The notes beneath the pieces were generated by a model that was not told the DNA's origin, made no database searches, and saw nothing but the letters and a program-made list of their open reading frames with translations. From Archangium violaceum (GTDB taxonomy: Bacteria > Myxococcota > Myxococcia > Myxococcales > Myxococcaceae), in contig NZ_CP069396.1 in the NCBI RefSeq assembly GCF_016887565.1, positions 12,196,001 to 12,260,000 on the forward strand: DNA of 64,000 nucleotides. The letters are read 5' to 3'. Of the stretch, positions 1-64,000 are shown in pieces. Both the position numbers and the translations under genes were made by a program. How positions within the stretch are numbered: position 1 is the first letter of the stretch; each line of letters begins with the position of its first letter.

Positions 1-688
1 GCAGGGTCTTCAGGTCGCCCGAGCCCAGACGCTCCGCGCCCCGCAGCATCTCCAGCAGCGAGCGGCGGATGGTCAGGTAGATGGCGATCGCCAGCGAGCA
101 CAGGAGCCCCAGCGCCACCCCGGGGACGAGCAGCCCGCAGGCCCGGCCCATCCGGAGCGCCCGCTGGCCCTCCTGCGTGTGGGCATCCAGCTCCGCGCGC
201 TCCAGGTCCCAGGCCCGCTCCAGGAGGGGCGCCACCTGCGCGCGGAAGGAGGAGAGCGCTCCGTGCAGCAGCGTGGCCTCCGAGCCCGCCGGGGCCTCCC
301 GCACACTCCGCTCGGAGCGCCGCAGCCAGTCCAGGTGGGCCCGCTGGAGCTGGTCGATGCGGACGAGCTCCTCCGCCTCGGTCGCGTCCTTCTTCTCCTG
401 GCGGACCAGCTCCCGCAGGTGCGAGAAGCCCTGCTCTGCCTGCTTCTCCCGCTCCGCGAGCAGGGCCCGGGTGTCGCCGCCCGTCCCATGGGCCTGGAGC
501 AGCTCGTGCAGATACCCGAGCGACTCGTCCGTCATCCGGCCGTAGAGCTCCGTCTGCTTCTGGATGGCGAGCATCCGCTCCATGCTCGCCCGACCCCGGT
601 CCGCCAGGACGAAGAGGAAGGCGCCCACCAGGACGATGAGCCCCACCGCTACGGACGCGAACAGCAGCACCTTGCCGCGCACTGTCAT
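1..688 (-). CDS. HAMP-domain membrane sensor (N-terminal part, cut by window edge)
   Basis: The first 229 residues of a membrane receptor are visible; the 3' end lies outside the window. A membrane segment at about residues 5-28 is followed by a helical extracytoplasmic region (about 30-180) rich in Glu, Arg and Leu, a second membrane segment (about 185-207), and the start of a HAMP linker (RRSLLEMLRGAERLGSGDL). This layout is shared by sensor histidine kinases and methyl-accepting chemotaxis proteins; the output domain is missing, so the two cannot be told apart. The ATG start is preceded by GTGAGG about 8 bases upstream. Two CRP-like palindromes lie 211-250 bases upstream of the start and may control it. 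Confidence 0.8.
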   Translation of the reverse strand, partial: MTVRGKVLLFASVAVGLIVLVGAFLFVLADRGRASMERMLAIQKQTELYGRMTDESLGYLHELLQAHGTGGDTRALLAEREKQAEQGFSHLRELVRQEKKDATEAEELVRIDQLQRAHLDWLRRSERSVREAPAGSEATLLHGALSSFRAQVAPLLERAWDLERAELDAHTQEGQRALRMGRACGLLVPGVALGLLCSLAIAIYLTIRRSLLEMLRGAERLGSGDLKTL

Positions 689-898
689 CGTGTTGGCCTC
701 ACCCGCGTGGGATTGATCCTGGAAAATCCAGGTCCAATGTCCAGCACTGGAATTCTCCTGGAGCCGGGAAACCCTTCCAGTTCCCCGCGGGTGGAAACCC
801 GCTCGCGTCCGGTGTATCCCCAGCGGCCCCTCCGCCCGGCGGTGGCGCGCCCCCCGGGGAAGCGTGTCCGGGGGCAGACATGAAAACGCCCCCGTGTC

Positions 899-914
899 TG
901 TGAACGGTTTCACA
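899..914. promoter_or_regulatory. CRP-type operator 1
   Basis: The sequence TGTGAACGGTTTCACA matches the classic CRP consensus TGTGA-N6-TCACA at all ten fixed positions. A CRP-family regulator is encoded 300 bases away. It lies in the upstream region of the HAMP sensor gene. Confidence 0.6.
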
Positions 915-921
915 CCCCCTC

Positions 922-937
922 AGTGAGGTGATTCACA
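922..937. promoter_or_regulatory. CRP-type operator 2
   Basis: AGTGAGGTGATTCACA keeps nine of ten fixed positions of TGTGA-N6-TCACA. Its centre is 23 bases from that of the first site, about two helical turns, so two dimers could bind on the same face. Confidence 0.5.
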
Positions 938-1213
938 GCCCCGGGGGAGGTCCTCGCGGTATCAACATTCCTGGGAACGGGGACTCGATGCCCGTTGGAC
1001 CCGAACGCCGTACCCGAGACGACCGGGGCCATGCCTGAGGGGGGATGGCCACAGGGCGCGGGGATGGAACAAGGTCCGACACCATGGCCATGCCGGGGGG
1101 TGTGGCCTACCGTCCAAGTTCCCAGGGGAAGGAGAGGCCACGCTGGGGGGCGCGGCCTCCGCCCATGTTTTCGGGAGTCGAGACCGCGCGGGGGGCGCGG
1201 GCTCCTCCCCACC

Positions 1214-1900
1214 TCAGTCCACCACGTCGCGGCGCAGCCGCTCGGGGTCCACCAGGGTGATCTGCCCGTTCTCGTACGACAGCAGCCCCTCGCGGGCGTA
1301 GAAGCGCAGCCACTTGTTGGCGCTCTCGCGCGTCACGCCACACAGGTTGGCCAGGTCCGCCTGGGTGAGCTGCTTGGGGATGACGATTCCGCCGCCGGCG
1401 TTGGGCTGGCCCTGCGTCCGGGCCAGGTCCAACAGCACCCGTGCCAGACGCGCGCGCGCGTCCAGGAAGGCCGAGTCATGCACCAGCTGGGTGACGCGCC
1501 GCACCATCTGGCTGAGCACCGCCAGCAGCCCCATGGCCACCTGCGGGCGCTCGCTCAAGAAGCGCCGGAAGTCCTCCTGGTGGAGGCTCAGCAGGTGCGT
1601 CTCCTCGCGCGCCACCGCGTCCGTCGAGCGCGGCTCCCCGTCCAGCAGCGCCAGCTCCCCGAAGGCATCCCCCCGGCCCAGCAGCGCCAGGATGACCTCC
1701 TTGCCCTCCGCGGAGCTCAGGCGGATGGCCACCTCGCCCTTGCGCACGATGAACAGCGCCGTCCCCACATCCCCCTGGTGGAAGATGACCTCGCCCTTGC
1801 TGTAGCGCCGCTGCTGCAGCAACGCGGAGAGGTTGTCCAACTCCTCGCTCGCGAGGTGCTCGAACATCGGGATTTGAGCCAGCAACTGCGAGAAGGACAT
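1214..1900 (-). CDS. CRP/FNR-family transcriptional regulator
   Basis: A 228-residue one-component regulator of the usual CRP length. Residues about 1-120 form a cyclic-nucleotide-binding fold; the stretch FGELALLDGEPRSTDAVA (around 80-97) has the Gly-Glu and Arg-Ser/Thr of the nucleotide phosphate cassette, which suggests that it may bind a cyclic nucleotide. Residues about 175-205 form a winged helix-turn-helix (LTQADLANLCGVTRESANKW). The start at MSFSQLL was chosen over a longer in-frame ATG because GAGG lies seven bases upstream and the family begins here. The two CRP-like palindromes at 899-937 lie downstream of this gene and may be its targets. Confidence 0.9.
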   Translation of the reverse strand: MSFSQLLAQIPMFEHLASEELDNLSALLQQRRYSKGEVIFHQGDVGTALFIVRKGEVAIRLSSAEGKEVILALLGRGDAFGELALLDGEPRSTDAVAREETHLLSLHQEDFRRFLSERPQVAMGLLAVLSQMVRRVTQLVHDSAFLDARARLARVLLDLARTQGQPNAGGGIVIPKQLTQADLANLCGVTRESANKWLRFYAREGLLSYENGQITLVDPERLRRDVVD

Positions 1901-2054
1901 GGGGGAACCTCGGCATCCTGAACGGGCGAAGCAGGCGAACGCCGGAAGTCTCCTCCCGCCCGCGCACGGGTCAAAACCATATCGGATCCTCCCCACAGGC
2001 CAATGCCCGCTTGCTTGCACTCCTCTCATGACGGGGGGCGCGGGCAGGGTCACA

Positions 2055-2083
2055 TTGACCATCAAGTATCATTGCGGAATGAT
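2055..2083 (+). promoter_or_regulatory. Sigma-70-type promoter for the zinc-ribbon gene
   Basis: TTGACC, a spacer of exactly 17 bases, then AATGAT (four of six matches to TATAAT). Transcription would begin near 2090, leaving a leader of about 65 bases before the ATG at 2156. The -10 box forms one arm of a perfect palindrome, ATCATT-GCGG-AATGAT at 2068-2083, which could be an operator covering the promoter. Confidence 0.55.
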
Positions 2084-2155
2084 GTGCCGAGGGTGTAACG
2101 CCGAGCTCGACACGCGTGGATGCCCCGGCCGTGTTTCTCGAAGCGTGATGAGCGA

Positions 2156-2752
2156 ATGACCGCAGAGGCTCCCTCGGCCGCCACGGCCCCCCGTCCCCAG
2201 TGCCCACGTTGCGCGACGGTGCTGCCCGCCGTGAGCCAGGGCACGCAGGTCATCCGTTGCGCGGGCTGTGGTGCCGCCCTGCAGGTGAGTGTGCGTCCCG
2301 TGGAGCCCTCGGCGCCCCCCCTCCCAGGCCCCTCGGCCGACGGTCCGGGAGTGGCGAGGCCCCGCCGCCGGCCCATGGTGGAGGTCCCCGGCCCCCGGCG
2401 CGTGGAAGCGGAGCCCACCCCGGCGCCCGCGCACACCATCACGGTGGAGCTGTCGCAGCGGGACATCGACTACGAGCCCGAGCCCGAGCCCGGGTCCGCC
2501 CCCTCCACCCCGGCGCCCGTACGGCCGCCGACGCCAGCCCCCGCCGCCAGCGCCGACGTGCCCTGGTTCGCCGAGGACATCGAGCGGTTGCCGGAGACCA
2601 ACGTGGACCTCGGGCAGCTGGCGCTGGAGAACTTCGAGCCCTACCCGCCCCTGCCCCTGCCCCCGCGGCCCGACGTCCCCCCGTCGTCCCGGTCCGTGGA
2701 AGCGCCGTCACGCCCGCCTGGTGTGCCAGCGTCTCATTCGCAGGTGAAATGA
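2156..2752 (+). CDS. Zinc-ribbon protein with Pro-rich tail
   Basis: A 198-residue protein. The N-terminus carries a four-cysteine ribbon (CPRC at 16-19 and CAGC at 35-38) of the MJ0042/zinc-ribbon type that is common at the N-terminus of myxobacterial signalling proteins. The remainder is a low-complexity Pro/Glu/Ala-rich region with no fold I recognise. Its function is unknown. It lies on the same strand as the kinase/DnaK operon, 134 bases upstream, and may be co-transcribed with it. The ATG at 2156 was chosen because the in-frame codon upstream has no ribosome binding site and falls close to the predicted transcription start. Confidence 0.75.
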   Translation: MTAEAPSAATAPRPQCPRCATVLPAVSQGTQVIRCAGCGAALQVSVRPVEPSAPPLPGPSADGPGVARPRRRPMVEVPGPRRVEAEPTPAPAHTITVELSQRDIDYEPEPEPGSAPSTPAPVRPPTPAPAASADVPWFAEDIERLPETNVDLGQLALENFEPYPPLPLPPRPDVPPSSRSVEAPSRPPGVPASHSQVK

Positions 2753-2886
2753 CGACCATCCAGCAGGCTGGTGCTCTGACGACCAGGCCCGCGACCCCAT
2801 GACGCCCCCGAGGGGTGGGTGGGGTATCATGCCCGGGGCGCGCGGTTCGACGACGGCACGCATCAAGGAGGGAGTGGAGGAGCGTG

Positions 2887-4107
2887 ATGAGGAACCCAAC
2901 CAGCATGGAGTCATCCGCGGACGCCTCGGCGGACCTCCAGGGGGCGCGGCAGGGTTGCATCGAGCTGGGGCGCCAGGCCGAGAGCGTCGCCGAGTTGGTG
3001 TTCCCCCTGTTGCGGCAGGCGACGCAGGAGCTCAACCGGCTGGAGACGCAGCGCGACGAGCTGCGCAAGACGGCGGCGACGCGCGAGACGCCGCCGACGG
3101 TGCTGAACCGGCTGAACGATCGCATCGAGGAGCAGGGCCAGGGCGTCAAACGCCTGGAGCGGGCCAGCCGCGGACTCAAGGAGCTCATCTCCGGGCTCGG
3201 CGGGCTGGGCGAGCGGCTGCGCAACGGACTGGCCCGGCGCGACGAGGAGCAGCGCGAGCTGGAGGCCATCGCCCGCGAGGAGAAGCGGATGTGGCTGCGC
3301 GAGCTGGAGACCCTGCGGGAGCAGGCGCGAGGCCAGGCGGGCGCCTCGGGTCCGTCGCCCGCGCAGCAGGAGGAGCTGCAGCGGCTGCGCGCCGAGAGCG
3401 AGGGCCTGCCCAAGCTGCGCGCCGAGAGGGATCGGCTCGCCCACCGGGTGGCCGAGCTCGAGAAGGGGCTGGCCGAGCGCGAGCAGACGCTCACGGCCAA
3501 GGAGCAGACCATCGAGGACCTGCGCAGGATGATCGTCCTGCTCACCGGGGACTCGGCGGCGGCCTCCACCCCGTCCACGCCCACCGCGCCCAAGCCCGTG
3601 CCGGCGCCCGTCAGCGTCGTTCCCCTCGGCACCTCCAGCAAGACCCCGGCGGCGCAGGCCCCGAAGCCCAAGGCGTCCAATACGATGTTCGGCAACAGCA
3701 CCATGCAGCTGGCCGACAGCCTGTTGGAGACGCTGGGCGAGAGCGCCCCGGACATGCCGTACACCCCGCCGCCCATCTCCGTGGAGCCCCTGGCCCCCGA
3801 CAACCGGCCTCCGAGCATGGAGATCATGCTCGGCCCGCTCGATGAGCTCGTGGCGCCGCCGCCCGCGGCACCGCCGCCCGTGCCCGCCCTGCCGCTCGCG
3901 CCGCTGGTGCCTCCCGTGGCGCCGCTGTCCACCATGCCCAAGGCGAGCGCGCGGGTCGCTCCGCCGCCTCCCTCCAAGACGCCCGCCCCCCTTCCCGGCA
4001 TGGCCATGAAGGTGGTGAGCCGCCCCGGCACGCTCGTCATCAGCGAGGACATGTTCAACGACATGCTCGTCGAGGAGAAGGACCTCGGCGGACCCGGTAA
4101 GAAATGA
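2887..4107 (+). CDS. Coiled-coil protein with Pro-rich C-terminal region
   Basis: A 406-residue protein of unknown function. Residues about 10-215 are Glu/Arg/Leu-rich with heptad character and should form long coiled coils. Residues about 220-390 are Pro/Ala-rich. A short acidic patch near the end (VISEDMFNDMLVEEKDLGG) looks like a docking peptide. GGAGG lies a few bases before the ATG. The stop overlaps the start of the next gene by four bases (ATGA), so it is translationally coupled to the kinase. I infer an adaptor or scaffold for the kinase and chaperone pair that follow. Confidence 0.8.
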   Translation: MRNPTSMESSADASADLQGARQGCIELGRQAESVAELVFPLLRQATQELNRLETQRDELRKTAATRETPPTVLNRLNDRIEEQGQGVKRLERASRGLKELISGLGGLGERLRNGLARRDEEQRELEAIAREEKRMWLRELETLREQARGQAGASGPSPAQQEELQRLRAESEGLPKLRAERDRLAHRVAELEKGLAEREQTLTAKEQTIEDLRRMIVLLTGDSAAASTPSTPTAPKPVPAPVSVVPLGTSSKTPAAQAPKPKASNTMFGNSTMQLADSLLETLGESAPDMPYTPPPISVEPLAPDNRPPSMEIMLGPLDELVAPPPAAPPPVPALPLAPLVPPVAPLSTMPKASARVAPPPPSKTPAPLPGMAMKVVSRPGTLVISEDMFNDMLVEEKDLGGPGKK

Positions 4108-6071
4108 GCATGGCGCCGTCCGGGGACACCACACTGCCGGCGCGCTTCGGCCGCTATGTGCTGCTCAGCCACCTGGGGCGCGGCGGCATGGCGGACATCT
4201 TCCGGGGCGTGGCGCTCGGCGCGGGCGGCTTCGCCAAGCCCGTCGTGGTCAAGCGCGTGCTCCCGGAGGCCACCCAGCAGGAGTCCGCGGTGAAGATGTT
4301 CATCGAGGAGGCGCGGCTGTCGGCGCTCCTCCAGCACATGAACATCGCGCAAATCTTCGACTTCGGAGAGCAGCGCGGCGAGTACTTCATCGCCATGGAG
4401 TTCATCCATGGGCGCGACCTGCATGACGTCCTGCGGCGCGTGTCGACGCGGGGGCAGGGCATCCCCGTGCACGTGGCCTGCTACATCGCCATGGAGGTGC
4501 TCAAGGGACTGGACTACGCGCACCGGGCGCGCTCGGCCGCCGGCGAGCCGCTCCACCTGGTGCACCGCGACGTCAACCCCACCAACATCCTCCTGTCCTT
4601 CGAGGGGGAGGTGAAGCTGCTCGACTTCGGCGTGGCGCTGGTGGGCAACGCGGACACCACGAACAACGTGCGCGGCAAGCCGGGCTACATCCCGCCCGAG
4701 CAGCTCGCCCGGAAGAAGGCGGACGGGCGCGGCGACATCTTCGCCCTGGGCATCACCCTCTACGAGATGCTGGCGCGCCGGCCCGCCTTCAAGCCCGGTC
4801 CGATGATGGACGTGCTCAAGCAGACGGTGGCGCTGAAGGCCCGGCCCCTGCGGCTGCAGGACGCATCCCCCTTCCTGCCCGAGCCGCTGTGCGCGGTGGT
4901 CAACCGGTGCATCCTCGCCAACCCGGACGAGCGCTTCCAGACGGCCGCCGACGCGCTCGACGCGCTCGACGAGTTCCTGCTGTCCGCCGGCCTGCGCGTG
5001 TCCCAGCGCGACCTGGCCGCGCTGATGGCCAGCACCTACGAGCCCGAGGTGCGCACCCCTCCGGTGCAGCCGCCCATCCCCCCGGAGCTGCTGGCACAGG
5101 AGGTCCCCGCCCCGGTGGCCCCGTCCGCCGCCGCGCCCACGTACGCGGTCCGCGAGCCGGGTGGAGGCCTCGCCCTCTCGAAGCTGGGCGAGGACGACGT
5201 GCAGCTCCTCTTCGCCGCCGGAAAGCTGTCTCCGAAGGCACAGGTGTCCCAGGCCGGCGGGCCCTTCCTGCCGCCCTCCGCCTTCGCCCGCTTCAGCGCC
5301 GCGGCGGCCTCGGCCCAGGAGAGCCTCGCGGCCCGGCTCGCCAAGGCCCCCCCGCCCCGCTATGCCGGGAACCTGACGCTGGCGCCGGCGCTCCGGGTGA
5401 TGGCGCGGCTCATGCTGTCCAAGGCCACCGGCCGGCTCCACTTCGCGGACAACCACGCCCACAAGGAGCTCTTCCTCAAGGCGGGCCAGGTCATCGCGGT
5501 GCGCTCGAGCGTGGCGGCGGACCGCTTCGGCCCCTTCCTGCTCCACACGGGAAAGCTGACGGCGGAGCAGTGGCAGCGGGCGGTGGAGAGCACGCGCCCC
5601 TTCTCCGGCCGGCTGATGGACGCGCTGCTCGCCTCCCGGGTCCTCTCCCCCGCGGAGCTGGCCGAGTGGTCGCGCGAGCACCAGCGCACCGTGGCGCTCG
5701 GCCTGCTGGGCTGGACGCGGGGCCGCTATGCCTTCTTCGAGCGCGAGGCCCCCATCACCGACGGCTCCGAGGAGCGGCTGGGAGGACTCGCGCTGCTCAA
5801 CGAGGGCCTGCGCGCGCACTACCCGCTGGAGCGGCTGGTGCGGGAGCAGGAGCCGCTGCGCCACAAGCCCCTCTTCCGCAACCTGGACGCGCCGGTGGCC
5901 GCCAGCGACCTGGCGCTCTCGGCCTCCGAGCTGCGCGCGGCGTCACTGCTCAACAAGCCCGGAAATACCCTGTCTTCCGCGCTTGCGGAACTCAAGCGTC
6001 CGGAGGATGAAGTAGCTCTGCGCCGCGTGGCGCTGCTCTTCACCGAGGTAGGGCTCCTGGCGGCGGCCTAG
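4104..6071 (+). CDS. Ser/Thr protein kinase with C-terminal DUF4388/PATAN-like domain
   Basis: A 655-residue eukaryotic-type kinase. The glycine loop is LGRGGMADIF (24-33), the ATP lysine is K50, the catalytic loop is HRDVNPTN (154-161), and DFG is at 174-176; all key residues are present, so it should be active. A linker follows, then about 425-600 resembles the DUF4388/PATAN module (AGNLTLAPALRVMARLML, then the TGRLHF and GQVIAV strands), which is often joined to signalling proteins in delta-proteobacteria. No membrane segment is visible, so it is probably cytoplasmic. It starts with an ATGA overlap after the coiled-coil gene and is followed after 25 bases by the DnaK-like gene. Confidence 0.93.
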   Translation: MSMAPSGDTTLPARFGRYVLLSHLGRGGMADIFRGVALGAGGFAKPVVVKRVLPEATQQESAVKMFIEEARLSALLQHMNIAQIFDFGEQRGEYFIAMEFIHGRDLHDVLRRVSTRGQGIPVHVACYIAMEVLKGLDYAHRARSAAGEPLHLVHRDVNPTNILLSFEGEVKLLDFGVALVGNADTTNNVRGKPGYIPPEQLARKKADGRGDIFALGITLYEMLARRPAFKPGPMMDVLKQTVALKARPLRLQDASPFLPEPLCAVVNRCILANPDERFQTAADALDALDEFLLSAGLRVSQRDLAALMASTYEPEVRTPPVQPPIPPELLAQEVPAPVAPSAAAPTYAVREPGGGLALSKLGEDDVQLLFAAGKLSPKAQVSQAGGPFLPPSAFARFSAAAASAQESLAARLAKAPPPRYAGNLTLAPALRVMARLMLSKATGRLHFADNHAHKELFLKAGQVIAVRSSVAADRFGPFLLHTGKLTAEQWQRAVESTRPFSGRLMDALLASRVLSPAELAEWSREHQRTVALGLLGWTRGRYAFFEREAPITDGSEERLGGLALLNEGLRAHYPLERLVREQEPLRHKPLFRNLDAPVAASDLALSASELRAASLLNKPGNTLSSALAELKRPEDEVALRRVALLFTEVGLLAAA

Positions 6072-6096
6072 AGGTGGGCCAGGAGGGACGGGGCGT

Positions 6097-7629
6097 ATGG
6101 GAATCGTTCTCGGAATCGACCTGGGCACGACGAACAGCTGCATGGCCGTGGTCGATCCGGCCACGGGACATGCCCGCGTGCTGCCCAACCGCGAGGGAGA
6201 GCGCACCACCCCGTCCGTCGTCGGCTTCGATGCCTCGGGCAAGGTGACGGTGGGCAGCGCGGCCCGCCGCCAGGCCGTGCTCCACCCCCGTGACACCGTC
6301 TTCAGCGTGAAGCGGCTCATCGGCCGGCGCTTCTCGGATCCAGCCGTGCAGCGGATGACGAAGCTGCTGCCCTACGAGGTGGTGGCGGACCCCTCCGGCA
6401 ACGCCGCGGTGCGCGTGCACGGCCAGGTGATGACGCCGGCCGAGGTGTCCAGCCACGTGCTGCGCTACCTCAAGGAGAGCGCCGAGGCTCAGCTCGGCCA
6501 GAGCGTGGACGGCGCCGTCATCACCGTGCCCGCCTACTTCGACGAGGTGCAGCGCCAGGAGACGAAGAACGCCGGCCAGCGCGCCGGGCTCACCGTGCAC
6601 CGGCTGCTCAACGAGCCCACGGCGGCCATGCTCGCTTGCCGCTTCGACGAGTCCCAGCCGGAGAACATCGCCGTGTTCGACCTGGGCGGCGGCACCTTCG
6701 ACATCTCCCTGCTGCACGTGGAGGGCGAGGTGGTGCAGGTGCTCGCCACCTGCGGCGACAACTTCCTGGGTGGCGACAACGTCGACGAGCTGGTGGTGGA
6801 GGCCCTGCGCCGCATCTTCCTCAAGCAGACCGGGATGGACCTGACGGGCAACCCCGAGGCCCTCTGGCGCTTGAAGGAGGCCGCCGAGTCCACCAAGCGC
6901 ACCCTGTCCGAGACGGACCAGACGTCCATCGACCTGGCCTTCCTCGCCACCCTCCCCGAGGGGCCCCTGCACCTGTCCATCCCCTCCTTCTCGCGCACCC
7001 TCATGGAGAACCTGGTGTCCAAGGAGCTGGACAGGCTGCGCGGCCCCTGTGAGCAGGCCCTCCAGGACGCGGGCCTGAAGGTGGAGGACATCCACCGCGC
7101 CATCCTGGTGGGCGGCATGACGCGCATGCCCGCGGTGCGCGCACGCGCGGAGAAGTACCTGGGCCGGCCCGGCGAGCGCTCCGTCAACCCCGACGAGGCC
7201 GTGGCCGTCGGCGCCGCCCTGGAGGCGGACATCGTCGCCGGCACCTCGCCCGAGGAGCCCAAGGTGCTGCTGCTGGACGTGCTCTCGCGCAGCCTGGGCA
7301 TCCGCACCGAGGGTGGCCGCTTCAGCGTCCTCATCCCCCGCAACACCACCATCCCCACGCGAGAGACGAAGGTGTTCGCCACCACCTTCGACCACCAGAC
7401 GCACGTGGACATCGAGGTCTACCAGGGCGAGGAGCCCACCGTGGAAGGCAACCGCTACCTGGGAGAGCTGCAACTGGCGGGACTGCCCGCCGCGCCGGCC
7501 GGCACCGTGCGGGTGGCCGTGGACTTCACCATCGACGCGGATGGCCTGCTGCAGGTCACCGCGCGCGAGCCCGCCACCGGCCGCAAGGCCGAGGCGACGC
7601 TGCGCCCTCCCACCGCCAGCTCGCCCTGA
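6097..7629 (+). CDS. DnaK-like Hsp70 lacking the C-terminal lid
   Basis: A 510-residue Hsp70. The ATPase domain is complete: phosphate loop 1 (GIDLGTTNSC at 6-15), phosphate loop 2 (FDLGGGTFDIS), and the adenosine motif (ILVGGMTRMPAV). A beta-sandwich substrate domain follows, but the protein ends about 120 residues short of a housekeeping DnaK, so the helical lid is missing. It is therefore a specialised Hsp70 rather than the main chaperone. Myxococcus xanthus has a DnaK-type protein (StkA) that affects exopolysaccharide and social motility; this could be a counterpart, but that is inference. Its partner J-protein begins 12 bases downstream. Confidence 0.93.
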   Translation: MGIVLGIDLGTTNSCMAVVDPATGHARVLPNREGERTTPSVVGFDASGKVTVGSAARRQAVLHPRDTVFSVKRLIGRRFSDPAVQRMTKLLPYEVVADPSGNAAVRVHGQVMTPAEVSSHVLRYLKESAEAQLGQSVDGAVITVPAYFDEVQRQETKNAGQRAGLTVHRLLNEPTAAMLACRFDESQPENIAVFDLGGGTFDISLLHVEGEVVQVLATCGDNFLGGDNVDELVVEALRRIFLKQTGMDLTGNPEALWRLKEAAESTKRTLSETDQTSIDLAFLATLPEGPLHLSIPSFSRTLMENLVSKELDRLRGPCEQALQDAGLKVEDIHRAILVGGMTRMPAVRARAEKYLGRPGERSVNPDEAVAVGAALEADIVAGTSPEEPKVLLLDVLSRSLGIRTEGGRFSVLIPRNTTIPTRETKVFATTFDHQTHVDIEVYQGEEPTVEGNRYLGELQLAGLPAAPAGTVRVAVDFTIDADGLLQVTAREPATGRKAEATLRPPTASSP

Positions 7630-7641
7630 GAGGGTTTCCCC

Positions 7642-8589
7642 ATGCCCCAGGACCTCTCACCCTTCCACGACAAGAATCCCTTCGAGGTGCTCGGGCTCCA
7701 GGGCACGGAGGACCTGCCCGCCATCCGCAAGGCCTTCCTGACCATCGCCGCGAAGTCCCACCCGGACCGGCTGCGGACGAAGTCGGAGGCGGAGAAGGCC
7801 CAGGCGCTGGAGACCTTCCTGAGCGCGAAGAAGGCCTTCGAGGTGCTCTCCCACCCGGACAAGCGCCGCGAGTGGAGCGAGAAGCTGGCTCGCACGAGAG
7901 CCGCTCCTGGCAGGCCCCAGACACCGGCCGCCCCGGTGGTGCCACCTCGCGAGACCCCGAGCGCCCCGGTTCCCGCGCCGGTTCCACCCCGTCCCGGCCC
8001 CGCCTTCACTCCCGTCCACGGCGTGCCCGTCGCCCCGCGTCCCGGAGCTCCGGTGGCACCGCCCTCGCGCGGAGTGCCCGCCGCCCCGCCCCCTTCACGC
8101 CCCGGTCCCGCCCTGACGCCCGTGCACGGCGTGCCCACCACCCCGCCCCCGTCACGCCCCGGTCCCGCCCTGACACCCATGCACGGCGTGCCCGTCGCGT
8201 CTCCACCGTCGCGCGCCGTGCCCACCGTGACGCCGGCCGCGCCCGCTTCGCCCGAGGTGAAGACCCCGTCCCTGCCCACGCCACGCGGAGGACCCCTGCC
8301 CGCCGCCATGGCGCTCCAGCTCTACAAGCTGGGCATGCTCGCGCTGGAGTCCGCGGACTACGCCAAGGCACTCGACCTGTTCGCCAAGGCCGCCAAGGCA
8401 TCCCCCACGCCTCGCAACCAGGCCATGGAGCTGGTGAGCCGGGGCCACCAGTACCTCAGCACCCGCTTCTTCGATCGCGCGCGCGAGAGCTTCGAGCGCG
8501 CCCTCCAGCTCCTGCCCGAGTGCCGCGAGGCCCGCGCGGGCCTGGAGCTCATCGACAAGCAGTCGGGCCGCTACATCAAGGGCCGCTAG
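7642..8589 (+). CDS. J-domain protein with Pro-rich repeats and TPR-like tail
   Basis: A 315-residue DnaJ-type co-chaperone. The N-terminal J domain (about 10-80) keeps the HPD tripeptide (SHPDRL) needed to stimulate Hsp70 ATPase, and a second HPD occurs in SHPDKRREW. Residues about 90-205 are a Pro-rich linker holding repeats of the form SRPGPALTPVHGVP. Residues about 220-315 are helical and TPR-like (LYKLGMLALESADYAKALDL). There is no zinc-finger or CTD substrate domain as in housekeeping DnaJ. The gene is the last of the kinase-DnaK operon and ends 13 bases from the convergent TonB-like gene. Confidence 0.9.
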   Translation: MPQDLSPFHDKNPFEVLGLQGTEDLPAIRKAFLTIAAKSHPDRLRTKSEAEKAQALETFLSAKKAFEVLSHPDKRREWSEKLARTRAAPGRPQTPAAPVVPPRETPSAPVPAPVPPRPGPAFTPVHGVPVAPRPGAPVAPPSRGVPAAPPPSRPGPALTPVHGVPTTPPPSRPGPALTPMHGVPVASPPSRAVPTVTPAAPASPEVKTPSLPTPRGGPLPAAMALQLYKLGMLALESADYAKALDLFAKAAKASPTPRNQAMELVSRGHQYLSTRFFDRARESFERALQLLPECREARAGLELIDKQSGRYIKGR

Positions 8590-8602
8590 GCGCGCGCCCC
8601 CC

Positions 8603-9367
8603 TCACTGGATGGTGATGGGGATGTTGTAGAGGAAGCACACCGGCACCTTCTGGGGCTTGTACTGCCAGCCCTCCTTGATGCCCGCGATGATGTCCTCGT
8701 CCGCGCCGGGCACGGCCTTCACCGGCGTCACTTCATAGACGCTGCCGTCCGTGGACACGCAGATGCGGTACATGCCGTTGAGCGTGCCCTGACCGCGGCG
8801 CGACTGCTTGAAGACCTCGGACAGGCGCGGCGGCGTCTGGCGCACCACGTCACGCTGGATGACGAAGGGCGGCACGTTCTTGGGCTTCACCGGCTCCTCG
8901 CCCGTTCCCCCGAGCTGACCGCCGAGCTGCCCTCCCACCACGCCCCCAATCACTCCGCCCACCACGCCGCCCTCGACGCCTCCCTGCACTCCGCCCTCGA
9001 CTCCGGCCGGAGCATCCTCCGCGGCCGGCTCGGCCTCGGGCTCCGGCTCGGGCGTCGGCTCCGGTTCCGGCTCCTTGGGCTTCTCCTCGATGATCGGCTG
9101 GATCTTCTCCGGCTGGCGGATCACCACCTCCTTGCGAGGCGTGGGCTTGCGCTGCACCACCGAGCGCACACCCGCGGGCGGCGGAGGGGGCGGCGGGGGC
9201 GGCAGTGATCGCATCAGCGACACGGCCACCTCCTTCTCCTCCACTGGCTTCTCCTGGGGCCTCGCGAAGAGGAACAGCACCCCGATCACGCCAGCGTGGA
9301 CTACCACGGAAAACAGGGTAGGACCGAACAGGTGGGAAGACTGAGAAGCGGTCTGCTGCGCGAACAT
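8603..9367 (-). CDS. TonB-like energy transducer with Gly/Val repeats
   Basis: A 254-residue protein built like TonB. It has one N-terminal membrane anchor (about 15-35), a run of prolines (about 56-64), a Pro/Glu/Lys spacer (PEPEPTPEPEPEAEP), a glycine-rich tract of GGV units (GVEGGVQGGVEGGVVGGV), and a C-terminal domain (about 175-254, SDGSVYEVTPVKAV, GWQYKPQKVPV) typical of TonB. It should span the periplasm and pass inner-membrane energy to outer-membrane receptors. The Oar-like receptor encoded on the other strand just upstream is a natural partner. The ribosome binding site is weak and distant. Confidence 0.85.
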   Translation of the reverse strand: MFAQQTASQSSHLFGPTLFSVVVHAGVIGVLFLFARPQEKPVEEKEVAVSLMRSLPPPPPPPPPAGVRSVVQRKPTPRKEVVIRQPEKIQPIIEEKPKEPEPEPTPEPEPEAEPAAEDAPAGVEGGVQGGVEGGVVGGVIGGVVGGQLGGQLGGTGEEPVKPKNVPPFVIQRDVVRQTPPRLSEVFKQSRRGQGTLNGMYRICVSTDGSVYEVTPVKAVPGADEDIIAGIKEGWQYKPQKVPVCFLYNIPITIQ

Positions 9368-9588
9368 GAGATCTGGGGGCTGAAGGTCTCCCTCTCATAC
9401 CACACTCCGGCCCGGTGTCTCCCCTACCCCCCCGGTCAGGATGTGAACTGCACGTGAAAATGGGTGCCCGGTTGGAAAAAAGTCCCAAGTGTTGATACAT
9501 GGCCTTCCCGGCAGCGGCGCGCGTTCACTTCAGAACGCCCATGTCGAGGCCTCCCCCAATCTCCCCACTCTCCCCAGAGAGGCTCCTC

Positions 9589-10545
9589 GTGCAAACGAAG
9601 CAGAAATGGGCACTGACGCTGATGATGGCGTTGGGTGCCGTGTCTTGTGGCGGCTCGGCTCAGCCGGGTGATCCGTATCGGGGCACCATCGACGCCACCG
9701 GACTCGACGCGAAGTTCCAGCCCCACGCCACCTGCGGCTCCAACAAGCGGGACAAGTGCCCCTTCGAGGCGCAGAAGGCCTACAGCGGGGGGACGCAGTT
9801 CTCCTACTTCTTCCTGGGCACCATCGCCAAGGACAACGCGAACCTCGCCAAGGACGCCCTGCAGCGTCCGGCGGTGCCGGCCAAGTTCGTGAAGATCACC
9901 GCGTATGACTTCCCGGACGGGTGCAAGACGGGCAAGGAGTACGACGTCCGCACGGACGCGTACCGCGAGGACACGCAGTACTCCGTGTTCGACGGGCTGC
10001 CCTCGAGCACCACCAGCACCAGCACGCTGGTGGTGCCGCTGGTGAAGGTGAAGCCCTGGACGGGCACGGCGCAGCAGCCCTGCAACGCCATCAAGGATCT
10101 CACCTCCCTCACGGAGGGTGACTTCGGCGGCAGCGCGGCCGAGGGCGAGTCCTTCGCCTTCCGCGCGATCGTCGACACGACGTATGCCCCCTATCCCGCT
10201 CCGGCCGAGCTGAAGTACGGGTGGTACCGCGGCCTGCAGCTGGCCTACTTCGACAGCGGCGCGGTGACGGTGGACGAGGCCGGCAACTTCCAGGCGATGG
10301 ACGCCGTGTGGCTCAAGGCCGCCGCCGCCGACAGGACCCCGGTCTACAACTCCAAGTTCGTGTTCCAGGCGAAGCCCGGCGAGGCGAATTGGTCTCCGGT
10401 GGTGCGGGTGTATGAGCTCGTCCCGCCCGCGGGCAGCAACTACACGAGCCTCTGCTACGACCCGCCGTGCGCCGCGGACGCGCTCGACATGACGACGGTC
10501 AAGACCCTCAACGGCGTGATGTTCCTGGCGAGCAGCCCGCAGTGA
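9589..10545 (+). CDS. Outer-membrane or periplasmic lipoprotein, unknown function
   Basis: A 318-residue lipoprotein. I chose the GTG at 9589 because AGAGAGG sits six bases before it and the product then begins directly with a lipoprotein signal (QTKQKWALTLMMALGAVSC, Cys 20); the ATGs at 9499 and 9541 would bury that signal. The mature part has several Cys residues and many aromatic residues, with no domain I recognise. The next gene, an Oar-like receptor, starts 29 bases downstream on the same strand, so the two are probably one operon and the lipoprotein may be a surface partner of the receptor. Confidence 0.8.
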   Translation: MQTKQKWALTLMMALGAVSCGGSAQPGDPYRGTIDATGLDAKFQPHATCGSNKRDKCPFEAQKAYSGGTQFSYFFLGTIAKDNANLAKDALQRPAVPAKFVKITAYDFPDGCKTGKEYDVRTDAYREDTQYSVFDGLPSSTTSTSTLVVPLVKVKPWTGTAQQPCNAIKDLTSLTEGDFGGSAAEGESFAFRAIVDTTYAPYPAPAELKYGWYRGLQLAYFDSGAVTVDEAGNFQAMDAVWLKAAAADRTPVYNSKFVFQAKPGEANWSPVVRVYELVPPAGSNYTSLCYDPPCAADALDMTTVKTLNGVMFLASSPQ

Positions 10546-10574
10546 GCCCCTCCTCTTCCCCCGAGATTTCATTC

Positions 10575-13376
10575 ATGACGACCACCACCCTGCTCCGTGG
10601 CCGGGGCCTGCTGCTGGCACTGCTGGCGCTCACCGTCCTGCCACTGTCCGCGCTCGCCGCGGGCGAGAACTACGGCCGCGTCTCCGGCTACGTGTACGAC
10701 CCCACCGGCACCCCGCTGTCCGAGGTGCCCCTCACCATCAGCGGCCCCGCGCTCCAGCAGCCCATCTCCCGCACCAGCGGTGAGGACGGCCGCTTCGAGT
10801 TCGGCCAGCTGCCCCCGGGCGAGGGCTACTCCCTCGAGGTGAAGGTGGAGGGTTTCACCCCCATCAAGAAGACCGGCATCATCATCCGCCTGGGTCAGAC
10901 GACCCCCGTGGACGTGAAGCTGGAGGTGCTCACCGAGACGCAGGCGGTGGCCACCTATGAAATCGTCGAGAAGGTCAACCCCATCATCAACCCCGACTCG
11001 GCGCAGACGGGCGCCGTCGTCACCTCGGAGAAGGTGGCGTCCATCCCCGTCTTCACCCAGGTGCAGGCCATTCCGCAGCTGGTGGCTGGCGTGGGCCCGG
11101 GCAACGCCCCGAGCAGCCGCGGCGGTCTGTCGCGCTACGGCAAGTTCTACGTGGACGGCATGGACACCACGGACGTGTCCGACGGCTCCATCACCTCGCC
11201 GATGAACTTCTACGCGGTGGAGAACTTCGAGGTCATCACCGGCGGTCTGGACGCGCAGTACAACGCGCTGGGCATGGTGGAGAACGTCGTCACCAAGAGC
11301 GGTTCCAACAAGTTCACCTACGACGCCACCATCATCCTGTCGCCGGCCTGGAGCAACGCCAAGGCGAGCTCCGCCACCAACCAGACCCCCTCGACGGGCG
11401 GCTTCCTGCAGAGCAGCACCCCGCAGTCGGAGACCGACTTCTACTCGCCGATGCTGGCCTTCGGCGGTCCCATCATCAAGGACCGGCTGTGGTTCTACGT
11501 CAGCGGTCAGTGGAACATCAGCAACCAGGAGACGCCGCTCACCGTCAATGGCGTCCAGGAGAACCGCCCCAAGGACACCAACACCCGCATGGGCCGGCTC
11601 AAGCTCACCTGGCAGCCCACGGACAAGGACCGTCTGTCCGTGGCCTTCAGCATGGATGACAACGTCATCGGCAACAACTCCTCCCGGGCGACGACCTCGC
11701 TGGAGGCGGAGTCGCGCATCGATCGTGGCGGCACCTTCATCATCGCCAACTACGACCGCAACATCAGCCAGGACGTCCTCTTCCAGCTCCAGACGGGCGC
11801 CACCAACAAGCGCGCGTTCATCGGTCCGCAGAACGAGGACCTGAACGTCCCCGCGCACGTCGACCTGGGCAACAACTCCTTCCTCACGGGCTCCTGGGGC
11901 AACTACACCAACGAGAACAAGTGGCGCTTCCAGTTCGACCCCACCGTCCTCTTCAAGGCGGGCGCGCACCAGATGAAGGGCGGCCTGCAGCTGGGCTACC
12001 TGACGGGCCGCCTGCAGGTGGGCAACACCGGCAACGTGCGCTACTTCGACCGCAACGGCGTGTGCAACCCGGACGATGTGGCCGCTGGCGGCTGCGAGTC
12101 GAAGACCACCTACTACAACCTGGATGGCCAGCCGGGCTCGCTCACCACGAGCGCCTCGGTGGCGCAGCTCGGCGCCTTCGTCCAGGACCGCTGGACCGTC
12201 AACCGCTACCTGACGCTGGTGGCCGGTCTGCGCGCGGACGTGGGCCGGATGTACGCGGACGACAACCAGTTCGTCACCAACCTGGTGGGCATCGGTCCCC
12301 GCCTGTCGGCCACGTACGACATCACCGGCGACCGCAAGACGCTGCTCAAGGCGCACTACGGCCGCTCCAACGAGGTGGGTGATGTGTATGTCGCGCAGCA
12401 CGCCAACCCCGAGCCCATCCAGATGTCGGCCAAGGTCGTCAACGGCGCCTTCGTGGAGTGCACCCCGGACACGGTGCTGGATCCCAGCAACACCAACTGC
12501 ACCCGCGCCGGTGGCCTCGCCCGCCGCACCTTCGACAAGACGCACACGCCCCCCAGCGTGGACGAGCTGAGCCTGGGCCTGCACCGCGAAATCACCGAGG
12601 GCACCGTGCTGGGCCTGGACGTCACCTACCGCCGCTACAACAACCTGTGGGTCGACGAGGAGGTGAACCAGATCTGGGACGCCTCCGGTACGCGCGTGGT
12701 GGGCTACGTGGACCCCAGCAAGACCGGCTCGCAGGTGCTGGTGCACAACCCGGACGACGCCTGGCGTGACTACAAGGGCATGGACCTGTGGGTGCAGGGC
12801 CGGACCGGCGGGTGGGACCTGCTGGCCAGCTACACCCTGGGCTTCAACAACGGCACCGTGGACACCTACTTCGACGGCTACGGCGCCAACCCGCGCATGA
12901 AGTACCTGTTCGAGGGCGCGACGCCCGACGACATCCGCCACACCTTCAAGGGCTCGGTCAACTACACCACCAGCTTCGGCCTGGACTTCGGCATCCGCGC
13001 CCGCTACCTGACGGGCACGCCGCTGTGGATGAACCAGTCGGTGTCCTACCCCGACAGGACCACCCTGTACCGCTCGCCGCGCGGCACCGGCTTCTCCACC
13101 AACCGTGGCACGCCGAACTTCAACGACCCGACCACCATCTCCGAGCTGCGCAACCCGGACCAGTTCGTCATCGACGCCCAGGCGCGCTACGACATCGGCC
13201 GGCTGTTCCAGATGTCCAACAAGCTGGAGCTGACGCTCATGGTGGTGAACGCGCTGAACAACACCGACCCGACGTTCTATTACGACCGCTGGGCGCCCAC
13301 CAACAGCGACTACGGCCTGGTGTCCGGCCGCAGCCGCCCGCTGCAGGCCGAGCTGCTGCTGCGCTTCCGCAACTAG
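10575..13376 (+). CDS. Oar-like TonB-dependent outer-membrane receptor
   Basis: A 933-residue outer-membrane protein. A signal peptide (about 1-28) is followed by a carboxypeptidase-regulatory-like domain (GRVSGYVYDPTGTPLSEVPL, about 33-115), a plug region (about 120-270, ending in VENVVTKSGSNKFTYDAT), and a long beta-barrel ending in LLLRFRN. This order is that of the Oar/TonB-dependent family known from myxobacteria and Bacteroidetes. No canonical TonB box is obvious. It is encoded with the lipoprotein upstream and lies close to a divergent TonB-like gene. The transported substrate cannot be told from the sequence. A strong terminator follows. Confidence 0.93.
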   Translation: MTTTTLLRGRGLLLALLALTVLPLSALAAGENYGRVSGYVYDPTGTPLSEVPLTISGPALQQPISRTSGEDGRFEFGQLPPGEGYSLEVKVEGFTPIKKTGIIIRLGQTTPVDVKLEVLTETQAVATYEIVEKVNPIINPDSAQTGAVVTSEKVASIPVFTQVQAIPQLVAGVGPGNAPSSRGGLSRYGKFYVDGMDTTDVSDGSITSPMNFYAVENFEVITGGLDAQYNALGMVENVVTKSGSNKFTYDATIILSPAWSNAKASSATNQTPSTGGFLQSSTPQSETDFYSPMLAFGGPIIKDRLWFYVSGQWNISNQETPLTVNGVQENRPKDTNTRMGRLKLTWQPTDKDRLSVAFSMDDNVIGNNSSRATTSLEAESRIDRGGTFIIANYDRNISQDVLFQLQTGATNKRAFIGPQNEDLNVPAHVDLGNNSFLTGSWGNYTNENKWRFQFDPTVLFKAGAHQMKGGLQLGYLTGRLQVGNTGNVRYFDRNGVCNPDDVAAGGCESKTTYYNLDGQPGSLTTSASVAQLGAFVQDRWTVNRYLTLVAGLRADVGRMYADDNQFVTNLVGIGPRLSATYDITGDRKTLLKAHYGRSNEVGDVYVAQHANPEPIQMSAKVVNGAFVECTPDTVLDPSNTNCTRAGGLARRTFDKTHTPPSVDELSLGLHREITEGTVLGLDVTYRRYNNLWVDEEVNQIWDASGTRVVGYVDPSKTGSQVLVHNPDDAWRDYKGMDLWVQGRTGGWDLLASYTLGFNNGTVDTYFDGYGANPRMKYLFEGATPDDIRHTFKGSVNYTTSFGLDFGIRARYLTGTPLWMNQSVSYPDRTTLYRSPRGTGFSTNRGTPNFNDPTTISELRNPDQFVIDAQARYDIGRLFQMSNKLELTLMVVNALNNTDPTFYYDRWAPTNSDYGLVSGRSRPLQAELLLRFRN

Positions 13377-13403
13377 CGTCAAAGTCAGACACGACGTGAA
13401 TCC

Positions 13404-13443
13404 GGGGCCCTCCGCGAGCAATCGCGGGGGGCCTCTGGTTTTT
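13404..13443 (+). terminator. Rho-independent terminator after the Oar-like gene
   Basis: A 12-base stem (GGCCCTCCGCGA with TCGCGGGGGGCC, one imperfect pair) closes a GCAA loop and is followed by TCTGG and TTTTT. It separates the receptor operon from the phospholipase-D lipoprotein gene that starts at 13460. Confidence 0.75.
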
Positions 13444-13459
13444 GTATACGGTGCCTCCC

Positions 13460-14710
13460 ATGTCCCGACCCTGGCTGAGCGCCTTGCTTCTTCCCCTCGT
13501 GCTGTCCCTCGCGTGCGCCGCGCCGGCTCCCGCCGTGCGCGCCCCCGCCCCCGAGTCCGCCCCCGTCGGCGCTCCCGGCCTGGTGCTGGTGGAGAGCGTC
13601 CCCGTGGAGACGACGCTGGACCACGCCGACATCCCCGATGCCAAGGACGTGTGGCCGGAGATGGTGAACGGCGCCACGCGGACGCTCGACATCTCGGAGT
13701 TCTACGTGAGCAACGAGCCCGGCAGCCGGCTGGAGCCCGTCATCCAGGCCATCGAGGCGGCGGCGGACCGGGGCGTGAAGGTGCGGCTGCTCGCGGAGGA
13801 GAAGTTCTACAAGACGTACCCGGAGACGCTGGAGCGGCTGGCGAAGCGGCCGGGCATCGAGCTGCGCCGGCTGGACACCGCGAAGTCCATGGGCGGCGTG
13901 CAGCACGCGAAGTACTTCGTGGTGGACGGCCGCGAAGCGTACCTGGGCAGTCAGAACATGGACTGGCGCTCGCTGGAGCACATCCAGGAGCTCGGGCTGC
14001 GCATCCGCGTCCCCGAGGTGGTGCGCGCGCTCGCGGACGTCTTCGAGCTGGATTGGGGACTCGCCGCGGGAGGTAAGGCGCCGGCCACGGTGACGGCGGT
14101 GGGCGGCCCGTTCCCCGCGCACGTCTCGGGAGGCCCGGTGCGCGTGACGCCCGCGCTGAGCCCCCAGGGCTGGCTGCTGGACCCGGGCACGTGGGACCTG
14201 CCCAAGCTGGTGAAGCTCATCGATGGGGCGAAGCGCTCGGTGCGGGTGCAGCTGCTCACGTACCGCGCGAGGGGACGTGACGGGAGCACCTTCCCCGAGC
14301 TGGAGGAGGCGCTGAAGCGGGCCTCGGCGCGCGGGGTGAAGGTGGAGCTGCTGGTGGCGGACTGGGGCAAGCGCAAGGGCACCATCGAGGGCCTCCAGGC
14401 GCTGCACGCGCCGCCGGGGCTGACGGTGAAGCTCGTCACCATTCCCCAGTGGTCGGGCGGGTTCGTCCCGTTCGCGCGCGTGGTGCACGCCAAGTACATG
14501 GTGGTGGATGGAGAGCAGGCGTGGCTCGGCACGAGCAACTGGGAGCGCGACTACTTCACGCAGAGCCGCAACGTGGGCGTCATCGTGGAGGGCGCGCCGT
14601 TCGCGAGCCAGCTCGAGCGCTTCTTCTCGGACACCTGGTCGAGCCCCTACGCGGCCGAGGTGGACCCGAAGGCCACCTACACGGCGCCGAACATCAGCGG
14701 CACGCCCTGA
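13460..14710 (+). CDS. Phospholipase D-like lipoprotein with two HKD motifs
   Basis: A 416-residue exported protein with a lipoprotein signal (SALLLPLVLSLAC, Cys 19). It carries two complete HKD catalytic motifs, HAKYFVVD starting at residue 149 and HAKYMVVD at 343, each followed by the usual GS/GT-x-N stretch (LGSQNMDW and LGTSNWER). Two such motifs in one chain make one active site that cleaves or transfers phosphodiesters; the PLD3/4-like subfamily and cardiolipin synthases are the nearest kinds I know. Location is the envelope. The start at 13460 gives the lipoprotein signal directly; the longer frame begins inside the terminator. Confidence 0.92.
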   Translation: MSRPWLSALLLPLVLSLACAAPAPAVRAPAPESAPVGAPGLVLVESVPVETTLDHADIPDAKDVWPEMVNGATRTLDISEFYVSNEPGSRLEPVIQAIEAAADRGVKVRLLAEEKFYKTYPETLERLAKRPGIELRRLDTAKSMGGVQHAKYFVVDGREAYLGSQNMDWRSLEHIQELGLRIRVPEVVRALADVFELDWGLAAGGKAPATVTAVGGPFPAHVSGGPVRVTPALSPQGWLLDPGTWDLPKLVKLIDGAKRSVRVQLLTYRARGRDGSTFPELEEALKRASARGVKVELLVADWGKRKGTIEGLQALHAPPGLTVKLVTIPQWSGGFVPFARVVHAKYMVVDGEQAWLGTSNWERDYFTQSRNVGVIVEGAPFASQLERFFSDTWSSPYAAEVDPKATYTAPNISGTP

Positions 14711-14747
14711 AACATGGAAGAAAGCCGCTGACGCGCTCCAAGGGTTT

Positions 14748-16250
14748 TTACCTGGGGGTGCTCCTGAATTGGGGACCCAGCAGCCGCCTCAGCGCTTCCT
14801 GCTCGTCCCAGGCCGGCTCCGGCACGGCGGGCTCCACCTCCACCCGGCGGGAGGCCAATGACAACCGGACGGCGGGGTCCCCCAGCAGGATGTAGTTGGC
14901 GAGATCCTGGCGCTGCATCCACAGCCGGGCCTTGTCCGCCGGAGTCACGGAGGACGGACGTCCATCCATGAGGTCCATCTGCTCCTGGTTGTAGAGCGTC
15001 GCCAGCTCGCTGCTCGCCTCGTTGAGGAACTGCAGCAAGGTGCTCAGGGCGACACCGGCGCGGCTCCCCTGGGCGAGCGCCCTCAGCAGCTCGATGAAGC
15101 GCGAGGTCGTCCGGCGGCCCCTGTCGTTGAAGCCGCAGGACCAGGCCAGGTCCACGTGCCCCATCACCGCCAACGGCCCGTTGGGGTTGGCCAGCGCGGC
15201 CTGGGGCAGCGCGGCGATGAAGGGCCGCTCCCCCTGCTGGGGCAACGCCTCGAGTCCCCTGCGTGCGTTCGGGTCGCTCGTGGGGAGCTGGCGCAGCCAG
15301 TGCGTGTAGCTGCTCCGCGAGGGCGTCCCCGCGCTGAAGCACGCGAAGCTGAACCAGACCCCTCCCGGGAGGAAGGGCCGCGACGCGAGCGCCTCCGCCG
15401 GCAGGAACCGCCCGTCCGGCAGCAGCAGCTCTCCCTGATGCGCGAGCCGCTCCTCGGGCTTGCCCCAGCCGCCCGAGGGCCGACCCCTGCCGTGGCTCAG
15501 CGTGAACAGCACGCCCGGCCCGGGCCGCTCCGCGTGGGACAGGAGCTCCTCGATGGACACGGCCCCCTCCCCTCCCAGCTCGAGGATGTCCGCCGCGGGG
15601 AAGTCGTCCAACTGCTGGCGCTCCCGGCAGGCCGCGACGCTCGGGGCGATCAGCATGTCGTGCCCCATCTCCGTCGCGGGGGTGCGGTCCCGCGAGGTAT
15701 AGAAGAGCATGCGCGCGCTCGCCTCTCGCGCGGCCTCGCCCTCCCACCGCAGCACCTTCTCGACGTAGGCCTCGTAGCCCGCGTCCGACGCGAAGGCCAG
15801 CCGCCCCACGAAGGCATCGGTGGTCAGCGCCTGCTGCAACTCCAGCGGCACCTGGTGCAGGTCCCCCAGCAGCAGCAGGTAGCGCGGGCGGTTCCTCTCG
15901 GACATCGTCTCGTCGCGGAAGACCTCCTTCTTCCATTCCGCGGCGAACGCGCCGTCCATCACGGACGGGACGCGGTAGAGCTCCACCGGCGCACCTCCCT
16001 GGGACGCCTGGCGCAGCCGCCGCAGCGGCTCGACGAGCGCCAGGAGCCGGTCGCCCTCGCGCCCCTCCGGAACCACCAGACCCCAACGCTGGGCGGGCAG
16101 GTCGTTGGGATCCTTCGTCGCGTCCCACAGGTCATCCGGCAGCTCGACGGCCTGGGGCCGTGGAGCGCGCTGGAGCGTCTCCATCTTCAATCCCTGGCCG
16201 GGTGCGGCCGGGCGTTCATCGGCTTGGGCGAGCAGCAGCTCGAGTGTCAT
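14748..16250 (-). CDS. C25/caspase-like cysteine protease
   Basis: A 500-residue protein of the caspase/gingipain fold. The catalytic pair is visible: His 253 in LFTLSHGRG and Cys 304 in WFSFACFSAGTPS, each at the end of a hydrophobic strand. The C-terminal stretch ANYILLGDPAVRLSLA is the GDP motif common in gingipain-like C25 peptidases. No signal peptide or membrane segment is visible, so it is probably cytosolic. The ATG at 16250 has a GGAGGGGG ribosome site. It is the second gene after a duplicated-domain protein (56 bases apart), expressed from an ECF-type promoter at 17118-17141. It could equally be called a CHAT-domain protease. Confidence 0.85.
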   Translation of the reverse strand: MTLELLLAQADERPAAPGQGLKMETLQRAPRPQAVELPDDLWDATKDPNDLPAQRWGLVVPEGREGDRLLALVEPLRRLRQASQGGAPVELYRVPSVMDGAFAAEWKKEVFRDETMSERNRPRYLLLLGDLHQVPLELQQALTTDAFVGRLAFASDAGYEAYVEKVLRWEGEAAREASARMLFYTSRDRTPATEMGHDMLIAPSVAACRERQQLDDFPAADILELGGEGAVSIEELLSHAERPGPGVLFTLSHGRGRPSGGWGKPEERLAHQGELLLPDGRFLPAEALASRPFLPGGVWFSFACFSAGTPSRSSYTHWLRQLPTSDPNARRGLEALPQQGERPFIAALPQAALANPNGPLAVMGHVDLAWSCGFNDRGRRTTSRFIELLRALAQGSRAGVALSTLLQFLNEASSELATLYNQEQMDLMDGRPSSVTPADKARLWMQRQDLANYILLGDPAVRLSLASRRVEVEPAVPEPAWDEQEALRRLLGPQFRSTPR

Positions 16251-16306
16251 GGGTTCCCCCCTCCGTTCCACGGTGAATCCATCCCGTCGCGACTCACGGG
16301 TCAGTG

Positions 16307-17068
16307 CTACGCCGCGATCTGCTGCGTGCTCGTGCTGAGGGTGCTCACGCCGTTGGAGGGCAGAATCGAGCGCGCATCGAAAGCCTTGGGGAAGGCCGCG
16401 GCGACGTACTGCTGCAGGAAGCTCAGCGACGGCCAGTCGCAGAGCCCCACGTAGGTTCCGGTCGCCCGCATCCGGGCCACGAAACCATCGAGGTGCACGG
16501 CCACCTCGCCCCTGGCCGCGAAGACGAACAGGTGCTTGCCCGATTCCGGAACGTCGGTGCACACGCCCAGGGCCAGGAATTCCTCATGGCCGGGCAGCGG
16601 CATGATGAAGACCTTCCGCGCGGAGACGTACTGCGCGGGCCACGTGGGGCCGTCGGAGATGGGCACGGACATCACCGCCTCCCACAGCGAGGGACCCGCG
16701 CCTCCCGCGTAGGAAATCCTCCCCGCGTCGGTCGAACCCTTGGGCGGCGAGGTCTCCGAACCATCGAAGGGGTCGTCGGAGGTGTACCGCTTCACGAGGG
16801 GCCACGGTAGCGGCACCCGCTCGTAGAGCTCCACGTCGGCCCCGGACCGCTTCATCCGCTCCAGGAAGTCCCCGAGGCGCTCGCCCACCCGGCCCCTGGC
16901 CACGAAGAGCACCGTGTTGGACGGGTCGAACACGCCGAAGGCCACGAACTCGGCGGGGTTGGACAGCGGCATGAGGAAGACGCGCCGCGAGCGGTCCTCG
17001 ACCCCGCGCCAGTAGGGGTAATCCACGGAGAACTTGAGGTTGTAGAGGACCGGCTCCTGGTAGCTCAT
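16307..17068 (-). CDS. Protein of two tandem homologous domains, caspase partner
   Basis: A 253-residue protein that I do not recognise. It consists of two copies of one domain: residues about 19-95 (RRVFLMPLSNPAEFVAFGV, then RGRVGERLGDFLERM) and about 143-221 (RKVFIMPLPGHEEFLALGV, then RGEVAVHLDGFVARM). Each copy reads as beta-strands, a helix (DFLERM / GFVARM) and a terminal Leu/Trp-rich part. No signal peptide or catalytic residues are evident. AGGAG lies six bases before the ATG. It is the first gene of the unit that also encodes the caspase-like protease, so it may be its inhibitor, activator or substrate. Confidence 0.8.
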   Translation of the reverse strand: MSYQEPVLYNLKFSVDYPYWRGVEDRSRRVFLMPLSNPAEFVAFGVFDPSNTVLFVARGRVGERLGDFLERMKRSGADVELYERVPLPWPLVKRYTSDDPFDGSETSPPKGSTDAGRISYAGGAGPSLWEAVMSVPISDGPTWPAQYVSARKVFIMPLPGHEEFLALGVCTDVPESGKHLFVFAARGEVAVHLDGFVARMRATGTYVGLCDWPSLSFLQQYVAAAFPKAFDARSILPSNGVSTLSTSTQQIAA

Positions 17069-17117
17069 GGCTGACTCCTGTGCTGGGAAGGATGGAATCG
17101 CTCCACCCGTGCACAAG

Positions 17118-17141
17118 AACGGCCCCGGTCCGGTTTGTTAC
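17118..17141 (-). promoter_or_regulatory. Island ECF promoter P1 (duplicated-domain and caspase genes)
   Basis: Read on the minus strand: GGTAACAAACC, then CGTT, with exactly 15 bases between GTAAC and CGTT. Transcription would start near 17110, about 40 bases before the ATG at 17068. Confidence 0.75.
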
Positions 17142-17158
17142 CTCGCCTTCTTTTTTTC

Positions 17159-20098
17159 TCATTCGAAGAGCAGCACGCTGTCGAGCCACGTCGCTCCCCG
17201 GCCCGCGCGCAGCCACTGCACGCGCTCGTCACGCAGCGCGAGAGCCGGCGCCGTCCCCGAGCGGATGCGCTCGCGGACGGCGTTGAAGAAGGCCCCCGCC
17301 TCCAGGTCCGGAATCTCCACGGTCGCCGCGAGCACGCCGCGCGCGCCCGCCTCGATGAAGGAGGCCGGGAGGCTGAAAGGCGTCTCGAACGTGTAGGCCG
17401 TGTGCGCGGCGTGGCAGGCCACGAGCACCACGAAGGGCGCCCCCCGCAGGGAGGCGGAGCGCACCCGCGGCACGCTCAGCTCCGGTCCGTCCTGCTCGGG
17501 CGCCAGCAACAGGTAGGAGGTGTTGGAGTAGCCGTCGACGATGCCGTGGGCCACCAGGTCGATCTCCGTGGCATCCCTCATGGCGGAGAGGACCCGGGAC
17601 GGAGTCGCCTCGGCGCCCGAGAGCGTGACGCGCTGTTCCTCGGAACCGAAGACGGGAGTCCAGGCATTGAGCCGCTTGAGAGAGGCCTCGGTTGGCAGCT
17701 CCGCTTCCACGTCGTAGACGACGAGGTGGACCGAGGGCCCCACACGCGGGGCATGGGAAGGCGAGGTGCGCGTCAGATAGCTCCAGGCCATTTCCGGCGG
17801 GAGCAGCCCCGCCCGGCCATGGAGCGGAGGCCGGGCCAGCACCTCCACCCGAGGGCACGTGCGCAGGGCCGCCAGGAGCTTCTCCGGCACGAACCCGTCG
17901 AGCCGCTGGGGCAGCGGCTGGCGCCGGGACTCGTCGAAGTGGCCGAGCAGCTCCCCGGAGGCGCCCCGCGCCAGCAGCAGCGTCCGCTCCGAGTCCGCGG
18001 TGACCGCCAGCAGGCACTTCCCTGGCAGCTCCATGCCTCGCTCGCGCGCGAACAGCTCCAGTGCTTCCGGGAAGGCACCCCGCCGGCCCGCGTCATGCAG
18101 AAGCGAGGTGTAGCTGTAGGCGCGCGCCCGCCGCGCCCCCGGATCCTCCTCGAGACCCGGAGCCGAGGCCTCCTCGATGGCGCGCTGGAGCAGGGCACGC
18201 CCCTTCGCCGCGTCGCGCTCGATGTAGAAGCGCCCCCGCATGTGCGTGGCGACCGCGCGCTCGCCCGCGCTCAACGCGGGCCCGGCCGCCTCCAGCGCCT
18301 GGTTCAGGTGGGCCTCGTCCCCGGGCTCGCTCTTCAGCCGCGAGATGTCCGTCAGGGAGTAGGCGCCGCTGTACAGGAGCGGAAGACCCGTGGCCAACGC
18401 GGAATCGATCTCCCGCCGGGCCTCGTCCACCCGCAGTTCCCGGAACGCGATGCTCGCGAGATCCTGATGGGCACGGCGCCGCATGTCCGGATCCTCCCGG
18501 CCCCGCTCGAGATACTCCCCCAGGTAGGCACGCGTCAGCGCCGCGTCGTTCACCACCCGGGCGATCTGCGAGAGGTTCCACAGCAGATCATTCTCCAGCT
18601 CCCACTCGTTGTTCTCGCGAGCCGCCTTCCAGCTCCGCTCCGTATGGGTGCGCGCGGCGTCGACCATGCGGCGCAGGATGTAGAGGTTGGACAGCTCGCG
18701 ATCGATGCAGAGGCAGCGGTACTCGACGCCGCGCGCCGTGCAGAGGCCACGCGCGGCGAGGAGGGTCCGGGTGGCCTGGGTCCAGCGCCCGGCGGCGCTC
18801 TCGGCCCTGGCGCGCTCCTGCGCCGCGAGGAGCTGGAACCAGCGGTCCCCCGTGGCGGCGGCCTTCGCCTCGTAGAGCTCCAGGTGACGGGCGGTGGCGC
18901 CCATCTGGATGAGCGCGCCCAGGAGGATGTCATCTTCCCGCGACTGGAGGAGCGCCGCGAGGAAGCGCTCCCGCTCCTCCGAAGAGAGGCGCTTGTCGAT
19001 CAGCTCCGAATACTGGCGGGCGAGCGGGGCGCGGCGCGAGAAGTCCGCCTCCGCGCTCCGCTGCACGTAGCGCTCGAGCACATCGCCGCCCTCCCGCGCA
19101 TCCAGCTCCCGAGCCACGGGCAGCAGCGCGAGCACCCGCTCCCGGTCCGGGGCGGACCGGACGGCGTCGTAGAAGAAGAGACGCGAGATGGGCACCTCAC
19201 CGAAGCCCCTGGGCGGCACGCCCGGAGTGGCCTCGCGGAGGGCCCGGCCCGCCTCCCGGGTGGCCATCCACCGGGTGCGGCGCTCGAACACGGCGCGCTG
19301 GAGGGCCTCGGCCTTCCGCGCGGCCTCATCGGACCAGCCGGGCTCCTTCAGGGCGGCGACCTCGGTGAAGGCCCGGGCCGCCAGCAGCGGCAACCCCAGC
19401 TCGCGCAGCGCCAGGCCCCGGTTCCACAGCGCCTGCGGATGACGAGGGTGCGTCTCCAGCACGCCGTCCACCAGCCGGAGGGCCTCCTTGGGCTGGCCCT
19501 TGAGCAGCAGCGCCACCGCGCGGTCGTTGTCCAGCTCCGGCGAGTGCTCCAGCTTCTCCAGCTTCCGGAGCGCCTGATCCGCCAGACCCTTGTCGTCGCG
19601 AACCAGGTAGGCCGCCACGAGGCCGTGGGGATCCTCCCGCTCGAGCCAGGCCATGGCCTCGAGCGGCAGCTCCTCCGGGTTGCCCGTTCCGCCCATCATC
19701 TTCGGAGCCGGGGGACGATAGACGTCGGCGCCGGGGTGGCCGAGACGCGCCTCCAGCAGGCGCTCGGTGCGCTGCGCCAGCCACACGTCCTGACGGGGCT
19801 TGGAGGGCAGCAGGAAGCGCACCGCCACCAGCACCAGCAGGGCCGCGGCGAGGGCGGCCGGCACCAGCACGACGGACCGCTTCCAGAAGGCGACGGGCGG
19901 GACGCGCGATAACGGAGCCGGCGCGCGCTCCTCGGCGTTCTCCGCGTGGCGGTGGGCCAGCAGCTTGAGCTGCAGGAGCTCCGTCACCTCGCGCTGGCAG
20001 CGGGCGCAGTCGGGAAGGTGCTGGCGGAACGCCTCGGCGTGTTCGGGAGCCAGCTCCCCGTCCACGAACAGCTCGACGTTGTCACAGAGGCTGTCCAT
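17159..20098 (-). CDS. Membrane anti-sigma factor fused to TPR and CHAT protease domains
   Basis: A 979-residue fusion. Residues about 1-40 carry the zinc anti-sigma signature (His 27, Cys 31, Cys 34 in HLPDCARC). One membrane segment follows (about 72-96), then a long helical region of TPR-like repeats (about 150-680), and a C-terminal CHAT domain with an intact dyad: His 851 (DLVAHGIVDG) and Cys 895 (VLVACHAAHTAYT). The N-terminus should bind the ECF sigma factor on the cytoplasmic side and the rest should lie in the periplasm. Its ATG overlaps the sigma stop by one base (TGATG). Ordinary anti-sigma factors are about 200 residues; the protease extension is unusual. Confidence 0.92.
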   Translation of the reverse strand: MDSLCDNVELFVDGELAPEHAEAFRQHLPDCARCQREVTELLQLKLLAHRHAENAEERAPAPLSRVPPVAFWKRSVVLVPAALAAALLVLVAVRFLLPSKPRQDVWLAQRTERLLEARLGHPGADVYRPPAPKMMGGTGNPEELPLEAMAWLEREDPHGLVAAYLVRDDKGLADQALRKLEKLEHSPELDNDRAVALLLKGQPKEALRLVDGVLETHPRHPQALWNRGLALRELGLPLLAARAFTEVAALKEPGWSDEAARKAEALQRAVFERRTRWMATREAGRALREATPGVPPRGFGEVPISRLFFYDAVRSAPDRERVLALLPVARELDAREGGDVLERYVQRSAEADFSRRAPLARQYSELIDKRLSSEERERFLAALLQSREDDILLGALIQMGATARHLELYEAKAAATGDRWFQLLAAQERARAESAAGRWTQATRTLLAARGLCTARGVEYRCLCIDRELSNLYILRRMVDAARTHTERSWKAARENNEWELENDLLWNLSQIARVVNDAALTRAYLGEYLERGREDPDMRRRAHQDLASIAFRELRVDEARREIDSALATGLPLLYSGAYSLTDISRLKSEPGDEAHLNQALEAAGPALSAGERAVATHMRGRFYIERDAAKGRALLQRAIEEASAPGLEEDPGARRARAYSYTSLLHDAGRRGAFPEALELFARERGMELPGKCLLAVTADSERTLLLARGASGELLGHFDESRRQPLPQRLDGFVPEKLLAALRTCPRVEVLARPPLHGRAGLLPPEMAWSYLTRTSPSHAPRVGPSVHLVVYDVEAELPTEASLKRLNAWTPVFGSEEQRVTLSGAEATPSRVLSAMRDATEIDLVAHGIVDGYSNTSYLLLAPEQDGPELSVPRVRSASLRGAPFVVLVACHAAHTAYTFETPFSLPASFIEAGARGVLAATVEIPDLEAGAFFNAVRERIRSGTAPALALRDERVQWLRAGRGATWLDSVLLFE

Positions 20099-20637
20099 CA
20101 GTTCACTCCGGATTGGATGTGGCGCAGGAGGAACTCGCGCAATCTGGCGCGGGCATCGTGCAGCCGCTTGGAGACCGTGCCCACCGGGATGCCGAGGGAA
20201 CGAGCGATGTCCTGGTATTTCTTCCCGGACGCGTGCAGCTCGAACGTGGCGCGAATCTTCGGGCTCAGCGTCTGGAGGGCCTCGGAGAACTGCGCGTCCG
20301 TGAGCGTGTCATAGACGGGCCGGGCGTCGGGCTCATGCTCCACCACCACCTCGTTGCTCAGGTGGGGATCCTTCGCGCCCTGGGCCTGCACCCGCCGCCT
20401 GCGGCACTGGTCGTAGAAGAGATGGGTCAGGGTGGTGACCAACCAGGCCTCGCAGCTGCGCTCGTTGGGGAGCGCCTCCAACTGGCCGAAGGTTTGGATG
20501 AATCGTAGCAGGGCGTCCTGCACGAGGTCCTCCGCGTCGGTGGCATTGCGGCAGAGGTTGTGGGCCTGGGCAAGCAGCCAGGCTCGATACCGCGTGGCGA
20601 ACTCCCCGGCTCGTTGCTCGCTCTTCGCCGTGTCCAT
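20098..20637 (-). CDS. ECF sigma factor, likely master of the CHAT/caspase island
   Basis: A 179-residue sigma factor with regions 2 (NATDAEDLVQDALLRFIQTF, about 32-51) and 4 (YQDIARSLGIPVGTVSKRLH, about 145-165) and nothing between them but a short linker, the ECF pattern. It should direct RNA polymerase to the seven GTAAC-N15-CGT(C/T) promoters found around it, one of which precedes this gene. It is coupled to the anti-sigma gene by a one-base overlap. The ATG at 20637 has AAGGGGG just upstream. An in-frame ATG at 20856 would add a 73-residue Pro/Arg-rich extension; because the predicted transcript starts near 20904 that longer form is possible. Confidence 0.9.
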   Translation of the reverse strand: MDTAKSEQRAGEFATRYRAWLLAQAHNLCRNATDAEDLVQDALLRFIQTFGQLEALPNERSCEAWLVTTLTHLFYDQCRRRRVQAQGAKDPHLSNEVVVEHEPDARPVYDTLTDAQFSEALQTLSPKIRATFELHASGKKYQDIARSLGIPVGTVSKRLHDARARLREFLLRHIQSGVN

Positions 20638-20911
20638 TGGCCCCCTTCGTCGCCCCGGGCCCTGCTCACGGGGACGAACGGGCAGCTTTATGACACGGGC
20701 CCCACCTGTTGAGGAGGGTCCTTCCGGGTCCGTCTGGCCCCACGACTGGGGGACGTCCGGTTGCCGGGCCTCACCGGGGGTGCGCGCCGCGTTCATCGAG
20801 GGTGCTTCGAGGGCCTCGGGATCGCATGACCGTGGAGGAGCCAGGAGCCGCATCAATCTTCTCGTTCGAAGGAGCCAGGGGGAGGACCGCGTGCCCTCCC
20901 CGCTCCGGCAA

Positions 20912-20935
20912 GACGCGAAGAGAGGGATTTGTTAC
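20912..20935 (-). promoter_or_regulatory. Island ECF promoter P2 (sigma/anti-sigma operon)
   Basis: On the minus strand GGTAACAAA then CGTC, with 15 bases between GTAAC and CGTC. It faces the sigma factor gene, which implies autoregulation. Together with P3 it forms an inverted repeat with arms around GTTACCCGCG and CGCGGGTAAC. Confidence 0.75.
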
Positions 20936-20962
20936 CCGCGCCGCCGACGAGGGATGCCGCGG

Positions 20963-20986
20963 GTAACAAACCAGACCCCTCGCGTC
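20963..20986 (+). promoter_or_regulatory. Island ECF promoter P3 (upstream of first CHAT-STAND gene)
   Basis: GGTAACAAACC then CGTC, 15 bases between GTAAC and CGTC. It lies 200 bases upstream of a second such promoter for the same gene, with a hairpin between them, so its transcript may be an extended leader or a short RNA. Confidence 0.7.
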
Positions 20987-21059
20987 CTTTCTTCGCGGGG
21001 GCGGTGATTCCAAACGAACGGCCCCGGCAAACCCATTACTGACAGCTGACCAGACCGCT

Positions 21060-21100
21060 CCTGGCCCTCTACGGACGTCGGGTGGGGGGAGAGGGCCAGG
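21060..21100 (+). ncRNA. Hairpin between tandem promoters P3 and P4
   Basis: Perfect 11-base inverted repeat (CCTGGCCCTCT and AGAGGGCCAGG) around a 19-base loop. There is no U-tract, so it is not a standard terminator. A transcript from P3 would contain it; it could end or protect a short RNA of roughly 100 bases. The RNA itself is inferred. Confidence 0.3.
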
Positions 21101-21162
21101 GGCGGCTCTGGGAACAGCGTGGGCCGCCCGTCTGGCGGAAAATCCGCGGGAAATAGGTGCGG

Positions 21163-21186
21163 GTAACAAACCCGCCGACGTGCGTC
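21163..21186 (+). promoter_or_regulatory. Island ECF promoter P4 (first CHAT-STAND gene)
   Basis: GGTAACAAACC then CGTC, 15 bases between the boxes. Predicted start near 21194, giving a leader of about 58 bases. The promoter and leader are nearly identical to those of the second paralogue at 27165. Confidence 0.8.
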
Positions 21187-21198
21187 CTCTTCGAGGAA

Positions 21199-21231
21199 CA
21201 CGGGGAGCCGGCGCACGCCGTGGCCCCCGTG
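21199..21231 (+). promoter_or_regulatory. Leader hairpin of first CHAT-STAND gene
   Basis: CACGGGG pairs with CCCCGTG around an inner stem CGGCG-CA-CGCCG. It ends about five bases before the GAGGGGG ribosome site. In the paralogue one A-T pair of the outer stem is G-C, a compensatory change. Confidence 0.4.
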
Positions 21232-21251
21232 CAAAACGAGGGGGATTGCAC

Positions 21252-24200
21252 ATGAGCACAGCACACCTGGGGGAAGTGAGCCCACGACCCGAGTCCGGCC
21301 AACACGAGGGACCTGAGGCCGGCCCCTACGAGTTGGTGCTGGAACTGTCGCGCGCGGACAGCCCCGAGGATGCCCACGACTTCCACGCTGGGTCGCGGGA
21401 CTACCTGGTGCGGGTGGGAGAAGGCGGCGTGAAGCGCGCCAGCCTTCCCTGGGCGGAGCTGCTGGGAGACCTGGCGGCGCTGACCGGGGGAAAGCCAGAT
21501 GAGGAGATGGCCCGGCGGCTCGGGGAGCGGATGAGACGCTTCCTGGACACGCTGGACTGGGGCGGGCACGAGGAGGCGCTGGAGAGGGCACGTGGCAAGG
21601 GAGGGCAGCTGCGGCTGGTGGTGCGCTCGTCGGCGGCCGAGCTGTACTCGCTGCCCTGGGAGCTGGTGACGCTCGAGGGCAGCGGACGGCACCTGGCGGA
21701 CGTGCCGGGGTGCACGCTGCGCTACGAGTGGCCCGGGCAGCGGGGGGAAGAAGCGCGCAGGGGGGCGGCGCGCGAGGGACGGGTGCTCCTGGCCTGGTCG
21801 GAGGCAGGTGGCGCCGTACCGGAAGACGCTCACCTGCTGGCACTCATGAAGGCCAGCCAGGAGGGAGGCTTCGCCTTCGACTCACGGCGGGACGTGCTGC
21901 CGAGGGTGTCGCTGGAGAGTCTGGACAAGAAGCTGAGGGAAGCCCAGCAGGCGCAGCAGCCGGTGTCCGTGCTGCACGTGCTCTGCCACGGAGCACCCCT
22001 GGAGACGTCGGGGCCGGGCCTCCATGGATTGGCGTGGAACGCCTCCGAGGTCCGGGGCGGTACCAAGGAGCTGGTGGACGGAGTGGCACTGGGCGCGGTG
22101 CTGGCGCCCTACGCGGACACCCTGCGCATGGTGGTGCTGTGCGCCTGCCATGGCGGAGATGGCGGCAGGGTGGCCGGCTACCTGGGCAGCGTCGCGCAGG
22201 AGCTGCACCGCGCCGGCATCGACATGGTGGTGGCCTCCCGGCTGCCCTTGTCGACCGTGGGCTCGGTGCTGCTGGCCGAGACGCTGTACCAGAAGCTGCT
22301 GGTGGACTCCCGCTCACTGGAGGAGGCGCTGGGGGCGGTGCGGCGCCGGCTGAGGGTGGAAGCCAGGAGCTTCGATTGGGCCTCGCTACAACTGTACGCG
22401 CGCCGGGAGGGCGAGGCGGATTTGAGGCCGGTGGTGTTGCGGCCCTACCGCGGCCTGCTGGCCTTCGGGCCGAAGGACCGGCGCTTCTTCTTCGGCCGAA
22501 GCCGCCTGGAGGCGGAGCTGCTGGAGCGGGTGGCGCAGGCGACGAGAGGGCAGAGGCCGCGCTTCCAGGTGGTGGCGGGAGCCTCGGGAGCGGGCAAGTC
22601 CTCGGTGGTGATGGCGGGGCTGGTGCCGCAACTGCCGCGAGAGGAGTGGGACTGCCTGGTGGTGAGGCCCGGTGAGCTGGTGCGTACCGAGCCTGAGGTG
22701 GCGGGGAAGCGCTCCGTGGCACTGAGGGAGCTGCAACACCGGCTGCACCGGGTATGGGACCTCGAGCCACTGCCGACCGGCGAGGGAGCCAGCCAACAGG
22801 AGGTGGTGGAGGAGGTGCGGCGGCTGAGGAAGGCGCGGCCGGAGCGCAAGCTGTTGTTGGTGGTGGACCAGATGGAGGAGCTGTTCACCCAGCTCGGAAG
22901 CGAGGAGCGCCAGGCATTGCTGAGGGCGGTATGGGCGCTGGGGAAGGAACCGGAGCTGGGATGCGTGGTGATCGCGACGGTGCGGGTGGACCACTTCGAG
23001 CGCTGCGGAGAGGTGATGCTGGATGAACAGACGCGGCTGGACACCGTGGTGTACGCCGAGGAGCACCGTCTGTTCGTGCCCCAGATGGGGCCGGAGGAGC
23101 TGGCCGAGGCGATAGAGAAGCCGGCGCGCGTGGTGGGGTTGGAGCTGGAAACGGGGCTGGTGGAGAGGTTGCGCGGTGACGTGGGGCAGGAACCGGGGGC
23201 GCTGCCGCTGCTGGCGCATGCACTGGACCTGCTGTGGCAGAGGAGGGAGGGCAGGAGGCTGACGCACCGGGCCTACGAGGAGTTGGGGGGCGTGACCGGA
23301 GGCCTGACCCAGACGGCGGATCGGCTGTACGAGGAGCTGGGCGAAGGCGAGCGCCAGCAGATACGGCGGCTGCTGGTGCGACTGGTGGCCGTGAAGGACA
23401 TGGGCAGCCCCAGAGCCCGGGAACGGGTGTGGGTGGAAGGGATGAGGCCGCGGGACGGAGAGGAACGGGCCGCCTTCGAGTCGATGCTGGAGAAGCTGGT
23501 GACGAGCCGGCTGCTGGTGAAGGGAGGCACCCCGGAAGGCGGAGAAGGGAAACACGGGGCGTGGGTGCAGCTGGCGCACGAAACGCTGCTGCGGAAGTGG
23601 AAGCTGCTGGCGAGGTGGGTGGAGGAGGACTGGGAGCGGGAGCAGCAGCTCCGGGAGTTGGAGACATGGGCGGAGGACTGGGAGGAGAACCAACGCAGTG
23701 CGGATGGAGGAATCTCCTACCTGCTGACGGGGGACAGGCTGGGTTACGCCAGGAGCCTCCGGGAGAAGCACGGGGGAGAGCTCTCGCCGCGCAGCCAGCA
23801 GTTGCTGGAAATGTCCGAGGCCCTGCGGGAGCGCCAGCAGGAGGAAGAGCAGCAGAAGCAGCGGGCCTTGTTGGAGGCTCGGGCACGTGCGACGCGCTTC
23901 TTCCGCAGTAGCTTCGTGGTGACGGCCGTGCTGCTGGTGGTGGCGATCGCCGCGGTGGCCATCGTCTCTCACCTGCGGCAGCGGGAAAGAGAGCAGCGGG
24001 TGCTCTCGCAGAACACGGCCCGGCTCCTGCTGGCGGAGCAATACCGCGGCCAGGACCCGGCCCGGAGCCTGCTCTTCCTGCGTGAGGTGGGCAACGCCGA
24101 GAAGAGTCAGAAGTGGCTCACGACGGCCATGGATGTCCTTCAGCGGCCCATGGCCGGAGCCGTGCTGCGGGGCCACGGGGGTTGGGTGCTTTCGGCCGTC

Positions 24201-26327
24201 TTCAGTCCGGATGGGCACCAGGTGGTGACTGCCTCCGCGGACACGACGGCACGCTTGTGGAGCGCGCGAGGAGTGCCTCTGGCGAGTTTGGAAGGCCATG
24301 AAAGCTATGTGCTCTCGGCTGTCTTCAGTCCGGATGGGCAGCGGGTGGTGACTGCCTCCGCGGACACGACGGCGCGTGTGTGGAGCGCGCAAGGCGAGCT
24401 GCTGGCGAAGTTGGAAGGCCATGGCAACCATGTGAACTCGGCTGTCTTCAGTCCGGATGGGCAGCAGGTGGTGACTGCCTCCTCGGACGGGACAGCGCGC
24501 GTGTGGAGCTCGCGAGGCGCGCAGCTGGCGGTGCTGGCGGGCCACGAAGCAAGGGTGCTGACAGCCGCATTCAGTCCGGATGGGCAACGGGTGGTGACCG
24601 CCTCCGAAGACGGGACGGCGCGCGTGTGGAGCATCCAGGGAAAGACGCTGGCGGTGCTGAAGGGTCACGAAGCAAGGGTGCTGTCGGCGGACTTCAGCTC
24701 GGATGGGCAACGGGTGGTGACGGCCTCCGGGGACAGGACGGCGCGCGTGTGGACCGCGAACGGAAAGACGCTCGCGGTACTGGGGAAGCACCAGGGCCAG
24801 GTGGTGTCAGCCTCCTTCAGCCCGGACGGGGAATGGGTGGTCACGGCCTCCGATGAGGGAATGGTCCGGGTGTGGCGTGTCCAGGAGGGAGCGCTGTTCG
24901 CGAAGCTGGAGGGCCACGGCGGAGTGGTATCCAAGGCTGCCTTCAGCCCGGACGGAACGCGAGTGTTGACGGCCTCGATGGATGGAATGGGGAGGGTATG
25001 GACCCTGGATGGGAGGCTGTTGGCGACGCTGCCGGGCCACGGCGGGGGCGTGTATTCCGCCCACTTCAGCCCGGATGGCAACCGGGTGGTGACCGCCTCG
25101 AAGGACGGCACCGCTCGGGTGTGGAGTGCCGAGGGAGCGCTGTCGGATGAGCTGGAGGGCCACCACGGCTGGGTGATGAAGGCCCACTTCAGCCCGGATG
25201 GACAGCGGGTGGTGACGGCCTCCGCGGACGGCACCGCTCGGGTGTGGAGTGCCGAGGGAGAGCCGTTGGCGAAGCTCGAGGGTCACACGAGCCGCGTCAT
25301 GAACGCCGTATTCAGCCCGGACGGGACGCGGGTGGTGACGGCCGCCCTGGACGGCACCTCCCGGGTGTGGAGTGCGGAGGGAGAGCCGCTGGCGAAGCTC
25401 GAAGGTCACACGGCTGCATTCAGCCCGGATGGGGCCCGGATCGTCACGGCCTCCAGGAAGACGGCGCGGGTGTGGAGCACGGAGGGTGAGCCATTGGCCG
25501 TCCTGGAGGGCCACGCGGGTGAAGTGAAATGGGCCGCGTTCAGTCCGGACGGGACCCGGGTCGTCACCGCGTCCGAGGACGGCACCGCACGGGTGTGGAG
25601 CGCGAAGGGTGAGCCGTTGGCCCTCCTGGAGGGCCATGGGTCTTCCGTGTGGACAGCGGCCTTCAGTCCGGATGGGACACGGGTGGTCACGGCGTCCATG
25701 GATGGCACCGCCCGGGTGTGGAGCCTGGAAGGAGCGCCGATGGTCCTGCTGCAGGGACACAAGAGCGGTGTGGTGTCGGCCGCTTTCAGCTCGGACGGGA
25801 CGCGGGTGGTGACCGCGTCCCTGGATGGCACCGCGCGGGTATGGGGCGCGAAGGGTGAGTTGCTGGCGGCGCTGGACGGCCACGGAGATGCGGTGTTGTC
25901 GGCCGCCTTCAGCCCGGATGGAGAGCGGGTGGTGACGGCCTCGTGGGACAAGACCGCGCGGGTCTGGTCGGCGCAGGGGGCGCTGCTGGCCAGACTGGAG
26001 GGGCACGGAGCAGGTCTGTTGTGGGCCGCCTTCAGCCCGGATGGGGAGCGGGTGGTGACGTCCTCGTCGGACGGGGCCGCGCGGGTATGGCCTGTCAGCT
26101 TCAAGCTCGCGATGGAACGCCTGGAAAACGCGACCTACGACTGTCTGACGAGCGAGGAACGGCAGACGTACCTGGATGAAACACCCGAGGAGGCATTGGC
26201 TGGCTTCGAACGCAGCCAACGAGCACTCGAGCAGCGGCGCTTGAGCCAGAGCGCCAGGCCACCTCACCGGGCCCAGGGACTCACCGCGCTCGGGGCACCA
26301 CGGCCCACCGTCCGTGGCGCTCCGTGA
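21252..26327 (+). CDS. CHAT - STAND NTPase - membrane segment - WD40 giant protein (copy 1)
   Basis: A 1691-residue protein. Residues about 1-400 hold a CHAT protease domain with His 246 (VLHVLCHGAP) and Cys 299 (LCACHGGDGG). Residues about 410-850 form a STAND-type NTPase (nSTAND1) with Walker A GASGAGKSS from 443 and Walker B LLLVVDQMEELFTQ. A single membrane segment (about 885-906) precedes 16 WD40 repeats of 41 residues (about 966-1616), most ending in TARVWS. Repeat 11 is shortened. STAND proteins switch on by oligomerising after ligand binding, so this is likely a sensor that activates its protease. The ATG at 21252 follows GAGGGGG and fits the P4 transcript. Confidence 0.93.
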   Translation: MSTAHLGEVSPRPESGQHEGPEAGPYELVLELSRADSPEDAHDFHAGSRDYLVRVGEGGVKRASLPWAELLGDLAALTGGKPDEEMARRLGERMRRFLDTLDWGGHEEALERARGKGGQLRLVVRSSAAELYSLPWELVTLEGSGRHLADVPGCTLRYEWPGQRGEEARRGAAREGRVLLAWSEAGGAVPEDAHLLALMKASQEGGFAFDSRRDVLPRVSLESLDKKLREAQQAQQPVSVLHVLCHGAPLETSGPGLHGLAWNASEVRGGTKELVDGVALGAVLAPYADTLRMVVLCACHGGDGGRVAGYLGSVAQELHRAGIDMVVASRLPLSTVGSVLLAETLYQKLLVDSRSLEEALGAVRRRLRVEARSFDWASLQLYARREGEADLRPVVLRPYRGLLAFGPKDRRFFFGRSRLEAELLERVAQATRGQRPRFQVVAGASGAGKSSVVMAGLVPQLPREEWDCLVVRPGELVRTEPEVAGKRSVALRELQHRLHRVWDLEPLPTGEGASQQEVVEEVRRLRKARPERKLLLVVDQMEELFTQLGSEERQALLRAVWALGKEPELGCVVIATVRVDHFERCGEVMLDEQTRLDTVVYAEEHRLFVPQMGPEELAEAIEKPARVVGLELETGLVERLRGDVGQEPGALPLLAHALDLLWQRREGRRLTHRAYEELGGVTGGLTQTADRLYEELGEGERQQIRRLLVRLVAVKDMGSPRARERVWVEGMRPRDGEERAAFESMLEKLVTSRLLVKGGTPEGGEGKHGAWVQLAHETLLRKWKLLARWVEEDWEREQQLRELETWAEDWEENQRSADGGISYLLTGDRLGYARSLREKHGGELSPRSQQLLEMSEALRERQQEEEQQKQRALLEARARATRFFRSSFVVTAVLLVVAIAAVAIVSHLRQREREQRVLSQNTARLLLAEQYRGQDPARSLLFLREVGNAEKSQKWLTTAMDVLQRPMAGAVLRGHGGWVLSAVFSPDGHQVVTASADTTARLWSARGVPLASLEGHESYVLSAVFSPDGQRVVTASADTTARVWSAQGELLAKLEGHGNHVNSAVFSPDGQQVVTASSDGTARVWSSRGAQLAVLAGHEARVLTAAFSPDGQRVVTASEDGTARVWSIQGKTLAVLKGHEARVLSADFSSDGQRVVTASGDRTARVWTANGKTLAVLGKHQGQVVSASFSPDGEWVVTASDEGMVRVWRVQEGALFAKLEGHGGVVSKAAFSPDGTRVLTASMDGMGRVWTLDGRLLATLPGHGGGVYSAHFSPDGNRVVTASKDGTARVWSAEGALSDELEGHHGWVMKAHFSPDGQRVVTASADGTARVWSAEGEPLAKLEGHTSRVMNAVFSPDGTRVVTAALDGTSRVWSAEGEPLAKLEGHTAAFSPDGARIVTASRKTARVWSTEGEPLAVLEGHAGEVKWAAFSPDGTRVVTASEDGTARVWSAKGEPLALLEGHGSSVWTAAFSPDGTRVVTASMDGTARVWSLEGAPMVLLQGHKSGVVSAAFSSDGTRVVTASLDGTARVWGAKGELLAALDGHGDAVLSAAFSPDGERVVTASWDKTARVWSAQGALLARLEGHGAGLLWAAFSPDGERVVTSSSDGAARVWPVSFKLAMERLENATYDCLTSEERQTYLDETPEEALAGFERSQRALEQRRLSQSARPPHRAQGLTALGAPRPTVRGAP
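24150..26098 (+). repeat. WD40 coding repeat array, 16 units of about 123 bases
   Basis: In-frame repeats each encoding FSPDG...VVTAS.DGTARVW..EG..LA.LEGH. Units are highly alike at the base level, so recombination between them is likely. Unit 11 lacks five residues before the FSPDG core and two after it. Confidence 0.85.
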
Positions 26328-26346
26328 CACACGTCGGAAACGCGGG

Positions 26347-26370
26347 GTAACAATCCTGAAGTCCGGCGTC
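26347..26370 (+). promoter_or_regulatory. Island ECF promoter P5 (tail-anchored protein)
   Basis: GGTAACAAT then CGTC with exactly 15 bases between GTAAC and CGTC. Predicted start near 26378, 60 bases before the ATG at 26438. Confidence 0.7.
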
Positions 26371-26437
26371 TTTCTCATGCACCTGCCGAAGAGAGCTGCA
26401 CAGCAGCTCCTCACAGCGCTCGAGGGGGAAGACACGT

Positions 26438-27112
26438 ATGATTCAGCAGAACCGAAGCGAGCCCATCACCCGCCAGATCCCGACGCCCGACATGTCCCAG
26501 CTCACGCGGATGCTGCTCGAAGCGGCGGGCAAGGACTCGCGGGTTCGTGAAGCCATCAACCCGGTGCTCGCCTGGAAGGTCCAGCCGTTGGATCCAGCGA
26601 GTCTGAAGGCATACAACCGGCTCCGCCGGCCAGGGGCCCTGCGCAAGTTCCTCGGCTTGCAGGAGGGAGCCGCCACCCTCATGACCATGAACTACATGCG
26701 GGCGATGGATGCCCTCATCCAACCAGGGCTCGTCGACAAGCTCCAAGGATACCTGGCCGACCCCAACCAGCTCGCCGAGACGGTGCGGAAGGGGCTGGCC
26801 CGGTTGGGAGAGCGGTTCGATGGCGACCTGCTGGTCCAGTTCGAGACGGAGGCCAGCCAGGCGCCGGCGTTTGGCCGCGAGGTCACCACCGCGATGAAGT
26901 CGCTCGAGGAGCTGCTCGAGGCGGTTCAGCGGGAGCCCGCCATCCAGGCGCTGGCGGGTGTGGTCCCGATGGTCTGCGCCACATTGGATTCCCCGGAGAA
27001 CAACCTCGGCTTCTTCGGTGCCTCCATTTGTACCGCCACGACCTTCGAGGAGTTCCTGGTCTGCCTGGCGATCGCGGCGGTCATCATCGTCATCATCCTC
27101 ATCTTCTTCTGA
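26438..27112 (+). CDS. Tail-anchored membrane protein of the island, unknown function
   Basis: A 224-residue protein with no relative that I recognise. It is mostly helical and charged, then ends in a hydrophobic anchor (CLAIAAVIIVIILIFF, about 205-224) with nothing after it, so the bulk should face the cytoplasm. Two Cys (PMVCATL and ASICTATT) sit shortly before the anchor. GAGGGGGAA precedes the ATG. It stands alone between the two giant CHAT-STAND genes and has its own ECF promoter, P5. I infer a membrane effector or protease substrate of the island. Confidence 0.75.
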   Translation: MIQQNRSEPITRQIPTPDMSQLTRMLLEAAGKDSRVREAINPVLAWKVQPLDPASLKAYNRLRRPGALRKFLGLQEGAATLMTMNYMRAMDALIQPGLVDKLQGYLADPNQLAETVRKGLARLGERFDGDLLVQFETEASQAPAFGREVTTAMKSLEELLEAVQREPAIQALAGVVPMVCATLDSPENNLGFFGASICTATTFEEFLVCLAIAAVIIVIILIFF

Positions 27113-27164
27113 GCCATCCCGGAGCGACGGCCCGGCCAGGGAAGACCCACGAAAACAGAGGCGG

Positions 27165-27188
27165 GTAACAAACCCGCCGATGTGCGTC
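27165..27188 (+). promoter_or_regulatory. Island ECF promoter P6 (second CHAT-STAND gene)
   Basis: GGTAACAAACC then CGTC, 15 bases between the boxes. Sequence from the -35 box through the leader is nearly the same as at P4, so promoter and gene were duplicated together. Confidence 0.8.
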
Positions 27189-27200
27189 CTCTTCGAGGAA

Positions 27201-27231
27201 CGCGGGGGAGGCGCACGCCGTGCCCCCCGCG
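27201..27231 (+). promoter_or_regulatory. Leader hairpin of second CHAT-STAND gene
   Basis: CGCGGGG pairs with CCCCGCG. It corresponds to the hairpin at 21199-21231, with one compensatory A-T to G-C pair change, just upstream of the GAGGGGG ribosome site. Confidence 0.4.
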
Positions 27232-27250
27232 CGAGCGAGGGGGATTGCAC

Positions 27251-30200
27251 ATGAGCGCAGCACACCTGAGGGCAGAGAGCCCACGACCCGAGTCCGGCCA
27301 ACACGAAGGACCGGAGGCCGGCCCCTACGAGCTGGTGCTGGAGCTGTCACGCGCGGACAATCCCGAGGATGCCTACGACTTCCACGCCGGGTCGCGGGAC
27401 TACCTGGTGCGGGTGGGAGACGGAGGCGTGAAGCGCGCCACCCTTCCCTGGGGGGAGCTGCTGGGAGACCTGGCGGCGCTGACCGGAGGAAGACCCGACG
27501 GGGAGATGGCCAGACGGCTCGGGGAGCGGATGAGGCGCTTCCTGGACGCGCTGGACTGGGGCGGGCACGAGGAGGCGCTGGAGAGGGCACGCGGGAAGGG
27601 AGGGCAGCTGCGGCTGGTGGTGCGCTCGTCGGCGGCGGAGTTGTACTCACTGCCCTGGGAGTTGGTGACGCTCGAGGGCAGCGGACGGCACCTGGCGGAC
27701 GTGCCGGGGTGCACGCTGCGCTACGAGTGGCCCCAGCAGCGGGAGCCAGGGGCACGTGGGGGGGGAACACGAGAGGGACGCGTGCTCCTGGCCTGGTCGG
27801 AGGCAGGCGGCGCAGTGCCAGAGGACAAGCACCTGCTGGCGCTGATGAAGGCCAGCCAGCAGGGTGACTTCGCCTTCGACTCGCGCCGGGACGTGCTGCC
27901 GCGGGTGTCGCTGGAGAGTCTGGACAAGAGGCTCGCGGAGGCGCGGGACGCCCAGGAGCCGGTGTCCGTGCTGCACGTGCTCTGCCATGGAGCGCCCCTG
28001 GAGACGTCGGGGCCGGGCCTCCATGGGCTGGCGTGGAACGCCTCCGAGGTCCGGGGCGGTACCAAGGAGTTGGTGGATGGAGTGGCGCTGGGCGCGGTAC
28101 TGGCGCCCTACGCCGACACCCTGCGCATGGTGGTGCTGTGCGCCTGCCATGGCGGAGATGGCGGGAGGCTGGCCGGATACCTGGGCAGCGTCGCGCAGGA
28201 GCTGCACCGCGCCGGCATCGACATGGTGGTGGCCTCCCGGCTGCCCTTGTCGACCGTGGGCTCGGTGCTGCTGGCCGAGACGCTGTACCAGAAGCTGCTG
28301 GTGGACTCCTGCTCGCTGGAGGAAGCGCTGGAGGCGGTGCGGCGCCGGCTGCGGGTGGAAGCCAGGAGCTTCGACTGGGCCTCGCTTCAGCTGTACGCGC
28401 GCCGGGAGGGCGAGGCGGACTTGAGGCCGGTGGTGTTGCGGCCCTACCGCGGCCTGCTGGCCTTCGAGGCGAAGCACCGGCGTTTCTTCTTCGGACGGGA
28501 GAAGCTCTCGCGGGAGCTGTTCGAGCGGGTGCGGGACGCGGCGGCGGGACGCAAGCCCCGCTTCCAGGTGGTGGCGGGGGCTTCTGGCGCGGGCAAGTCC
28601 TCGGTGGTGATGGCGGGACTGGTGCCCCTGCTATCCCCGGAGGAATGGGACGTGGTGGTGGTGCGGCCCGGTGAGCTGGCGGCGGAGGGCGCTGCCTCGG
28701 AAGAAGGGTTTCCGTCGCTCCGGGAGCTGAGCAGGCGGTTGCGTGCGGCCCATTCCCCCGAGCCACTCTCGGCGGGGCAAGGGGCCACCGAGACCGAGGT
28801 GCTCGTCGAGGCGCGGCTGCTGCGCCAGGCCCGGCCCGGGCGCGGGCTGCTGCTGGTGGTGGACCAGCTCGAGGAGGTGTTCACCCAGCTGGCGAGCCTG
28901 GAGGAGCGCTCCTCGCTGATGCGGGTGTTGTGGACGCTCGCCAGGTCGACCGAGCTCGGGTGCGTCGTCCTCGGCACCCTGCGGGTGGACCACTTCGAGC
29001 GCAGTGGGGAGGTGGCGCTGGACGAGCGGACGCGGCTGGACACGGTGGTGTACGCCGAGGAGCACCGCGTCTTCGTCGCGCACATGGAAGAACAGGAGGT
29101 GGCGGCGACCATCGAGCGGCCAGCACGTGCGGTGGGGCTCGAGCTGGAGGCGGGACTGGTGGAGCAGTTGTGCCAGGACGTGGGCAAGGAACCCGGAGCG
29201 CTGCCCCTGCTGGAGTACGCGCTGGACCTGCTCTGGGAGCGCAGGGAGGGCCGGCGGCTGACGAACCGGGTGTACGAGGAGCTGGGAGGCGTGACGGGAG
29301 CCCTGACGCGAACGGCGGAGCGACTGTACGAGTCGCTGTCGGAGCCCCAGCGAAGGCAGGCGAGACGGTTGCTGGTGAGGTTGGTGGACTTCCGGGATGC
29401 GGCGAGTCCCCAGACGCGGCGGCGGGTGCGGGAGGAGGAGGTGCGGCCCGTCGAGCAGGAGGTACGCGAGGCGTTCGACGAAGTGCTGGAGAAGCTGGTG
29501 AGAAGCCGGCTGCTCGTGAAGGGCGAGGAGCAGTCGGAGGGAGAAGGCGGGACGTGGGTGCAGTTCGCGCACGAGGCGCTCATCCGGCGGTGGAAGGCGG
29601 TCCAGACCTGGGTGAAGGAGGACTGGGAGCGGGAGCAGCAGCTGCGGGAGCTCGACGCCTGGGCGAAGGCGTGGGAGGCACGACAGGGGGGCGGGGACCG
29701 GGGAACGTCGTACCTGCTGACGGGAGACAGGCTGGGCTACGCGCGCCGCGTGAGGGACAACCATCGCGGAGAGCTGTCCGCGAGGAGCTTGCGGTTCATC
29801 GCGGCGTCGGACGTGGCCGAGGCGCGAAGGAGGAAGCAGCTGGGCGCCGTGGTGCTCTCGCTGGCCGTGCTCCTGCTGCTGGCGGTCGTGGCCGCGATCG
29901 TAGCGGCCTGGCAGAGGGAACAAGCCATCGAACAGCGCCGGGAGTCCGAACACCAGCGGACCCTGGCGCTCGATGCCTCGCGAGTCTTTCAGGCCAGGCG
30001 CTTGCTGGAACGAGATCCGACCGCGGCGGCGCTCGTCCTGCGTGAGGTGCTTCACCCGGAAGAAACACCCGAGTGGACGCAGACAGCCCTCGACCTCCTG
30101 CGCAATCCCGTGAGCGCCGCTGTCCTGACGAGACATCAGGAGCTCGTCACGAGCACCGCCTTCCTGGAGCAGGCGAATGGGAGGATCGAACCGGGGATAC

Positions 30201-32242
30201 GCCGCTCCTCCGAGAAGAGAGCGTGGTCGATGGACTTCAGCCCAGACGGGCAGTGGGTGGTGTCGGTCACCAGGGACAGAACCCCGCGGGTGTGGCGTGC
30301 GGATGGGTCGGGCGAGCCGGTGGTGCTCCGCGGTCATGAAGACCGGGTGTCTTCCGCTGCTTTCAGTCCGGACGGGCAGTGGGTGGTGACGACTTCCATC
30401 GACAAGACCGCGCGGGTGTGGCGTGCGGATGGGTCGGGCGAGCCGGTGGTGCTCCGCGGCCATGAGAATGCCGTGGAGTCGGCCGTCTTCAGTCCGGACG
30501 GGCAGTGGGTGGTGACTGCCTCCATGGACGGAACGGCGCGGGTGTGGCGCACGGACGGGAGGGGCACACCGGTGGTGCTCCGCGGCCATGAGAATGCCGT
30601 GGAGTCGGCCGTCTTCAGCCCGGACGGGCAGTGGGTGGTGACGGCTTCCTTGGATCTGACCGCGCGGGTGTGGCGTGCGGATGGGAGGGGCACCCCCGTG
30701 GTGCTCCCTCACCACCATGGCCGCGTGCGGTCAGCGGCCTTCAGCCCGGATGGGCAGTGGGTGGTGACGGCCAGTGGCTATGAGGCGTGGGTGTGGCGCG
30801 CGGACGGGATGGGTCCCCCCGTGGTGCTCCACGGCCATAGGGATATCGTCTGGTCGGCGGCCTTCAGTGCGGACGGGCAGTGGGTGGTAACGGCGTCCGA
30901 TGACAAGACAGCGCGGGTGTGGCGTGCGGACGGAACGGGCAGGCCGGTGGTACTCCGCGGCCATGCGGATGCCGTGAGGTCGGCGGCCTTCAGCCCGGAC
31001 GGGCAGTGGGTGGTGACCGCGTCCGATGACATGACGGCGCGGCTGTGGCGTGCGGACGGGAGAGGCGAACCGGTGGTGTTCCTCGGCCATGACAAGGCCG
31101 TGTGGTCGGCGGGCTTCAGCCCGAACGGGCAGTGGGTGGGGACCGTGTCCCAGGACGGGACGGCGCGGCTGTGGCGTGCGACCGGGACGGGAGAGCCGAG
31201 GGTGCTCCGCGGCCATGACCAGTCCCTGTGGTCGGCGGCCTTCAGTGCGGACGGGCAGTGGGTGGTGACCGCGTCCGATGACATGACGGCACGGGTGTGG
31301 CGTACCGACGGGACGGGTACCCCGGTGGAGCTCCGCGGCCATGAGGGGGAGCTGCGGTCGGCGGCCCTCAGCCCGGATGGGCAGCGGGTGGTGACCGCGT
31401 CCATGGATGGAACGGCGCGCGTGTGGCGTGCGGATGGGTCGGGTGCCCCCGTGGTGCTCCGGGGTCATGGGGCGGCGGTGTGGTCGGCGGCCTTCAGCCC
31501 GGACGGGCAGCGGGTGGTGACAGCGTCCTTGGATGGATCGGCGCGGGTGTGGCGTGCGGACGGGACGGGCACTCCCGTGGTGCTCTGCGGCCGTGAAAGC
31601 ACCGGGGGACTCGTGAGGTCGGCGGCCTTCAGCCCGGATGGGCAGCGGGTGGTGACAGCGTCCGTGGATGGAGCGGCGCGCGTGTGGCGTGTGGACCGGA
31701 CGGGCACTCCCGTGGTGCTCCGCGGCCATGAGAGAGAGGTGGTGTCGGCGGCCTTCAGCCCGGATGGGCAGTGGGTGGTGACAGCCTCCATGGACGGAAC
31801 GGCGCGGGTGTGGCGTGCGGATGGGACGGGCACTCCCGTGGTGCTCCGCGGCCATGAGGAGGCGGTGCGCTCGGCGGCCTTCAGCCCGGATGGGCAGTGG
31901 GTGGTGACGGGTTCCAATGACGGGACAGCGCGGGTGTGGCGTGCGGATGGGAAGGGCACTCCCGTGGTGCTCCGTGGCAATGGGAAGGAAGTGCCGTCCG
32001 CGGCCTTCAGCCCGGACGGGAGGCGGGTGGTGACGGCTTCCATGGACACCACGGCTCGACTCTGGACATTGGACGTCTCGAGGCTCCAGGCCTTGCTGCG
32101 CACGGAGACCACCACCTGTCTGGATCGCGAGCAGCGCCAGCGCTTCCTCATGGAGACCCCCGAGCAAGCACAGTCTGGCCATGAGCAATGCGAGCGCGCT
32201 CATGGCCGGAAGCCAGAGTCCGCCTCCTCGCCCGCGGGATGA
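27251..32242 (+). CDS. CHAT - STAND NTPase - membrane segment - WD40 giant protein (copy 2)
   Basis: A 1663-residue paralogue of the protein at 21252, with the same order: CHAT (His 246, Cys 299), STAND NTPase (Walker A GASGAGKSS at 443, Walker B LLLVVDQLEEVFTQ), one membrane segment (about 865-888) and 15 WD40 repeats of 42 residues (about 990-1603), here of the form TARVWRADG.G.PVVLRGH. The CHAT part is almost identical to copy 1, while the NTPase diverges steadily and the WD40 array is clearly different in sequence. This suggests one shared output and two separate sensing ends. The ATG at 27251 follows GAGGGGG and fits promoter P6. Confidence 0.93.
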   Translation: MSAAHLRAESPRPESGQHEGPEAGPYELVLELSRADNPEDAYDFHAGSRDYLVRVGDGGVKRATLPWGELLGDLAALTGGRPDGEMARRLGERMRRFLDALDWGGHEEALERARGKGGQLRLVVRSSAAELYSLPWELVTLEGSGRHLADVPGCTLRYEWPQQREPGARGGGTREGRVLLAWSEAGGAVPEDKHLLALMKASQQGDFAFDSRRDVLPRVSLESLDKRLAEARDAQEPVSVLHVLCHGAPLETSGPGLHGLAWNASEVRGGTKELVDGVALGAVLAPYADTLRMVVLCACHGGDGGRLAGYLGSVAQELHRAGIDMVVASRLPLSTVGSVLLAETLYQKLLVDSCSLEEALEAVRRRLRVEARSFDWASLQLYARREGEADLRPVVLRPYRGLLAFEAKHRRFFFGREKLSRELFERVRDAAAGRKPRFQVVAGASGAGKSSVVMAGLVPLLSPEEWDVVVVRPGELAAEGAASEEGFPSLRELSRRLRAAHSPEPLSAGQGATETEVLVEARLLRQARPGRGLLLVVDQLEEVFTQLASLEERSSLMRVLWTLARSTELGCVVLGTLRVDHFERSGEVALDERTRLDTVVYAEEHRVFVAHMEEQEVAATIERPARAVGLELEAGLVEQLCQDVGKEPGALPLLEYALDLLWERREGRRLTNRVYEELGGVTGALTRTAERLYESLSEPQRRQARRLLVRLVDFRDAASPQTRRRVREEEVRPVEQEVREAFDEVLEKLVRSRLLVKGEEQSEGEGGTWVQFAHEALIRRWKAVQTWVKEDWEREQQLRELDAWAKAWEARQGGGDRGTSYLLTGDRLGYARRVRDNHRGELSARSLRFIAASDVAEARRRKQLGAVVLSLAVLLLLAVVAAIVAAWQREQAIEQRRESEHQRTLALDASRVFQARRLLERDPTAAALVLREVLHPEETPEWTQTALDLLRNPVSAAVLTRHQELVTSTAFLEQANGRIEPGIRRSSEKRAWSMDFSPDGQWVVSVTRDRTPRVWRADGSGEPVVLRGHEDRVSSAAFSPDGQWVVTTSIDKTARVWRADGSGEPVVLRGHENAVESAVFSPDGQWVVTASMDGTARVWRTDGRGTPVVLRGHENAVESAVFSPDGQWVVTASLDLTARVWRADGRGTPVVLPHHHGRVRSAAFSPDGQWVVTASGYEAWVWRADGMGPPVVLHGHRDIVWSAAFSADGQWVVTASDDKTARVWRADGTGRPVVLRGHADAVRSAAFSPDGQWVVTASDDMTARLWRADGRGEPVVFLGHDKAVWSAGFSPNGQWVGTVSQDGTARLWRATGTGEPRVLRGHDQSLWSAAFSADGQWVVTASDDMTARVWRTDGTGTPVELRGHEGELRSAALSPDGQRVVTASMDGTARVWRADGSGAPVVLRGHGAAVWSAAFSPDGQRVVTASLDGSARVWRADGTGTPVVLCGRESTGGLVRSAAFSPDGQRVVTASVDGAARVWRVDRTGTPVVLRGHEREVVSAAFSPDGQWVVTASMDGTARVWRADGTGTPVVLRGHEEAVRSAAFSPDGQWVVTGSNDGTARVWRADGKGTPVVLRGNGKEVPSAAFSPDGRRVVTASMDTTARLWTLDVSRLQALLRTETTTCLDREQRQRFLMETPEQAQSGHEQCERAHGRKPESASSPAG
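30229..32072 (+). repeat. WD40 coding repeat array, 15 units of about 126 bases
   Basis: In-frame repeats encoding FSPDGQWVVTASMDGTARVW and a RADG.GTPVVLRGHE linker. The units are closer to each other than to those of copy 1, which suggests that each array has been homogenised within its own gene. Confidence 0.85.
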
Positions 32243-32275
32243 ACCTGGCGATGAAATGAGCGGGAAAAAGGGCAG

Positions 32276-32299
32276 GTAACAAACCCGCCGCACCCCGTT
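32276..32299 (+). promoter_or_regulatory. Island ECF promoter P7 (small lipoprotein)
   Basis: GGTAACAAACC then CGTT with exactly 15 bases between GTAAC and CGTT. Predicted start near 32307, about 120 bases before the ATG at 32427. Confidence 0.7.
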
Positions 32300-32426
32300 T
32301 CTTCATCAACCGCCGAGGAGAGCCACCGCACAGCGGGAACTGCTCCGGGGGCGGCCATACATGCGGGGGGAGGCCGTGCCAAACGACTACTCCTCCGTCA
32401 AAACCAGACACACGAGGAGACAGCAT

Positions 32427-32864
32427 ATGAACAGCTTCCGTGCATTCACCTTCCTGACCTTCGCTTCCCTGCTGGGCGCCTGCGGCGAGGGCATGCCCGA
32501 GCCGACCGAGCAGCCGGCCCCGCAGGAGCAGCAGAGCGAGCCCCAGGTGCCGGACGAGTCCCAGGAGCAGGACGAAGCGCCGGACGTCCATGCACTCGTC
32601 GACGACGACTTCATCTACCCGCAGGAGACGAAGACCTTCGCCAGCAACTGGTTCTCGAGGACCCCGATCTACATCAACAACGTCAGCGGAGTCGATGTGC
32701 AGGCCCACGCCTGGTGCGCGAGGTACGCGTGGAGCCAGTGGGTGACGATCGCGCCGGGGCAGACCGCGCCCTTGAGCGCGCCCTGCGAGGGCACCACCAT
32801 CTACATCCACAACAATGCCTCGCTGGGTTCCGGCAACAACCTGTACGCCACCGTCAACAACTAG
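32427..32864 (+). CDS. Small lipoprotein of the island
   Basis: A 145-residue lipoprotein: signal and lipobox FLTFASLLGACGEG (Cys about 19), a Pro/Glu/Gln-rich linker (about 22-60), then a compact domain of about 75 residues with two Cys and many aromatic and Asn residues (FASNWFSRTPIYINNVSGV, then GTTIYIHNNASLGSGNNLYA) that looks like a beta-sandwich. GAGGAGA lies six bases before the ATG. I do not recognise the family. It is the last gene with the island promoter, so it probably acts in the same pathway, perhaps as the envelope part sensed by the anti-sigma protein. Confidence 0.8.
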   Translation: MNSFRAFTFLTFASLLGACGEGMPEPTEQPAPQEQQSEPQVPDESQEQDEAPDVHALVDDDFIYPQETKTFASNWFSRTPIYINNVSGVDVQAHAWCARYAWSQWVTIAPGQTAPLSAPCEGTTIYIHNNASLGSGNNLYATVNN

Positions 32865-32909
32865 GCCGTCCGTCGTGGAAGAGGTCTGAGCACTGACGGC
32901 CAGACATCA

Positions 32910-32948
32910 CCCCGAGGGAGGCCCGGTCCACTCCGGCCTTCCTCGGGG
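32910..32948. terminator. Bidirectional hairpin between convergent genes
   Basis: CCCCGAGGGAGGCCCGG pairs with CCGGCCTTCCTCGGGG almost perfectly around a six-base loop. It lies between the lipoprotein gene and the convergent transporter gene. There is no T-run, so termination is inferred from position and stem strength. Confidence 0.5.
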
Positions 32949-32964
32949 AACCGGCTCGAGGGCC

Positions 32965-33576
32965 TCACGCCAGCATCCACCAGCTCCCGAGCACCACCGA
33001 ACCGAACGAGGCCACTCCCGGCACATGCCGCAGCAGCGCCTCGGGCTTCGGCATGGCGCTCGAGCCGGCCGCCAGGGCCGCCGTCAGCGCCGCCATGGCC
33101 AGCGTGCTACCGAACACGAAGCCACCGAGGTACAGCGCCTGCCACATCCGCGAGGCGGACACCGCCGCCGGGAGCAACAGCAGCACCGCCGCCGCGCCCG
33201 TCAGGCCGTGGATGAGACCGATGGAGAGCACGCTCCAGGTGCTCGCCGCGCCCTTGCTCGAAGCGCCCGCTCCGTTGCCCGGTGTGCGGCGGGTCAGCCA
33301 ACGGCGCAGGCCCACTCCTCCCGTCACCACCAGCGCGGCCCCCGCCAGGCGCTCCCCCCACGTCGCCAGGATGTCGAGCCGCAGCGCCGCGGCCACCACC
33401 GCCACCGCCGCCACACACAGCAGCGTGCCCAGCGCGTGCCCCAGCCCCCACACCAGCCCCACCCGCCAGGCCTTCCGGCGGATGCCCAGGGAGAGAGGCG
33501 CCAGGCTCAGCAGGTGATCCGGTCCCGAGATGGCGTGAAGCGCTCCCGATCCCAATCCAGCAAGTGCCGCGACCAT
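32965..33576 (-). CDS. NiCoT/UreH-like membrane transporter
   Basis: A 203-residue membrane protein with about six hydrophobic segments. The N-terminal HAISGPDHLLSL has the spaced His and Asp-His of nickel/cobalt transporters and UreH/SulA-type relatives, and GLVWGLGHALGT adds the second conserved His. A short basic loop separates the two halves. It probably exports or imports a transition metal; the direction cannot be told. AGGAGGAA lies just upstream of the ATG. It stands alone and is convergent to the island lipoprotein gene. Confidence 0.75.
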   Translation of the reverse strand: MVAALAGLGSGALHAISGPDHLLSLAPLSLGIRRKAWRVGLVWGLGHALGTLLCVAAVAVVAAALRLDILATWGERLAGAALVVTGGVGLRRWLTRRTPGNGAGASSKGAASTWSVLSIGLIHGLTGAAAVLLLLPAAVSASRMWQALYLGGFVFGSTLAMAALTAALAAGSSAMPKPEALLRHVPGVASFGSVVLGSWWMLA

Positions 33577-33735
33577 GGCCTTCCTCCTGATGCCTCAGCG
33601 GCCCACACACGTCGGCCTCTGATGGATTCAAGATGCTCGCCGCGGCCTCATCACGCCAAGACAACGTTTTCATCGCCCTGATAGACCCGGGTTATCAGTG
33701 ACTCCCCTCCCCCGGCGGGCGAGCAGGCGCGCGGC

Positions 33736-34392
33736 TCAGATGCGCGACGCGGCGACGGGCAGGTTCTTCAGGCGCTCCATCTCCTCGGGGGAGATGGGGT
33801 CTTCTCCGCGCAGGAACCGCTCCAGGTGCCCCAGCGAGTCGACGCCGAAGAAGAGCTCCCCATCGGCCACGACGGAGGGAACGCCGAAGCCCCCCAGCGC
33901 GAGCAGCTCCTCCGTGTCGCGGCGCACCTGGTCCTTCACGGCGGGCGTCTGCGCCGCCGCGAGCAGCGCCCGCACATCCAGCCCCACCGAGGCCACGACC
34001 GCGCTCACCCGCTCCGGCTCCACCAGACCTCCGCCTCCGGCCCACACCGCAGCGTAGAGCGCGGAGACGAGCCGGCGCCGGGCCTCCGGGTCCTGCACGG
34101 CGGCCGTCACCCGGAGCGCGAGCAGCGGGTTGAAGGGATGGCTCGCGGGCATGACGAAGGGCACGCCGAGCTCGTGGGCGATCCGCCGCGTGTGCTTGTA
34201 GATGTAGAAGCGCTTGGCGGGCACCTCCGCGGGTCCCGTCGTGCCGAGCACGTTGAGCATCCCCGCGAACAGGACCGGCACGAGCTCCACGGAGCGGCCG
34301 TGACGCCCGGCCAGCGCCGGCAGCTGCGTCCACGCGAGATACGAGTACGGCGAGACGTAGTCGAAGAAGAAGCGGAGCGGGGCTCGGTTCAT
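33736..34392 (-). CDS. 2-hydroxychromene-2-carboxylate isomerase-like DsbA-fold protein
   Basis: A 218-residue protein of the DsbA/kappa-class glutathione transferase fold. The N-terminal FFFDYVSPYSYLA holds the Ser that replaces the CxxC cysteine in 2-hydroxychromene-2-carboxylate isomerases, and FGVPSVVADGELFFG holds the cis-proline loop. Such enzymes use glutathione to isomerise aromatic breakdown products, though many homologues have other unknown substrates. The gene begins 10 bases after the PAP2 phosphatase gene, so they form one operon. No other aromatic-degradation genes are nearby. Confidence 0.88.
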   Translation of the reverse strand: MNRAPLRFFFDYVSPYSYLAWTQLPALAGRHGRSVELVPVLFAGMLNVLGTTGPAEVPAKRFYIYKHTRRIAHELGVPFVMPASHPFNPLLALRVTAAVQDPEARRRLVSALYAAVWAGGGGLVEPERVSAVVASVGLDVRALLAAAQTPAVKDQVRRDTEELLALGGFGVPSVVADGELFFGVDSLGHLERFLRGEDPISPEEMERLKNLPVAASRI

Positions 34393-34402
34393 GGCCCCGA
34401 CT

Positions 34403-35356
34403 CTACGCCGTCCGAACCCCCGCGCGTTCCTCGGGAGAGGACGGGGACGTCGCGCCCGACCGGCTCCACACCAGGGCGAGCCCCACCACCACCGCCACCA
34501 GCGGCACCGCGCACAGCAGATCCGTCAGGTAATGGAAGCGTCCCACCAGGGTGGCCGCGATGAGACCCAGGCCCGGCAGCAACATCACGCGGAAGACGCG
34601 CCGCTCGAAGCGGAAGGCATACAGCAGCACCAGCAGCGTGACTCCCGTGTGCCCCGAGGGAAAGCAGTCCCGCGCGAAGGGCGGCGTGCGCATCACCGAG
34701 TCCAGGAAGGGCGTCAGCCACAGCCCGCTCAGGGGCTCGGAGAAGGAGTGGAAGAGGAAGTAGCGCGGGCCGATGGCCGGCACCAGCGCGTAGCTGAAGT
34801 AGTTGAAGGAGAAGAAGAGGCTGAGCGCCAGCAGGTACTCGTCGAAGGAGCTCCTCTGCCCGGTGAAGTACAGCACCCCCGCCAGCGCCACCGGCCAGAT
34901 GAAGTGGCCGTAGTAGCAGATCATCAGGATCTCCGTGAGCCAGGGAGGCACCACGTGCCCGAGCAACACCGAGGCCTGCGCGCCGAGCAGCAGCTGGTCC
35001 ATGGCCGCGAGCTGGGCATCGCGCAGCACCGGGGTGATGGCGTCCACCAGGGGATTGAGCAGCCCGTGGCTGACGCTCAACACCGGCAGCAGCCAGAAGG
35101 AGGCCACGAAGGCCAGCATCTGGTGCCGGGGGAAGGCGGCCTCCAGTGTGCGCAGCACCAGCGGCCCCAGCGCGAGCGCCAGGAACCAGACGGAGGACTC
35201 CGTGGCCCCGGGCGCCCACCGCGCCGGCCCCGCGAGCGCCAGGGCGGCCACCGCGCAGGACACCAGGATGACGACATCCACCCCTCGCAGGTGCACGTCC
35301 CCGCGCAGCGCACCCGCGAGAGTCTTCTCGTGCAGAACCCGTCGGAGACGTCTCAT
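34403..35356 (-). CDS. PAP2-family membrane phosphatase
   Basis: About 317 residues with several membrane segments and the two PAP2 active-site motifs: FPSGHTG (PSGH) and GRFHYLTDLL (the R-x4-H-x3-D motif). The arrangement resembles inositolphosphoryl-ceramide synthase-like PAP2 proteins, which act on lipid phosphates at the membrane face. I chose the ATG at 35356; an ATG at 35368 is also in frame but lies five bases from an operator-like palindrome. It is first in an operon with the DsbA-fold isomerase. The palindrome at 35373-35398 probably controls both. Confidence 0.87.
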   Translation of the reverse strand: MRRLRRVLHEKTLAGALRGDVHLRGVDVVILVSCAVAALALAGPARWAPGATESSVWFLALALGPLVLRTLEAAFPRHQMLAFVASFWLLPVLSVSHGLLNPLVDAITPVLRDAQLAAMDQLLLGAQASVLLGHVVPPWLTEILMICYYGHFIWPVALAGVLYFTGQRSSFDEYLLALSLFFSFNYFSYALVPAIGPRYFLFHSFSEPLSGLWLTPFLDSVMRTPPFARDCFPSGHTGVTLLVLLYAFRFERRVFRVMLLPGLGLIAATLVGRFHYLTDLLCAVPLVAVVVGLALVWSRSGATSPSSPEERAGVRTA

Positions 35357-35372
35357 GGCGCTGCCCATCCCG

Positions 35373-35398
35373 TTAGTTAGCTAGCATCAACTAACTAA
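35373..35398. promoter_or_regulatory. AT-rich palindromic operator before the PAP2 operon
   Basis: TTAGTTAG and CTAACTAA are perfect 8-base arms separated by ten bases. The segment is far richer in A+T than its surroundings and abuts the start of the PAP2 gene. TetR-family repressors bind sites of this sort; no such regulator is encoded next to it. Confidence 0.5.
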
Positions 35399-35435
35399 TC
35401 CTGATTCAGGAATCAAGCGGGGGGGGGGCCGCGCT

Positions 35436-36083
35436 TCAGCGCGTGGTTCCCGACAGCTCGCGGACGAGGTCTCGCCCGGCGAGAAAAGCCGCCGCGATGA
35501 GAAGCAGACCCATGCCGCGCACCACCCAGGTCAACGCGGAGCGCGGTAGTTGATTCTCATAGCGACGCAGCAGCCAGACGAACAGCAGCTCCCAGCAGGC
35601 CACGCCCGCGCCCGCCGCGGCACCGAAGGGGAGCGCGAGCACCTCGGAGAAGGTGAGGAGCTGCCGCGAGTAGAGGAACGCGACCGCCGCGCTCCACGTG
35701 GCCAGCAGGGTGGGATTGAGCGCGGAGAGGGTGAAGCCGAGCAGGAAGCCCGTGACATGCCAGGCCCGCCGGCCGGAGGGCTCCTCCTCCTCCGCCTCGG
35801 GCCTCCACCGGAGGAAGTACACCCCGAGCACCGCCAGTACGAGGGTGCTCACACCATGCGAGATGGGAAGGATGATGGGGCGGTCCGCGAGGAACGTCGT
35901 GAAGCCCCAGAAGGCCACGGTGGCATAGAGGGCTTCCGCCGCCGCCGCTCCCAGGCCGACGCGCACGGCCACGCCGTAGCGCTTGCGGACCCCCAGGGAG
36001 AACACCATCACCGCGATCGGACCCGTCAGCGGCATGGAGCCGATGAACCCGAACGCGAAGGCCATGAGCGCGGTGAGGAACAC
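35436..36083 (-). CDS. LysE-family amino-acid exporter
   Basis: A 215-residue inner-membrane protein with about six hydrophobic segments. The N-terminus (FAFGFIGSMPLTGPIAVMVF) and the ALNPTLLATWS stretch in the middle match the LysE/RhtB exporter family. The charged loop WRPEAEEEEPSGRR separates the halves as usual. The start is a GTG one base after the stop of the NtrC-type regulator gene, so the two are translated together. The exported amino acid or metabolite is unknown; the regulator may sense it indirectly. Confidence 0.85.
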   Translation of the reverse strand: MFLTALMAFAFGFIGSMPLTGPIAVMVFSLGVRKRYGVAVRVGLGAAAAEALYATVAFWGFTTFLADRPIILPISHGVSTLVLAVLGVYFLRWRPEAEEEEPSGRRAWHVTGFLLGFTLSALNPTLLATWSAAVAFLYSRQLLTFSEVLALPFGAAAGAGVACWELLFVWLLRRYENQLPRSALTWVVRGMGLLLIAAAFLAGRDLVRELSGTTR

Positions 36084-36084
36084 C

Positions 36085-37440
36085 TCAGTCGCCCTCTGTC
36101 TCCGTCACCTTCTCGCCCAGGCTCTGCAAGCGCGAGTAGAGGCGCCTGCGCGTGATTCCCAGCAGCTTCGCCGCCGCCGTCTTGTTCCCCCCGGCCCGCT
36201 CCAGCGCCGCGTACAGCAGCTCACGCTCGAAGGCATCCAGGTTGAAGCCCTCGCCCAGCACGTCCGCCGCCCGCACCGCCCTGCTCCCACCCCTCGACAG
36301 CGAGGGCCCCCCGGCGCCCACATGCTCCGCCGCGATGTCCCCTTCCCCCGACAGGATGAGCGCGCGCTCCAGCATGTTCTCCAGCTCGCGCACGTTGCCC
36401 GGCCACCCGTACCCCGCCAGCCGCGCCTCCGCCTCCTTCGACAGCTTCGAGGCCGGCAGCCCCTTGCGCGACAGGAAGGCCCGCGCCATCGGCACGATGT
36501 CCTCCTTGCGCTCGCGCAACGGCGGCACCTCGATGCTGAAGACGTTCAGCCGGTAGTAGAAGTCCTCGCGGAACCTCCCCTCCCGCACCGCCGCCACCAG
36601 ATCCCTGTTCGTCGCCGCCACCACGCGCACGTCCACCTTGCGCGCCTGCGTGCTCCCCAGCGGTACGAACTCGCGCTCCTGCAGGAAGCGCAGCAGCTTC
36701 ACCTGCGTGGCCGGTGTCACCTCGCCAATCTCGTCCAGGAACAGCGTCCCCCCATCCGCCGCCGCCAGGTGCCCCGCCTTGCGCTCCGTGGCCCCCGTGA
36801 ACGCGCCCTTCTCGTGGCCGAACAGCTCGCCCTCCAGCAGCGTCTCCGGCAGCGCCGCGCAGTGCACCTCCACCAGCGGCCCCGCCGCGCGCTTGCTCGA
36901 ATAGTGGATGAGCCTCGCCAGCTGGCTCTTGCCCGTCCCGCTCTCGCCCAGCAGCACCACGCTCGCGTCGCTCGCCGCCACCTGCCGCGCCGCCCCCAGC
37001 GCCTGCTTCATCCGAGGGCTCTCCGCCACCAGGTCCGGCGTGAGCCGCCGCACCAGCCGCTCGCTCTTCGTCTCCGCCGCGCGCTGCTCGGCCAGCCGCC
37101 TCACCCGCAGCCGCACCTCGTCCATCGCGAAGGGCTTGGTGAGGTAGTCCGCCGCCCCGGCCTTCATCGCCGCCACCGCGTTCTCGGCGCTCCCGTACGC
37201 GGTCATCATCACCACCGAGGGCGGTGTGGGCAGCGCCTGCGCCGCCTTCAGCACCTCCAGCCCGTCCACCTCCGGCATCCGCAGGTCCGTCAGCACCACG
37301 TCGAAGCCGCCGCGCGCCAGCTCCACCAGCGCCCCGCGCCCGCCCGTCACCCGCGTCACCGCGTGCCCGTCCAGCTCCAGCGCCTCCGCCACGAGCTTGC
37401 CGAGCTTCACCTCGTCGTCCACCACCAGCACCTGCGCCAT
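36085..37440 (-). CDS. NtrC-family sigma-54-dependent response regulator
   Basis: A 451-residue response regulator with three domains: receiver (acidic pair D8/D9, phosphoacceptor D52 in [12 protein letters not shown]102), an AAA+ domain with Walker A GESGTGKS (165-172) and the sigma-54 contact loop GAFTGA (212-217), and a Fis-type helix-turn-helix near the C-terminus ([20 protein letters not shown]). All key residues are intact. GGAGGTGA lies just upstream of the ATG. No histidine kinase is adjacent; the orphan kinase gene at 56612 is a possible but unproven partner. The LysE exporter gene is coupled downstream. Confidence 0.95.
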
Positions 37441-37575
37441 GCGTCACCTCCCGCGCGTCCGCGCCCATCATGCCTCGGGCCCGGACACCTTCAGCCCTCT
37501 CGAGGGGACCCCCACCCTCCCCTCCCCGGCCACGCAGCGGACGGTCAGGTACCTCTCCGGGCAGGTGCGCCCCTG

Positions 37576-38226
37576 TCAGCCGCACCCGGGCGTCTGCCCG
37601 TCGCGGCAGTCGAGCACGCCTTCCTGGATGGGCAGGTCGAACACGATGCGCAGCGGGATGTTGGCCCTGGCACTGGCGTAACAATGATCCGGCATCGGGG
37701 CATCCTGCGGAGGATTCTCGCAGGTGGCGTCCGCCGTCTGACGGCCGACGAGCTCCACGAGGGTGGTGCGGATCTCCCCCTTCAACCGTCCGTCCTGGAG
37801 GCCCGTGAACCGGACCTGGAAGTCAGGCTGCCCCACGCGGTGCACCACGCTGCGCGCGCCGATCCGCCAGCCGGTGGCCTCGAGCCCCTCCACCTCCTTC
37901 AGCTCGTAGCTCACGTGCTGGGCGTGCGCGCGCAACGACTCGAGCGTCATGTCCTTCACCACGACCGGCTCGAAGCTGAGCGACAGGTAGATGCCCCGCG
38001 CGTCGTACGAGTAATGGCGGTAGTCGTAGTGCTCGTCACAGAGCACTCCCAGAGGGCAATGGATGACGAGCCCCCGGGCCGCGTCCGTCTCGCGCAGCTC
38101 GATGACGCGCTCCTTGCCCTCCTGCTCGTCCGCGAAGGACTCCAACTGCTCCTGCACGACGCTCTTGGGCGCCCCACAACCCGAGAAGAGGGCCGCCGCC
38201 ACGATTCCAATGAGGATGTGTCTCAT
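37576..38226 (-). CDS. Lipoprotein of unknown function
   Basis: A 216-residue lipoprotein. The ATG at 38226 gives a short signal and lipobox (MRHILIGIVAAALFSGC, Cys 17); the longer in-frame start would place the signal 60 residues inside. The mature part has six Cys, most near the C-terminus (DATCENP, PDHCYAS, VLDCRDG, TPGCG), and a His/Tyr-rich stretch (EHYDYRHYSYDARGIYL). I see no family. It is transcribed away from the M6 protease gene and is not obviously linked to the regulator gene 135 bases downstream. Confidence 0.78.
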   Translation of the reverse strand: MRHILIGIVAAALFSGCGAPKSVVQEQLESFADEQEGKERVIELRETDAARGLVIHCPLGVLCDEHYDYRHYSYDARGIYLSLSFEPVVVKDMTLESLRAHAQHVSYELKEVEGLEATGWRIGARSVVHRVGQPDFQVRFTGLQDGRLKGEIRTTLVELVGRQTADATCENPPQDAPMPDHCYASARANIPLRIVFDLPIQEGVLDCRDGQTPGCG

Positions 38227-38555
38227 GCCGCGCGGGTAGAGCAAACGCCGGGCCAGCGCGAGGAGGGCTGACGAGTCCACGGGAGGAGCGGCCCTGGTGA
38301 GTCGCGAAACGCGGCGCCCCGGGCCCTCGAAACTTTGAGAGGCCACGCCTCCGATGTCTCGGTGACCACGTGCCCATGACAGGATTGTCGGACTGTTTGC
38401 CATCGCGGCCCCTCCCCGAGGGCAGCGTTCTTGGCGGCGCCGGGGAGGCTCTCCAGCTTCTCGCGACGAGAAGACGTCCTGGCCCCTTTTGCGTGCCGGA
38501 GCCGAACCCCGCGTGGGGATGGTCCCCCGCGGTGCCTCGTGAGGAGCATCCGCAG
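38227..38555. other. Divergent intergenic region
   Basis: About 330 bases between the divergent lipoprotein and M6 metalloprotease genes. I looked for sigma-70, ECF and sigma-54 promoter pairs and for palindromes and found none that I would defend. Confidence 0.4.
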
Positions 38556-40856
38556 ATGAGAGTCATTCCCTGGCTGGCCAGCCTCCTGGCGCTCACGGCG
38601 ACCCCCGCGCGCGCGGATCGCCCCTGGTACGAGCAGCCCCAGGACGAGGCCGCGGCGCTGCGTGCCCTCGAGACACAAGGCTCCGATGACATCCCCCACC
38701 CGCTCGGGGAGCGGCAGCGGGCGCTGCGGATGAGGGCCCTCCAGGAGAAGCTCGCGGGCAGGACCACCGGCAGGGTGCACCAGCTGGCCGGGGGCCAGTT
38801 CGTGGAGCTGGAGCTGGAGCGCAAGGACAAGGTCTTCGTGGTGCTCGTCGAGTTCGGCGACCAGGTGAGCAGCTACGGGGGCGAGCCGGGTCCCCTGCGC
38901 AACCAGATTCCCCAGCCGGACCGGCGCGTCGACAACACCACCATCTGGAAGCCCGACTTCGACCGCAAGCACTACGAGCAGCTCTATTTCTCCACCCGGC
39001 CCGGCTACGACTCGGTGGCCAATTACTATCGCGCCGTGTCCTCCGGCCGGTACACCGTCGGCGGCACGGTGACCGACTGGGTCAAGGTGCCCTGGAACGA
39101 GGCCCGCTACGGCAACAACGCCTGCGGCCGCAACAACTGCACCAGCGTCTGGTACCTCGTCGCCGACGCCATCGACGTCTGGACGGCCCAACAGCTCGCC
39201 GCCGGCAAGACGCCCGAGCAGATCAAGGCCTACCTGGACACCTTCGACACCTGGGACCGGTACGACCACGACGGGGACGGCGACTTCGACGAGCCGGACG
39301 GATACATCGACCACTTCCAGATCGTCCACGCGGGCGCGGGCGAGGAGACGGGCGGTGGCGCGCAAGGCACCCATGCCGTCTGGAGCCACCGCTGGTTCGC
39401 CTTTTCCAACAAGACGGCGCCCTCGGGTCCGGGCCCGGTGTTCAATCCCATGGGCGGCACGCGCTTCGGCACGGTGGACAAGTGGGTGGGTGACTACACC
39501 ATCCAGCCGGAGAACGGCGGCCTGGGCGTCTTCGCGCACGAGTACGGCCATGACCTCGGCCTGCCGGACCAGTACGACACCCGCCCCCAGGGCGCCGACA
39601 ACGCCACCGGCTTCTGGACCCTCATGTCCTCCGGCTCCTACCTGGGCGATGGCACCATCGACATCGGCTCACGCCCCGGCGACCTCCTCGCCTGGGACAA
39701 GCTCCAGCTCGGCTGGCTCGACTACGACGTGGCCCGGGCCGGCAAGCGCTCCCACCACACGCTCGGTCCCGCGGAGACGACCCATTGGACGGCGCGGCAG
39801 GCCCTGCTCGTCCAGCTCCCCCAGAAGGAGCGCGTGCAGCCCGTGTTCCCGCCCTACTCGGGCAGCTTCGCCTGGCACGGTGGCATCGGGGACGGCCTGG
39901 ACGTCCGCATGACGCGCACCCTCACGCTGCCGGCCGCGGCCTCCGTCTCGCTCGACCTGAGAGCCTGGTTCGACATCGAGACGGACTGGGACTACGCCTA
40001 CGTCTCCGTCTCCACGGACGGCACGAACTTCGTCAACCTGCCGGGCACCATCACCACCCAGAGCGATCCCAACGGCCAGAACGAGGGCCACGGTATCACC
40101 GGCGCTTCCGGGAGCTGGGTGCCCGCCTCCTTCGACCTGAGCGCGTATGCGGGATGGACCGTGCAGCTCCGCCTGCGCTACTGGACGGACGTCAACACCC
40201 ACGGCCGCGGCATCCTGTTCGATGAGCTGGCCATCGTGGCGGATGGCGCGCCCGTGTTCTCCGACGGCGCGGAGAGCGCTCCGAACGGGTGGACGCTCGA
40301 GGGCTTCCTCCAGAGCGACGGCCAGTACCGGAGCCTCCATGAGCATTACTACCTGGCCGAGTACCGCCAGTACCGCGGCTACGACAGGGGATTGGAGACG
40401 GGCCCGTACAACTTCTCCTACCGCGCGGACGGCCTGGAGGACTACGTGGAGCACTACGCGTACAACCCGGGTCTGCTCGTGACTTACGTGGACAGCTCCA
40501 TGTCCGACAACAACGTCAGCGCGCATCCGGGCGAGGGCCGCGTGCTCGTCGTCGACGCGCGCCCCACGCCGCTCATCCGGGGGGATGGTCAGCCCTGGGC
40601 CGCCCGCGTGCAGGTCCACGACGCGACCTTCGGCCTGGAGCGCTCCTTCCCGCTGTCACTCAAGTACAACGGAGCCCCGCGCAGCGAGTACCCGTCCCGG
40701 CCCGCCGTGCCCGTGTTCAACGACCTGAAGCCGCACTGGTTCCCCGACGCCCCCTACGCGGGCGTGAAGCTGCCGGCCACGGGCACCGTCATCGAGGTCC
40801 TCTCCACCTACTGGTGGGACGGCTTCATGCGGGTACGCGTCCGCCCGGCCTACTGA
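38556..40856 (+). CDS. Secreted M6-family (immune inhibitor A-like) metalloprotease
   Basis: A 766-residue exported protease. A signal peptide (about 1-21, WLASLLALTATPARA) leads to a propeptide (about 22-110), then the M6 catalytic domain with the zinc motif HEYGH (H328, E329, H332) followed by DLGLPDQYD, where the Asp or Glu supplies further ligands. The C-terminal half holds beta-sandwich domains (LDLRAWFDIETDWDYAYVSV) like those of InhA. Such enzymes degrade extracellular proteins, in keeping with a predatory lifestyle. The ATG at 38556 has GAGGAG nine bases upstream. Its last seven bases overlap the convergent gene at 40850. Confidence 0.92.
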   Translation: MRVIPWLASLLALTATPARADRPWYEQPQDEAAALRALETQGSDDIPHPLGERQRALRMRALQEKLAGRTTGRVHQLAGGQFVELELERKDKVFVVLVEFGDQVSSYGGEPGPLRNQIPQPDRRVDNTTIWKPDFDRKHYEQLYFSTRPGYDSVANYYRAVSSGRYTVGGTVTDWVKVPWNEARYGNNACGRNNCTSVWYLVADAIDVWTAQQLAAGKTPEQIKAYLDTFDTWDRYDHDGDGDFDEPDGYIDHFQIVHAGAGEETGGGAQGTHAVWSHRWFAFSNKTAPSGPGPVFNPMGGTRFGTVDKWVGDYTIQPENGGLGVFAHEYGHDLGLPDQYDTRPQGADNATGFWTLMSSGSYLGDGTIDIGSRPGDLLAWDKLQLGWLDYDVARAGKRSHHTLGPAETTHWTARQALLVQLPQKERVQPVFPPYSGSFAWHGGIGDGLDVRMTRTLTLPAAASVSLDLRAWFDIETDWDYAYVSVSTDGTNFVNLPGTITTQSDPNGQNEGHGITGASGSWVPASFDLSAYAGWTVQLRLRYWTDVNTHGRGILFDELAIVADGAPVFSDGAESAPNGWTLEGFLQSDGQYRSLHEHYYLAEYRQYRGYDRGLETGPYNFSYRADGLEDYVEHYAYNPGLLVTYVDSSMSDNNVSAHPGEGRVLVVDARPTPLIRGDGQPWAARVQVHDATFGLERSFPLSLKYNGAPRSEYPSRPAVPVFNDLKPHWFPDAPYAGVKLPATGTVIEVLSTYWWDGFMRVRVRPAY

Positions 40857-41545
40857 GTCGGCCCGCGGCTCCCATCCCCTGGCCGCGGGGTTCCCTCCTG
40901 CTCCTGCTTGACCGGAGGCCGCTGGATACCGTGCAGATTCACCAGGCAGCCCATGTCATCGACACCAGGGAAGCTGTTCGCGGGTACATCCGCGATCACC
41001 ACTCCCTGGTTCGTCAAGAGTCTGACCTGTTCCGCCAGGATGGGATCGAACCGTTCGAGCTTGTGGCCCTCGTTCTGATACTCACACTTCTTGACCCAGT
41101 AGAAGAGAGTCCCATCCCTGTCGCGGATCACCAGATCATCGATCCCAGGTGCGGGAACCTTGAGACAGTCATCATTGGGGTCGATGGGCTGCGGGCCGGC
41201 TGACTCACTGTGCTGGATGGGCTTTCCCTTGTGGGGCCTCGGCGGGGGACGCCGGAGCCCCCCCAGGTTCACCAGGAAGCACTGGGCTCCAACACCCGGA
41301 ATGCTGCCCACGGGAATATCCGCCAGGACCACGCCCTGCTCCACCAGGTGCGTGGCCTGGCCGACCATGGAGGTGTCGATCTCATGGCTCTTGTTCTGGT
41401 ACTCACTCTTCTGGAGCCAATAGAACTGCTCATCCCTGCCGAGTATCACCAGATCATCGATGCCTGGCGGGCGAGGGCGCAGGAACTCCTCGTCTCGTTC
41501 TTCGGGTGATGGCTGGCTTCCTGTCACATCGGGCTGGGTTTCCAT
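40850..41545 (-). CDS. Tandem-duplicated protein in the kinase operon
   Basis: A 231-residue protein made of two copies of one domain: residues about 28-101 (PGIDDLVILGRDEQFYWLQK) and about 133-211 (PGIDDLVIRDRDGTLFYWVK), each followed by EYQN, then QGVV.ADVP and a CLVNL/CFLVNL strand. It has no signal peptide. I do not recognise the family. The ATG overlaps the stop of the coiled-coil gene by one base (TGATG) and AAGGAGGAG precedes it. As third gene of the kinase-ATPase operon it is probably a partner or target of that kinase. Its stop lies inside the convergent M6 protease gene. Confidence 0.8.
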   Translation of the reverse strand: METQPDVTGSQPSPEERDEEFLRPRPPGIDDLVILGRDEQFYWLQKSEYQNKSHEIDTSMVGQATHLVEQGVVLADIPVGSIPGVGAQCFLVNLGGLRRPPPRPHKGKPIQHSESAGPQPIDPNDDCLKVPAPGIDDLVIRDRDGTLFYWVKKCEYQNEGHKLERFDPILAEQVRLLTNQGVVIADVPANSFPGVDDMGCLVNLHGIQRPPVKQEQEGTPRPGDGSRGPTQ

Positions 41546-42654
41546 CACTCCTCCTTGCCTTCACTTCGAAAAATGGAGGTGCTCTTCTTCGTCCTCGAGA
41601 TCGCTTCCCAGTCACACATCAGCATCTGTCTCTCGGGCTCGGAGAGGAGCTGCGTGATGGCGGAGTACCGCCTGCTCTCCCGCAACCCCACCATCTGCCG
41701 GTAGAGGTCATTGGCATCCCCGAACCTCCAGAGGTGCATGATTTCAGGCACGGGAAGACTCCTGTTCTCCAAGATACCGGGCGGCGGGAGCTTCTCGCCG
41801 GCGGCCATGAAGTCCCAAGCGAACTCCTCGAGCAGCAGCGTCATCTGCTGGACGTACTCCGGCAGCATGCCTTGCTTCAACTTGATGGAGACGGTCAAGA
41901 AATAGTCCGGGACGGGAATGCTCTTCAACCCGCGCTTGATCTCCTGGGCCGATTGCAAATCCTTTTCCACCTGGCCCAACTGCCTTCCGAATTCGTTCTC
42001 CCTCGCAGTCAGGGTGGGTTGGGGTGGCAGTCTGGCGAGGCTCTTCCTGAAGGAATCGACCTGCTGCTCGAGACGTGAAACCGCCTGACTGTCCGATTCG
42101 CGAGCGGCCGCCGCACTGGCCTGCGCCGCAGAAAGCCCGGAGAGTCTACCTCGAGCCCCAGCAAGCTCGGTTTCAGCATTGGCGAGCCTGGCTCGAAGCG
42201 CGTTGAACTCGGCGAGCAAGGCTCTATTCACCTCACGGTCCTTCTGGATTTCTCTTCGACGCGCATTGAGGCCGAGCTCCTTCATGTGTTGCTCCATGAA
42301 GCCCCTCAGGAAGGTCTTGTATTGCATCGCGGGGAACAACATCTCGTCATCCTCTCGCCCCCCCTCGCAACACTCCTTCAACTCCTGATACTCATCTTGC
42401 GCGCGCAGCTTCTTCAAAATGCTCTCCGCGCGCTCGATGTCGCCCGTTGGGATGCCATAGATTTCGAGCACACGCTCGGGGACATCCGTCAAGGCATAGC
42501 CCACCACCGCCCGCTCCCACTGGAAGTGGTGCCGCAGCCAGGCGGCCTGCCAGGTGATGGCGTTCATGAAGACCGCCATCTTCTTCGGCTTGACCGTGCT
42601 GAAGGTGCGCAAGATGAGGAAGTGTGAGACCTGCAATTGATCGCCATTCGCCAT
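41545..42654 (-). CDS. Coiled-coil protein in the kinase operon
   Basis: A 369-residue protein. The N-terminal 110 residues look folded and carry FLILRTFSTVKPKKMAVFMN and WQAAWLRHHFQWERAVVGYA. The centre (about 125-250) is a Glu/Arg/Ala coiled coil with Gln- and Ser-rich stretches. The C-terminus is again compact (WRFGDANDLYRQMVGLRESR). I do not recognise the family. GGAGGAGGT lies nine bases before the chosen ATG; an alternative ATG at 42681 overlaps the kinase stop by four bases and would add nine residues. It is sandwiched between the kinase gene and the duplicated-domain gene and probably works with both. Confidence 0.78.
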   Translation of the reverse strand: MANGDQLQVSHFLILRTFSTVKPKKMAVFMNAITWQAAWLRHHFQWERAVVGYALTDVPERVLEIYGIPTGDIERAESILKKLRAQDEYQELKECCEGGREDDEMLFPAMQYKTFLRGFMEQHMKELGLNARRREIQKDREVNRALLAEFNALRARLANAETELAGARGRLSGLSAAQASAAAARESDSQAVSRLEQQVDSFRKSLARLPPQPTLTARENEFGRQLGQVEKDLQSAQEIKRGLKSIPVPDYFLTVSIKLKQGMLPEYVQQMTLLLEEFAWDFMAAGEKLPPPGILENRSLPVPEIMHLWRFGDANDLYRQMVGLRESRRYSAITQLLSEPERQMLMCDWEAISRTKKSTSIFRSEGKEE

Positions 42655-42677
42655 ATCCGAGATACCTCCTCCGGTGT

Positions 42678-45600
42678 TCATAGGAATCGCAGCTCCCCGG
42701 CGACCCCGACCGCGCGCCGCAGGTGCTCGAGCGCCGCCTCCCGCTGCCCCTGACTCCACGCCTCGAGCGCCGCCCTCAGGGCGCCGGCCAGTGGGTCGGG
42801 CAGGGGGATCTGCGTCGGGTCCAGCATCACGCGCGCGCGCTCCACCGCCTCCGCCACCTCACCGCGCCGCGACTCCATCGCCATCAGGAGCAGCAACCCC
42901 TGCCATTGCCCGCCAAAGTGCGAGTACCGCTCCGCGAGCTTCCGCCAGCGCTCCACGGCGTCCCGCGCGTCCCGCTCGGCATCCTCCAGGCGCTGCTCCT
43001 TCCAGGCCACCCAGGCCCGGGTGGCCAGGGCCGCGCCCACGTAGTCGTCCATGCGCGCCTCGGTCGCGACCCGCAGGCTCCGCTCACTCCAGGTGCGCGC
43101 CTCGGAGACCTGACCCCGCCGCCGGTACACCTGCAGCAGGTACGTCAGCAGGCGTGACTGCAACGTCAGGTCCCCCACCCGCTCCGCCAGCCGCAACCCC
43201 ACCAGGCCCTGCCGCTCCGACTCCTCCAGGTCTCCGTGGAACAACAAGGAGAAGGCGAGGAAGAAGCGGCACGTCGCCTGCTCGGACAGGTCCCCGGATT
43301 GCTCGCTGGCCGCCACCGCCTGCCGGGCGGTCCGCACCGTCTCGGCGGAAAGGACGTAGTTCTCACGCCGGAAGGCCCACAGGAGGATCGCCTGGAAGAA
43401 GCGCACGCGTTGCGAGGACGTGCCTCGTGCTTCCACCGGATGGCGAACCTTGTCGATGAGCGCGCCCATCTCCTCGACCCGTCCCATCCAGTAGTAGACC
43501 CAGATGCGCTCCACTTGAATCTGCACCCACTCGTGCCACCAGCCGGACGCGGTCTCCTCCGCTCCAACCGCACCGGGCTCGGAGTGGACCGAGCCCAGCG
43601 CGGCTTCGGCCTCGTCGTAAGCGCGCAGCGCGGCCTCGTGCTGGTGGTGCGTCTCCCAGGTCTTGCCCAGCTTGCGGTGGAGGCCGGCGCGCTGGCGCTG
43701 GTGGGCCGGCGAGAGCCGGGCCAGGGCCCCGCCATATGCCGCGCGCGCTTCCTCCTGCCGTCCGCAGAGGGCCAGCAGGTCTCCCAGACTCTCGTGGAGG
43801 TAGCGGAAGTCCGGCTCCCCCTCCTCCCGACCCTCCGCGCCCGGGCGCGGGAGCAGCTCCGCCTCGGACAAGGCCGATTGGTAGAAGGAGATCGCCTGCT
43901 CATTGGCATAGGCGCCCCGGGCGCGATCTCCCGCCAGACGGAAGTAGCGGCTCGCCCGATCGTGCACCTCGGCCTTCGCCCAGTGGTGGGCCAGACCAGG
44001 CGACAACAGGGCGAAGTCGCGTTCCCCGGCGTGGCGATGCTCGAGAGCCTCGGCGGAGCGATGGTGGAGCTGGCGGCGCCGCTCGGGGGACAGGCCCGCG
44101 TAGGTGAGCTCGCGCAGCTTGTCGTGGATGAAGCGCAGCCGGCCTCCCGTCACATGCTCGAGGATCTGCCGCACCCGCAGCGTCTCCAGGGCCTCCAGGG
44201 CCTCCGACTCGCTGAGCGGGACGGTGCGCAGCAGCAGCTCGGCGTCGAGCTCACGCCCGAGCACGGCGGCCAGCTCCACCACCCCACGGGCCCGGGCATC
44301 CAGACCGCCCAGGCGCCGGTTGATGATCTCCGCGATGGACTCGGGCAGCGCGAGCGCCTCGAGCGAGCCGGGGGCCCGCTCGACCAACCGCCACTGCCCG
44401 GAGGCGTCGCGGTGCAGCAACCCCTCCGTGATGGCGGCCCGCAGGTACTCGGCGACGAAGAAGGGATTGCCCTCGGATTGGAGCACCAGCCCGTCGAAGT
44501 CCGGAGGCAGTGAGCCCAGGGCCAGCATGCCGCAGACCATGGACCGGATGCTCGACGCGTCGAGCCGCCCCAGCTCCAGGTGCAGGGCCCTCGCGGACAC
44601 CACTTCGTGCAGGGGCTCGCTCAGCTCCTCCATGCGGTACGTGCCCAGCAGCAGCACGCCCCGCTCGACGAGCTCCTCGTACCGCAGCCGCTTCAGGAAG
44701 CCCAGCGTCAGCTCGTCCGCCCACTGCAGGTCATCGAGGATGAGCAGCAGCGATTCCTCCTCGCTGAAGGCGAAGAGGACCTCCTGGAGGGAAGTGAAGA
44801 TGCGCGAGCGCTCGGCCTCGTTGTTGGCCAGGGGAGGAGGTGGGGGCCGCTCGCGCAGGCCGGGAAGCGAGTCCAGGGAGGGCTCGAAGGGGACCAGCAC
44901 CTTGCCCCACCGCCCGAGTATCCGCTCCGTTTCCGCCTCCCCCCAGGCACGGCACCGGTCCGCCACCAGGGTCAGCAGCGGGCGGAAGGGGTGGAGCGGC
45001 GAGGCCCGCGTCGTGGCATCCACCTGCGTGCCCGAGAGTCCGAGCGGAATGCACTCGCCGGTCACCACCGTCAGCTCGCTGAAGACGGCCTCACGGGCGA
45101 GCTCCATGGCCAGCCGCGTCTTGCCCACGCCACTGCCACCACCGATGAAGACGCGGTCACCCTGGCCCTGGCTCAGCGAGTCGAGCCTGGCGCGGAGGCT
45201 CCGCACCGCGTCCTCCCGCCCCGTGAAGAAAGACCGGTAGAGGTAGGGCCGGGGCTTGGGCAGCCGCGCCGGTTGCACCGCCTCCACCCCCAGCTCCGCG
45301 AGCACCCGGTCGACATCCTCGGCGTAGCCCAGCCGATCCTGGGGCCGCTTCTCCAGCAGCTTGAGGATGAGCCACTCCAGCCGCTCCGGGAGTGGCTCGT
45401 CGAGGAGCATGGAGGGGGGAGTGGGCGGTTGCCGGAGATGGCGCTTGCGGACGGCTCCGCTCGTGCCGCCCCCGAAAGGAGGGAAACCGGTCACGCACTC
45501 ATACAGGATGCACCCGAGCGAATAGAGGTCGGCACGGGCGTCCACCAGATCGCCCTGGATCTGCTCGGGCGACATGTAGAGGAGAGTGCCCAGCCTGGCG

Positions 45601-46175
45601 TCATCCACCTGGAGCAGCTCCCGCCCGTAGGCGCCACTGAAGGCCGCCGCTACCCCCAGGTCTCCGAGCACCACCGTCCCGTCCTCGCGGACGAAGACGT
45701 TGCCGGGCTTGAGGTCGCGGTGGACCAGACCGCAGCCATGCAGGTAGGCCAGCGGCGAGCACAAGCTCCGCACGAGCTTCAGCAGAGGGAGCACGGGCAG
45801 CTTCACCGGGGAAGCGGCATCACGCGGAGGCCCCTCGACATGCCAGTACCGATCGATGAGCTGCTGGAGCGTGCGGCCCTTCACCAGCTCCATCGCATAC
45901 CAGGGCAGTCCACCGGAGATGCCACTGTCGAGGATCCGGACCACACCGGGGTGCTGGATACGGCCGAGCACCCGTACCTCCCAGCGGAGATTGGACGACA
46001 GGGATTCGCGCGCCACCCGGACCGTCTTCAGCGCGACGAGCTCATCCCGGTCCCGATGGTGTCCCAGATAGACGACGCCCATTCCCCCGCGCCCGAGAAC
46101 CCCCTGTAGCTGGTAGGGACCCAAGGCCTGGGGCATGAAGGGCCCGCTCTCCAGCAAGGATTGTTCGTGGTCCAC
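42678..46175 (-). CDS. Ser/Thr kinase - AAA ATPase - TPR signalling protein
   Basis: A 1165-residue protein of the PknK/AcnA-like type. The kinase has LGRGGMGVVY (27-36), K50, HRDLKPGN (152-159) and DLG (172-174) in place of DFG. A STAND/AAA ATPase follows, with Walker A GGGSGVGKT (345-353) and Walker B LLLILDDLQWAD (about 475). The rest (about 620-1165) is TPR-like helical repeats. This architecture usually links a kinase to a large regulatory hub. The start is GTG with AGGAGCGGAG before it. It leads an operon with two genes of unknown function, and a 40-base element upstream is shared with the YcaO operon. Confidence 0.93.
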   Translation of the reverse strand: MDHEQSLLESGPFMPQALGPYQLQGVLGRGGMGVVYLGHHRDRDELVALKTVRVARESLSSNLRWEVRVLGRIQHPGVVRILDSGISGGLPWYAMELVKGRTLQQLIDRYWHVEGPPRDAASPVKLPVLPLLKLVRSLCSPLAYLHGCGLVHRDLKPGNVFVREDGTVVLGDLGVAAAFSGAYGRELLQVDDARLGTLLYMSPEQIQGDLVDARADLYSLGCILYECVTGFPPFGGGTSGAVRKRHLRQPPTPPSMLLDEPLPERLEWLILKLLEKRPQDRLGYAEDVDRVLAELGVEAVQPARLPKPRPYLYRSFFTGREDAVRSLRARLDSLSQGQGDRVFIGGGSGVGKTRLAMELAREAVFSELTVVTGECIPLGLSGTQVDATTRASPLHPFRPLLTLVADRCRAWGEAETERILGRWGKVLVPFEPSLDSLPGLRERPPPPPLANNEAERSRIFTSLQEVLFAFSEEESLLLILDDLQWADELTLGFLKRLRYEELVERGVLLLGTYRMEELSEPLHEVVSARALHLELGRLDASSIRSMVCGMLALGSLPPDFDGLVLQSEGNPFFVAEYLRAAITEGLLHRDASGQWRLVERAPGSLEALALPESIAEIINRRLGGLDARARGVVELAAVLGRELDAELLLRTVPLSESEALEALETLRVRQILEHVTGGRLRFIHDKLRELTYAGLSPERRRQLHHRSAEALEHRHAGERDFALLSPGLAHHWAKAEVHDRASRYFRLAGDRARGAYANEQAISFYQSALSEAELLPRPGAEGREEGEPDFRYLHESLGDLLALCGRQEEARAAYGGALARLSPAHQRQRAGLHRKLGKTWETHHQHEAALRAYDEAEAALGSVHSEPGAVGAEETASGWWHEWVQIQVERIWVYYWMGRVEEMGALIDKVRHPVEARGTSSQRVRFFQAILLWAFRRENYVLSAETVRTARQAVAASEQSGDLSEQATCRFFLAFSLLFHGDLEESERQGLVGLRLAERVGDLTLQSRLLTYLLQVYRRRGQVSEARTWSERSLRVATEARMDDYVGAALATRAWVAWKEQRLEDAERDARDAVERWRKLAERYSHFGGQWQGLLLLMAMESRRGEVAEAVERARVMLDPTQIPLPDPLAGALRAALEAWSQGQREAALEHLRRAVGVAGELRFL

Positions 46176-46244
46176 GGCTCCGCTCCTGCCAGCGCCTGCG
46201 TGCCTGTCCGGTCCCGCTCGCTACGACACCACTCGGGTCCTCCC

Positions 46245-46328
46245 TCATGAATGAGGAGCGAGCACCGGATGTGACAAGGCAGACCGTGGGATATGGCAGG
46301 CGCCGGGGCGAAGGGGTGCTGTATCCAT
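46245..46328 (-). CDS. Candidate 27-residue peptide (possible RiPP precursor), speculative
   Basis: A 28-codon frame starting with ATG after AGGGGGG, 51 bases downstream of the TfuA stop and ending 69 bases before the kinase start. The peptide holds PGACHIPRSALSHPVLAPHS. The in-frame extension upstream of the YcaO gene encodes a similar stretch (PGACHARWAPLSHPGPAPT then HS). The two differ by a whole-codon gap, and where residues match most base changes fall in third positions. The same bases form the shared 40-base element, so conservation as a promoter is the rival explanation. No expression evidence is available. Confidence 0.3.
   Translation of the reverse strand: MDTAPLRPGACHIPRSALSHPVLAPHS
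46265..46304 (-). promoter_or_regulatory. Shared 40-base element, copy B (kinase operon)
   Basis: Matches copy A at 49054-49093 in 31 of 40 positions without gaps. On the minus strand it contains GGCGCCTGCCAT and CCTTGTCACATCCGG. It lies 89 bases before the kinase start. It may be a regulator site or the coding part of the small peptide at 46245-46328. Confidence 0.5.
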
Positions 46329-46379
46329 CCCCCCTGGAGATCCTCCGTCAGCCCGGTGACCGGAAGACCTGGTCCTCGC

Positions 46380-47744
46380 TCACTCCTCCCCTACCCGCTG
46401 CTCGAGCTCCTGCTCCAGGCGCAGGAAGCAGCGCTCCCGCAACACCGCGCGCCGGAGCTCATCCTCGCCGCCAAAACCCACGCCGCGTGCGTACCGCGCG
46501 AGCTGGGAGGGTACGGGCCGACCGAGCCGCTCCATGAAGTACCAGCGCCACAGAGCCGCCTCCTCGAGCCCGGCCTCCTCGAGCCCGGGGTGCTCCAGAC
46601 CGGAGCGGGAAAGCGTCCGCGCCTTGCGACAGGCACGGTCCAGCAGCGGCCCGTAGATACCGAGCGAGCGCAGGTGATCCGGCAGGCACCGCTCCACCTC
46701 CGTGGCGTGCAGCAGCTCCGTCTGGCGTACCCACGTCTCATCCCGGAAGAACCGCAACGGCTCGGCGATGCGCTGCGCCACCAGCCACTCCTCGAACTGA
46801 GGCAGCTCGCCCAGTCCGTGCTCGCGACGGAATGCCTCACAGACCCGCCGCATCGCCTCCAGTTCGACCTCACCGCCCCGCTGCCGGGCCTCTTCCAGGG
46901 CCAGGGCACGCGCCAGGGCTCCGGCCCGCACCCGGGGAAGAAGGCCGCCGACCCGCAGCTCCTCGAGCAACGCCTCCCGCGGGAGCGGCTCGCCCTCCTC
47001 ACGGCTGCCCGACTCGAGCCGCCCGGCGCATCGGCGAGCTTCCGCCCACGCGTCCGTCTGGGCGAGCGTGTACGAGACCTGCTTGGGTTCGGGGTGGGCC
47101 GCCAGGTACTCGCGCATCTGGCGGAGCATGGCCAGCGCGTCCGCGCGCTTCTGATCGACCCATCCCCGTGGCAGCCACTCCCGCAGCCGCCGCAGAGGCT
47201 CGGGCGGCAAGCCCGCGTCCTCGGCCCGCCCGAGCAGGGCCGGCCAGCTCCGCTCCGGGTAGTAGAGTTCCTTGGCGAGCTGCTCCAGCGCCTCGCGTAC
47301 CAGCACGTCCACCACGCCTTCGCGCTCGGCGCGCGCCAGGGAGGCCCGGATGTTGACCAGGGCCTCCGACAACGGGCGGAAGCCGTCCTCGGCGGGCGCG
47401 TGCGCCATGGCCACCTCGTCGTCATCCGTCAGCTCGCCGCGCTGGAATGCCTCGAAGATGACCCCCACGCCCTCCATGCCGAACGAGGCCAGCTCCGCCG
47501 CTCGCAGCGCCCCCATGCTCGCGCTTCCGAAGACGGGGATGCCCTCGGCCATGGCCCAGAGGATCTCCTTGTGCCAGACAGAGGGAACACCATCGAAGTA
47601 GCCGTCGATGAGACCGATGGCCGCTGGCCGTTCGAGCGCGGCCCGGTAGACATCCCCCTGGGCCGCGGGCGGAAGGAACACGGCCTCCAGCTCGCGTCTC
47701 CCCTCCCGCGCGGGCAGCGTGGGTCCCACGAAGACGTAGATCAT
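46380..47744 (-). CDS. tfuA: TfuA-like protein, partner of YcaO
   Basis: A 454-residue protein whose first 200 residues are a clear TfuA core: IYVFVGPTLPAREG, LPPAAQGDVYRA, IGLIDGYFDGVPSVWHKEIL, FGSASMGALRAAEL and VNIRA. TfuA works with YcaO to thioamidate peptides or, in methanogens, a glycine of McrA; the partner lies immediately upstream with a four-base overlap (ATGA). The C-terminal 250 residues are helical, Arg/Glu/Leu-rich and longer than in the smallest family members. Substrate is unknown; a short peptide just downstream is a candidate. Confidence 0.9.
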   Translation of the reverse strand: MIYVFVGPTLPAREGRRELEAVFLPPAAQGDVYRAALERPAAIGLIDGYFDGVPSVWHKEILWAMAEGIPVFGSASMGALRAAELASFGMEGVGVIFEAFQRGELTDDDEVAMAHAPAEDGFRPLSEALVNIRASLARAEREGVVDVLVREALEQLAKELYYPERSWPALLGRAEDAGLPPEPLRRLREWLPRGWVDQKRADALAMLRQMREYLAAHPEPKQVSYTLAQTDAWAEARRCAGRLESGSREEGEPLPREALLEELRVGGLLPRVRAGALARALALEEARQRGGEVELEAMRRVCEAFRREHGLGELPQFEEWLVAQRIAEPLRFFRDETWVRQTELLHATEVERCLPDHLRSLGIYGPLLDRACRKARTLSRSGLEHPGLEEAGLEEAALWRWYFMERLGRPVPSQLARYARGVGFGGEDELRRAVLRERCFLRLEQELEQRVGEE

Positions 47745-49012
47745 CGGCTGCGCTCCTTCAGCATCTCGCGGCCCCGGCGTCCCGGGACGTAGCCGGGCGC
47801 GTCGTGGAGCGCCTCCAGACCGGGCACCACCACCCGCACCACGGGGATGCGGAACTCGGGCCGGGACAGGTCCACCACCACCACCTGGTGCAGCCCCACC
47901 GCCGCCAGCCGCTCCAGCTCCCACGCCACGTCCTCCTCGAAGGAGCGCCCCGCGAAGGAGGGCACGTCCTGGAAGGGCCGGACCGGCGGCTCCCGGTGCA
48001 TCCGCTCCACCTGGTGGCGCCAGACGGCCGGGTCCCGGAAGGCGTCGTAACAGCGGGTGACCCCCATGTCGTCGCGAGCACCGGAGATGAGCGTGAGCCG
48101 CACCTGGGCCGCTTCGGTGAGCGCGCGCAGCAGGGCGATTTCCCGCGCGGGATGACAGCCCGCCCCCGTCGTGGGAGCGCGGAACCGGAGCGGCTCCGGC
48201 GAGCGTTCGGCGAGAAGACAGTAGAAGGACGCCAGCCCCACGTCGGTGGTCGTCTCCCAGACGGCCACCTCCATCCCGGCCCGCTCGAAGCGCTCCAGCA
48301 CCTGGAGGCAGACCGGGTCATCCACCGTGCTCAAATCCAATCGCGTCGGGTGTTGCGACTCCTCGCTCCGCAGGTGCCACAGCGTGGTGGCATCCCGCTC
48401 CACCACCTCACAGAGGCCGTGGCTGATGGCCTCCAGCGGATGGTTTCCAGAGGCCAGTCCATTGGAGCTCATGAGGAACGCGCCACTGCCTTCGGGCAGC
48501 GGGAGGGTGAAGTCCGTGTGGACCAACTCGAAAGGCAACCACAGGGGAGAGCCGTCCCGAAGGTCACGCCCCTCGACCCATAACAGCCGCATCGCCGGGT
48601 GGAAGGAGTTGACCGACAGGCGCGGAAGCGCGCCCACCTCCACCACCGGGTGGCTCGCCCGCAGCTCGTCGTAGCTGGCGCGCCGCAGCGGCAGGTCGAT
48701 GTGCTCGGCGTGGTAGGACTCCACCGCCTCCATCAGCCCGGAGGCTCGCGCCGCGGTCAGGTCCATCCCCTTGCCCTGCGACGCCGACAGCGAGCGCGCG
48801 TTGGGCCGGTACACCGCCACGACCGGGAGGCCTATCCAATCCAGGCCGGTGAGATTGGCGATGCGAGTGATACCCATGTCCCGCATGAGCGGGCACACCC
48901 TCCGCAGCGTCTCCTCGGGAGGAATCAGCCGGTGCGTCCCCATGCGGTAGGACTTGGGAGCCAACGTCTCCGTGGTCCCCCCCGGCTCGACGACTGTCGA
49001 AGTCCACACCAT
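47741..49012 (-). CDS. ycaO: YcaO-domain cyclodehydratase/thioamidation protein
   Basis: A 423-residue YcaO protein. The ATP-binding Glu-rich motifs of the family are visible: GKGMDLTAARASGLMEAVES, where the Glu pair binds magnesium, and HGLCEVVERDA further on. YcaO enzymes phosphorylate a peptide amide to form azoline or, with TfuA, a thioamide. The stop overlaps the TfuA ATG by four bases. I chose the ATG at 49012; the frame stays open upstream to a GTG at 49120, and that 36-residue extension contains a stretch similar to the small peptide at 46245, so the real start deserves care. Copy A of the shared element is upstream. Confidence 0.88.
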   Translation of the reverse strand: MVWTSTVVEPGGTTETLAPKSYRMGTHRLIPPEETLRRVCPLMRDMGITRIANLTGLDWIGLPVVAVYRPNARSLSASQGKGMDLTAARASGLMEAVESYHAEHIDLPLRRASYDELRASHPVVEVGALPRLSVNSFHPAMRLLWVEGRDLRDGSPLWLPFELVHTDFTLPLPEGSGAFLMSSNGLASGNHPLEAISHGLCEVVERDATTLWHLRSEESQHPTRLDLSTVDDPVCLQVLERFERAGMEVAVWETTTDVGLASFYCLLAERSPEPLRFRAPTTGAGCHPAREIALLRALTEAAQVRLTLISGARDDMGVTRCYDAFRDPAVWRHQVERMHREPPVRPFQDVPSFAGRSFEEDVAWELERLAAVGLHQVVVVDLSRPEFRIPVVRVVVPGLEALHDAPGYVPGRRGREMLKERSR

Positions 49013-49053
49013 GCGCACCCCCGGAGGTCGTGGGGAATGAGTGGGGGCCGGGC

Positions 49054-49093
49054 CCGGGTGTGACAAGGGAGCCCAGCGGGCATGACAGGCGCC
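49054..49093 (-). promoter_or_regulatory. Shared 40-base element, copy A (YcaO-TfuA operon)
   Basis: On the minus strand it contains GGCGCCTGTCAT and CCCTTGTCACACCCGG, two TGTCA boxes 22 bases apart. It lies 41 bases before the chosen YcaO start. Copy B precedes the kinase operon. No matching sigma-54 or clear -10 box accompanies it. Confidence 0.5.
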
Positions 49094-49174
49094 AGGGCAG
49101 GCCGGTCGGAGACGGCGCACACGAGGACAGCTGGCGGGGTGATGGACGTGTCGGAGAACCGACAGGGCTGACCG

Positions 49175-50086
49175 TCAAACCCCCACCGGAAGATGATGGT
49201 CGGCCAGCACGCGCTCCACATAGTCGCGGACCCGGCTGGGGCGCAGTGCCATGGCCTCCATGGCGGGTCTCGGATTGACCGGGCCGCCGAGCGCGACATG
49301 GAGCATCAGTGCCGCCAAGGAGCGCTGGAGCGGATCGGTGGCACCGTCGAGCTGCTCGCGGAGCGCCTGCTCGGGAATATGCTCCAGCGTCCACCGACGA
49401 CCGCTCCGCTCCTCGAAGAGGCGGACCACATCGAGTTGGCCGAGCGCCTCCTCCCCCCCGAGCTGGAGGACCGCATTCCAGGCCCGCGGACTCTCCAGCG
49501 CGGCGGCGGCGAAACGAGCCACATCCTCGAAGGAGATCCAGTTCAGCCCGCCACGCCCCGTCCCACAGAGGCGCGCATGGGCCTTCAGGAAATCGAAGCC
49601 CAGGGCAGGGCTCAACCAGACCTCGGTGAAATAGGTGGGCTGGAGGATGGTGTAGCGAGGAATCCCGCTCCGCATCAGCGACTGCTCCACCGCGCGCTTG
49701 GCCTGCTGGAGGGGGGAGTCCACTTCCATGGGCGCGAAAGAGACGAAGACGAAGTGTTCCACTCCCGCGCGCCTCGCGGCCTCCACGAGAGCCAACTGGC
49801 CCTCCAGATCCACCGCTTGAATCGAGTCCCCCGCTTGCCTCGAGACCGTGGAGGTAGCCGTCGAGATGATCGCCCGGGCGCCCTCGCAGACCCCATCGAG
49901 CGAGGACCGGGCCTTCAAGTCCCCCTGTCGCAACTCCACTCCCGCCTCTTCGAGGCGCTCGACCCGGCTCGGCTCCGAGGTCGGTCGGACCATGGCCCTC
50001 ACCGGTAGGCCCGACGCCCGCAGGTGCTTGCAGATCGCCCCTCCCAGCAACCCCGTGGCGCCTACGACGGCCGTGACGTGCTTCAT
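49175..50086 (-). CDS. NmrA/SDR-family NAD(P)-binding protein
   Basis: A 303-residue atypical short-chain dehydrogenase. The N-terminus holds the nucleotide loop GATGLLGGAICKHL (9-22) and a following basic patch (VRPTSEPSR) that would favour NADPH. It lacks the usual Tyr-x3-Lys pair at the expected place, and the pattern GDLKARSSL and FVFVSFAPM is that of NmrA-like sensors and NAD(P)H:quinone oxidoreductase-like members. Catalytic role is uncertain. GGAGG precedes the ATG. It follows the ABA4-like operon on the same strand, 104 bases away, and may be transcribed with it. Confidence 0.85.
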   Translation of the reverse strand: MKHVTAVVGATGLLGGAICKHLRASGLPVRAMVRPTSEPSRVERLEEAGVELRQGDLKARSSLDGVCEGARAIISTATSTVSRQAGDSIQAVDLEGQLALVEAARRAGVEHFVFVSFAPMEVDSPLQQAKRAVEQSLMRSGIPRYTILQPTYFTEVWLSPALGFDFLKAHARLCGTGRGGLNWISFEDVARFAAAALESPRAWNAVLQLGGEEALGQLDVVRLFEERSGRRWTLEHIPEQALREQLDGATDPLQRSLAALMLHVALGGPVNPRPAMEAMALRPSRVRDYVERVLADHHLPVGV

Positions 50087-50190
50087 GGCCTCCAACCTCC
50101 GTTGACGGAAAGCCCCCAGGCAAAGAGTAGGGAGTCCATGAATGTGATGCCCGGAAGCCGGCCGCCCGCCGAGGGCTTGTCTCCTGGATC

Positions 50191-51159
50191 TCAGGCCACG
50201 GTGACGGCGGCCGGCTGGCGCCGCAGCAGCGTGGCAGACGCCGTGGCGAGGGCGGCCGTGGCCACCAGCGCGAGGCTCGCGAGCCCCACCGCGTCCCACC
50301 GGGTGATGGGCAGGCCCCGGAGCGCCTGGGCCGCGAGCACCAGGGTCACTCCGACGTAGGCGACCCCCGCGGCGCGGACGGCGGCCAGCCGCTGCGTCTC
50401 GGAGAGGTTGCGCCGGCGCGCGAGCAGCACCACGAGGAGCGGAAGGACCTGCATGCCGTGCAGCCCGAGGAAGTGCGCCGGCCGCATGTCCCCCGCCACC
50501 GTGCTCCACCCCACCAGGGGCAGCCCCGGGCCGCCGTCCGCCGCGCCGAACGTGTGCGAGCCCGCCTCGACCACCCGCTGCCCGGCCTTCATGGCCTCGA
50601 GCTGCGCCGCGTTCGGGTTCGTCATGAAGAACCCGAGCCCGCAGCCAATCACCGCCACGATGAACCCGATGCGCAGCGCCGACGCGAGCGGGCGCTCCGC
50701 CAGCCGCGCACGCAGCAGGGCGATCGCGAGGACGATCATCGTCACCCAGAGCACCGTGATGGTGACGCCCATGGTGCTGAAGATGAAGGCGTCGAAGGGC
50801 GTGGCGATGTTGAAGTGGCTGCGCACCCCGCGCGCCGCCTGGAGGGTGATGCCCACCATCTCGAGGACGCCGGCCGCCGCGAGGATGCCGCCCGAGATCC
50901 GGACGAGCCGCCTCCGCTCGGAGAGGAAGGATAGGAAGTACAGCACCGTGGCGTTGTACGCGACCAGCGACACGTAGAACTTCGTCGGCTTGAGCCACAC
51001 GGGCTCGCCCACCAGGAGCCTCGGGTCGAGGACGAGGCCCAGCGTGGTGAACACGGCGCCGAGGGCCATGACCACGGTGGCCAGAGCGAGGGCCGGAGAG
51101 AGGGACCAGGCCCGGTTCCAGAGCGAGCGCGCGGACAGTGCGGAAGTGGTGGCGGACAT
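50191..51159 (-). CDS. Polytopic membrane protein linked to ABA4-like gene
   Basis: A 322-residue membrane protein with about eight hydrophobic segments. The N-terminal half holds WLKPTKFYVSLVAYNATVLY, and the centre holds a conserved-looking loop with His and Trp (PLVGWSTVAGDMRPAHFLGL). I do not recognise a named family. It may be a photoreceptor-like or carotenoid-processing membrane protein, but that is a guess from its neighbour. Its ATG overlaps the stop of the ABA4-like gene by one base (TGATG), so the two are coupled. Transcription is from the promoter at 51672-51700. Confidence 0.75.
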   Translation of the reverse strand: MSATTSALSARSLWNRAWSLSPALALATVVMALGAVFTTLGLVLDPRLLVGEPVWLKPTKFYVSLVAYNATVLYFLSFLSERRRLVRISGGILAAAGVLEMVGITLQAARGVRSHFNIATPFDAFIFSTMGVTITVLWVTMIVLAIALLRARLAERPLASALRIGFIVAVIGCGLGFFMTNPNAAQLEAMKAGQRVVEAGSHTFGAADGGPGLPLVGWSTVAGDMRPAHFLGLHGMQVLPLLVVLLARRRNLSETQRLAAVRAAGVAYVGVTLVLAAQALRGLPITRWDAVGLASLALVATAALATASATLLRRQPAAVTVA

Positions 51160-51635
51160 CAGCGGACTCCTTCGGTGGCGACGGGAGTGGAGGACACGGG
51201 AAGCGGGGCGACGGCGGGCAGGAAGCGCCGGGTGACGAGGCGGACGGCCGCGTAGGCGAGATAGCCGGTGGGGCCGAGCATGAAGGTCAGGAAGAGGCAG
51301 GGCACGACGAGCAGGTGGGGGATGCCGCGGCGCTGGGAATCGGCCAGCACCACCCGGCCCACCAGGAAGTCGAACGCGAGGTAGTGGATCCACCCCGCGA
51401 GCAGCATGCCGGGGCGCTGGAGCGCGGCGCCGATGTGCTCCAGCGTGTCGAACTGGCCGAGCAGGCCCGGCAGGTGCGGCGCCACCAGCGCCAGGTAGAC
51501 GGCGCCAATCACCAGGGGGATGGCGTCGCTCTCCAGCACCCACCGCGTCACGCGCGCCCGGGGCGCCAGCACCATCGCCAGCCAGCCCAGCAGCACCGGC
51601 ACGTTCAGGATCTTCAGTATCAGCTCGCCGTCCAT
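51159..51635 (-). CDS. ABA4-like (DUF4281) membrane protein
   Basis: A 158-residue protein with four hydrophobic segments. The stretch GWIHYLAFDFLVGRVVLADS followed by QRRGIPHLLVVPCLFLTFML is the hallmark of the ABA4/DUF4281 family. In plants ABA4 is needed for neoxanthin synthesis; bacterial members are of unknown function but often sit near carotenoid or light-response genes. AGGAGG lies just before the ATG. It leads an operon with a larger membrane protein, behind a good sigma-70 promoter whose spacer contains a possible operator. Confidence 0.85.
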   Translation of the reverse strand: MDGELILKILNVPVLLGWLAMVLAPRARVTRWVLESDAIPLVIGAVYLALVAPHLPGLLGQFDTLEHIGAALQRPGMLLAGWIHYLAFDFLVGRVVLADSQRRGIPHLLVVPCLFLTFMLGPTGYLAYAAVRLVTRRFLPAVAPLPVSSTPVATEGVR

Positions 51636-51671
51636 GGCTCCTCCTGCGGTTCACCCGCCCTCATGTTTCCA

Positions 51672-51700
51672 ATGTAAACACCACATGTATCCACTGTCAA
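51672..51700 (-). promoter_or_regulatory. Sigma-70 promoter of the ABA4-like operon
   Basis: On the minus strand TTGACA, a 17-base spacer and TTACAT. Transcription should begin near 51665, 30 bases before the ATG at 51635. The AT-rich spacer contains GTGGATACATGTGGTG, with two GTGG units, and could hold a repressor site. MerR-type light regulators of the CarA/CarH/LitR kind control such genes in myxobacteria; that link is inference. Confidence 0.65.
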
Positions 51701-51802
51701 CATGAACGGCCGGAAGGGCCCGGGGAATGTCAGACCGTCCTCGTAAAACACCTCTCACACGACGACGAAAGAGGTCGTCTGTCCCAGGGAAGGAACCAAT
51801 CC

Positions 51803-52855
51803 ATGATGAAGATGCGTGAGCTCCTGACGGGAGCACTGGCGGGTATTGCCCTGACGCTGGCGGGGTGCGCTCCAGAGGAAGCGAAGACGCCCTCCGGCGA
51901 TGGACTGATGAGCGTGGCGGTGCGAGGCCTGTCCGCGGGACAGATCACCCAGATGATCCTCACCGCGCAGCCGGCCAACGTCTCCAAGTCGCTCATCCTC
52001 GACCCGAACACGGGCGTCTTCGGAGGCCTGCTGGTGCTGCCCTCGGGCACCCATACCCTGACGGCCACGGGCTACGGCGTGGACCCCACCGTCGTGGTGG
52101 CGTCTGGCACCGGCACGGTGACCGTCACGCCCAACACCACGACCCCGGTCGCCCTGCGCATCTACGACCAGACGGCCATGCAGGGGCAGCAGGACATCGC
52201 GCCCATGCTCCGCTCGATGTCGGCGTCCAAGGCGGACCTGGTGGTCAACGAGCCCATCACCGTCTCGGTGGACGCGGTGGACCTGGATGGAGACGCGCTG
52301 GCATACGCCTGGACGAGCGACTGCCCGTCCGGCTCCTTCGCGGACCCGTCCGCCGCCATCACCACCTGGAAGAGCAGCGCTCCGGCCTCCTGCACCCTCC
52401 AGGTGAGCGTGACATCCCGGGACATCACCCTCCACGAGACCGTGCCCGTGCTGGTCTACTCGGCTCCGGGCGGAGGTGGTGAGGGCGGTGTCCAGGTGGC
52501 CGGCGAATACGTCCCCCGTCCCCACGTCGACTCCCTGTACATGAGAGGGCCGGGCGTCTATCAGAGCGTGAGTCGCGGGGACTATCTGGCCAACTTCGTG
52601 CCCGCGTCCGCGGGCCAGCAGTACACCCTCGAATTGAGCGTGGGCTTCGACACGTACTTCGGCACGTTCGACGCGGGAGTCCAGACCGACTGCGGCACCC
52701 TGGTGAAGCAGTACGACTCCTGCGGAAGCGGGGGCTACTGCTACGTCACCTACCTCTGGACGGCACCCGCCGCGGGCTCCGCGTGCAAGCTGACCGCGAC
52801 CGCCGCCAACGGCAGCCTCGTCGACAGGTTCTCCGCTGGAATCTTCGTGAAGTAG
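51803..52855 (+). CDS. Lipoprotein with Ig/PKD-like domain
   Basis: A 350-residue lipoprotein ([21 protein letters not shown], Cys about 22). The mature part reads as beta-sandwich: an N-terminal region of about 100 residues ([17 protein letters not shown]), a PKD/cadherin-like domain around residues 150-215 ([20 protein letters not shown]), and a C-terminal domain with paired Cys ([11 protein letters not shown]). It is probably a surface or periplasmic binding protein. AAGGAA lies ahead of the ATG. Neighbouring genes give no hint; it is divergent from the ABA4-like operon and not coupled to the dehydrogenase downstream. Confidence 0.82.
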
Positions 52856-53072
52856 GCGCTCGATGCGGCCGGGTGGGCCTCGGGAGACCGGGGCTCACTT
52901 GGCGTCCCGGCCCGGGCATGGGAATGGGACTCCAGGTGTTCCCGGGGGGTGCGCTGACGGATTTCGAACGTTCGCGTGCGCATTCCCCGCCATGACGCGG
53001 AGCGGCACCTGCCTATCCTCGGTGCCCTCTCCCCTGTCGTTGCCAGAACACCCACCCACCGCCGAGGTCCGA

Positions 53073-54602
53073 ATGTCGTCGACCGTCTACGAAGCTCCGG
53101 GTCAGAAGGGCAGCAAGGTGCAGTACCTCCCCCGCTACGGGAACTACATCGGCGGGGAGTTCGTGCCCCCCGTGAAGGGGCAATACTTCGAGAACATCAC
53201 CCCGGTGACGGGCAAGCCGTTCTGTGAGGTCCCGCGCTCCACCGCCGAGGACGTCGAGAAGGCGCTCGACGCCGCCCACAAGGCCAAGGCCGCCTGGGGC
53301 CGCACCTCGCCCACCGCGCGCGCGGACATCCTCAATAAAATCGCCGACCGGATGCAGGCCAACCTGGAGATGCTCGCCGTCTCCGAGACGTGGGACAACG
53401 GCAAGCCCATCCGCGAGACGCTCGCCGCGGACCTGCCCCTGGCCATCGACCACTTCCGCTACTTCGCCGGCTGCCTGCGCGCCCAGGAGGGAAGCCTCTC
53501 GGAGCTCGACGAGCACACCGTCGCGTACCACTTCCACGAGCCGCTGGGCGTGGTGGCGCAGATCATTCCCTGGAACTTCCCGCTGCTGATGGCGGCGTGG
53601 AAGCTGGCCCCCGCCCTGGCCGCCGGCAACTGCGTGGTGCTCAAGCCCGCCGAGCAGACGCCCGTCACCATCCTCAAGTTCGCGGAGCTGGTGGGCGACC
53701 TGCTGCCCCCCGGCGTGCTGAACATCGTCAACGGCTTCGGCATCGAGGCCGGCAAGCCCCTGGCCAGCAACAAGCGCGTGGCCAAGGTGGCCTTCACCGG
53801 TGAGACGACCACGGGCCGCCTCATCATGCAGTACGCCTCGGAGAACCTCATCCCCGTGACGCTGGAGCTGGGCGGCAAGTCGCCCAACATCTTCTTCGCG
53901 GACGTGTTCGCGCAGAACGATGACTTCGCGCAGAAGTCGCTCGAGGGCTTCGCCATGTTCGCCCTCAACCAGGGCGAGGTGTGCACCTGCCCCTCGCGCG
54001 CCCTCGTGCAGGAGCGCTTCTACGAGGAGTTCATGCAGAAGGCCATCGAGCGCACCAGGCGCATCGTCCAGGGCAACCCGCTCGACACGAGCACGATGAT
54101 CGGCGCGCAGGCCTCCAACGACCAGCTGGAGAAGATCCTCTCGTACATCGACATCGGCAAGCAGGAGGGCGCGAAGGTGCTCACCGGTGGCCGGCGGGCG
54201 AACCTGTCCGGGGCGCTGGCGGAGGGCTACTACGTGGAGCCCACGATCTTCGAGGGCCACAACAAGATGCGCATCTTCCAGGAGGAGATCTTCGGCCCGG
54301 TGGTGTCGGTGACGAAGTTCAAGGACGCGGAGGACGCGCTGGCGATGGCCAACGAGACGCTGTACGGCCTGGGCGCGGGCGTGTGGTCGCGTGACACGCA
54401 CACGGCGTACCGCATGGGCCGAGGCATCCAGGCGGGCCGCGTGTGGGTGAACTGCTACCACCTGTACCCGGCGCACGCGGCGTTCGGCGGCTACAAGCAG
54501 TCGGGCATTGGCCGCGAGACGCACAAGATGATGCTGTCGCACTACCAGCAGACGAAGAACATGCTGGTGAGCTACGACCCGAAGCCGATGGGCTTCTTCT
54601 AG
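53073..54602 (+). CDS. NAD-dependent (acet)aldehyde dehydrogenase, ExaC/AdhB type
   Basis: A 509-residue aldehyde dehydrogenase of the usual length. The Rossmann pattern ([20 protein letters not shown]), catalytic Glu in LELGGKSPN and catalytic Cys in [11 protein letters not shown] are all present. The opening [21 protein letters not shown]-type stretch is that of acetaldehyde dehydrogenases of the ExaC/AcoD group. The product oxidises an aldehyde to the acid with NAD in the cytoplasm, typically in ethanol or acetoin use. The DUF779 gene downstream is a known companion. The upstream ATGs lack a ribosome site; the ATG at 53073 matches the family start. Confidence 0.95.
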
Positions 54603-54630
54603 GCCGTCCCAGGTTGAACCCGTGGCAAGC

Positions 54631-54665
54631 CCCCTCTCCCCCCGGGAGAGGGGTGGGGTGAGGGT
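54631..54665. repeat. Palindromic intergenic repeat (REP-like), copy 1
   Basis: CCCCTCTCCC and GGGAGAGGGG form a 10-base stem, followed by TGGGGTGAGGG. A close copy lies at 60513-60545. Its final GAGGG is seven bases before the ATG at 54672 and probably serves as ribosome binding site for the DUF779 gene. Confidence 0.7.
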
Positions 54666-54671
54666 ATTACG

Positions 54672-55064
54672 ATGACCGTGGATCGCGTCTCCGTCACACC
54701 CACCGCCGATGCCCTGCTGCGCAAGCTGCAGGGCATTCACGGTCCGCTGCTCTTCCACCAATCGGGAGGGTGCTGCGACGGCAGCGCGCCGATGTGCTTC
54801 CCGAGGGGCGAGTTCCGGGTGGGCCAGGAGGACGTGTTCCTGGGCACCATCGTGGACACGCCCTTCTACATCAGCGGTCCGCAGTTCGAATACTGGCAGC
54901 ACACGCACCTGACGATCGACGTGGTGAAGGGGCGCGGGAGCGGCTTCTCGGTGGAGGCGCCCGAGGGCGTGCGCTTCCTCATCCGCTCGCGCGTCTTCAC
55001 CGACGACGAACACTACACACTCCAGAAGGCGGGCCCGCCGCCGCGCGGGCCCCAGCACGGCTGA
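54672..55064 (+). CDS. DUF779 protein, companion of acetaldehyde dehydrogenase
   Basis: A 130-residue protein of the DUF779 family, recognised from HQSGGCCDGSAPMCFPRGEF (29-48) with its Cys-Cys and later Cys. Members almost always accompany an aldehyde dehydrogenase such as the one ending 69 bases upstream; the function is not known, although a metal or redox role through the cysteines is likely. There is no membrane segment. The only credible ribosome binding site comes from the end of the REP-like repeat. Its stop is three bases from that of the convergent lipoprotein gene. Confidence 0.92.
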   Translation: MTVDRVSVTPTADALLRKLQGIHGPLLFHQSGGCCDGSAPMCFPRGEFRVGQEDVFLGTIVDTPFYISGPQFEYWQHTHLTIDVVKGRGSGFSVEAPEGVRFLIRSRVFTDDEHYTLQKAGPPPRGPQHG

Positions 55065-55067
55065 GCC

Positions 55068-56492
55068 TCAGAGCTTGTAGAGGCCGAGTCCCACCCAGGG
55101 CAGCGGCAGGGGCGTGCCGCCGTGTTTCTGGGTCGGCGGCAGGTACACCCAGAGCGCCGCGACGTCGAGGCGCACGCGCAGCCGGTCCAAGGCCACCGGC
55201 CCGCGAGGCGCGTCGGCGCCCAGCAGCCAGCGCACGCCCGTGGTGCCGAACGAGTCGCTGAAGGGCTTGCGCGGGAAGAACTCCACCGCGAGCTCGCTGT
55301 GAGGCCCGAGCACGTACTGCGCGCCCACGAAGGCCTGCACCTGGGTGGGAATGCGGGGAAGCGAGGTGCTCGTCCCGCCACCGGTTCCCCCGGCGTCGTC
55401 GCCTCCCGCGCCCGCGACGCCCACCGTGATGGCGGCCTTCTGCGGAATGAAGTGGTGGTTGTCGAGCACGTAGGCGCCCGCGGTGAGCTGGAAGTCGCCG
55501 AAGTGCTTCGCCGCCACGACGCTGAAGAGGTTGAACTGGAGGTTGGCTCCGGCGGCCCCCGCGGCGCCGGCACCGGCCACGCCGTTGCCCAGGAGCACGA
55601 TGCCCGCGCCCCCCACCGCTCCCGCGAAGACGTTGAGGAAGTCATAGGAGGCGGCCACGCCCGGCAGGTAGCGCGACTCGTCGAGCAGCTTCACCTTGAG
55701 GCCCAGGTCGAAGGCGCCGAGCACTCCGACGCCCGCCGCGCCCGCGCCGCCCACCGCGTGGATGAGGTAGAGGGGCACGCCCGTCGCCAGCGGGATGGGC
55801 AGGCCTCCGCCCCACACGTCGAACTGCACGCGCCGCCCCAGCCCCACGCCCGCGCGGAAGAGCAGGAGCTCGTCGTTGCTCACCACCACCTCGCCGGGCT
55901 CCAGCGTGAGCGCCGTGGGCGTGAGGAACATCCGCTCGTCCGCCGCGCGGCGGGTGACGAAGTCCTCGCGCCGGAAGTCCATCTCCCGGCCGAGCGCCTC
56001 GCCCGCCTCGCGGCCCGCGCGAGGCGCCAGCGAGGACGGCTCACCCGCCGACTCCCACCGCACCAGGCCCAGCCGCCGCGCTCCCTCGGGCGACAGCAGC
56101 GTGCCCTCGAGGGCCAGACGCCCGCTCGACTTCGCCAGCCCCGTGAGCCCGAACGCCGTCCGCGCCTGCACGGCGACGCGCTCGGAGGTCGAGGAGGCCG
56201 CGGTCTCGGGCGAGACGGCCTCCACGACGCGCAGCTCCAGCTTCAAGGGCTCGCCCGTCGCGTCCACGGGCCGGCCGGCCCGGGCCTCCACCGCGCTCTG
56301 GAAGGACTCGCGCAGCTGCTGCCTCGTGGCCTCGGGCACCTCGCCCGTCACCTCCACCGACACGCCACGCGCCTCCGCGTAGCCTCCGAGCGCGTCCACC
56401 TTCACCTGCCGCACGCTGCCCAGCACGCAGCCGGTGAGCGGCAGCGCGAGGCCTACGGCGAGCCACCGCCAATCCATCTTCCGTGTCTTCAA
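55068..56492 (-). CDS. Outer-membrane lipoprotein, Gly/Ala-rich, unknown function
   Basis: A 474-residue lipoprotein. I chose a TTG at 56492 because GGGAGGGGG lies six bases before it and supplies the basic start (MKTRKMDWRW) of the lipobox signal ending LALPLTGC; the ATG at 56477 has a poor site. The first 200 residues look like a mixed alpha/beta periplasmic domain; the rest contains Gly/Ala-rich strands (GGAGAAGVGVLGAFDLGLKV) and a C-terminal part resembling a small beta-barrel (QVQAFVGAQYVLGPHSELAV). No family is recognised. It is transcribed after the histidine kinase operon on the same strand, 119 bases away. Confidence 0.78.
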   Translation of the reverse strand: MKTRKMDWRWLAVGLALPLTGCVLGSVRQVKVDALGGYAEARGVSVEVTGEVPEATRQQLRESFQSAVEARAGRPVDATGEPLKLELRVVEAVSPETAASSTSERVAVQARTAFGLTGLAKSSGRLALEGTLLSPEGARRLGLVRWESAGEPSSLAPRAGREAGEALGREMDFRREDFVTRRAADERMFLTPTALTLEPGEVVVSNDELLLFRAGVGLGRRVQFDVWGGGLPIPLATGVPLYLIHAVGGAGAAGVGVLGAFDLGLKVKLLDESRYLPGVAASYDFLNVFAGAVGGAGIVLLGNGVAGAGAAGAAGANLQFNLFSVVAAKHFGDFQLTAGAYVLDNHHFIPQKAAITVGVAGAGGDDAGGTGGGTSTSLPRIPTQVQAFVGAQYVLGPHSELAVEFFPRKPFSDSFGTTGVRWLLGADAPRGPVALDRLRVRLDVAALWVYLPPTQKHGGTPLPLPWVGLGLYKL

Positions 56493-56611
56493 CTGGAGCC
56501 CCCTCCCGCGAATCGCGGGGAACGGGCGCCATCCTGTTCCGGTCACGGGCGGGGAGTCACCTCCCCCACGGCCCTCGCCCGGGCGACACACCGCGGGTGC
56601 GTCCCGCCCGG

Positions 56612-57871
56612 CTACCGCACCGCTGGCAGTCGCACCTCGAAGGTACTGCCCTGGCGCTGCTCGGGGACCAGTGACACCGAGCCGCCGTGCCGCTCCACCA
56701 GCCGGCGGCACAGCGCCAGGCCCAGTCCCGTCCCGTTCGCCTTCCCCGTGACGAAGAGGTCGAAGAGCCGCTCGCGCACCTCCGGCGGCACTCCCGGCCC
56801 GTCGTCCTCCACGCGCACCCGCACCGCGCTCCCGTCCGCCTCCGCCGCCAGCCGAACCTCGCCCTCCACCTGCGCTTGCGCCGCGTTCTGCAGCAGGTTG
56901 GCGAACACCTGTCTCAGCCTCCCCGCGTCCCCCTCCACCGGCGGCAGCTCCGCGAAGCTCCGGCGCACCTTCACCGCCGGGAACGCCGCCTCCGTGGCCC
57001 TCGCCGCCTCCTCCAATACCTCCGACAGCGCCACCCGCTGCGCCGCCAGCGGCCGGTCCGCGCTCAGGTCCAGCAGGTCCTCCGTCAGCCGGCGCAGCCG
57101 CTCCACCTCGCCCAGCACGTCCTCCAGCGCCTCCTTGTCCCGCTCCGACAGCTTCGCCCCGCTGCGCTCGCGCATCAGCTCCACCGTGCCGCGGATGACC
57201 CCCAGCGGGTTGCGGATTTCATGCGCCGCCATCGCCGCCATCTTCGTCAGCACCTCGCCGCGTACCGCCTTCGCCGCCGCCTCGTGCCGCGCCCGCTCGT
57301 CTCGCAGCCACCTCGCCGCCACCAGCGCCAGCGCCAGCGCGCCCACCGCCGACAGCGCCACCCCACCCCACAGCGCATGCCGCAGCGTCTCGCGCGCACT
57401 CGAGAAGGCCCGCCCCGCCTCCAGCACCAGCACCGACTCCACCTCCCCTCCGGCCCCTCGCACCGGGAAGTAGCCCACCGTCACCTGGAGGTCTCCCAGC
57501 GCGTAGCCCGGCCCCACCCGCGTCTGTCCCGCGAGCGCCGCCTCCACGCCCTCCGGCTCCGTGCGCAGCAGGTCCACCCTCCGCCGCGCCGGCCCCGTCG
57601 CGTCCGCGGGCACCGCCAGCTTCCGGTCCACCACGTACACGCCATCCAGCGCGTTGGCGCGCATCAGCGCTTCCAGCCGCTCGGGCGTGGGCGGCGTGTC
57701 TCCCAGCAGCAGCGCCGCGGACTCACCCGCGCCTCTCAGCCGCGCGTCCAGCGACTGCTCCAGCGCCGTGCTGCCCGCGCGGTGGAGCGCCAGGGTCGCC
57801 GCGAGCGCTCCCACCAGCCCGAGCGTCGCGAGCCCCAGCGGTCCCAGCGCACGCGAGCCGAGCCCCGCCAT
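56612..57871 (-). CDS. Orphan sensor histidine kinase
   Basis: A 419-residue membrane kinase. Two hydrophobic segments (about 10-28 and 167-187) flank a periplasmic sensor of about 135 residues. HisKA has His 217 in AHEIRNPLG; the HATPase domain has the N box LLQNAAQA, the G1 box DDGPGVPP and the G2 box GTGLGLAL. All catalytic motifs are intact. The ATG overlaps the upstream gene by one base (TGATG). No response regulator is next to it, which is common in myxobacteria; the NtrC-type regulator at 36085 is the nearest candidate partner. Confidence 0.93.
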   Translation of the reverse strand: MAGLGSRALGPLGLATLGLVGALAATLALHRAGSTALEQSLDARLRGAGESAALLLGDTPPTPERLEALMRANALDGVYVVDRKLAVPADATGPARRRVDLLRTEPEGVEAALAGQTRVGPGYALGDLQVTVGYFPVRGAGGEVESVLVLEAGRAFSSARETLRHALWGGVALSAVGALALALVAARWLRDERARHEAAAKAVRGEVLTKMAAMAAHEIRNPLGVIRGTVELMRERSGAKLSERDKEALEDVLGEVERLRRLTEDLLDLSADRPLAAQRVALSEVLEEAARATEAAFPAVKVRRSFAELPPVEGDAGRLRQVFANLLQNAAQAQVEGEVRLAAEADGSAVRVRVEDDGPGVPPEVRERLFDLFVTGKANGTGLGLALCRRLVERHGGSVSLVPEQRQGSTFEVRLPAVR

Positions 57872-59238
57872 CAGTACAACCCCCGGGACCACACCAGCCC
57901 CAGTCCACCGACGAAACGGCCATAGGAGAGCTCGGCGACGTTGGAGGACGCGCCGCGCCAGCCCACCGAGGCCTGGAGGCTCCAGCTCGCCGCCACGTCC
58001 CACTCCACCAGCGCCCCCGCGTCGAAGTAGCCGTCCTCGCGGCGAGCCCCCAACGGGTTGTCGAAGTTCTGGTAGCCGCGAAGGGTATAGCCCGCCTCGG
58101 CCACGAAGCGCAGTCCGGGACGCGGGCGCAGGCGCACCTCCACGCGCGGGCCGTGCTCGAGGTAGCCGAGCGCCAGCTCATAGGTGCGCAGGTAGGCGCC
58201 GTACCAGCCCGCCGAGAGGGTGAGGGACTCGACGGGGCTCCACTCCGCGTCCAGCCGCGCCGTGCTCCGCCACCCGGCATAGTCGGCGTACACCGCGTCC
58301 TGGAAGTCCTCGCGGCGTACGGCCCACGAGCCGTCCAGCACCACCGGCCCCACCGGCGCACGCGCGGCCACCTGCAACCGGTGCGTGAGCAGATAGGGCG
58401 TCCCCCCGAGCGCCAGGAAGTCGAAGCCATACTCCGCGGTCAGTTGCAGCGCCGGGCCCAGGTGCGCCCAGCCCAGCGCGCCCCCGGCGCCTCCCAGGTC
58501 GAAGCCGCGCAGTCGCAGGTGGCCCCGGTAGCTTCCGGAGACGCGCGCGTACGGGCCCCTCTGTCCCCAGGGGCGCAGGCGCAGCTCCGCGAGCCCCGTG
58601 CCCACTCCGTCCGCGCTCCCGCCCTGCCGCCGCGTCCCATCCGGCGCGAGGTCCACGTTGGAGTCGTACTCGCTGCCCAGCCGCACCGAGAGCGCCACCC
58701 GCCCCTCGCGCGCGGCCTGCAGGCGCAGCGCCTCGGCCCTCCTCGCGAGCCCCGCGTCCGACGAGGCCGCCGCCGCATCGAAGAAGGAGCCCGCCTCGCT
58801 CGCGCGGCCCTCGCGCAGCGCGAGCACCCCGAGGAAGAAGGAGGCCGTGTCCACCAGCTCCGGCGCGAGGAGCGCCTCCTGGAAAGCAGCCGCCGCGGCC
58901 TCGTCCTCCCCGCGCTCGAAGAGGGAGAGGCCGGAGAGCAGCGACGCCGCCGCCTCGTCCTCTCGAGCCGACGTGTCCTCCGCCGGCTCGGGCTGGAACG
59001 AGGGCGTCTGGCGGCAGAGTGACTCGAGGGCCGCCAGGGCCCGGGCATTGCGCGGCTCCCTGCGCAGCACCTCGCGCCAGGCGACGAGCGCCGTGTCTCT
59101 GTCTCCCGCGGCCTGCTCGGCCTCGGCCACCTCCATATAAGGAGCGGCGGCGGCCGGGTCCGGAGAGGACTCTGGCACCACCGGTCCGCAGAGGCCGGGC
59201 TCGGCGAGCAGCGCGGCCACGAGCAGACCCGGACTCAC
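57871..59238 (-). CDS. TPR plus beta-barrel outer-membrane protein
   Basis: A 455-residue protein. The first 190 residues hold TPR-like helices (AEAEQAAGDRDTALVAWREV and FFLGVLALREGRASEAGSFF). The rest is a run of amphipathic strands (SVRLGSEYDSNVDLAPDG, QLTAEYGFDFLALGG, LEHGPRVEVRLRPRPGLRFV) ending in GGLGLVWSRGLY, as expected for an outer-membrane barrel with C-terminal aromatic residue. The start is a GTG whose first base overlaps the previous stop (GTGA, four bases). Its place between a TPR protein and a histidine kinase suggests an envelope-sensing or export pathway. Confidence 0.82.
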   Translation of the reverse strand: MSPGLLVAALLAEPGLCGPVVPESSPDPAAAAPYMEVAEAEQAAGDRDTALVAWREVLRREPRNARALAALESLCRQTPSFQPEPAEDTSAREDEAAASLLSGLSLFERGEDEAAAAAFQEALLAPELVDTASFFLGVLALREGRASEAGSFFDAAAASSDAGLARRAEALRLQAAREGRVALSVRLGSEYDSNVDLAPDGTRRQGGSADGVGTGLAELRLRPWGQRGPYARVSGSYRGHLRLRGFDLGGAGGALGWAHLGPALQLTAEYGFDFLALGGTPYLLTHRLQVAARAPVGPVVLDGSWAVRREDFQDAVYADYAGWRSTARLDAEWSPVESLTLSAGWYGAYLRTYELALGYLEHGPRVEVRLRPRPGLRFVAEAGYTLRGYQNFDNPLGARREDGYFDAGALVEWDVAASWSLQASVGWRGASSNVAELSYGRFVGGLGLVWSRGLY

Positions 59239-59867
59239 GGGCTCCCCCAGCCGACGATGGGCGTGGGCACCTCGGACAGCGCCCCCAACCCGGCACGGGC
59301 CTCGGCGAGCCGGTGGCGGTCCGTGCGCCGCTCGGCCAACCGCGCCGCCTCCTCCAGGTAGCGCGCGGCGAGCACCGGACGCCGGGCCGTGCGGGCCTCG
59401 GCGGCGCGGGCGTGGTACCAGTCGATGGAGGCCGGCGTGGGCGCCGAGCGGAAGAGCGCGGAGATGTCCGAGCGCAGCTTGCGCACCTGCTCGCCGATGC
59501 GAGGCCCGGAGGCATCCCCCACCGCGTCCAGCAGCGTGTCGGCGCACAGGTACAGCTTCGCCTCGTAGCAGGCGAGCGCGTGGTAGTAGTCGAGCAGCGC
59601 GTCGCGAGCGTCCGGGGCGCTCCCGCGCGCGGCGGCGAAGGACTCGAGCGCCTCATCGGAGCGGCCGAGCTTCACCAGCGACGCGGCGATGTACCAGTCC
59701 GCCTCGCCGCCAGTGCCCAGACGCCGGGCTACCTTGAACTCGACCAGGGCGTTGGCGAAGCGGCCCTCGCGGAAGTGACGGGCGCCCTGGAGCAGGTGGG
59801 ACGTCGCATCCGGTGGAGCGGCGGCAGTGAGTGCGAGCACGGCAAGGCACAGCACGAGGTGCTTCAC
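59235..59867 (-). CDS. Exported TPR protein
   Basis: A 210-residue protein with an N-terminal signal (KHLVLCLAVLALTAAAPP) and three or more TPR-like helical pairs (LLQGARHFREGRFANALVEF, WYIAASLVKLGRSDEALESF). GTG start with AGAAGG upstream. It belongs to an operon of four genes read from 60357 to 56612, ending in the histidine kinase. TPR proteins usually scaffold complexes; the barrel protein that overlaps it downstream is the likely partner. Function is not otherwise evident. Confidence 0.83.
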   Translation of the reverse strand: MKHLVLCLAVLALTAAAPPDATSHLLQGARHFREGRFANALVEFKVARRLGTGGEADWYIAASLVKLGRSDEALESFAAARGSAPDARDALLDYYHALACYEAKLYLCADTLLDAVGDASGPRIGEQVRKLRSDISALFRSAPTPASIDWYHARAAEARTARRPVLAARYLEEAARLAERRTDRHRLAEARAGLGALSEVPTPIVGWGSP

Positions 59868-59880
59868 GCGAGGCCTTCTA

Positions 59881-60357
59881 TCACGGACGAAGGAGGGGGT
59901 CCGACCGCGAAGGCCGCCCGTTACCCGGGCTGTCGGGCTTGGAGTCCTTGTCCTTGCGCACCTTCTCCGCGCGGGAGCGGCCCGCGGCTTCCTGCGCCTC
60001 CGAGCCCCCGCCGGCCGCGCCCAATGCGGCGGAGCGAGCGGCCTTGATGCTGGCACCGGGAGGAGTGCGCTCGGACACGCGCGCGGCGCTCTCCGAGGCC
60101 TGGCCGCGGGCCTTCTCGGCGGCCTCACCGCGGGTGCGGGCCGCCGAGCTCCGGCGAGCACCATCCGTGGCGATCTCCCGGGCGGACTCAGCGCCGGGGG
60201 AGGCGGCCTCGGGCAACTGGGGGAGCTGTTCCGGGAGCGAGGCCTGCACCTCGAGCGCCTCGAGGAGGGCGGCGCGGGACGCCTCACGGCGTGGCATGTC
60301 CTCGGCGGTGGCGCCGGCGGCCCACAGGGAGATGGCGAGAATGAGGAGCCCGCGCAT
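59881..60357 (-). CDS. Small exported Ala/Arg/Ser-rich protein
   Basis: A 158-residue protein with a signal peptide (MRGLLILAISLWAAGATAED) and then a charged, low-complexity Ala/Arg/Glu/Ser region (SRAALLEALEVQASLPEQL early on, with GGGSEAQEAAGRSRAEK near the end). No fold or family is visible. It is the first gene of the operon that leads to the histidine kinase, 13 bases ahead of the TPR gene. The start at 60357 gives a clean signal peptide; longer in-frame starts run through the REP-like repeat and are unlikely. Confidence 0.65.
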   Translation of the reverse strand: MRGLLILAISLWAAGATAEDMPRREASRAALLEALEVQASLPEQLPQLPEAASPGAESAREIATDGARRSSAARTRGEAAEKARGQASESAARVSERTPPGASIKAARSAALGAAGGGSEAQEAAGRSRAEKVRKDKDSKPDSPGNGRPSRSDPLLRP

Positions 60358-60467
60358 GACCGTCTCCACGACACGCCCGGGAGGAGGGCGTGGGGAGAAG
60401 AGTAGCATTCCCCGTGCCCGGAGCCGGTTCCTCGGCGGACGAGAGTGTCGGGTGCCCGCGGCTGCCC

Positions 60468-60503
60468 CATCCGGTACACCCCTATGTACCATCCAGTACA
60501 CCC
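60468..60503. promoter_or_regulatory. Direct repeat 22 bases apart upstream of the histidine kinase operon
   Basis: CATCCGGTACACCC and CATCCAGTACACCC differ at one position and start 22 bases apart, about two helical turns, in the manner of paired activator sites. They lie 110-146 bases before the operon start and next to a REP-like repeat. Confidence 0.35.
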
Positions 60504-60512
60504 GTGCTCGGT

Positions 60513-60545
60513 CCCTCTCCCTCTGGGAGAGGGTCGGGGTGAGGG
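60513..60545. repeat. Palindromic intergenic repeat (REP-like), copy 2
   Basis: CCCTCTCCC and GGGAGAGGG form a 9-base stem with loop TCT, followed by TCGGGGTGAGGG. Close match to copy 1 at 54631-54665. Confidence 0.7.
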
Positions 60546-60638
60546 TCGTCCGTATCGGCCCCGCGCTCCATCGGTGGGCCTCCAGGCGACCAGACAAACC
60601 GGGACCGGAAGCACCAGACGGCTACACTGCGCCGCGCC

Positions 60639-62318
60639 ATGCAGTCCCTCCCGCCCTCCACCGCGACCCTCCCCGCGCCCCTCCAGGAAACCTCGAAGCG
60701 CCGCGCGCGGCTCCAGACCTCGCTGGCCTGCCTGGGAATGGCGCTCGCGGCCGTGCTGCCCCTGCTGGGCTTCGATGGCTGGCCGGAGAACCACGAGGGC
60801 CTGTCCATCTTCGAGCGCGCCGAGGGCTTCCGCCGGGCCTACGCGGCCGGTGACTTCTTCCCGCTGTGGACGCCGTTCTGCCACCTCGGCCACGGCTCAC
60901 CGTGGCCCTTCTTCTACCACCGGCTCTTCAACACGCTGTCCGGGGGCTTGGGGTGGATGGTGGGCTCGGCCTACCGGGGCGTGCAGCTGGCGCTGATGCT
61001 CGTCCTCTTCGTGGGCGCTTCGGGAATGGCCGCCGCCGCGCGCAGGCTCGGAGCCTCCGCGCGCGTCCAGGTGCTCGCGGCGTTCCTGCTCTGCTTCTCG
61101 CATTACGCCTTCTTCGACTGGCTCATCCGCAACGCCACGGCCGAGTTCTCCGCGATGATGCTCTACCCCTGGCTGCTGTGGGGGTGCCTGCGCCTGCACT
61201 CCGAGGGCCGGGGTGGTGGGTGGGTGGGGCTCGTGCTCGCGGCCCTGTTCTACGCGCACACGGTGATGTTCCTGTATGCGTTCCTCACGCTGGCGGTGGC
61301 CCTGGGCCTCATGGTGGCGAGGCAGGGCTGGCGCCCCACGCTCATCGCGACGGGCCAGGCGGCGCTGGTGGTGCTCGTGCTGTGCGCCCCCTATGCGCTG
61401 CTGATGGTGCGACTGGAGAAGCACTTCAACACGGGCGCGCTCAACATCTTCTCGCCCGAGCGGGAGTTCGTCTCACTCGCGCGGTACTTCTGGGACGGGG
61501 AGTTCCGCTGGGGCCGGCAGTGGAAGGGCATCACGCCGGAGCTCGGCCCCGCGCTGCTCACGGGACTCGCCGTGCTGGGGGGCGTGGCGCTCGCCTCGCG
61601 CGATGGCCTCCGGAGCCGCGTCACCGGCCTGACCTTCCTGTCGCTCACCGCCGCCGTCTACGCGGTGCTGCAGGTGCCGCTCTCGGTGCCCTTCTACCGG
61701 GTGGTGCCCTTCGCAAAGCTCCTCCAGTTTCCCTGGCGCCTGGTGGGCTTCCTCACCGTGGTCCTCGTGCTGGTGCTGTGCGTGCTGGTGGAGGACGCCG
61801 TCCGACGGGGCGGCTGGAGGCGGACGCTGGCACTGGGTGTGGCGGGGCTCGCGGTCCTCGCGGGCGCGCGGCTCGGGTGGAGGGCGACGCACCCGCGCTA
61901 CGAGAGCACTCCGCGGACGGACATCGAGAGCCATCTCGCCGCGCTCGACCGCCCGTGGTCGGCCAACGAGTACCTTCCCCGGTCCGTTCTCACGACGGGC
62001 CTCGCACCACGGGCCCCCTTCCTCTCGCAGGAGCACTGTGACCGGCTGAAGGTGGAGCCGGTCCGGGCCTTCCACGAGCCCATCCACTTCACGCGCCTCA
62101 CGCTCACGGTCTCCTCGACCGGGGGGTGCACCGTGCACTTCAACCAGTTCACGACGCCCTTCCTCGCGGTCGAGGCGAGCGGCCCCGCGCGGTTCGTCTC
62201 CTCGTGGGCCGGCACGCTGGACATCCAGCTGCCCGCCGGCGAGCACCGCGTGGAGCTGCGCCGCCGGGGCTTCCTCGAGCTGCTCGCGCGGGAGTTCCTG
62301 CCCCGGAAGGGAACCTGA
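60639..62318 (+). CDS. GT-C-like polytopic membrane protein
   Basis: A 559-residue membrane protein with about ten hydrophobic segments and a soluble C-terminal domain (about 470-559). The N-terminal first loop (FFPLWTPFCHLGHGSPWPFF) is acidic/aromatic and resembles the first loop of GT-C glycosyltransferases and the 6-pyruvoyl-tetrahydropterin-synthase-related membrane family. A lipid-linked sugar donor is likely. The gene is followed after 14 bases by a family-2 glycosyltransferase, so the two probably build an envelope sugar. The start follows a REP-like repeat and no strong ribosome site is seen. Confidence 0.8.
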   Translation: MQSLPPSTATLPAPLQETSKRRARLQTSLACLGMALAAVLPLLGFDGWPENHEGLSIFERAEGFRRAYAAGDFFPLWTPFCHLGHGSPWPFFYHRLFNTLSGGLGWMVGSAYRGVQLALMLVLFVGASGMAAAARRLGASARVQVLAAFLLCFSHYAFFDWLIRNATAEFSAMMLYPWLLWGCLRLHSEGRGGGWVGLVLAALFYAHTVMFLYAFLTLAVALGLMVARQGWRPTLIATGQAALVVLVLCAPYALLMVRLEKHFNTGALNIFSPEREFVSLARYFWDGEFRWGRQWKGITPELGPALLTGLAVLGGVALASRDGLRSRVTGLTFLSLTAAVYAVLQVPLSVPFYRVVPFAKLLQFPWRLVGFLTVVLVLVLCVLVEDAVRRGGWRRTLALGVAGLAVLAGARLGWRATHPRYESTPRTDIESHLAALDRPWSANEYLPRSVLTTGLAPRAPFLSQEHCDRLKVEPVRAFHEPIHFTRLTLTVSSTGGCTVHFNQFTTPFLAVEASGPARFVSSWAGTLDIQLPAGEHRVELRRRGFLELLAREFLPRKGT

Positions 62319-62332
62319 TACGGAAGGCCTCC

Positions 62333-63181
62333 ATGAGACTCGGTGGCTACGTCATCCACGGGAACAACCGGGACACGCTCGGGGCGTGCCTGGAGGGGCT
62401 GCTCGCCGTCTGTGACGAGGTGGTGGCGCTGGACTCGATGTCCACGGATGGCTCGGTGGAGCTCGCGCGGAGCATGGGAGCGCGCTCCGTGTCCCGGCCC
62501 TGGCAGGGCTACGGGGCCGCGCGAGCCGCCGCCATGGAAGCGCTGGGCCCGTGCGACTACGTCTTCTACCTCGACTCGGACGAGCGCCTGGAGCCCGAGG
62601 CCCTGAAGACCATCAAGTCCTGGCGCGAGTCCGACCCGAAGGAGCCCGTCTACCTCCTGCCGCGCCGGGACTGGGCCGAGCTGGACGGGCACCGCTTCCG
62701 CTACCGCACCGAGTGGCGTGCGCGGCTGGTGCGCCGGGACGTCGCCGTGTGGCGCCCGGAGATGATCGTCCACGAGGCCCTGCCGCGGATGCGCGCCATC
62801 CGCGTGCACGCGCCCATCGAGCACCGCTTCGCCACGTCGCTGGCCGGACGCGCGGAGAAGGAAGAACGCTACGCACTGCTATGGGCCGTACGCGCCTACG
62901 CCGAGGGCAAGCGCCTCAAGCCGGCCGCGCTCCAGCGCCCGGCGCACCTGGTGCGCGACTGCATCCTGCACGGAGCGCTCTGGCGAGGCGGGCTCGACGC
63001 GCTGCGTCTGGCCTGGGCGGTGGCCAACTACCACGCCGCGAAGTACCGCCACCTTCGCGCACTGCGTCAGGGACGATTTCCCGAGTTGCTGCAAGCCTTT
63101 GACGAGCGTCGGTATGGCGAGTTGTTCGCACTGGTGAGGGATGGGCAACTCCCGTCCGGCTCTCAGTCTGGACGAAAATGA
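62333..63181 (+). CDS. Family-2 glycosyltransferase
   Basis: A 282-residue enzyme. It opens with GGYVIHGNNRDTLGACLEGL, the N-terminal strand of GT2 transferases with a lipopolysaccharide-core (WaaE/KdtX-like) arrangement; DEVVALDSMSTDGS and the DxD-like acidic FYLDSDERL supply nucleotide-sugar and metal binding. The C-terminal part is helical (ALLWAVRAYAEGKRLKP). It is cytoplasmic or membrane-associated and should transfer a sugar to core or glycolipid. GGAAGG lies before the ATG, 14 bases after the membrane protein gene, so it is probably the second gene of one operon. Confidence 0.88.
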   Translation: MRLGGYVIHGNNRDTLGACLEGLLAVCDEVVALDSMSTDGSVELARSMGARSVSRPWQGYGAARAAAMEALGPCDYVFYLDSDERLEPEALKTIKSWRESDPKEPVYLLPRRDWAELDGHRFRYRTEWRARLVRRDVAVWRPEMIVHEALPRMRAIRVHAPIEHRFATSLAGRAEKEERYALLWAVRAYAEGKRLKPAALQRPAHLVRDCILHGALWRGGLDALRLAWAVANYHAAKYRHLRALRQGRFPELLQAFDERRYGELFALVRDGQLPSGSQSGRK

Positions 63182-63223
63182 GAAACCCTGCCTCTGATGC
63201 ACGGACTCAACAGGGAGGCCGGC

Positions 63224-64000
63224 ATGAGGCTCATGAAGGCAATCGCGACCGTGGCCGCGGGAGTGGCCATGGCGTGGGGCGGGAGTGCATCCGCGCTGAC
63301 GGTGAAGCTGTCGTACGTCTGGGGCGGTAACGGAGGAGGCACCACCGTCTTCATCCACGGGCATGGCAACTGTGTTGGCGGCAATGGCGCCGACAGCCGG
63401 TGTGTGAATGCCTCGTATGGCTATTGGCTGAACTCGACGGAGGACGGCGGAGACGGCCACGACTTCATGGCCGAGGCCACCTCCAAGTGCACCGCGAGCG
63501 GCTGCTCCATGGCGTGCGCGTCCACGGGCTGCTCGACCATCAACTACACGGGCTCGTGGTCGTACTCGGAGGCCTTCGCCATCCGGTACGACTTCGTGAA
63601 CCAGGGCCTCGCGGGGGCCACCAACGACGTGGCCAACTGCCTGTTGGACCTGCGCAACGGCACCAATGCCACGGGCTGCAACCCGAGCCTCTACAAGCGC
63701 ACGAGCTTCCGCGTGGTGGGCCACAGCGCGGGAGGCGCCGTCATCGACCGCATCTTCTCCACGGGCGCGTGGCCGGACCTGACGGGAACCAACGGAGCCA
63801 TTGTCGGCAACCCGGTGGCCTCGGCGGGGGCACTGGCCGGCTCGCGCGCGGCGAGCGCGCTGTACGGCACGGATGGCGCTTCCAACTTCTGCACCACGTT
63901 GGTGAGCTGGGTGGCCGGCTGGGCGCTGAAGAGCTCGGGCAACGCCAGCCTCACGCGCGGCTTCCTGCTGGGCGAGGCCAACAACGGCCGCGCCGGCAAG
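63224..64000 (+). CDS. Secreted alpha/beta-hydrolase, lipase-like (3' end cut)
   Basis: The first 259 residues are visible; the frame runs off the right edge. A signal peptide (about 1-24, MKAIATVAAGVAMAWGGSAS) precedes a hydrolase: the oxyanion turn FIHGHGNCVGG (about 43-53) and the nucleophile elbow VVGHSAGGAVID (Ser in GHSAG) are clear. Several Cys (CTASGCSMACASTGC) suggest disulphides. The Asp and His of the triad would lie beyond or near the cut. Likely a secreted esterase or lipase. GGGAGG lies five bases before the ATG. Confidence 0.82.
   Translation, partial: MRLMKAIATVAAGVAMAWGGSASALTVKLSYVWGGNGGGTTVFIHGHGNCVGGNGADSRCVNASYGYWLNSTEDGGDGHDFMAEATSKCTASGCSMACASTGCSTINYTGSWSYSEAFAIRYDFVNQGLAGATNDVANCLLDLRNGTNATGCNPSLYKRTSFRVVGHSAGGAVIDRIFSTGAWPDLTGTNGAIVGNPVASAGALAGSRAASALYGTDGASNFCTTLVSWVAGWALKSSGNASLTRGFLLGEANNGRAGK

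What the first reader, a model, noticed from the sequence alone, without database searches (positions are those of the whole stretch)
17159..20098. Anti-sigma factor fused to TPR repeats and a CHAT protease
One 979-residue chain has a zinc anti-sigma motif (HLPDCARC), a membrane segment, TPR-like repeats and a CHAT domain with His 851 and Cys 895. Anti-sigma factors are normally small and are destroyed by separate site-1/site-2 proteases. Here a protease-like domain is built into the anti-sigma factor, so signal-driven self-cleavage could free the sigma factor. The topology implies that the CHAT domain lies outside the cytoplasm if the anti-sigma part is inside.
Basis: partly seen in the sequence, partly recalled or inferred. 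Interest (0 to 1): 0.8.

Follow-up and report, generated by a model that had tools for sequence, protein, structure and literature searches.

The report
Anti-sigma switch beside caspase-like immunity genes
This gene encodes a membrane protein that probably holds a gene-switching sigma factor inside the cell while carrying a caspase-like domain outside; one relative (DdvA) has a solved structure, and what looks new is that the switch appears to control neighbouring caspase-like immunity genes.

Summary
In detail: a 979-aa minus-strand frame with a zinc anti-sigma motif, one membrane segment, TPR-like helices and a CHAT domain with H851/C895. The architecture is known: it is a relative of Myxococcus xanthus DdvA, a "transmembrane anti-sigma factor" (8ROT; E 2e-178 end to end, 41% identity). 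The H/C pair is invariant in 46 of 46 distinct family proteins. In a named set, 46 of 46 zinc-bearing copies have an ECF sigma gene just upstream, 0 of 25 intact zinc-less copies do. Charge bias puts CHAT outside (45 of 46). Self-cleavage is untested.

The context looks new. The operon continues with an unassigned protein and a C25-type peptidase. A promoter-like motif, GGTAACAA-N13-CGTY, occurs 8 times in the 13.2-Mb genome, 7 of them here, before the sigma gene, the C25 pair and two CHAT-nSTAND1 genes. Of 25 examined loci with the C25 gene, 22 adjoin a CHAT effector (14 SAVED-CHAT, 12 of these with a cyclase shown, as in CBASS); of 12 without C25, none. DdvA itself sits between SAVED-CHAT/cyclase genes and Cmr-type CRISPR genes. 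I read this as a sigma switch for caspase-like immunity.

The parts
20101..20856 (-). ECF sigma factor gene (open frame; the true start is probably further downstream)
   Evidence: Sigma70_r2 E 8.7e-12 and Sigma70_r4_2 E 4.3e-12; TGATG overlap with the next gene
17159..20098 (-). DdvA-type transmembrane anti-sigma factor with TPR-CHAT ectodomain, 979 aa
19994..20077 (-). zinc anti-sigma domain, residues 8-35 (C5 just before it; H27-x3-C31-x2-C34)
   Evidence: zf-HC2 E 1.1e-5; motif in 35 of 35 rows with an N-terminus
19820..19876 (-). single membrane segment, about residues 75-93
   Evidence: hydropathy; charge bias in 46 relatives
17204..17698 (-). CHAT domain, residues 801-965; H851 codon 17546-17548, C895 codon 17414-17416
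   Evidence: PF12770 E 1.5e-15; H851 and C895 in 46 of 46
16307..17116 (-). P3: conserved protein of unknown family with two similar halves (likely ATG at 17068)
   Evidence: no Pfam or NCBIfam hit for this copy; 1 of 20 family members has a weak Pfam hit, E 0.019; conserved gene order; two-fold model, pLDDT 74.7
14748..16250 (-). P4: Peptidase_C25-like (gingipain/caspase-type) protease; no signal peptide seen by eye
   Evidence: PF01364 E 7.4e-7; H253 and C304 invariant in 13 of 13
20912..20936 (-). promoter-like motif GGTAACAA-N13-CGTC of the sigma operon
17118..17142 (-). promoter-like motif (CGTT form) upstream of P3-P4
   Evidence: also before P3 in L042, L043, L050, L051 and, with one base longer spacing, L040
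20962..20986 (+). promoter-like motif; in relative L042 the copy at the same place precedes a C-type-lectin gene
   Evidence: L042
21162..21186 (+). promoter-like motif before CHAT-nSTAND1-WD40 no. 1
21252..26327 (+). CHAT-nSTAND1-WD40 protein no. 1 (putative effector)
   Evidence: nSTAND1 E 4e-96, WD40 E 5e-161; CHAT E 9.4e-17 in the genome scan; PADLOC SAVED_CHAT model, CHAT part only, E 2.4e-36
26346..26370 (+). promoter-like motif before the 224-aa gene
26438..27112 (+). 224-aa protein of unknown family with a hydrophobic C-terminal tail (seen by eye)
   Evidence: no family hit
27164..27188 (+). promoter-like motif before CHAT-nSTAND1-WD40 no. 2
27251..32242 (+). CHAT-nSTAND1 protein no. 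2 (putative effector; WD40-like repeats by eye)
   Evidence: similarity to no. 1 in CHAT and nSTAND1; CHAT E 8.1e-15 in the genome scan
32275..32299 (+). promoter-like motif (CGTT form) before a small lipoprotein-like gene
32361..32864 (+). small secreted/lipoprotein-like protein (by eye), 167 aa, no Pfam hit; a similar gene follows the motif in L170

Best explanation
This is a DdvA-type sigma/anti-sigma switch that arms caspase-like immunity. The N-terminal zinc domain holds the ECF sigma factor, encoded just upstream, at the inner membrane. One membrane helix leads to a large periplasmic TPR-CHAT domain that acts as the sensing/protease part. When a signal inactivates the anti-sigma factor (step inferred, most likely by regulated proteolysis), the free sigma factor transcribes from GGTAACAA-N13-CGTY promoters. 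It thereby raises its own operon, the P3/C25-protease pair and the neighbouring CHAT effectors (CHAT-nSTAND1-WD40 here; SAVED-CHAT, often with CBASS genes, in relatives), giving a feed-forward induction of cytoplasmic caspase-like effectors. Shown here: gene content, residue conservation, predicted topology, motif sharing, association with CHAT effectors. Known for the relative DdvA: it keeps DdvS inactive, and PddvS needs DdvS. Inferred: that the motif is this sigma factor's promoter, the signal, the proteolytic step, and the immune role.
For: DdvA homology over the full length. DdvS becomes active when DdvA is inactivated, and PddvS requires DdvS (PMC4374960, passages). Sigma gene directly upstream in 46 of 46 zinc-bearing copies and 0 of 25 intact zinc-less ones; 14 copies cut at a contig end were set aside. 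Topology. Motif: 5 exact CGTC copies in the window against 0 in 100 shuffles; CGTY form 8 in the genome, 7 here; 27 in 7 genomes, 23 of them at the sigma locus, against 3 for the reversed pattern. ddvS has GTAACATTCCAGATGACCTGCGTT 55 bases before its start. CHAT effectors adjoin 17 of 19 C25-bearing loci and 0 of 12 loci without C25, and 5 of 6 further C25-bearing loci fetched as a test.
Against: A looser motif was found at only 20 of 46 tested starts in 15 loci (132 of 4600 random windows, 2.9%), and at no tested start in five loci (G071, G079, G081, G109, G120), so either the promoter diverges or the link is not universal; G068 has no exact hit genome-wide. Two C25-bearing loci in the first set (G095:C43, G111) and one in the test set (G082:C4) have no CHAT effector in the stretch read. 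No SMODS cyclase hit lies in this window. C25 genes of this family also occur away from DdvA-like genes; five of the six such stretches read show no CHAT effector. A Myxococcus xanthus genome (strain AM003, G145) has no DdvA copy above 37% identity. The loci are related by descent, so the counts are not independent. No experiment shows defence, proteolysis or the signal.
Confidence: 0.65

Rival explanations
1. One reading: the fused CHAT domain cuts its own chain on a signal and so frees the sigma factor.
For: H851/C895 invariant in 46 of 46; same chain; low-confidence linkers at 53-84 and 96-100 in the model; the TPR-CHAT protease Csx29 cleaves a sigma-factor inhibitor in type III-E CRISPR (PMC10028731, passages).
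Against: CHAT is predicted outside and the zinc domain inside, so one cut outside would leave the zinc domain on the membrane stub and need a second protease (inference). DdvA in 8ROT is matched from 100 to 991. Zinc-less paralogues keep the same CHAT.
Confidence: 0.2
2. The ectodomain is mainly a sensor; release uses ordinary site-1/site-2 proteolysis, and CHAT cuts another periplasmic substrate or controls exposure of the site.
For: Single-pass zinc anti-sigma layout with sigma overlap; helical-repeat ectodomain suited to binding partners; CHAT conservation also in copies without an anti-sigma domain.
Against: No site-1/site-2 protease or substrate was sought here.
Confidence: 0.3
3. Release comes from inside: the cytoplasmic C25 protease P4, perhaps activated by a CHAT effector, cuts P3 or the cytoplasmic part of the anti-sigma factor.
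For: P4 His and Cys invariant in 13 of 13; P4 shares the operon and the P3-P4 pair has its own motif; C25-bearing loci are the ones linked to CHAT effectors. Recalled, not read: a SAVED-CHAT-started protease cascade ending in a sigma factor in type III-B CRISPR of Haliangium.
Against: P4 relatives at E<=1e-8 were found only in the window's own family among 195 phylum genomes, so no sequence link to that cascade was seen. Cytoplasmic place of P4 judged by eye. No substrate shown.
Confidence: 0.3
4. The neighbourhood is a coincidence of defence islands; the sigma pair serves an unrelated envelope or developmental response.
For: Examined copies without the C25 gene show no such link (0 of 12). 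The conserved outside target, a secreted-looking 339-aa protein, is not an obvious defence gene.
Against: Shared rare motif upstream of sigma, P3 and CHAT effectors in several genera; 22 of 25 C25-bearing loci with a CHAT effector, on several branches of the tree.
Confidence: 0.1

Closest known systems
DdvA (anti-sigma of DdvS), Myxococcus xanthus; PDB 8ROT, 8RW5, 8RLZ
   Same: Same order of parts end to end, zinc motif, CHAT H and C, sigma gene upstream, P3-like and C25-like genes downstream
   Different: 41% identical over the aligned part; DdvA adjoins SAVED-CHAT/cyclase and Cmr-type CRISPR genes, whereas the window copy adjoins CHAT-nSTAND1 genes
Csx29-Csx30-CASP-sigma of type III-E CRISPR (Craspase)
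   Same: TPR-CHAT protease and a sigma-factor inhibitor in one pathway; TPR-CHAT chains match the model with Z up to 22.2 (PMC10028731, passages)
   Different: There protease and inhibitor are separate proteins, the protease switched on by RNA; here they are one membrane protein
ECF54 sigma factors with CHAT proteins in their gene neighbourhood
   Same: Proteolytic control of an ECF sigma factor proposed because of neighbouring CHAT (and other protease) genes (PMC8999054, passages)
   Different: [quoted passage not shown] here the CHAT domain is on the anti-sigma factor. Whether this sigma belongs to ECF54 was not tested
ECF sigma genes in TRADD-N/EACC2-caspase neighbourhoods
   Same: ECF sigma factor coupled to caspase-domain conflict systems (PMC8195603, passages)
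   Different: Different adaptor and caspase domains; no membrane CHAT anti-sigma factor mentioned in the passages seen
SAVED-CHAT / type III-B protease cascade with a sigma factor (recalled; PDB 8TL0 seen)
   Same: SAVED-CHAT effector beside a sigma factor and a second caspase-like protease
   Different: A zinc membrane anti-sigma factor with an external CHAT; the paper was not held, so not compared in detail
RseA-type anti-sigma factors cleaved by site-1/site-2 proteases
   Same: Single-pass membrane anti-sigma factor with an external part (established knowledge)
   Different: Ectodomain of about 880 residues carrying a protease-like domain
Sigma-70-linked metacaspase (C14) operons of M. xanthus
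   Same: Caspase-like gene in a predicted operon with a sigma-factor gene (PMC3501461, section on operons)
   Different: C14 family rather than CHAT/C25; no anti-sigma fusion reported in that section

Membership tests
DdvA-type transmembrane anti-sigma factors | End-to-end similarity to DdvA: zinc domain, membrane segment, TPR, CHAT | tested here: met
   phmmer E 1.7e-178 over 3-979; Z 46.1, rmsd 3.9, 865 residues
DdvA-type transmembrane anti-sigma factors | Cognate ECF sigma gene directly upstream | tested here: met
   46 of 46 zinc-bearing relatives
DdvA-type transmembrane anti-sigma factors | Inhibits its sigma factor | not testable with these tools
   reported for DdvA/DdvS (PMC4374960, passages)
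Zinc anti-sigma (zf-HC2) domain | C/H...H-x3-C-x2-C, score above the Pfam cut-off | tested here: met
   25.9 bits against cut-off 22.2; 35 of 35 rows with an N-terminus
CHAT (caspase-type) peptidases | CHAT fold with His/Cys pair | tested here: met
   57.8 bits against cut-off 24; H and C 46 of 46; fold matches Csx29, separase and SAVED-CHAT
CHAT (caspase-type) peptidases | Proteolytic activity | not testable with these tools
   no assay
CBASS | CD-NTase beside the effector in this window | tested here: not met
   the genome's two SMODS-domain hits lie at 11.95 and 12.57 Mb, outside the window; cyclases are present in relatives
Craspase / type III-E CRISPR | Cas7-11 partner | not tested
   no search made; only the CHAT fold resemblance
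ECF54 sigma group | Membership of the sigma factor in that group | not tested
   no ECF group models at hand

The most novel reading that the evidence does not exclude
A two-input immune sigma switch: the external TPR-CHAT part senses damage at the envelope, while inside, a nucleotide- or STAND-activated CHAT effector activates the C25 protease, which cuts P3 or the same anti-sigma factor from the cytoplasmic side. Both routes free one sigma factor, which then multiplies the whole caspase-like set (C25, CHAT-nSTAND1 or SAVED-CHAT/CBASS). In the window's lineage the nucleotide-sensing SAVED-CHAT was replaced by CHAT-nSTAND1-WD40 while the switch was kept.
Probability: 0.25. Interest if true: 0.9.

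Novelty: new variant of a known kind. Interest (0 to 1): 0.7.

Why it matters
As a protein it is a new member of a known family (DdvA). What would matter is the link: anti-sigma factors of this family that travel with a C25 protease mostly adjoin CHAT effectors, often with CBASS genes, and DdvA itself adjoins Cmr-type CRISPR genes. That would give DdvA, whose triggering signal was described as unknown in the 2015 paper seen here (passages), a testable role. It would also add a membrane sigma switch to the protease-to-sigma signalling known from type III-E CRISPR, and would show that expression of CBASS-type immunity can be placed under an envelope-facing anti-sigma factor.

Tried and rejected
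Gasdermin for P3: considered because caspase-like genes surround it; no useful family hit and only weak fold matches (TM about 0.2 by query length; Spt16 middle domain first), so P3 stays unassigned. Novel architecture: dropped. CBASS membership of the window itself: not claimed. Viral collection: 2 pattern stretches, no relative. PADLOC on P0001, P3, P4 at E<=0.1: nothing. Motif with one mismatch genome-wide: 15 such hits against 15 control hits, so only exact matches were used there. Disulfides between invariant or nearly invariant C453, C462, C695 and C748 as a sign of a periplasmic place: coordinates not available, untested. Distribution of the anti-sigma family beyond the order: the phylum search failed and was not repeated. 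In the order, 66 of the 67 genomes with a match are in the window's family and one (G008) in another. The species-wide scan kept 79 loci of 151 relatives, named Myxococcus, Corallococcus, Pyxidicoccus, Citreicoccus, Hyalangium, Archangium or Myxococcaceae MAGs. Apparently shortened sigma-linked copies near zinc-less ones in L031, L032 and L035: not resolved. C25 genes without a DdvA-like neighbour: six stretches read, a CHAT effector in one, G043; in G000 a CHAT gene lies just outside the stretch read. Literature on zf-HC2 with CHAT, Myxococcus with CHAT domain, DdvA and SAVED-CHAT was searched in the held library only; nothing describing this link was listed, which does not show that it is unpublished; no search was made for sigma control of CBASS by name. 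Seen: passages of PMC10028731, PMC8999054, PMC8195603, PMC4374960, PMC8406250 (not used) and PMC3501461, plus one section of PMC3501461; other papers as search listings only.
Full report
Observation. The frame 17159..20098 is a real gene on the minus strand, 979 aa. It has a zf-HC2 zinc domain at 8-35 (above cut-off), a CHAT domain at 801-965 (above cut-off) and a weaker TPR match; H851, C895, the zinc ligands and a hydrophobic stretch from residue 75 are present. The upstream gene on the same strand is an ECF sigma factor whose stop overlaps the start as TGATG.

Relatives. A search of 145 genomes of the order found matches at E<=1e-20 in 67, itself included: 66 in the window's family and one (G008) in another; about five candidates per genome were scored. 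The window's genome holds one member. The species-wide scan found 151 relatives and kept 79 loci, all named as myxobacteria of the Myxococcus/Archangium group. Contig length identifies G044 as Archangium lansinium, which the search lists in the same genus as the window's genome, so the window is probably from Archangium (inference).

Conservation. In 46 distinct proteins from L001-L059, H851, G852 and C895 never change; the zinc ligands H27/C31/C34 are kept in all 35 that have an N-terminus; the other 11 rows are 8 zinc-less paralogues and 3 copies whose start is cut at or near a contig end (L020, L021, L038). In the named set (85 rows from L060-L138), 46 of 46 zinc-bearing copies have an ECF sigma gene directly upstream on the same strand and 0 of 25 intact zinc-less copies do; 14 rows cut by a contig end were set aside. 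An HG and a small-residue-Cys motif lie in the expected segments in 85 of 85 (loose patterns). So the zinc domain goes with the sigma gene, while CHAT is kept regardless.

Topology. Around the membrane segment the 46 zinc-bearing copies carry on average 4.4 K/R on the N-side and 1.5 on the C-side; N exceeds C in 45, C exceeds N in none. This predicts zinc domain inside, TPR-CHAT outside. In 34 zinc-less rows the bias is weaker (21 against 4), and in some of them the start is unsure or cut.

Known family. The profile finds PDB 8ROT/8RW5, a 991-aa "CHAT domain-containing protein" (E 5e-285), and 8RLZ, "Antisigma factor DdvA"; phmmer with the single protein gives E 1.7e-178 over 3-979. The model matches 8ROT, titled [quoted passage not shown], at Z 46.1, rmsd 3.9 over 865 residues, 41% identity; next come TPR-CHAT/Csx29 chains (up to 22.2), separase (up to 18.5), SAVED-CHAT (16.4) and gingipain (16.2). 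The architecture is therefore known. DdvA is the anti-sigma factor of DdvS in M. xanthus; PddvS requires DdvS, and the external signal was unknown (PMC4374960, passages).

Operon. Downstream lie P3 (no family; two similar halves) and P4 (Peptidase_C25-like). The order sigma, anti-sigma, P3, P4 recurs in many but not all relatives. In P4, H253 and C304 are invariant in 13 of 13. P4 relatives at E<=1e-8 were found in 41 of 195 phylum genomes, all in the window's family, also away from DdvA-like genes. Six such separate stretches were read: one (G043) has a CHAT effector, five do not.

Shared promoter-like motif. GGTAACAA-N13-CGTC occurs five times in the window, never in 100 shuffles. With CGTY there are 8 exact matches in the 13.2-Mb genome, 7 of them in 15 kb here: before the sigma operon, before P3-P4, twice before the first CHAT-nSTAND1-WD40 gene, before the 224-aa gene, before the second CHAT-nSTAND1 gene and before a small lipoprotein-like gene. 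The eighth precedes a secreted-looking 339-aa protein, and the same target is conserved in G045. In seven genomes there are 27 matches against 3 for the reversed pattern; 23 of the 27 lie at the sigma locus; G068 has none and G104 only 1 of 3 there. Around 46 starts in 15 C25-bearing loci (G000 and G045 not among them) a looser form was found at 20, against 132 of 4600 random windows; in five loci it was found at no tested start. ddvS has GTAACATTCCAGATGACCTGCGTT 55 bases before its start. That this is the sigma factor's promoter is inferred.

Neighbouring effectors. In 19 sigma/anti-sigma loci with P4, 10 adjoin a SAVED-CHAT gene with a cyclase and either E1-E2 (6) or TRIP13 (4), 7 adjoin CHAT-nSTAND1, and 2 (G095:C43, G111) have neither in the stretch read; of 12 loci without P4 (G083, which has a weak P3, among them), none has either (similarity at E<=1e-8 to queries whose families were checked, so most single assignments rest on similarity, not on Pfam). 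Six further P4-bearing loci were then fetched as a test: five adjoin a CHAT effector (SAVED-CHAT by Pfam and PADLOC in G117, G044, G076 at 6.83 Mb and G072:C25; CHAT alone on the opposite strand in G095:C103), one (G082:C4) does not. In total 22 of 25; of the 14 SAVED-CHAT loci 12 have a cyclase shown (10; G117; G076 at 6.83 Mb). Not every family locus was examined; three short contigs with P4 (G061, G115, G121) were left out of this count.

DdvA itself. One test locus (G117) encodes a protein 100% identical to DdvA over the 503 residues compared. Its order is cyclase, SAVED-CHAT, sigma (DdvS), DdvA, short P3-like, C25 peptidase, a second cyclase-like gene, ThiF/E2-like, JAB-like, then RAMP, Cas10/Cmr2 and Cmr3 genes. 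So the best studied member of the family sits between CBASS-type genes and Cmr genes of the type III-B kind. Another genome, M. xanthus strain AM003 (G145), has no copy above 37% identity to the DdvA stretch, so DdvA is not in every strain held.

Tree. In a tree of 37 family proteins, midpoint-rooted, P4-bearing loci occur on several branches, including the DdvA branch; six of the seven CHAT-nSTAND1 loci, the window's among them, group with support 1.0, and the seventh (G081) falls next to them beside G083, which lacks P4; SAVED-CHAT loci surround this group (support for that nesting was not printed). This suggests a change of effector with the switch kept.

Mechanism. I commit to a sigma switch held by a membrane zinc anti-sigma factor with an external TPR-CHAT part, whose release raises its own operon, the C25 protease and CHAT effectors. 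Which protease frees the sigma factor is open: own CHAT, site-1/site-2 proteases, or C25 from inside. The first is weakened by the predicted sides of the membrane, by the DdvA structure spanning 100-991 and by the zinc-less copies.

Novelty. The protein alone is a new member of a known family. The combination with a C25 protease and a motif-linked CHAT effector set is, as far as the held library was searched, a new variant of protease-to-sigma signalling known from CRISPR type III-E (PMC10028731, passages). Related ideas in print: proteolytic control of ECF54 sigma factors, proposed from neighbouring CHAT and other protease genes (PMC8999054, passages), ECF sigma genes near caspase systems (PMC8195603, passages) and sigma-linked metacaspase operons of M. 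xanthus (PMC3501461, section). The type III-B SAVED-CHAT cascade is recalled, not read.

Noticed in passing
26438..27112 +: A 224-aa protein of no known family with a strongly hydrophobic C-terminal tail lies between the two CHAT-nSTAND1 genes and has its own copy of the motif; it could be a substrate or membrane effector.
   Followed up: partly
L139 475..1494 - and L172 1002..2021 -: The only exact motif copies outside the sigma locus in G000 and G045 precede orthologous secreted-looking 339-aa proteins, a conserved outside target of unknown function.
   Followed up: partly
L031-L037, L039: Zinc-less TPR-CHAT paralogues keep the H/C pair and mostly a membrane segment; in L031, L032 and L035 a sigma-linked relative nearby ends early.
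   Followed up: partly
L252 8796..10244 -: The window's genome has a second C25 gene of the P4 family without a DdvA-like neighbour; a CHAT gene lies about 9 kb away in the genome.
   Followed up: no
L168 6105..8181 +: TRIP13-like ATPase and SAVED-HNH nuclease genes follow the SAVED-CHAT and cyclase genes, so one locus carries two SAVED effectors.
   Followed up: no
L243 2251..10883 +: Beside DdvA: cyclase-like, ThiF/E2-like and JAB-like genes directly followed by RAMP, Cas10/Cmr2 and Cmr3 genes.
   Followed up: partly
10467..13376 +: Large outer-membrane-receptor-like protein gene near the locus, judged by eye only.
   Followed up: no
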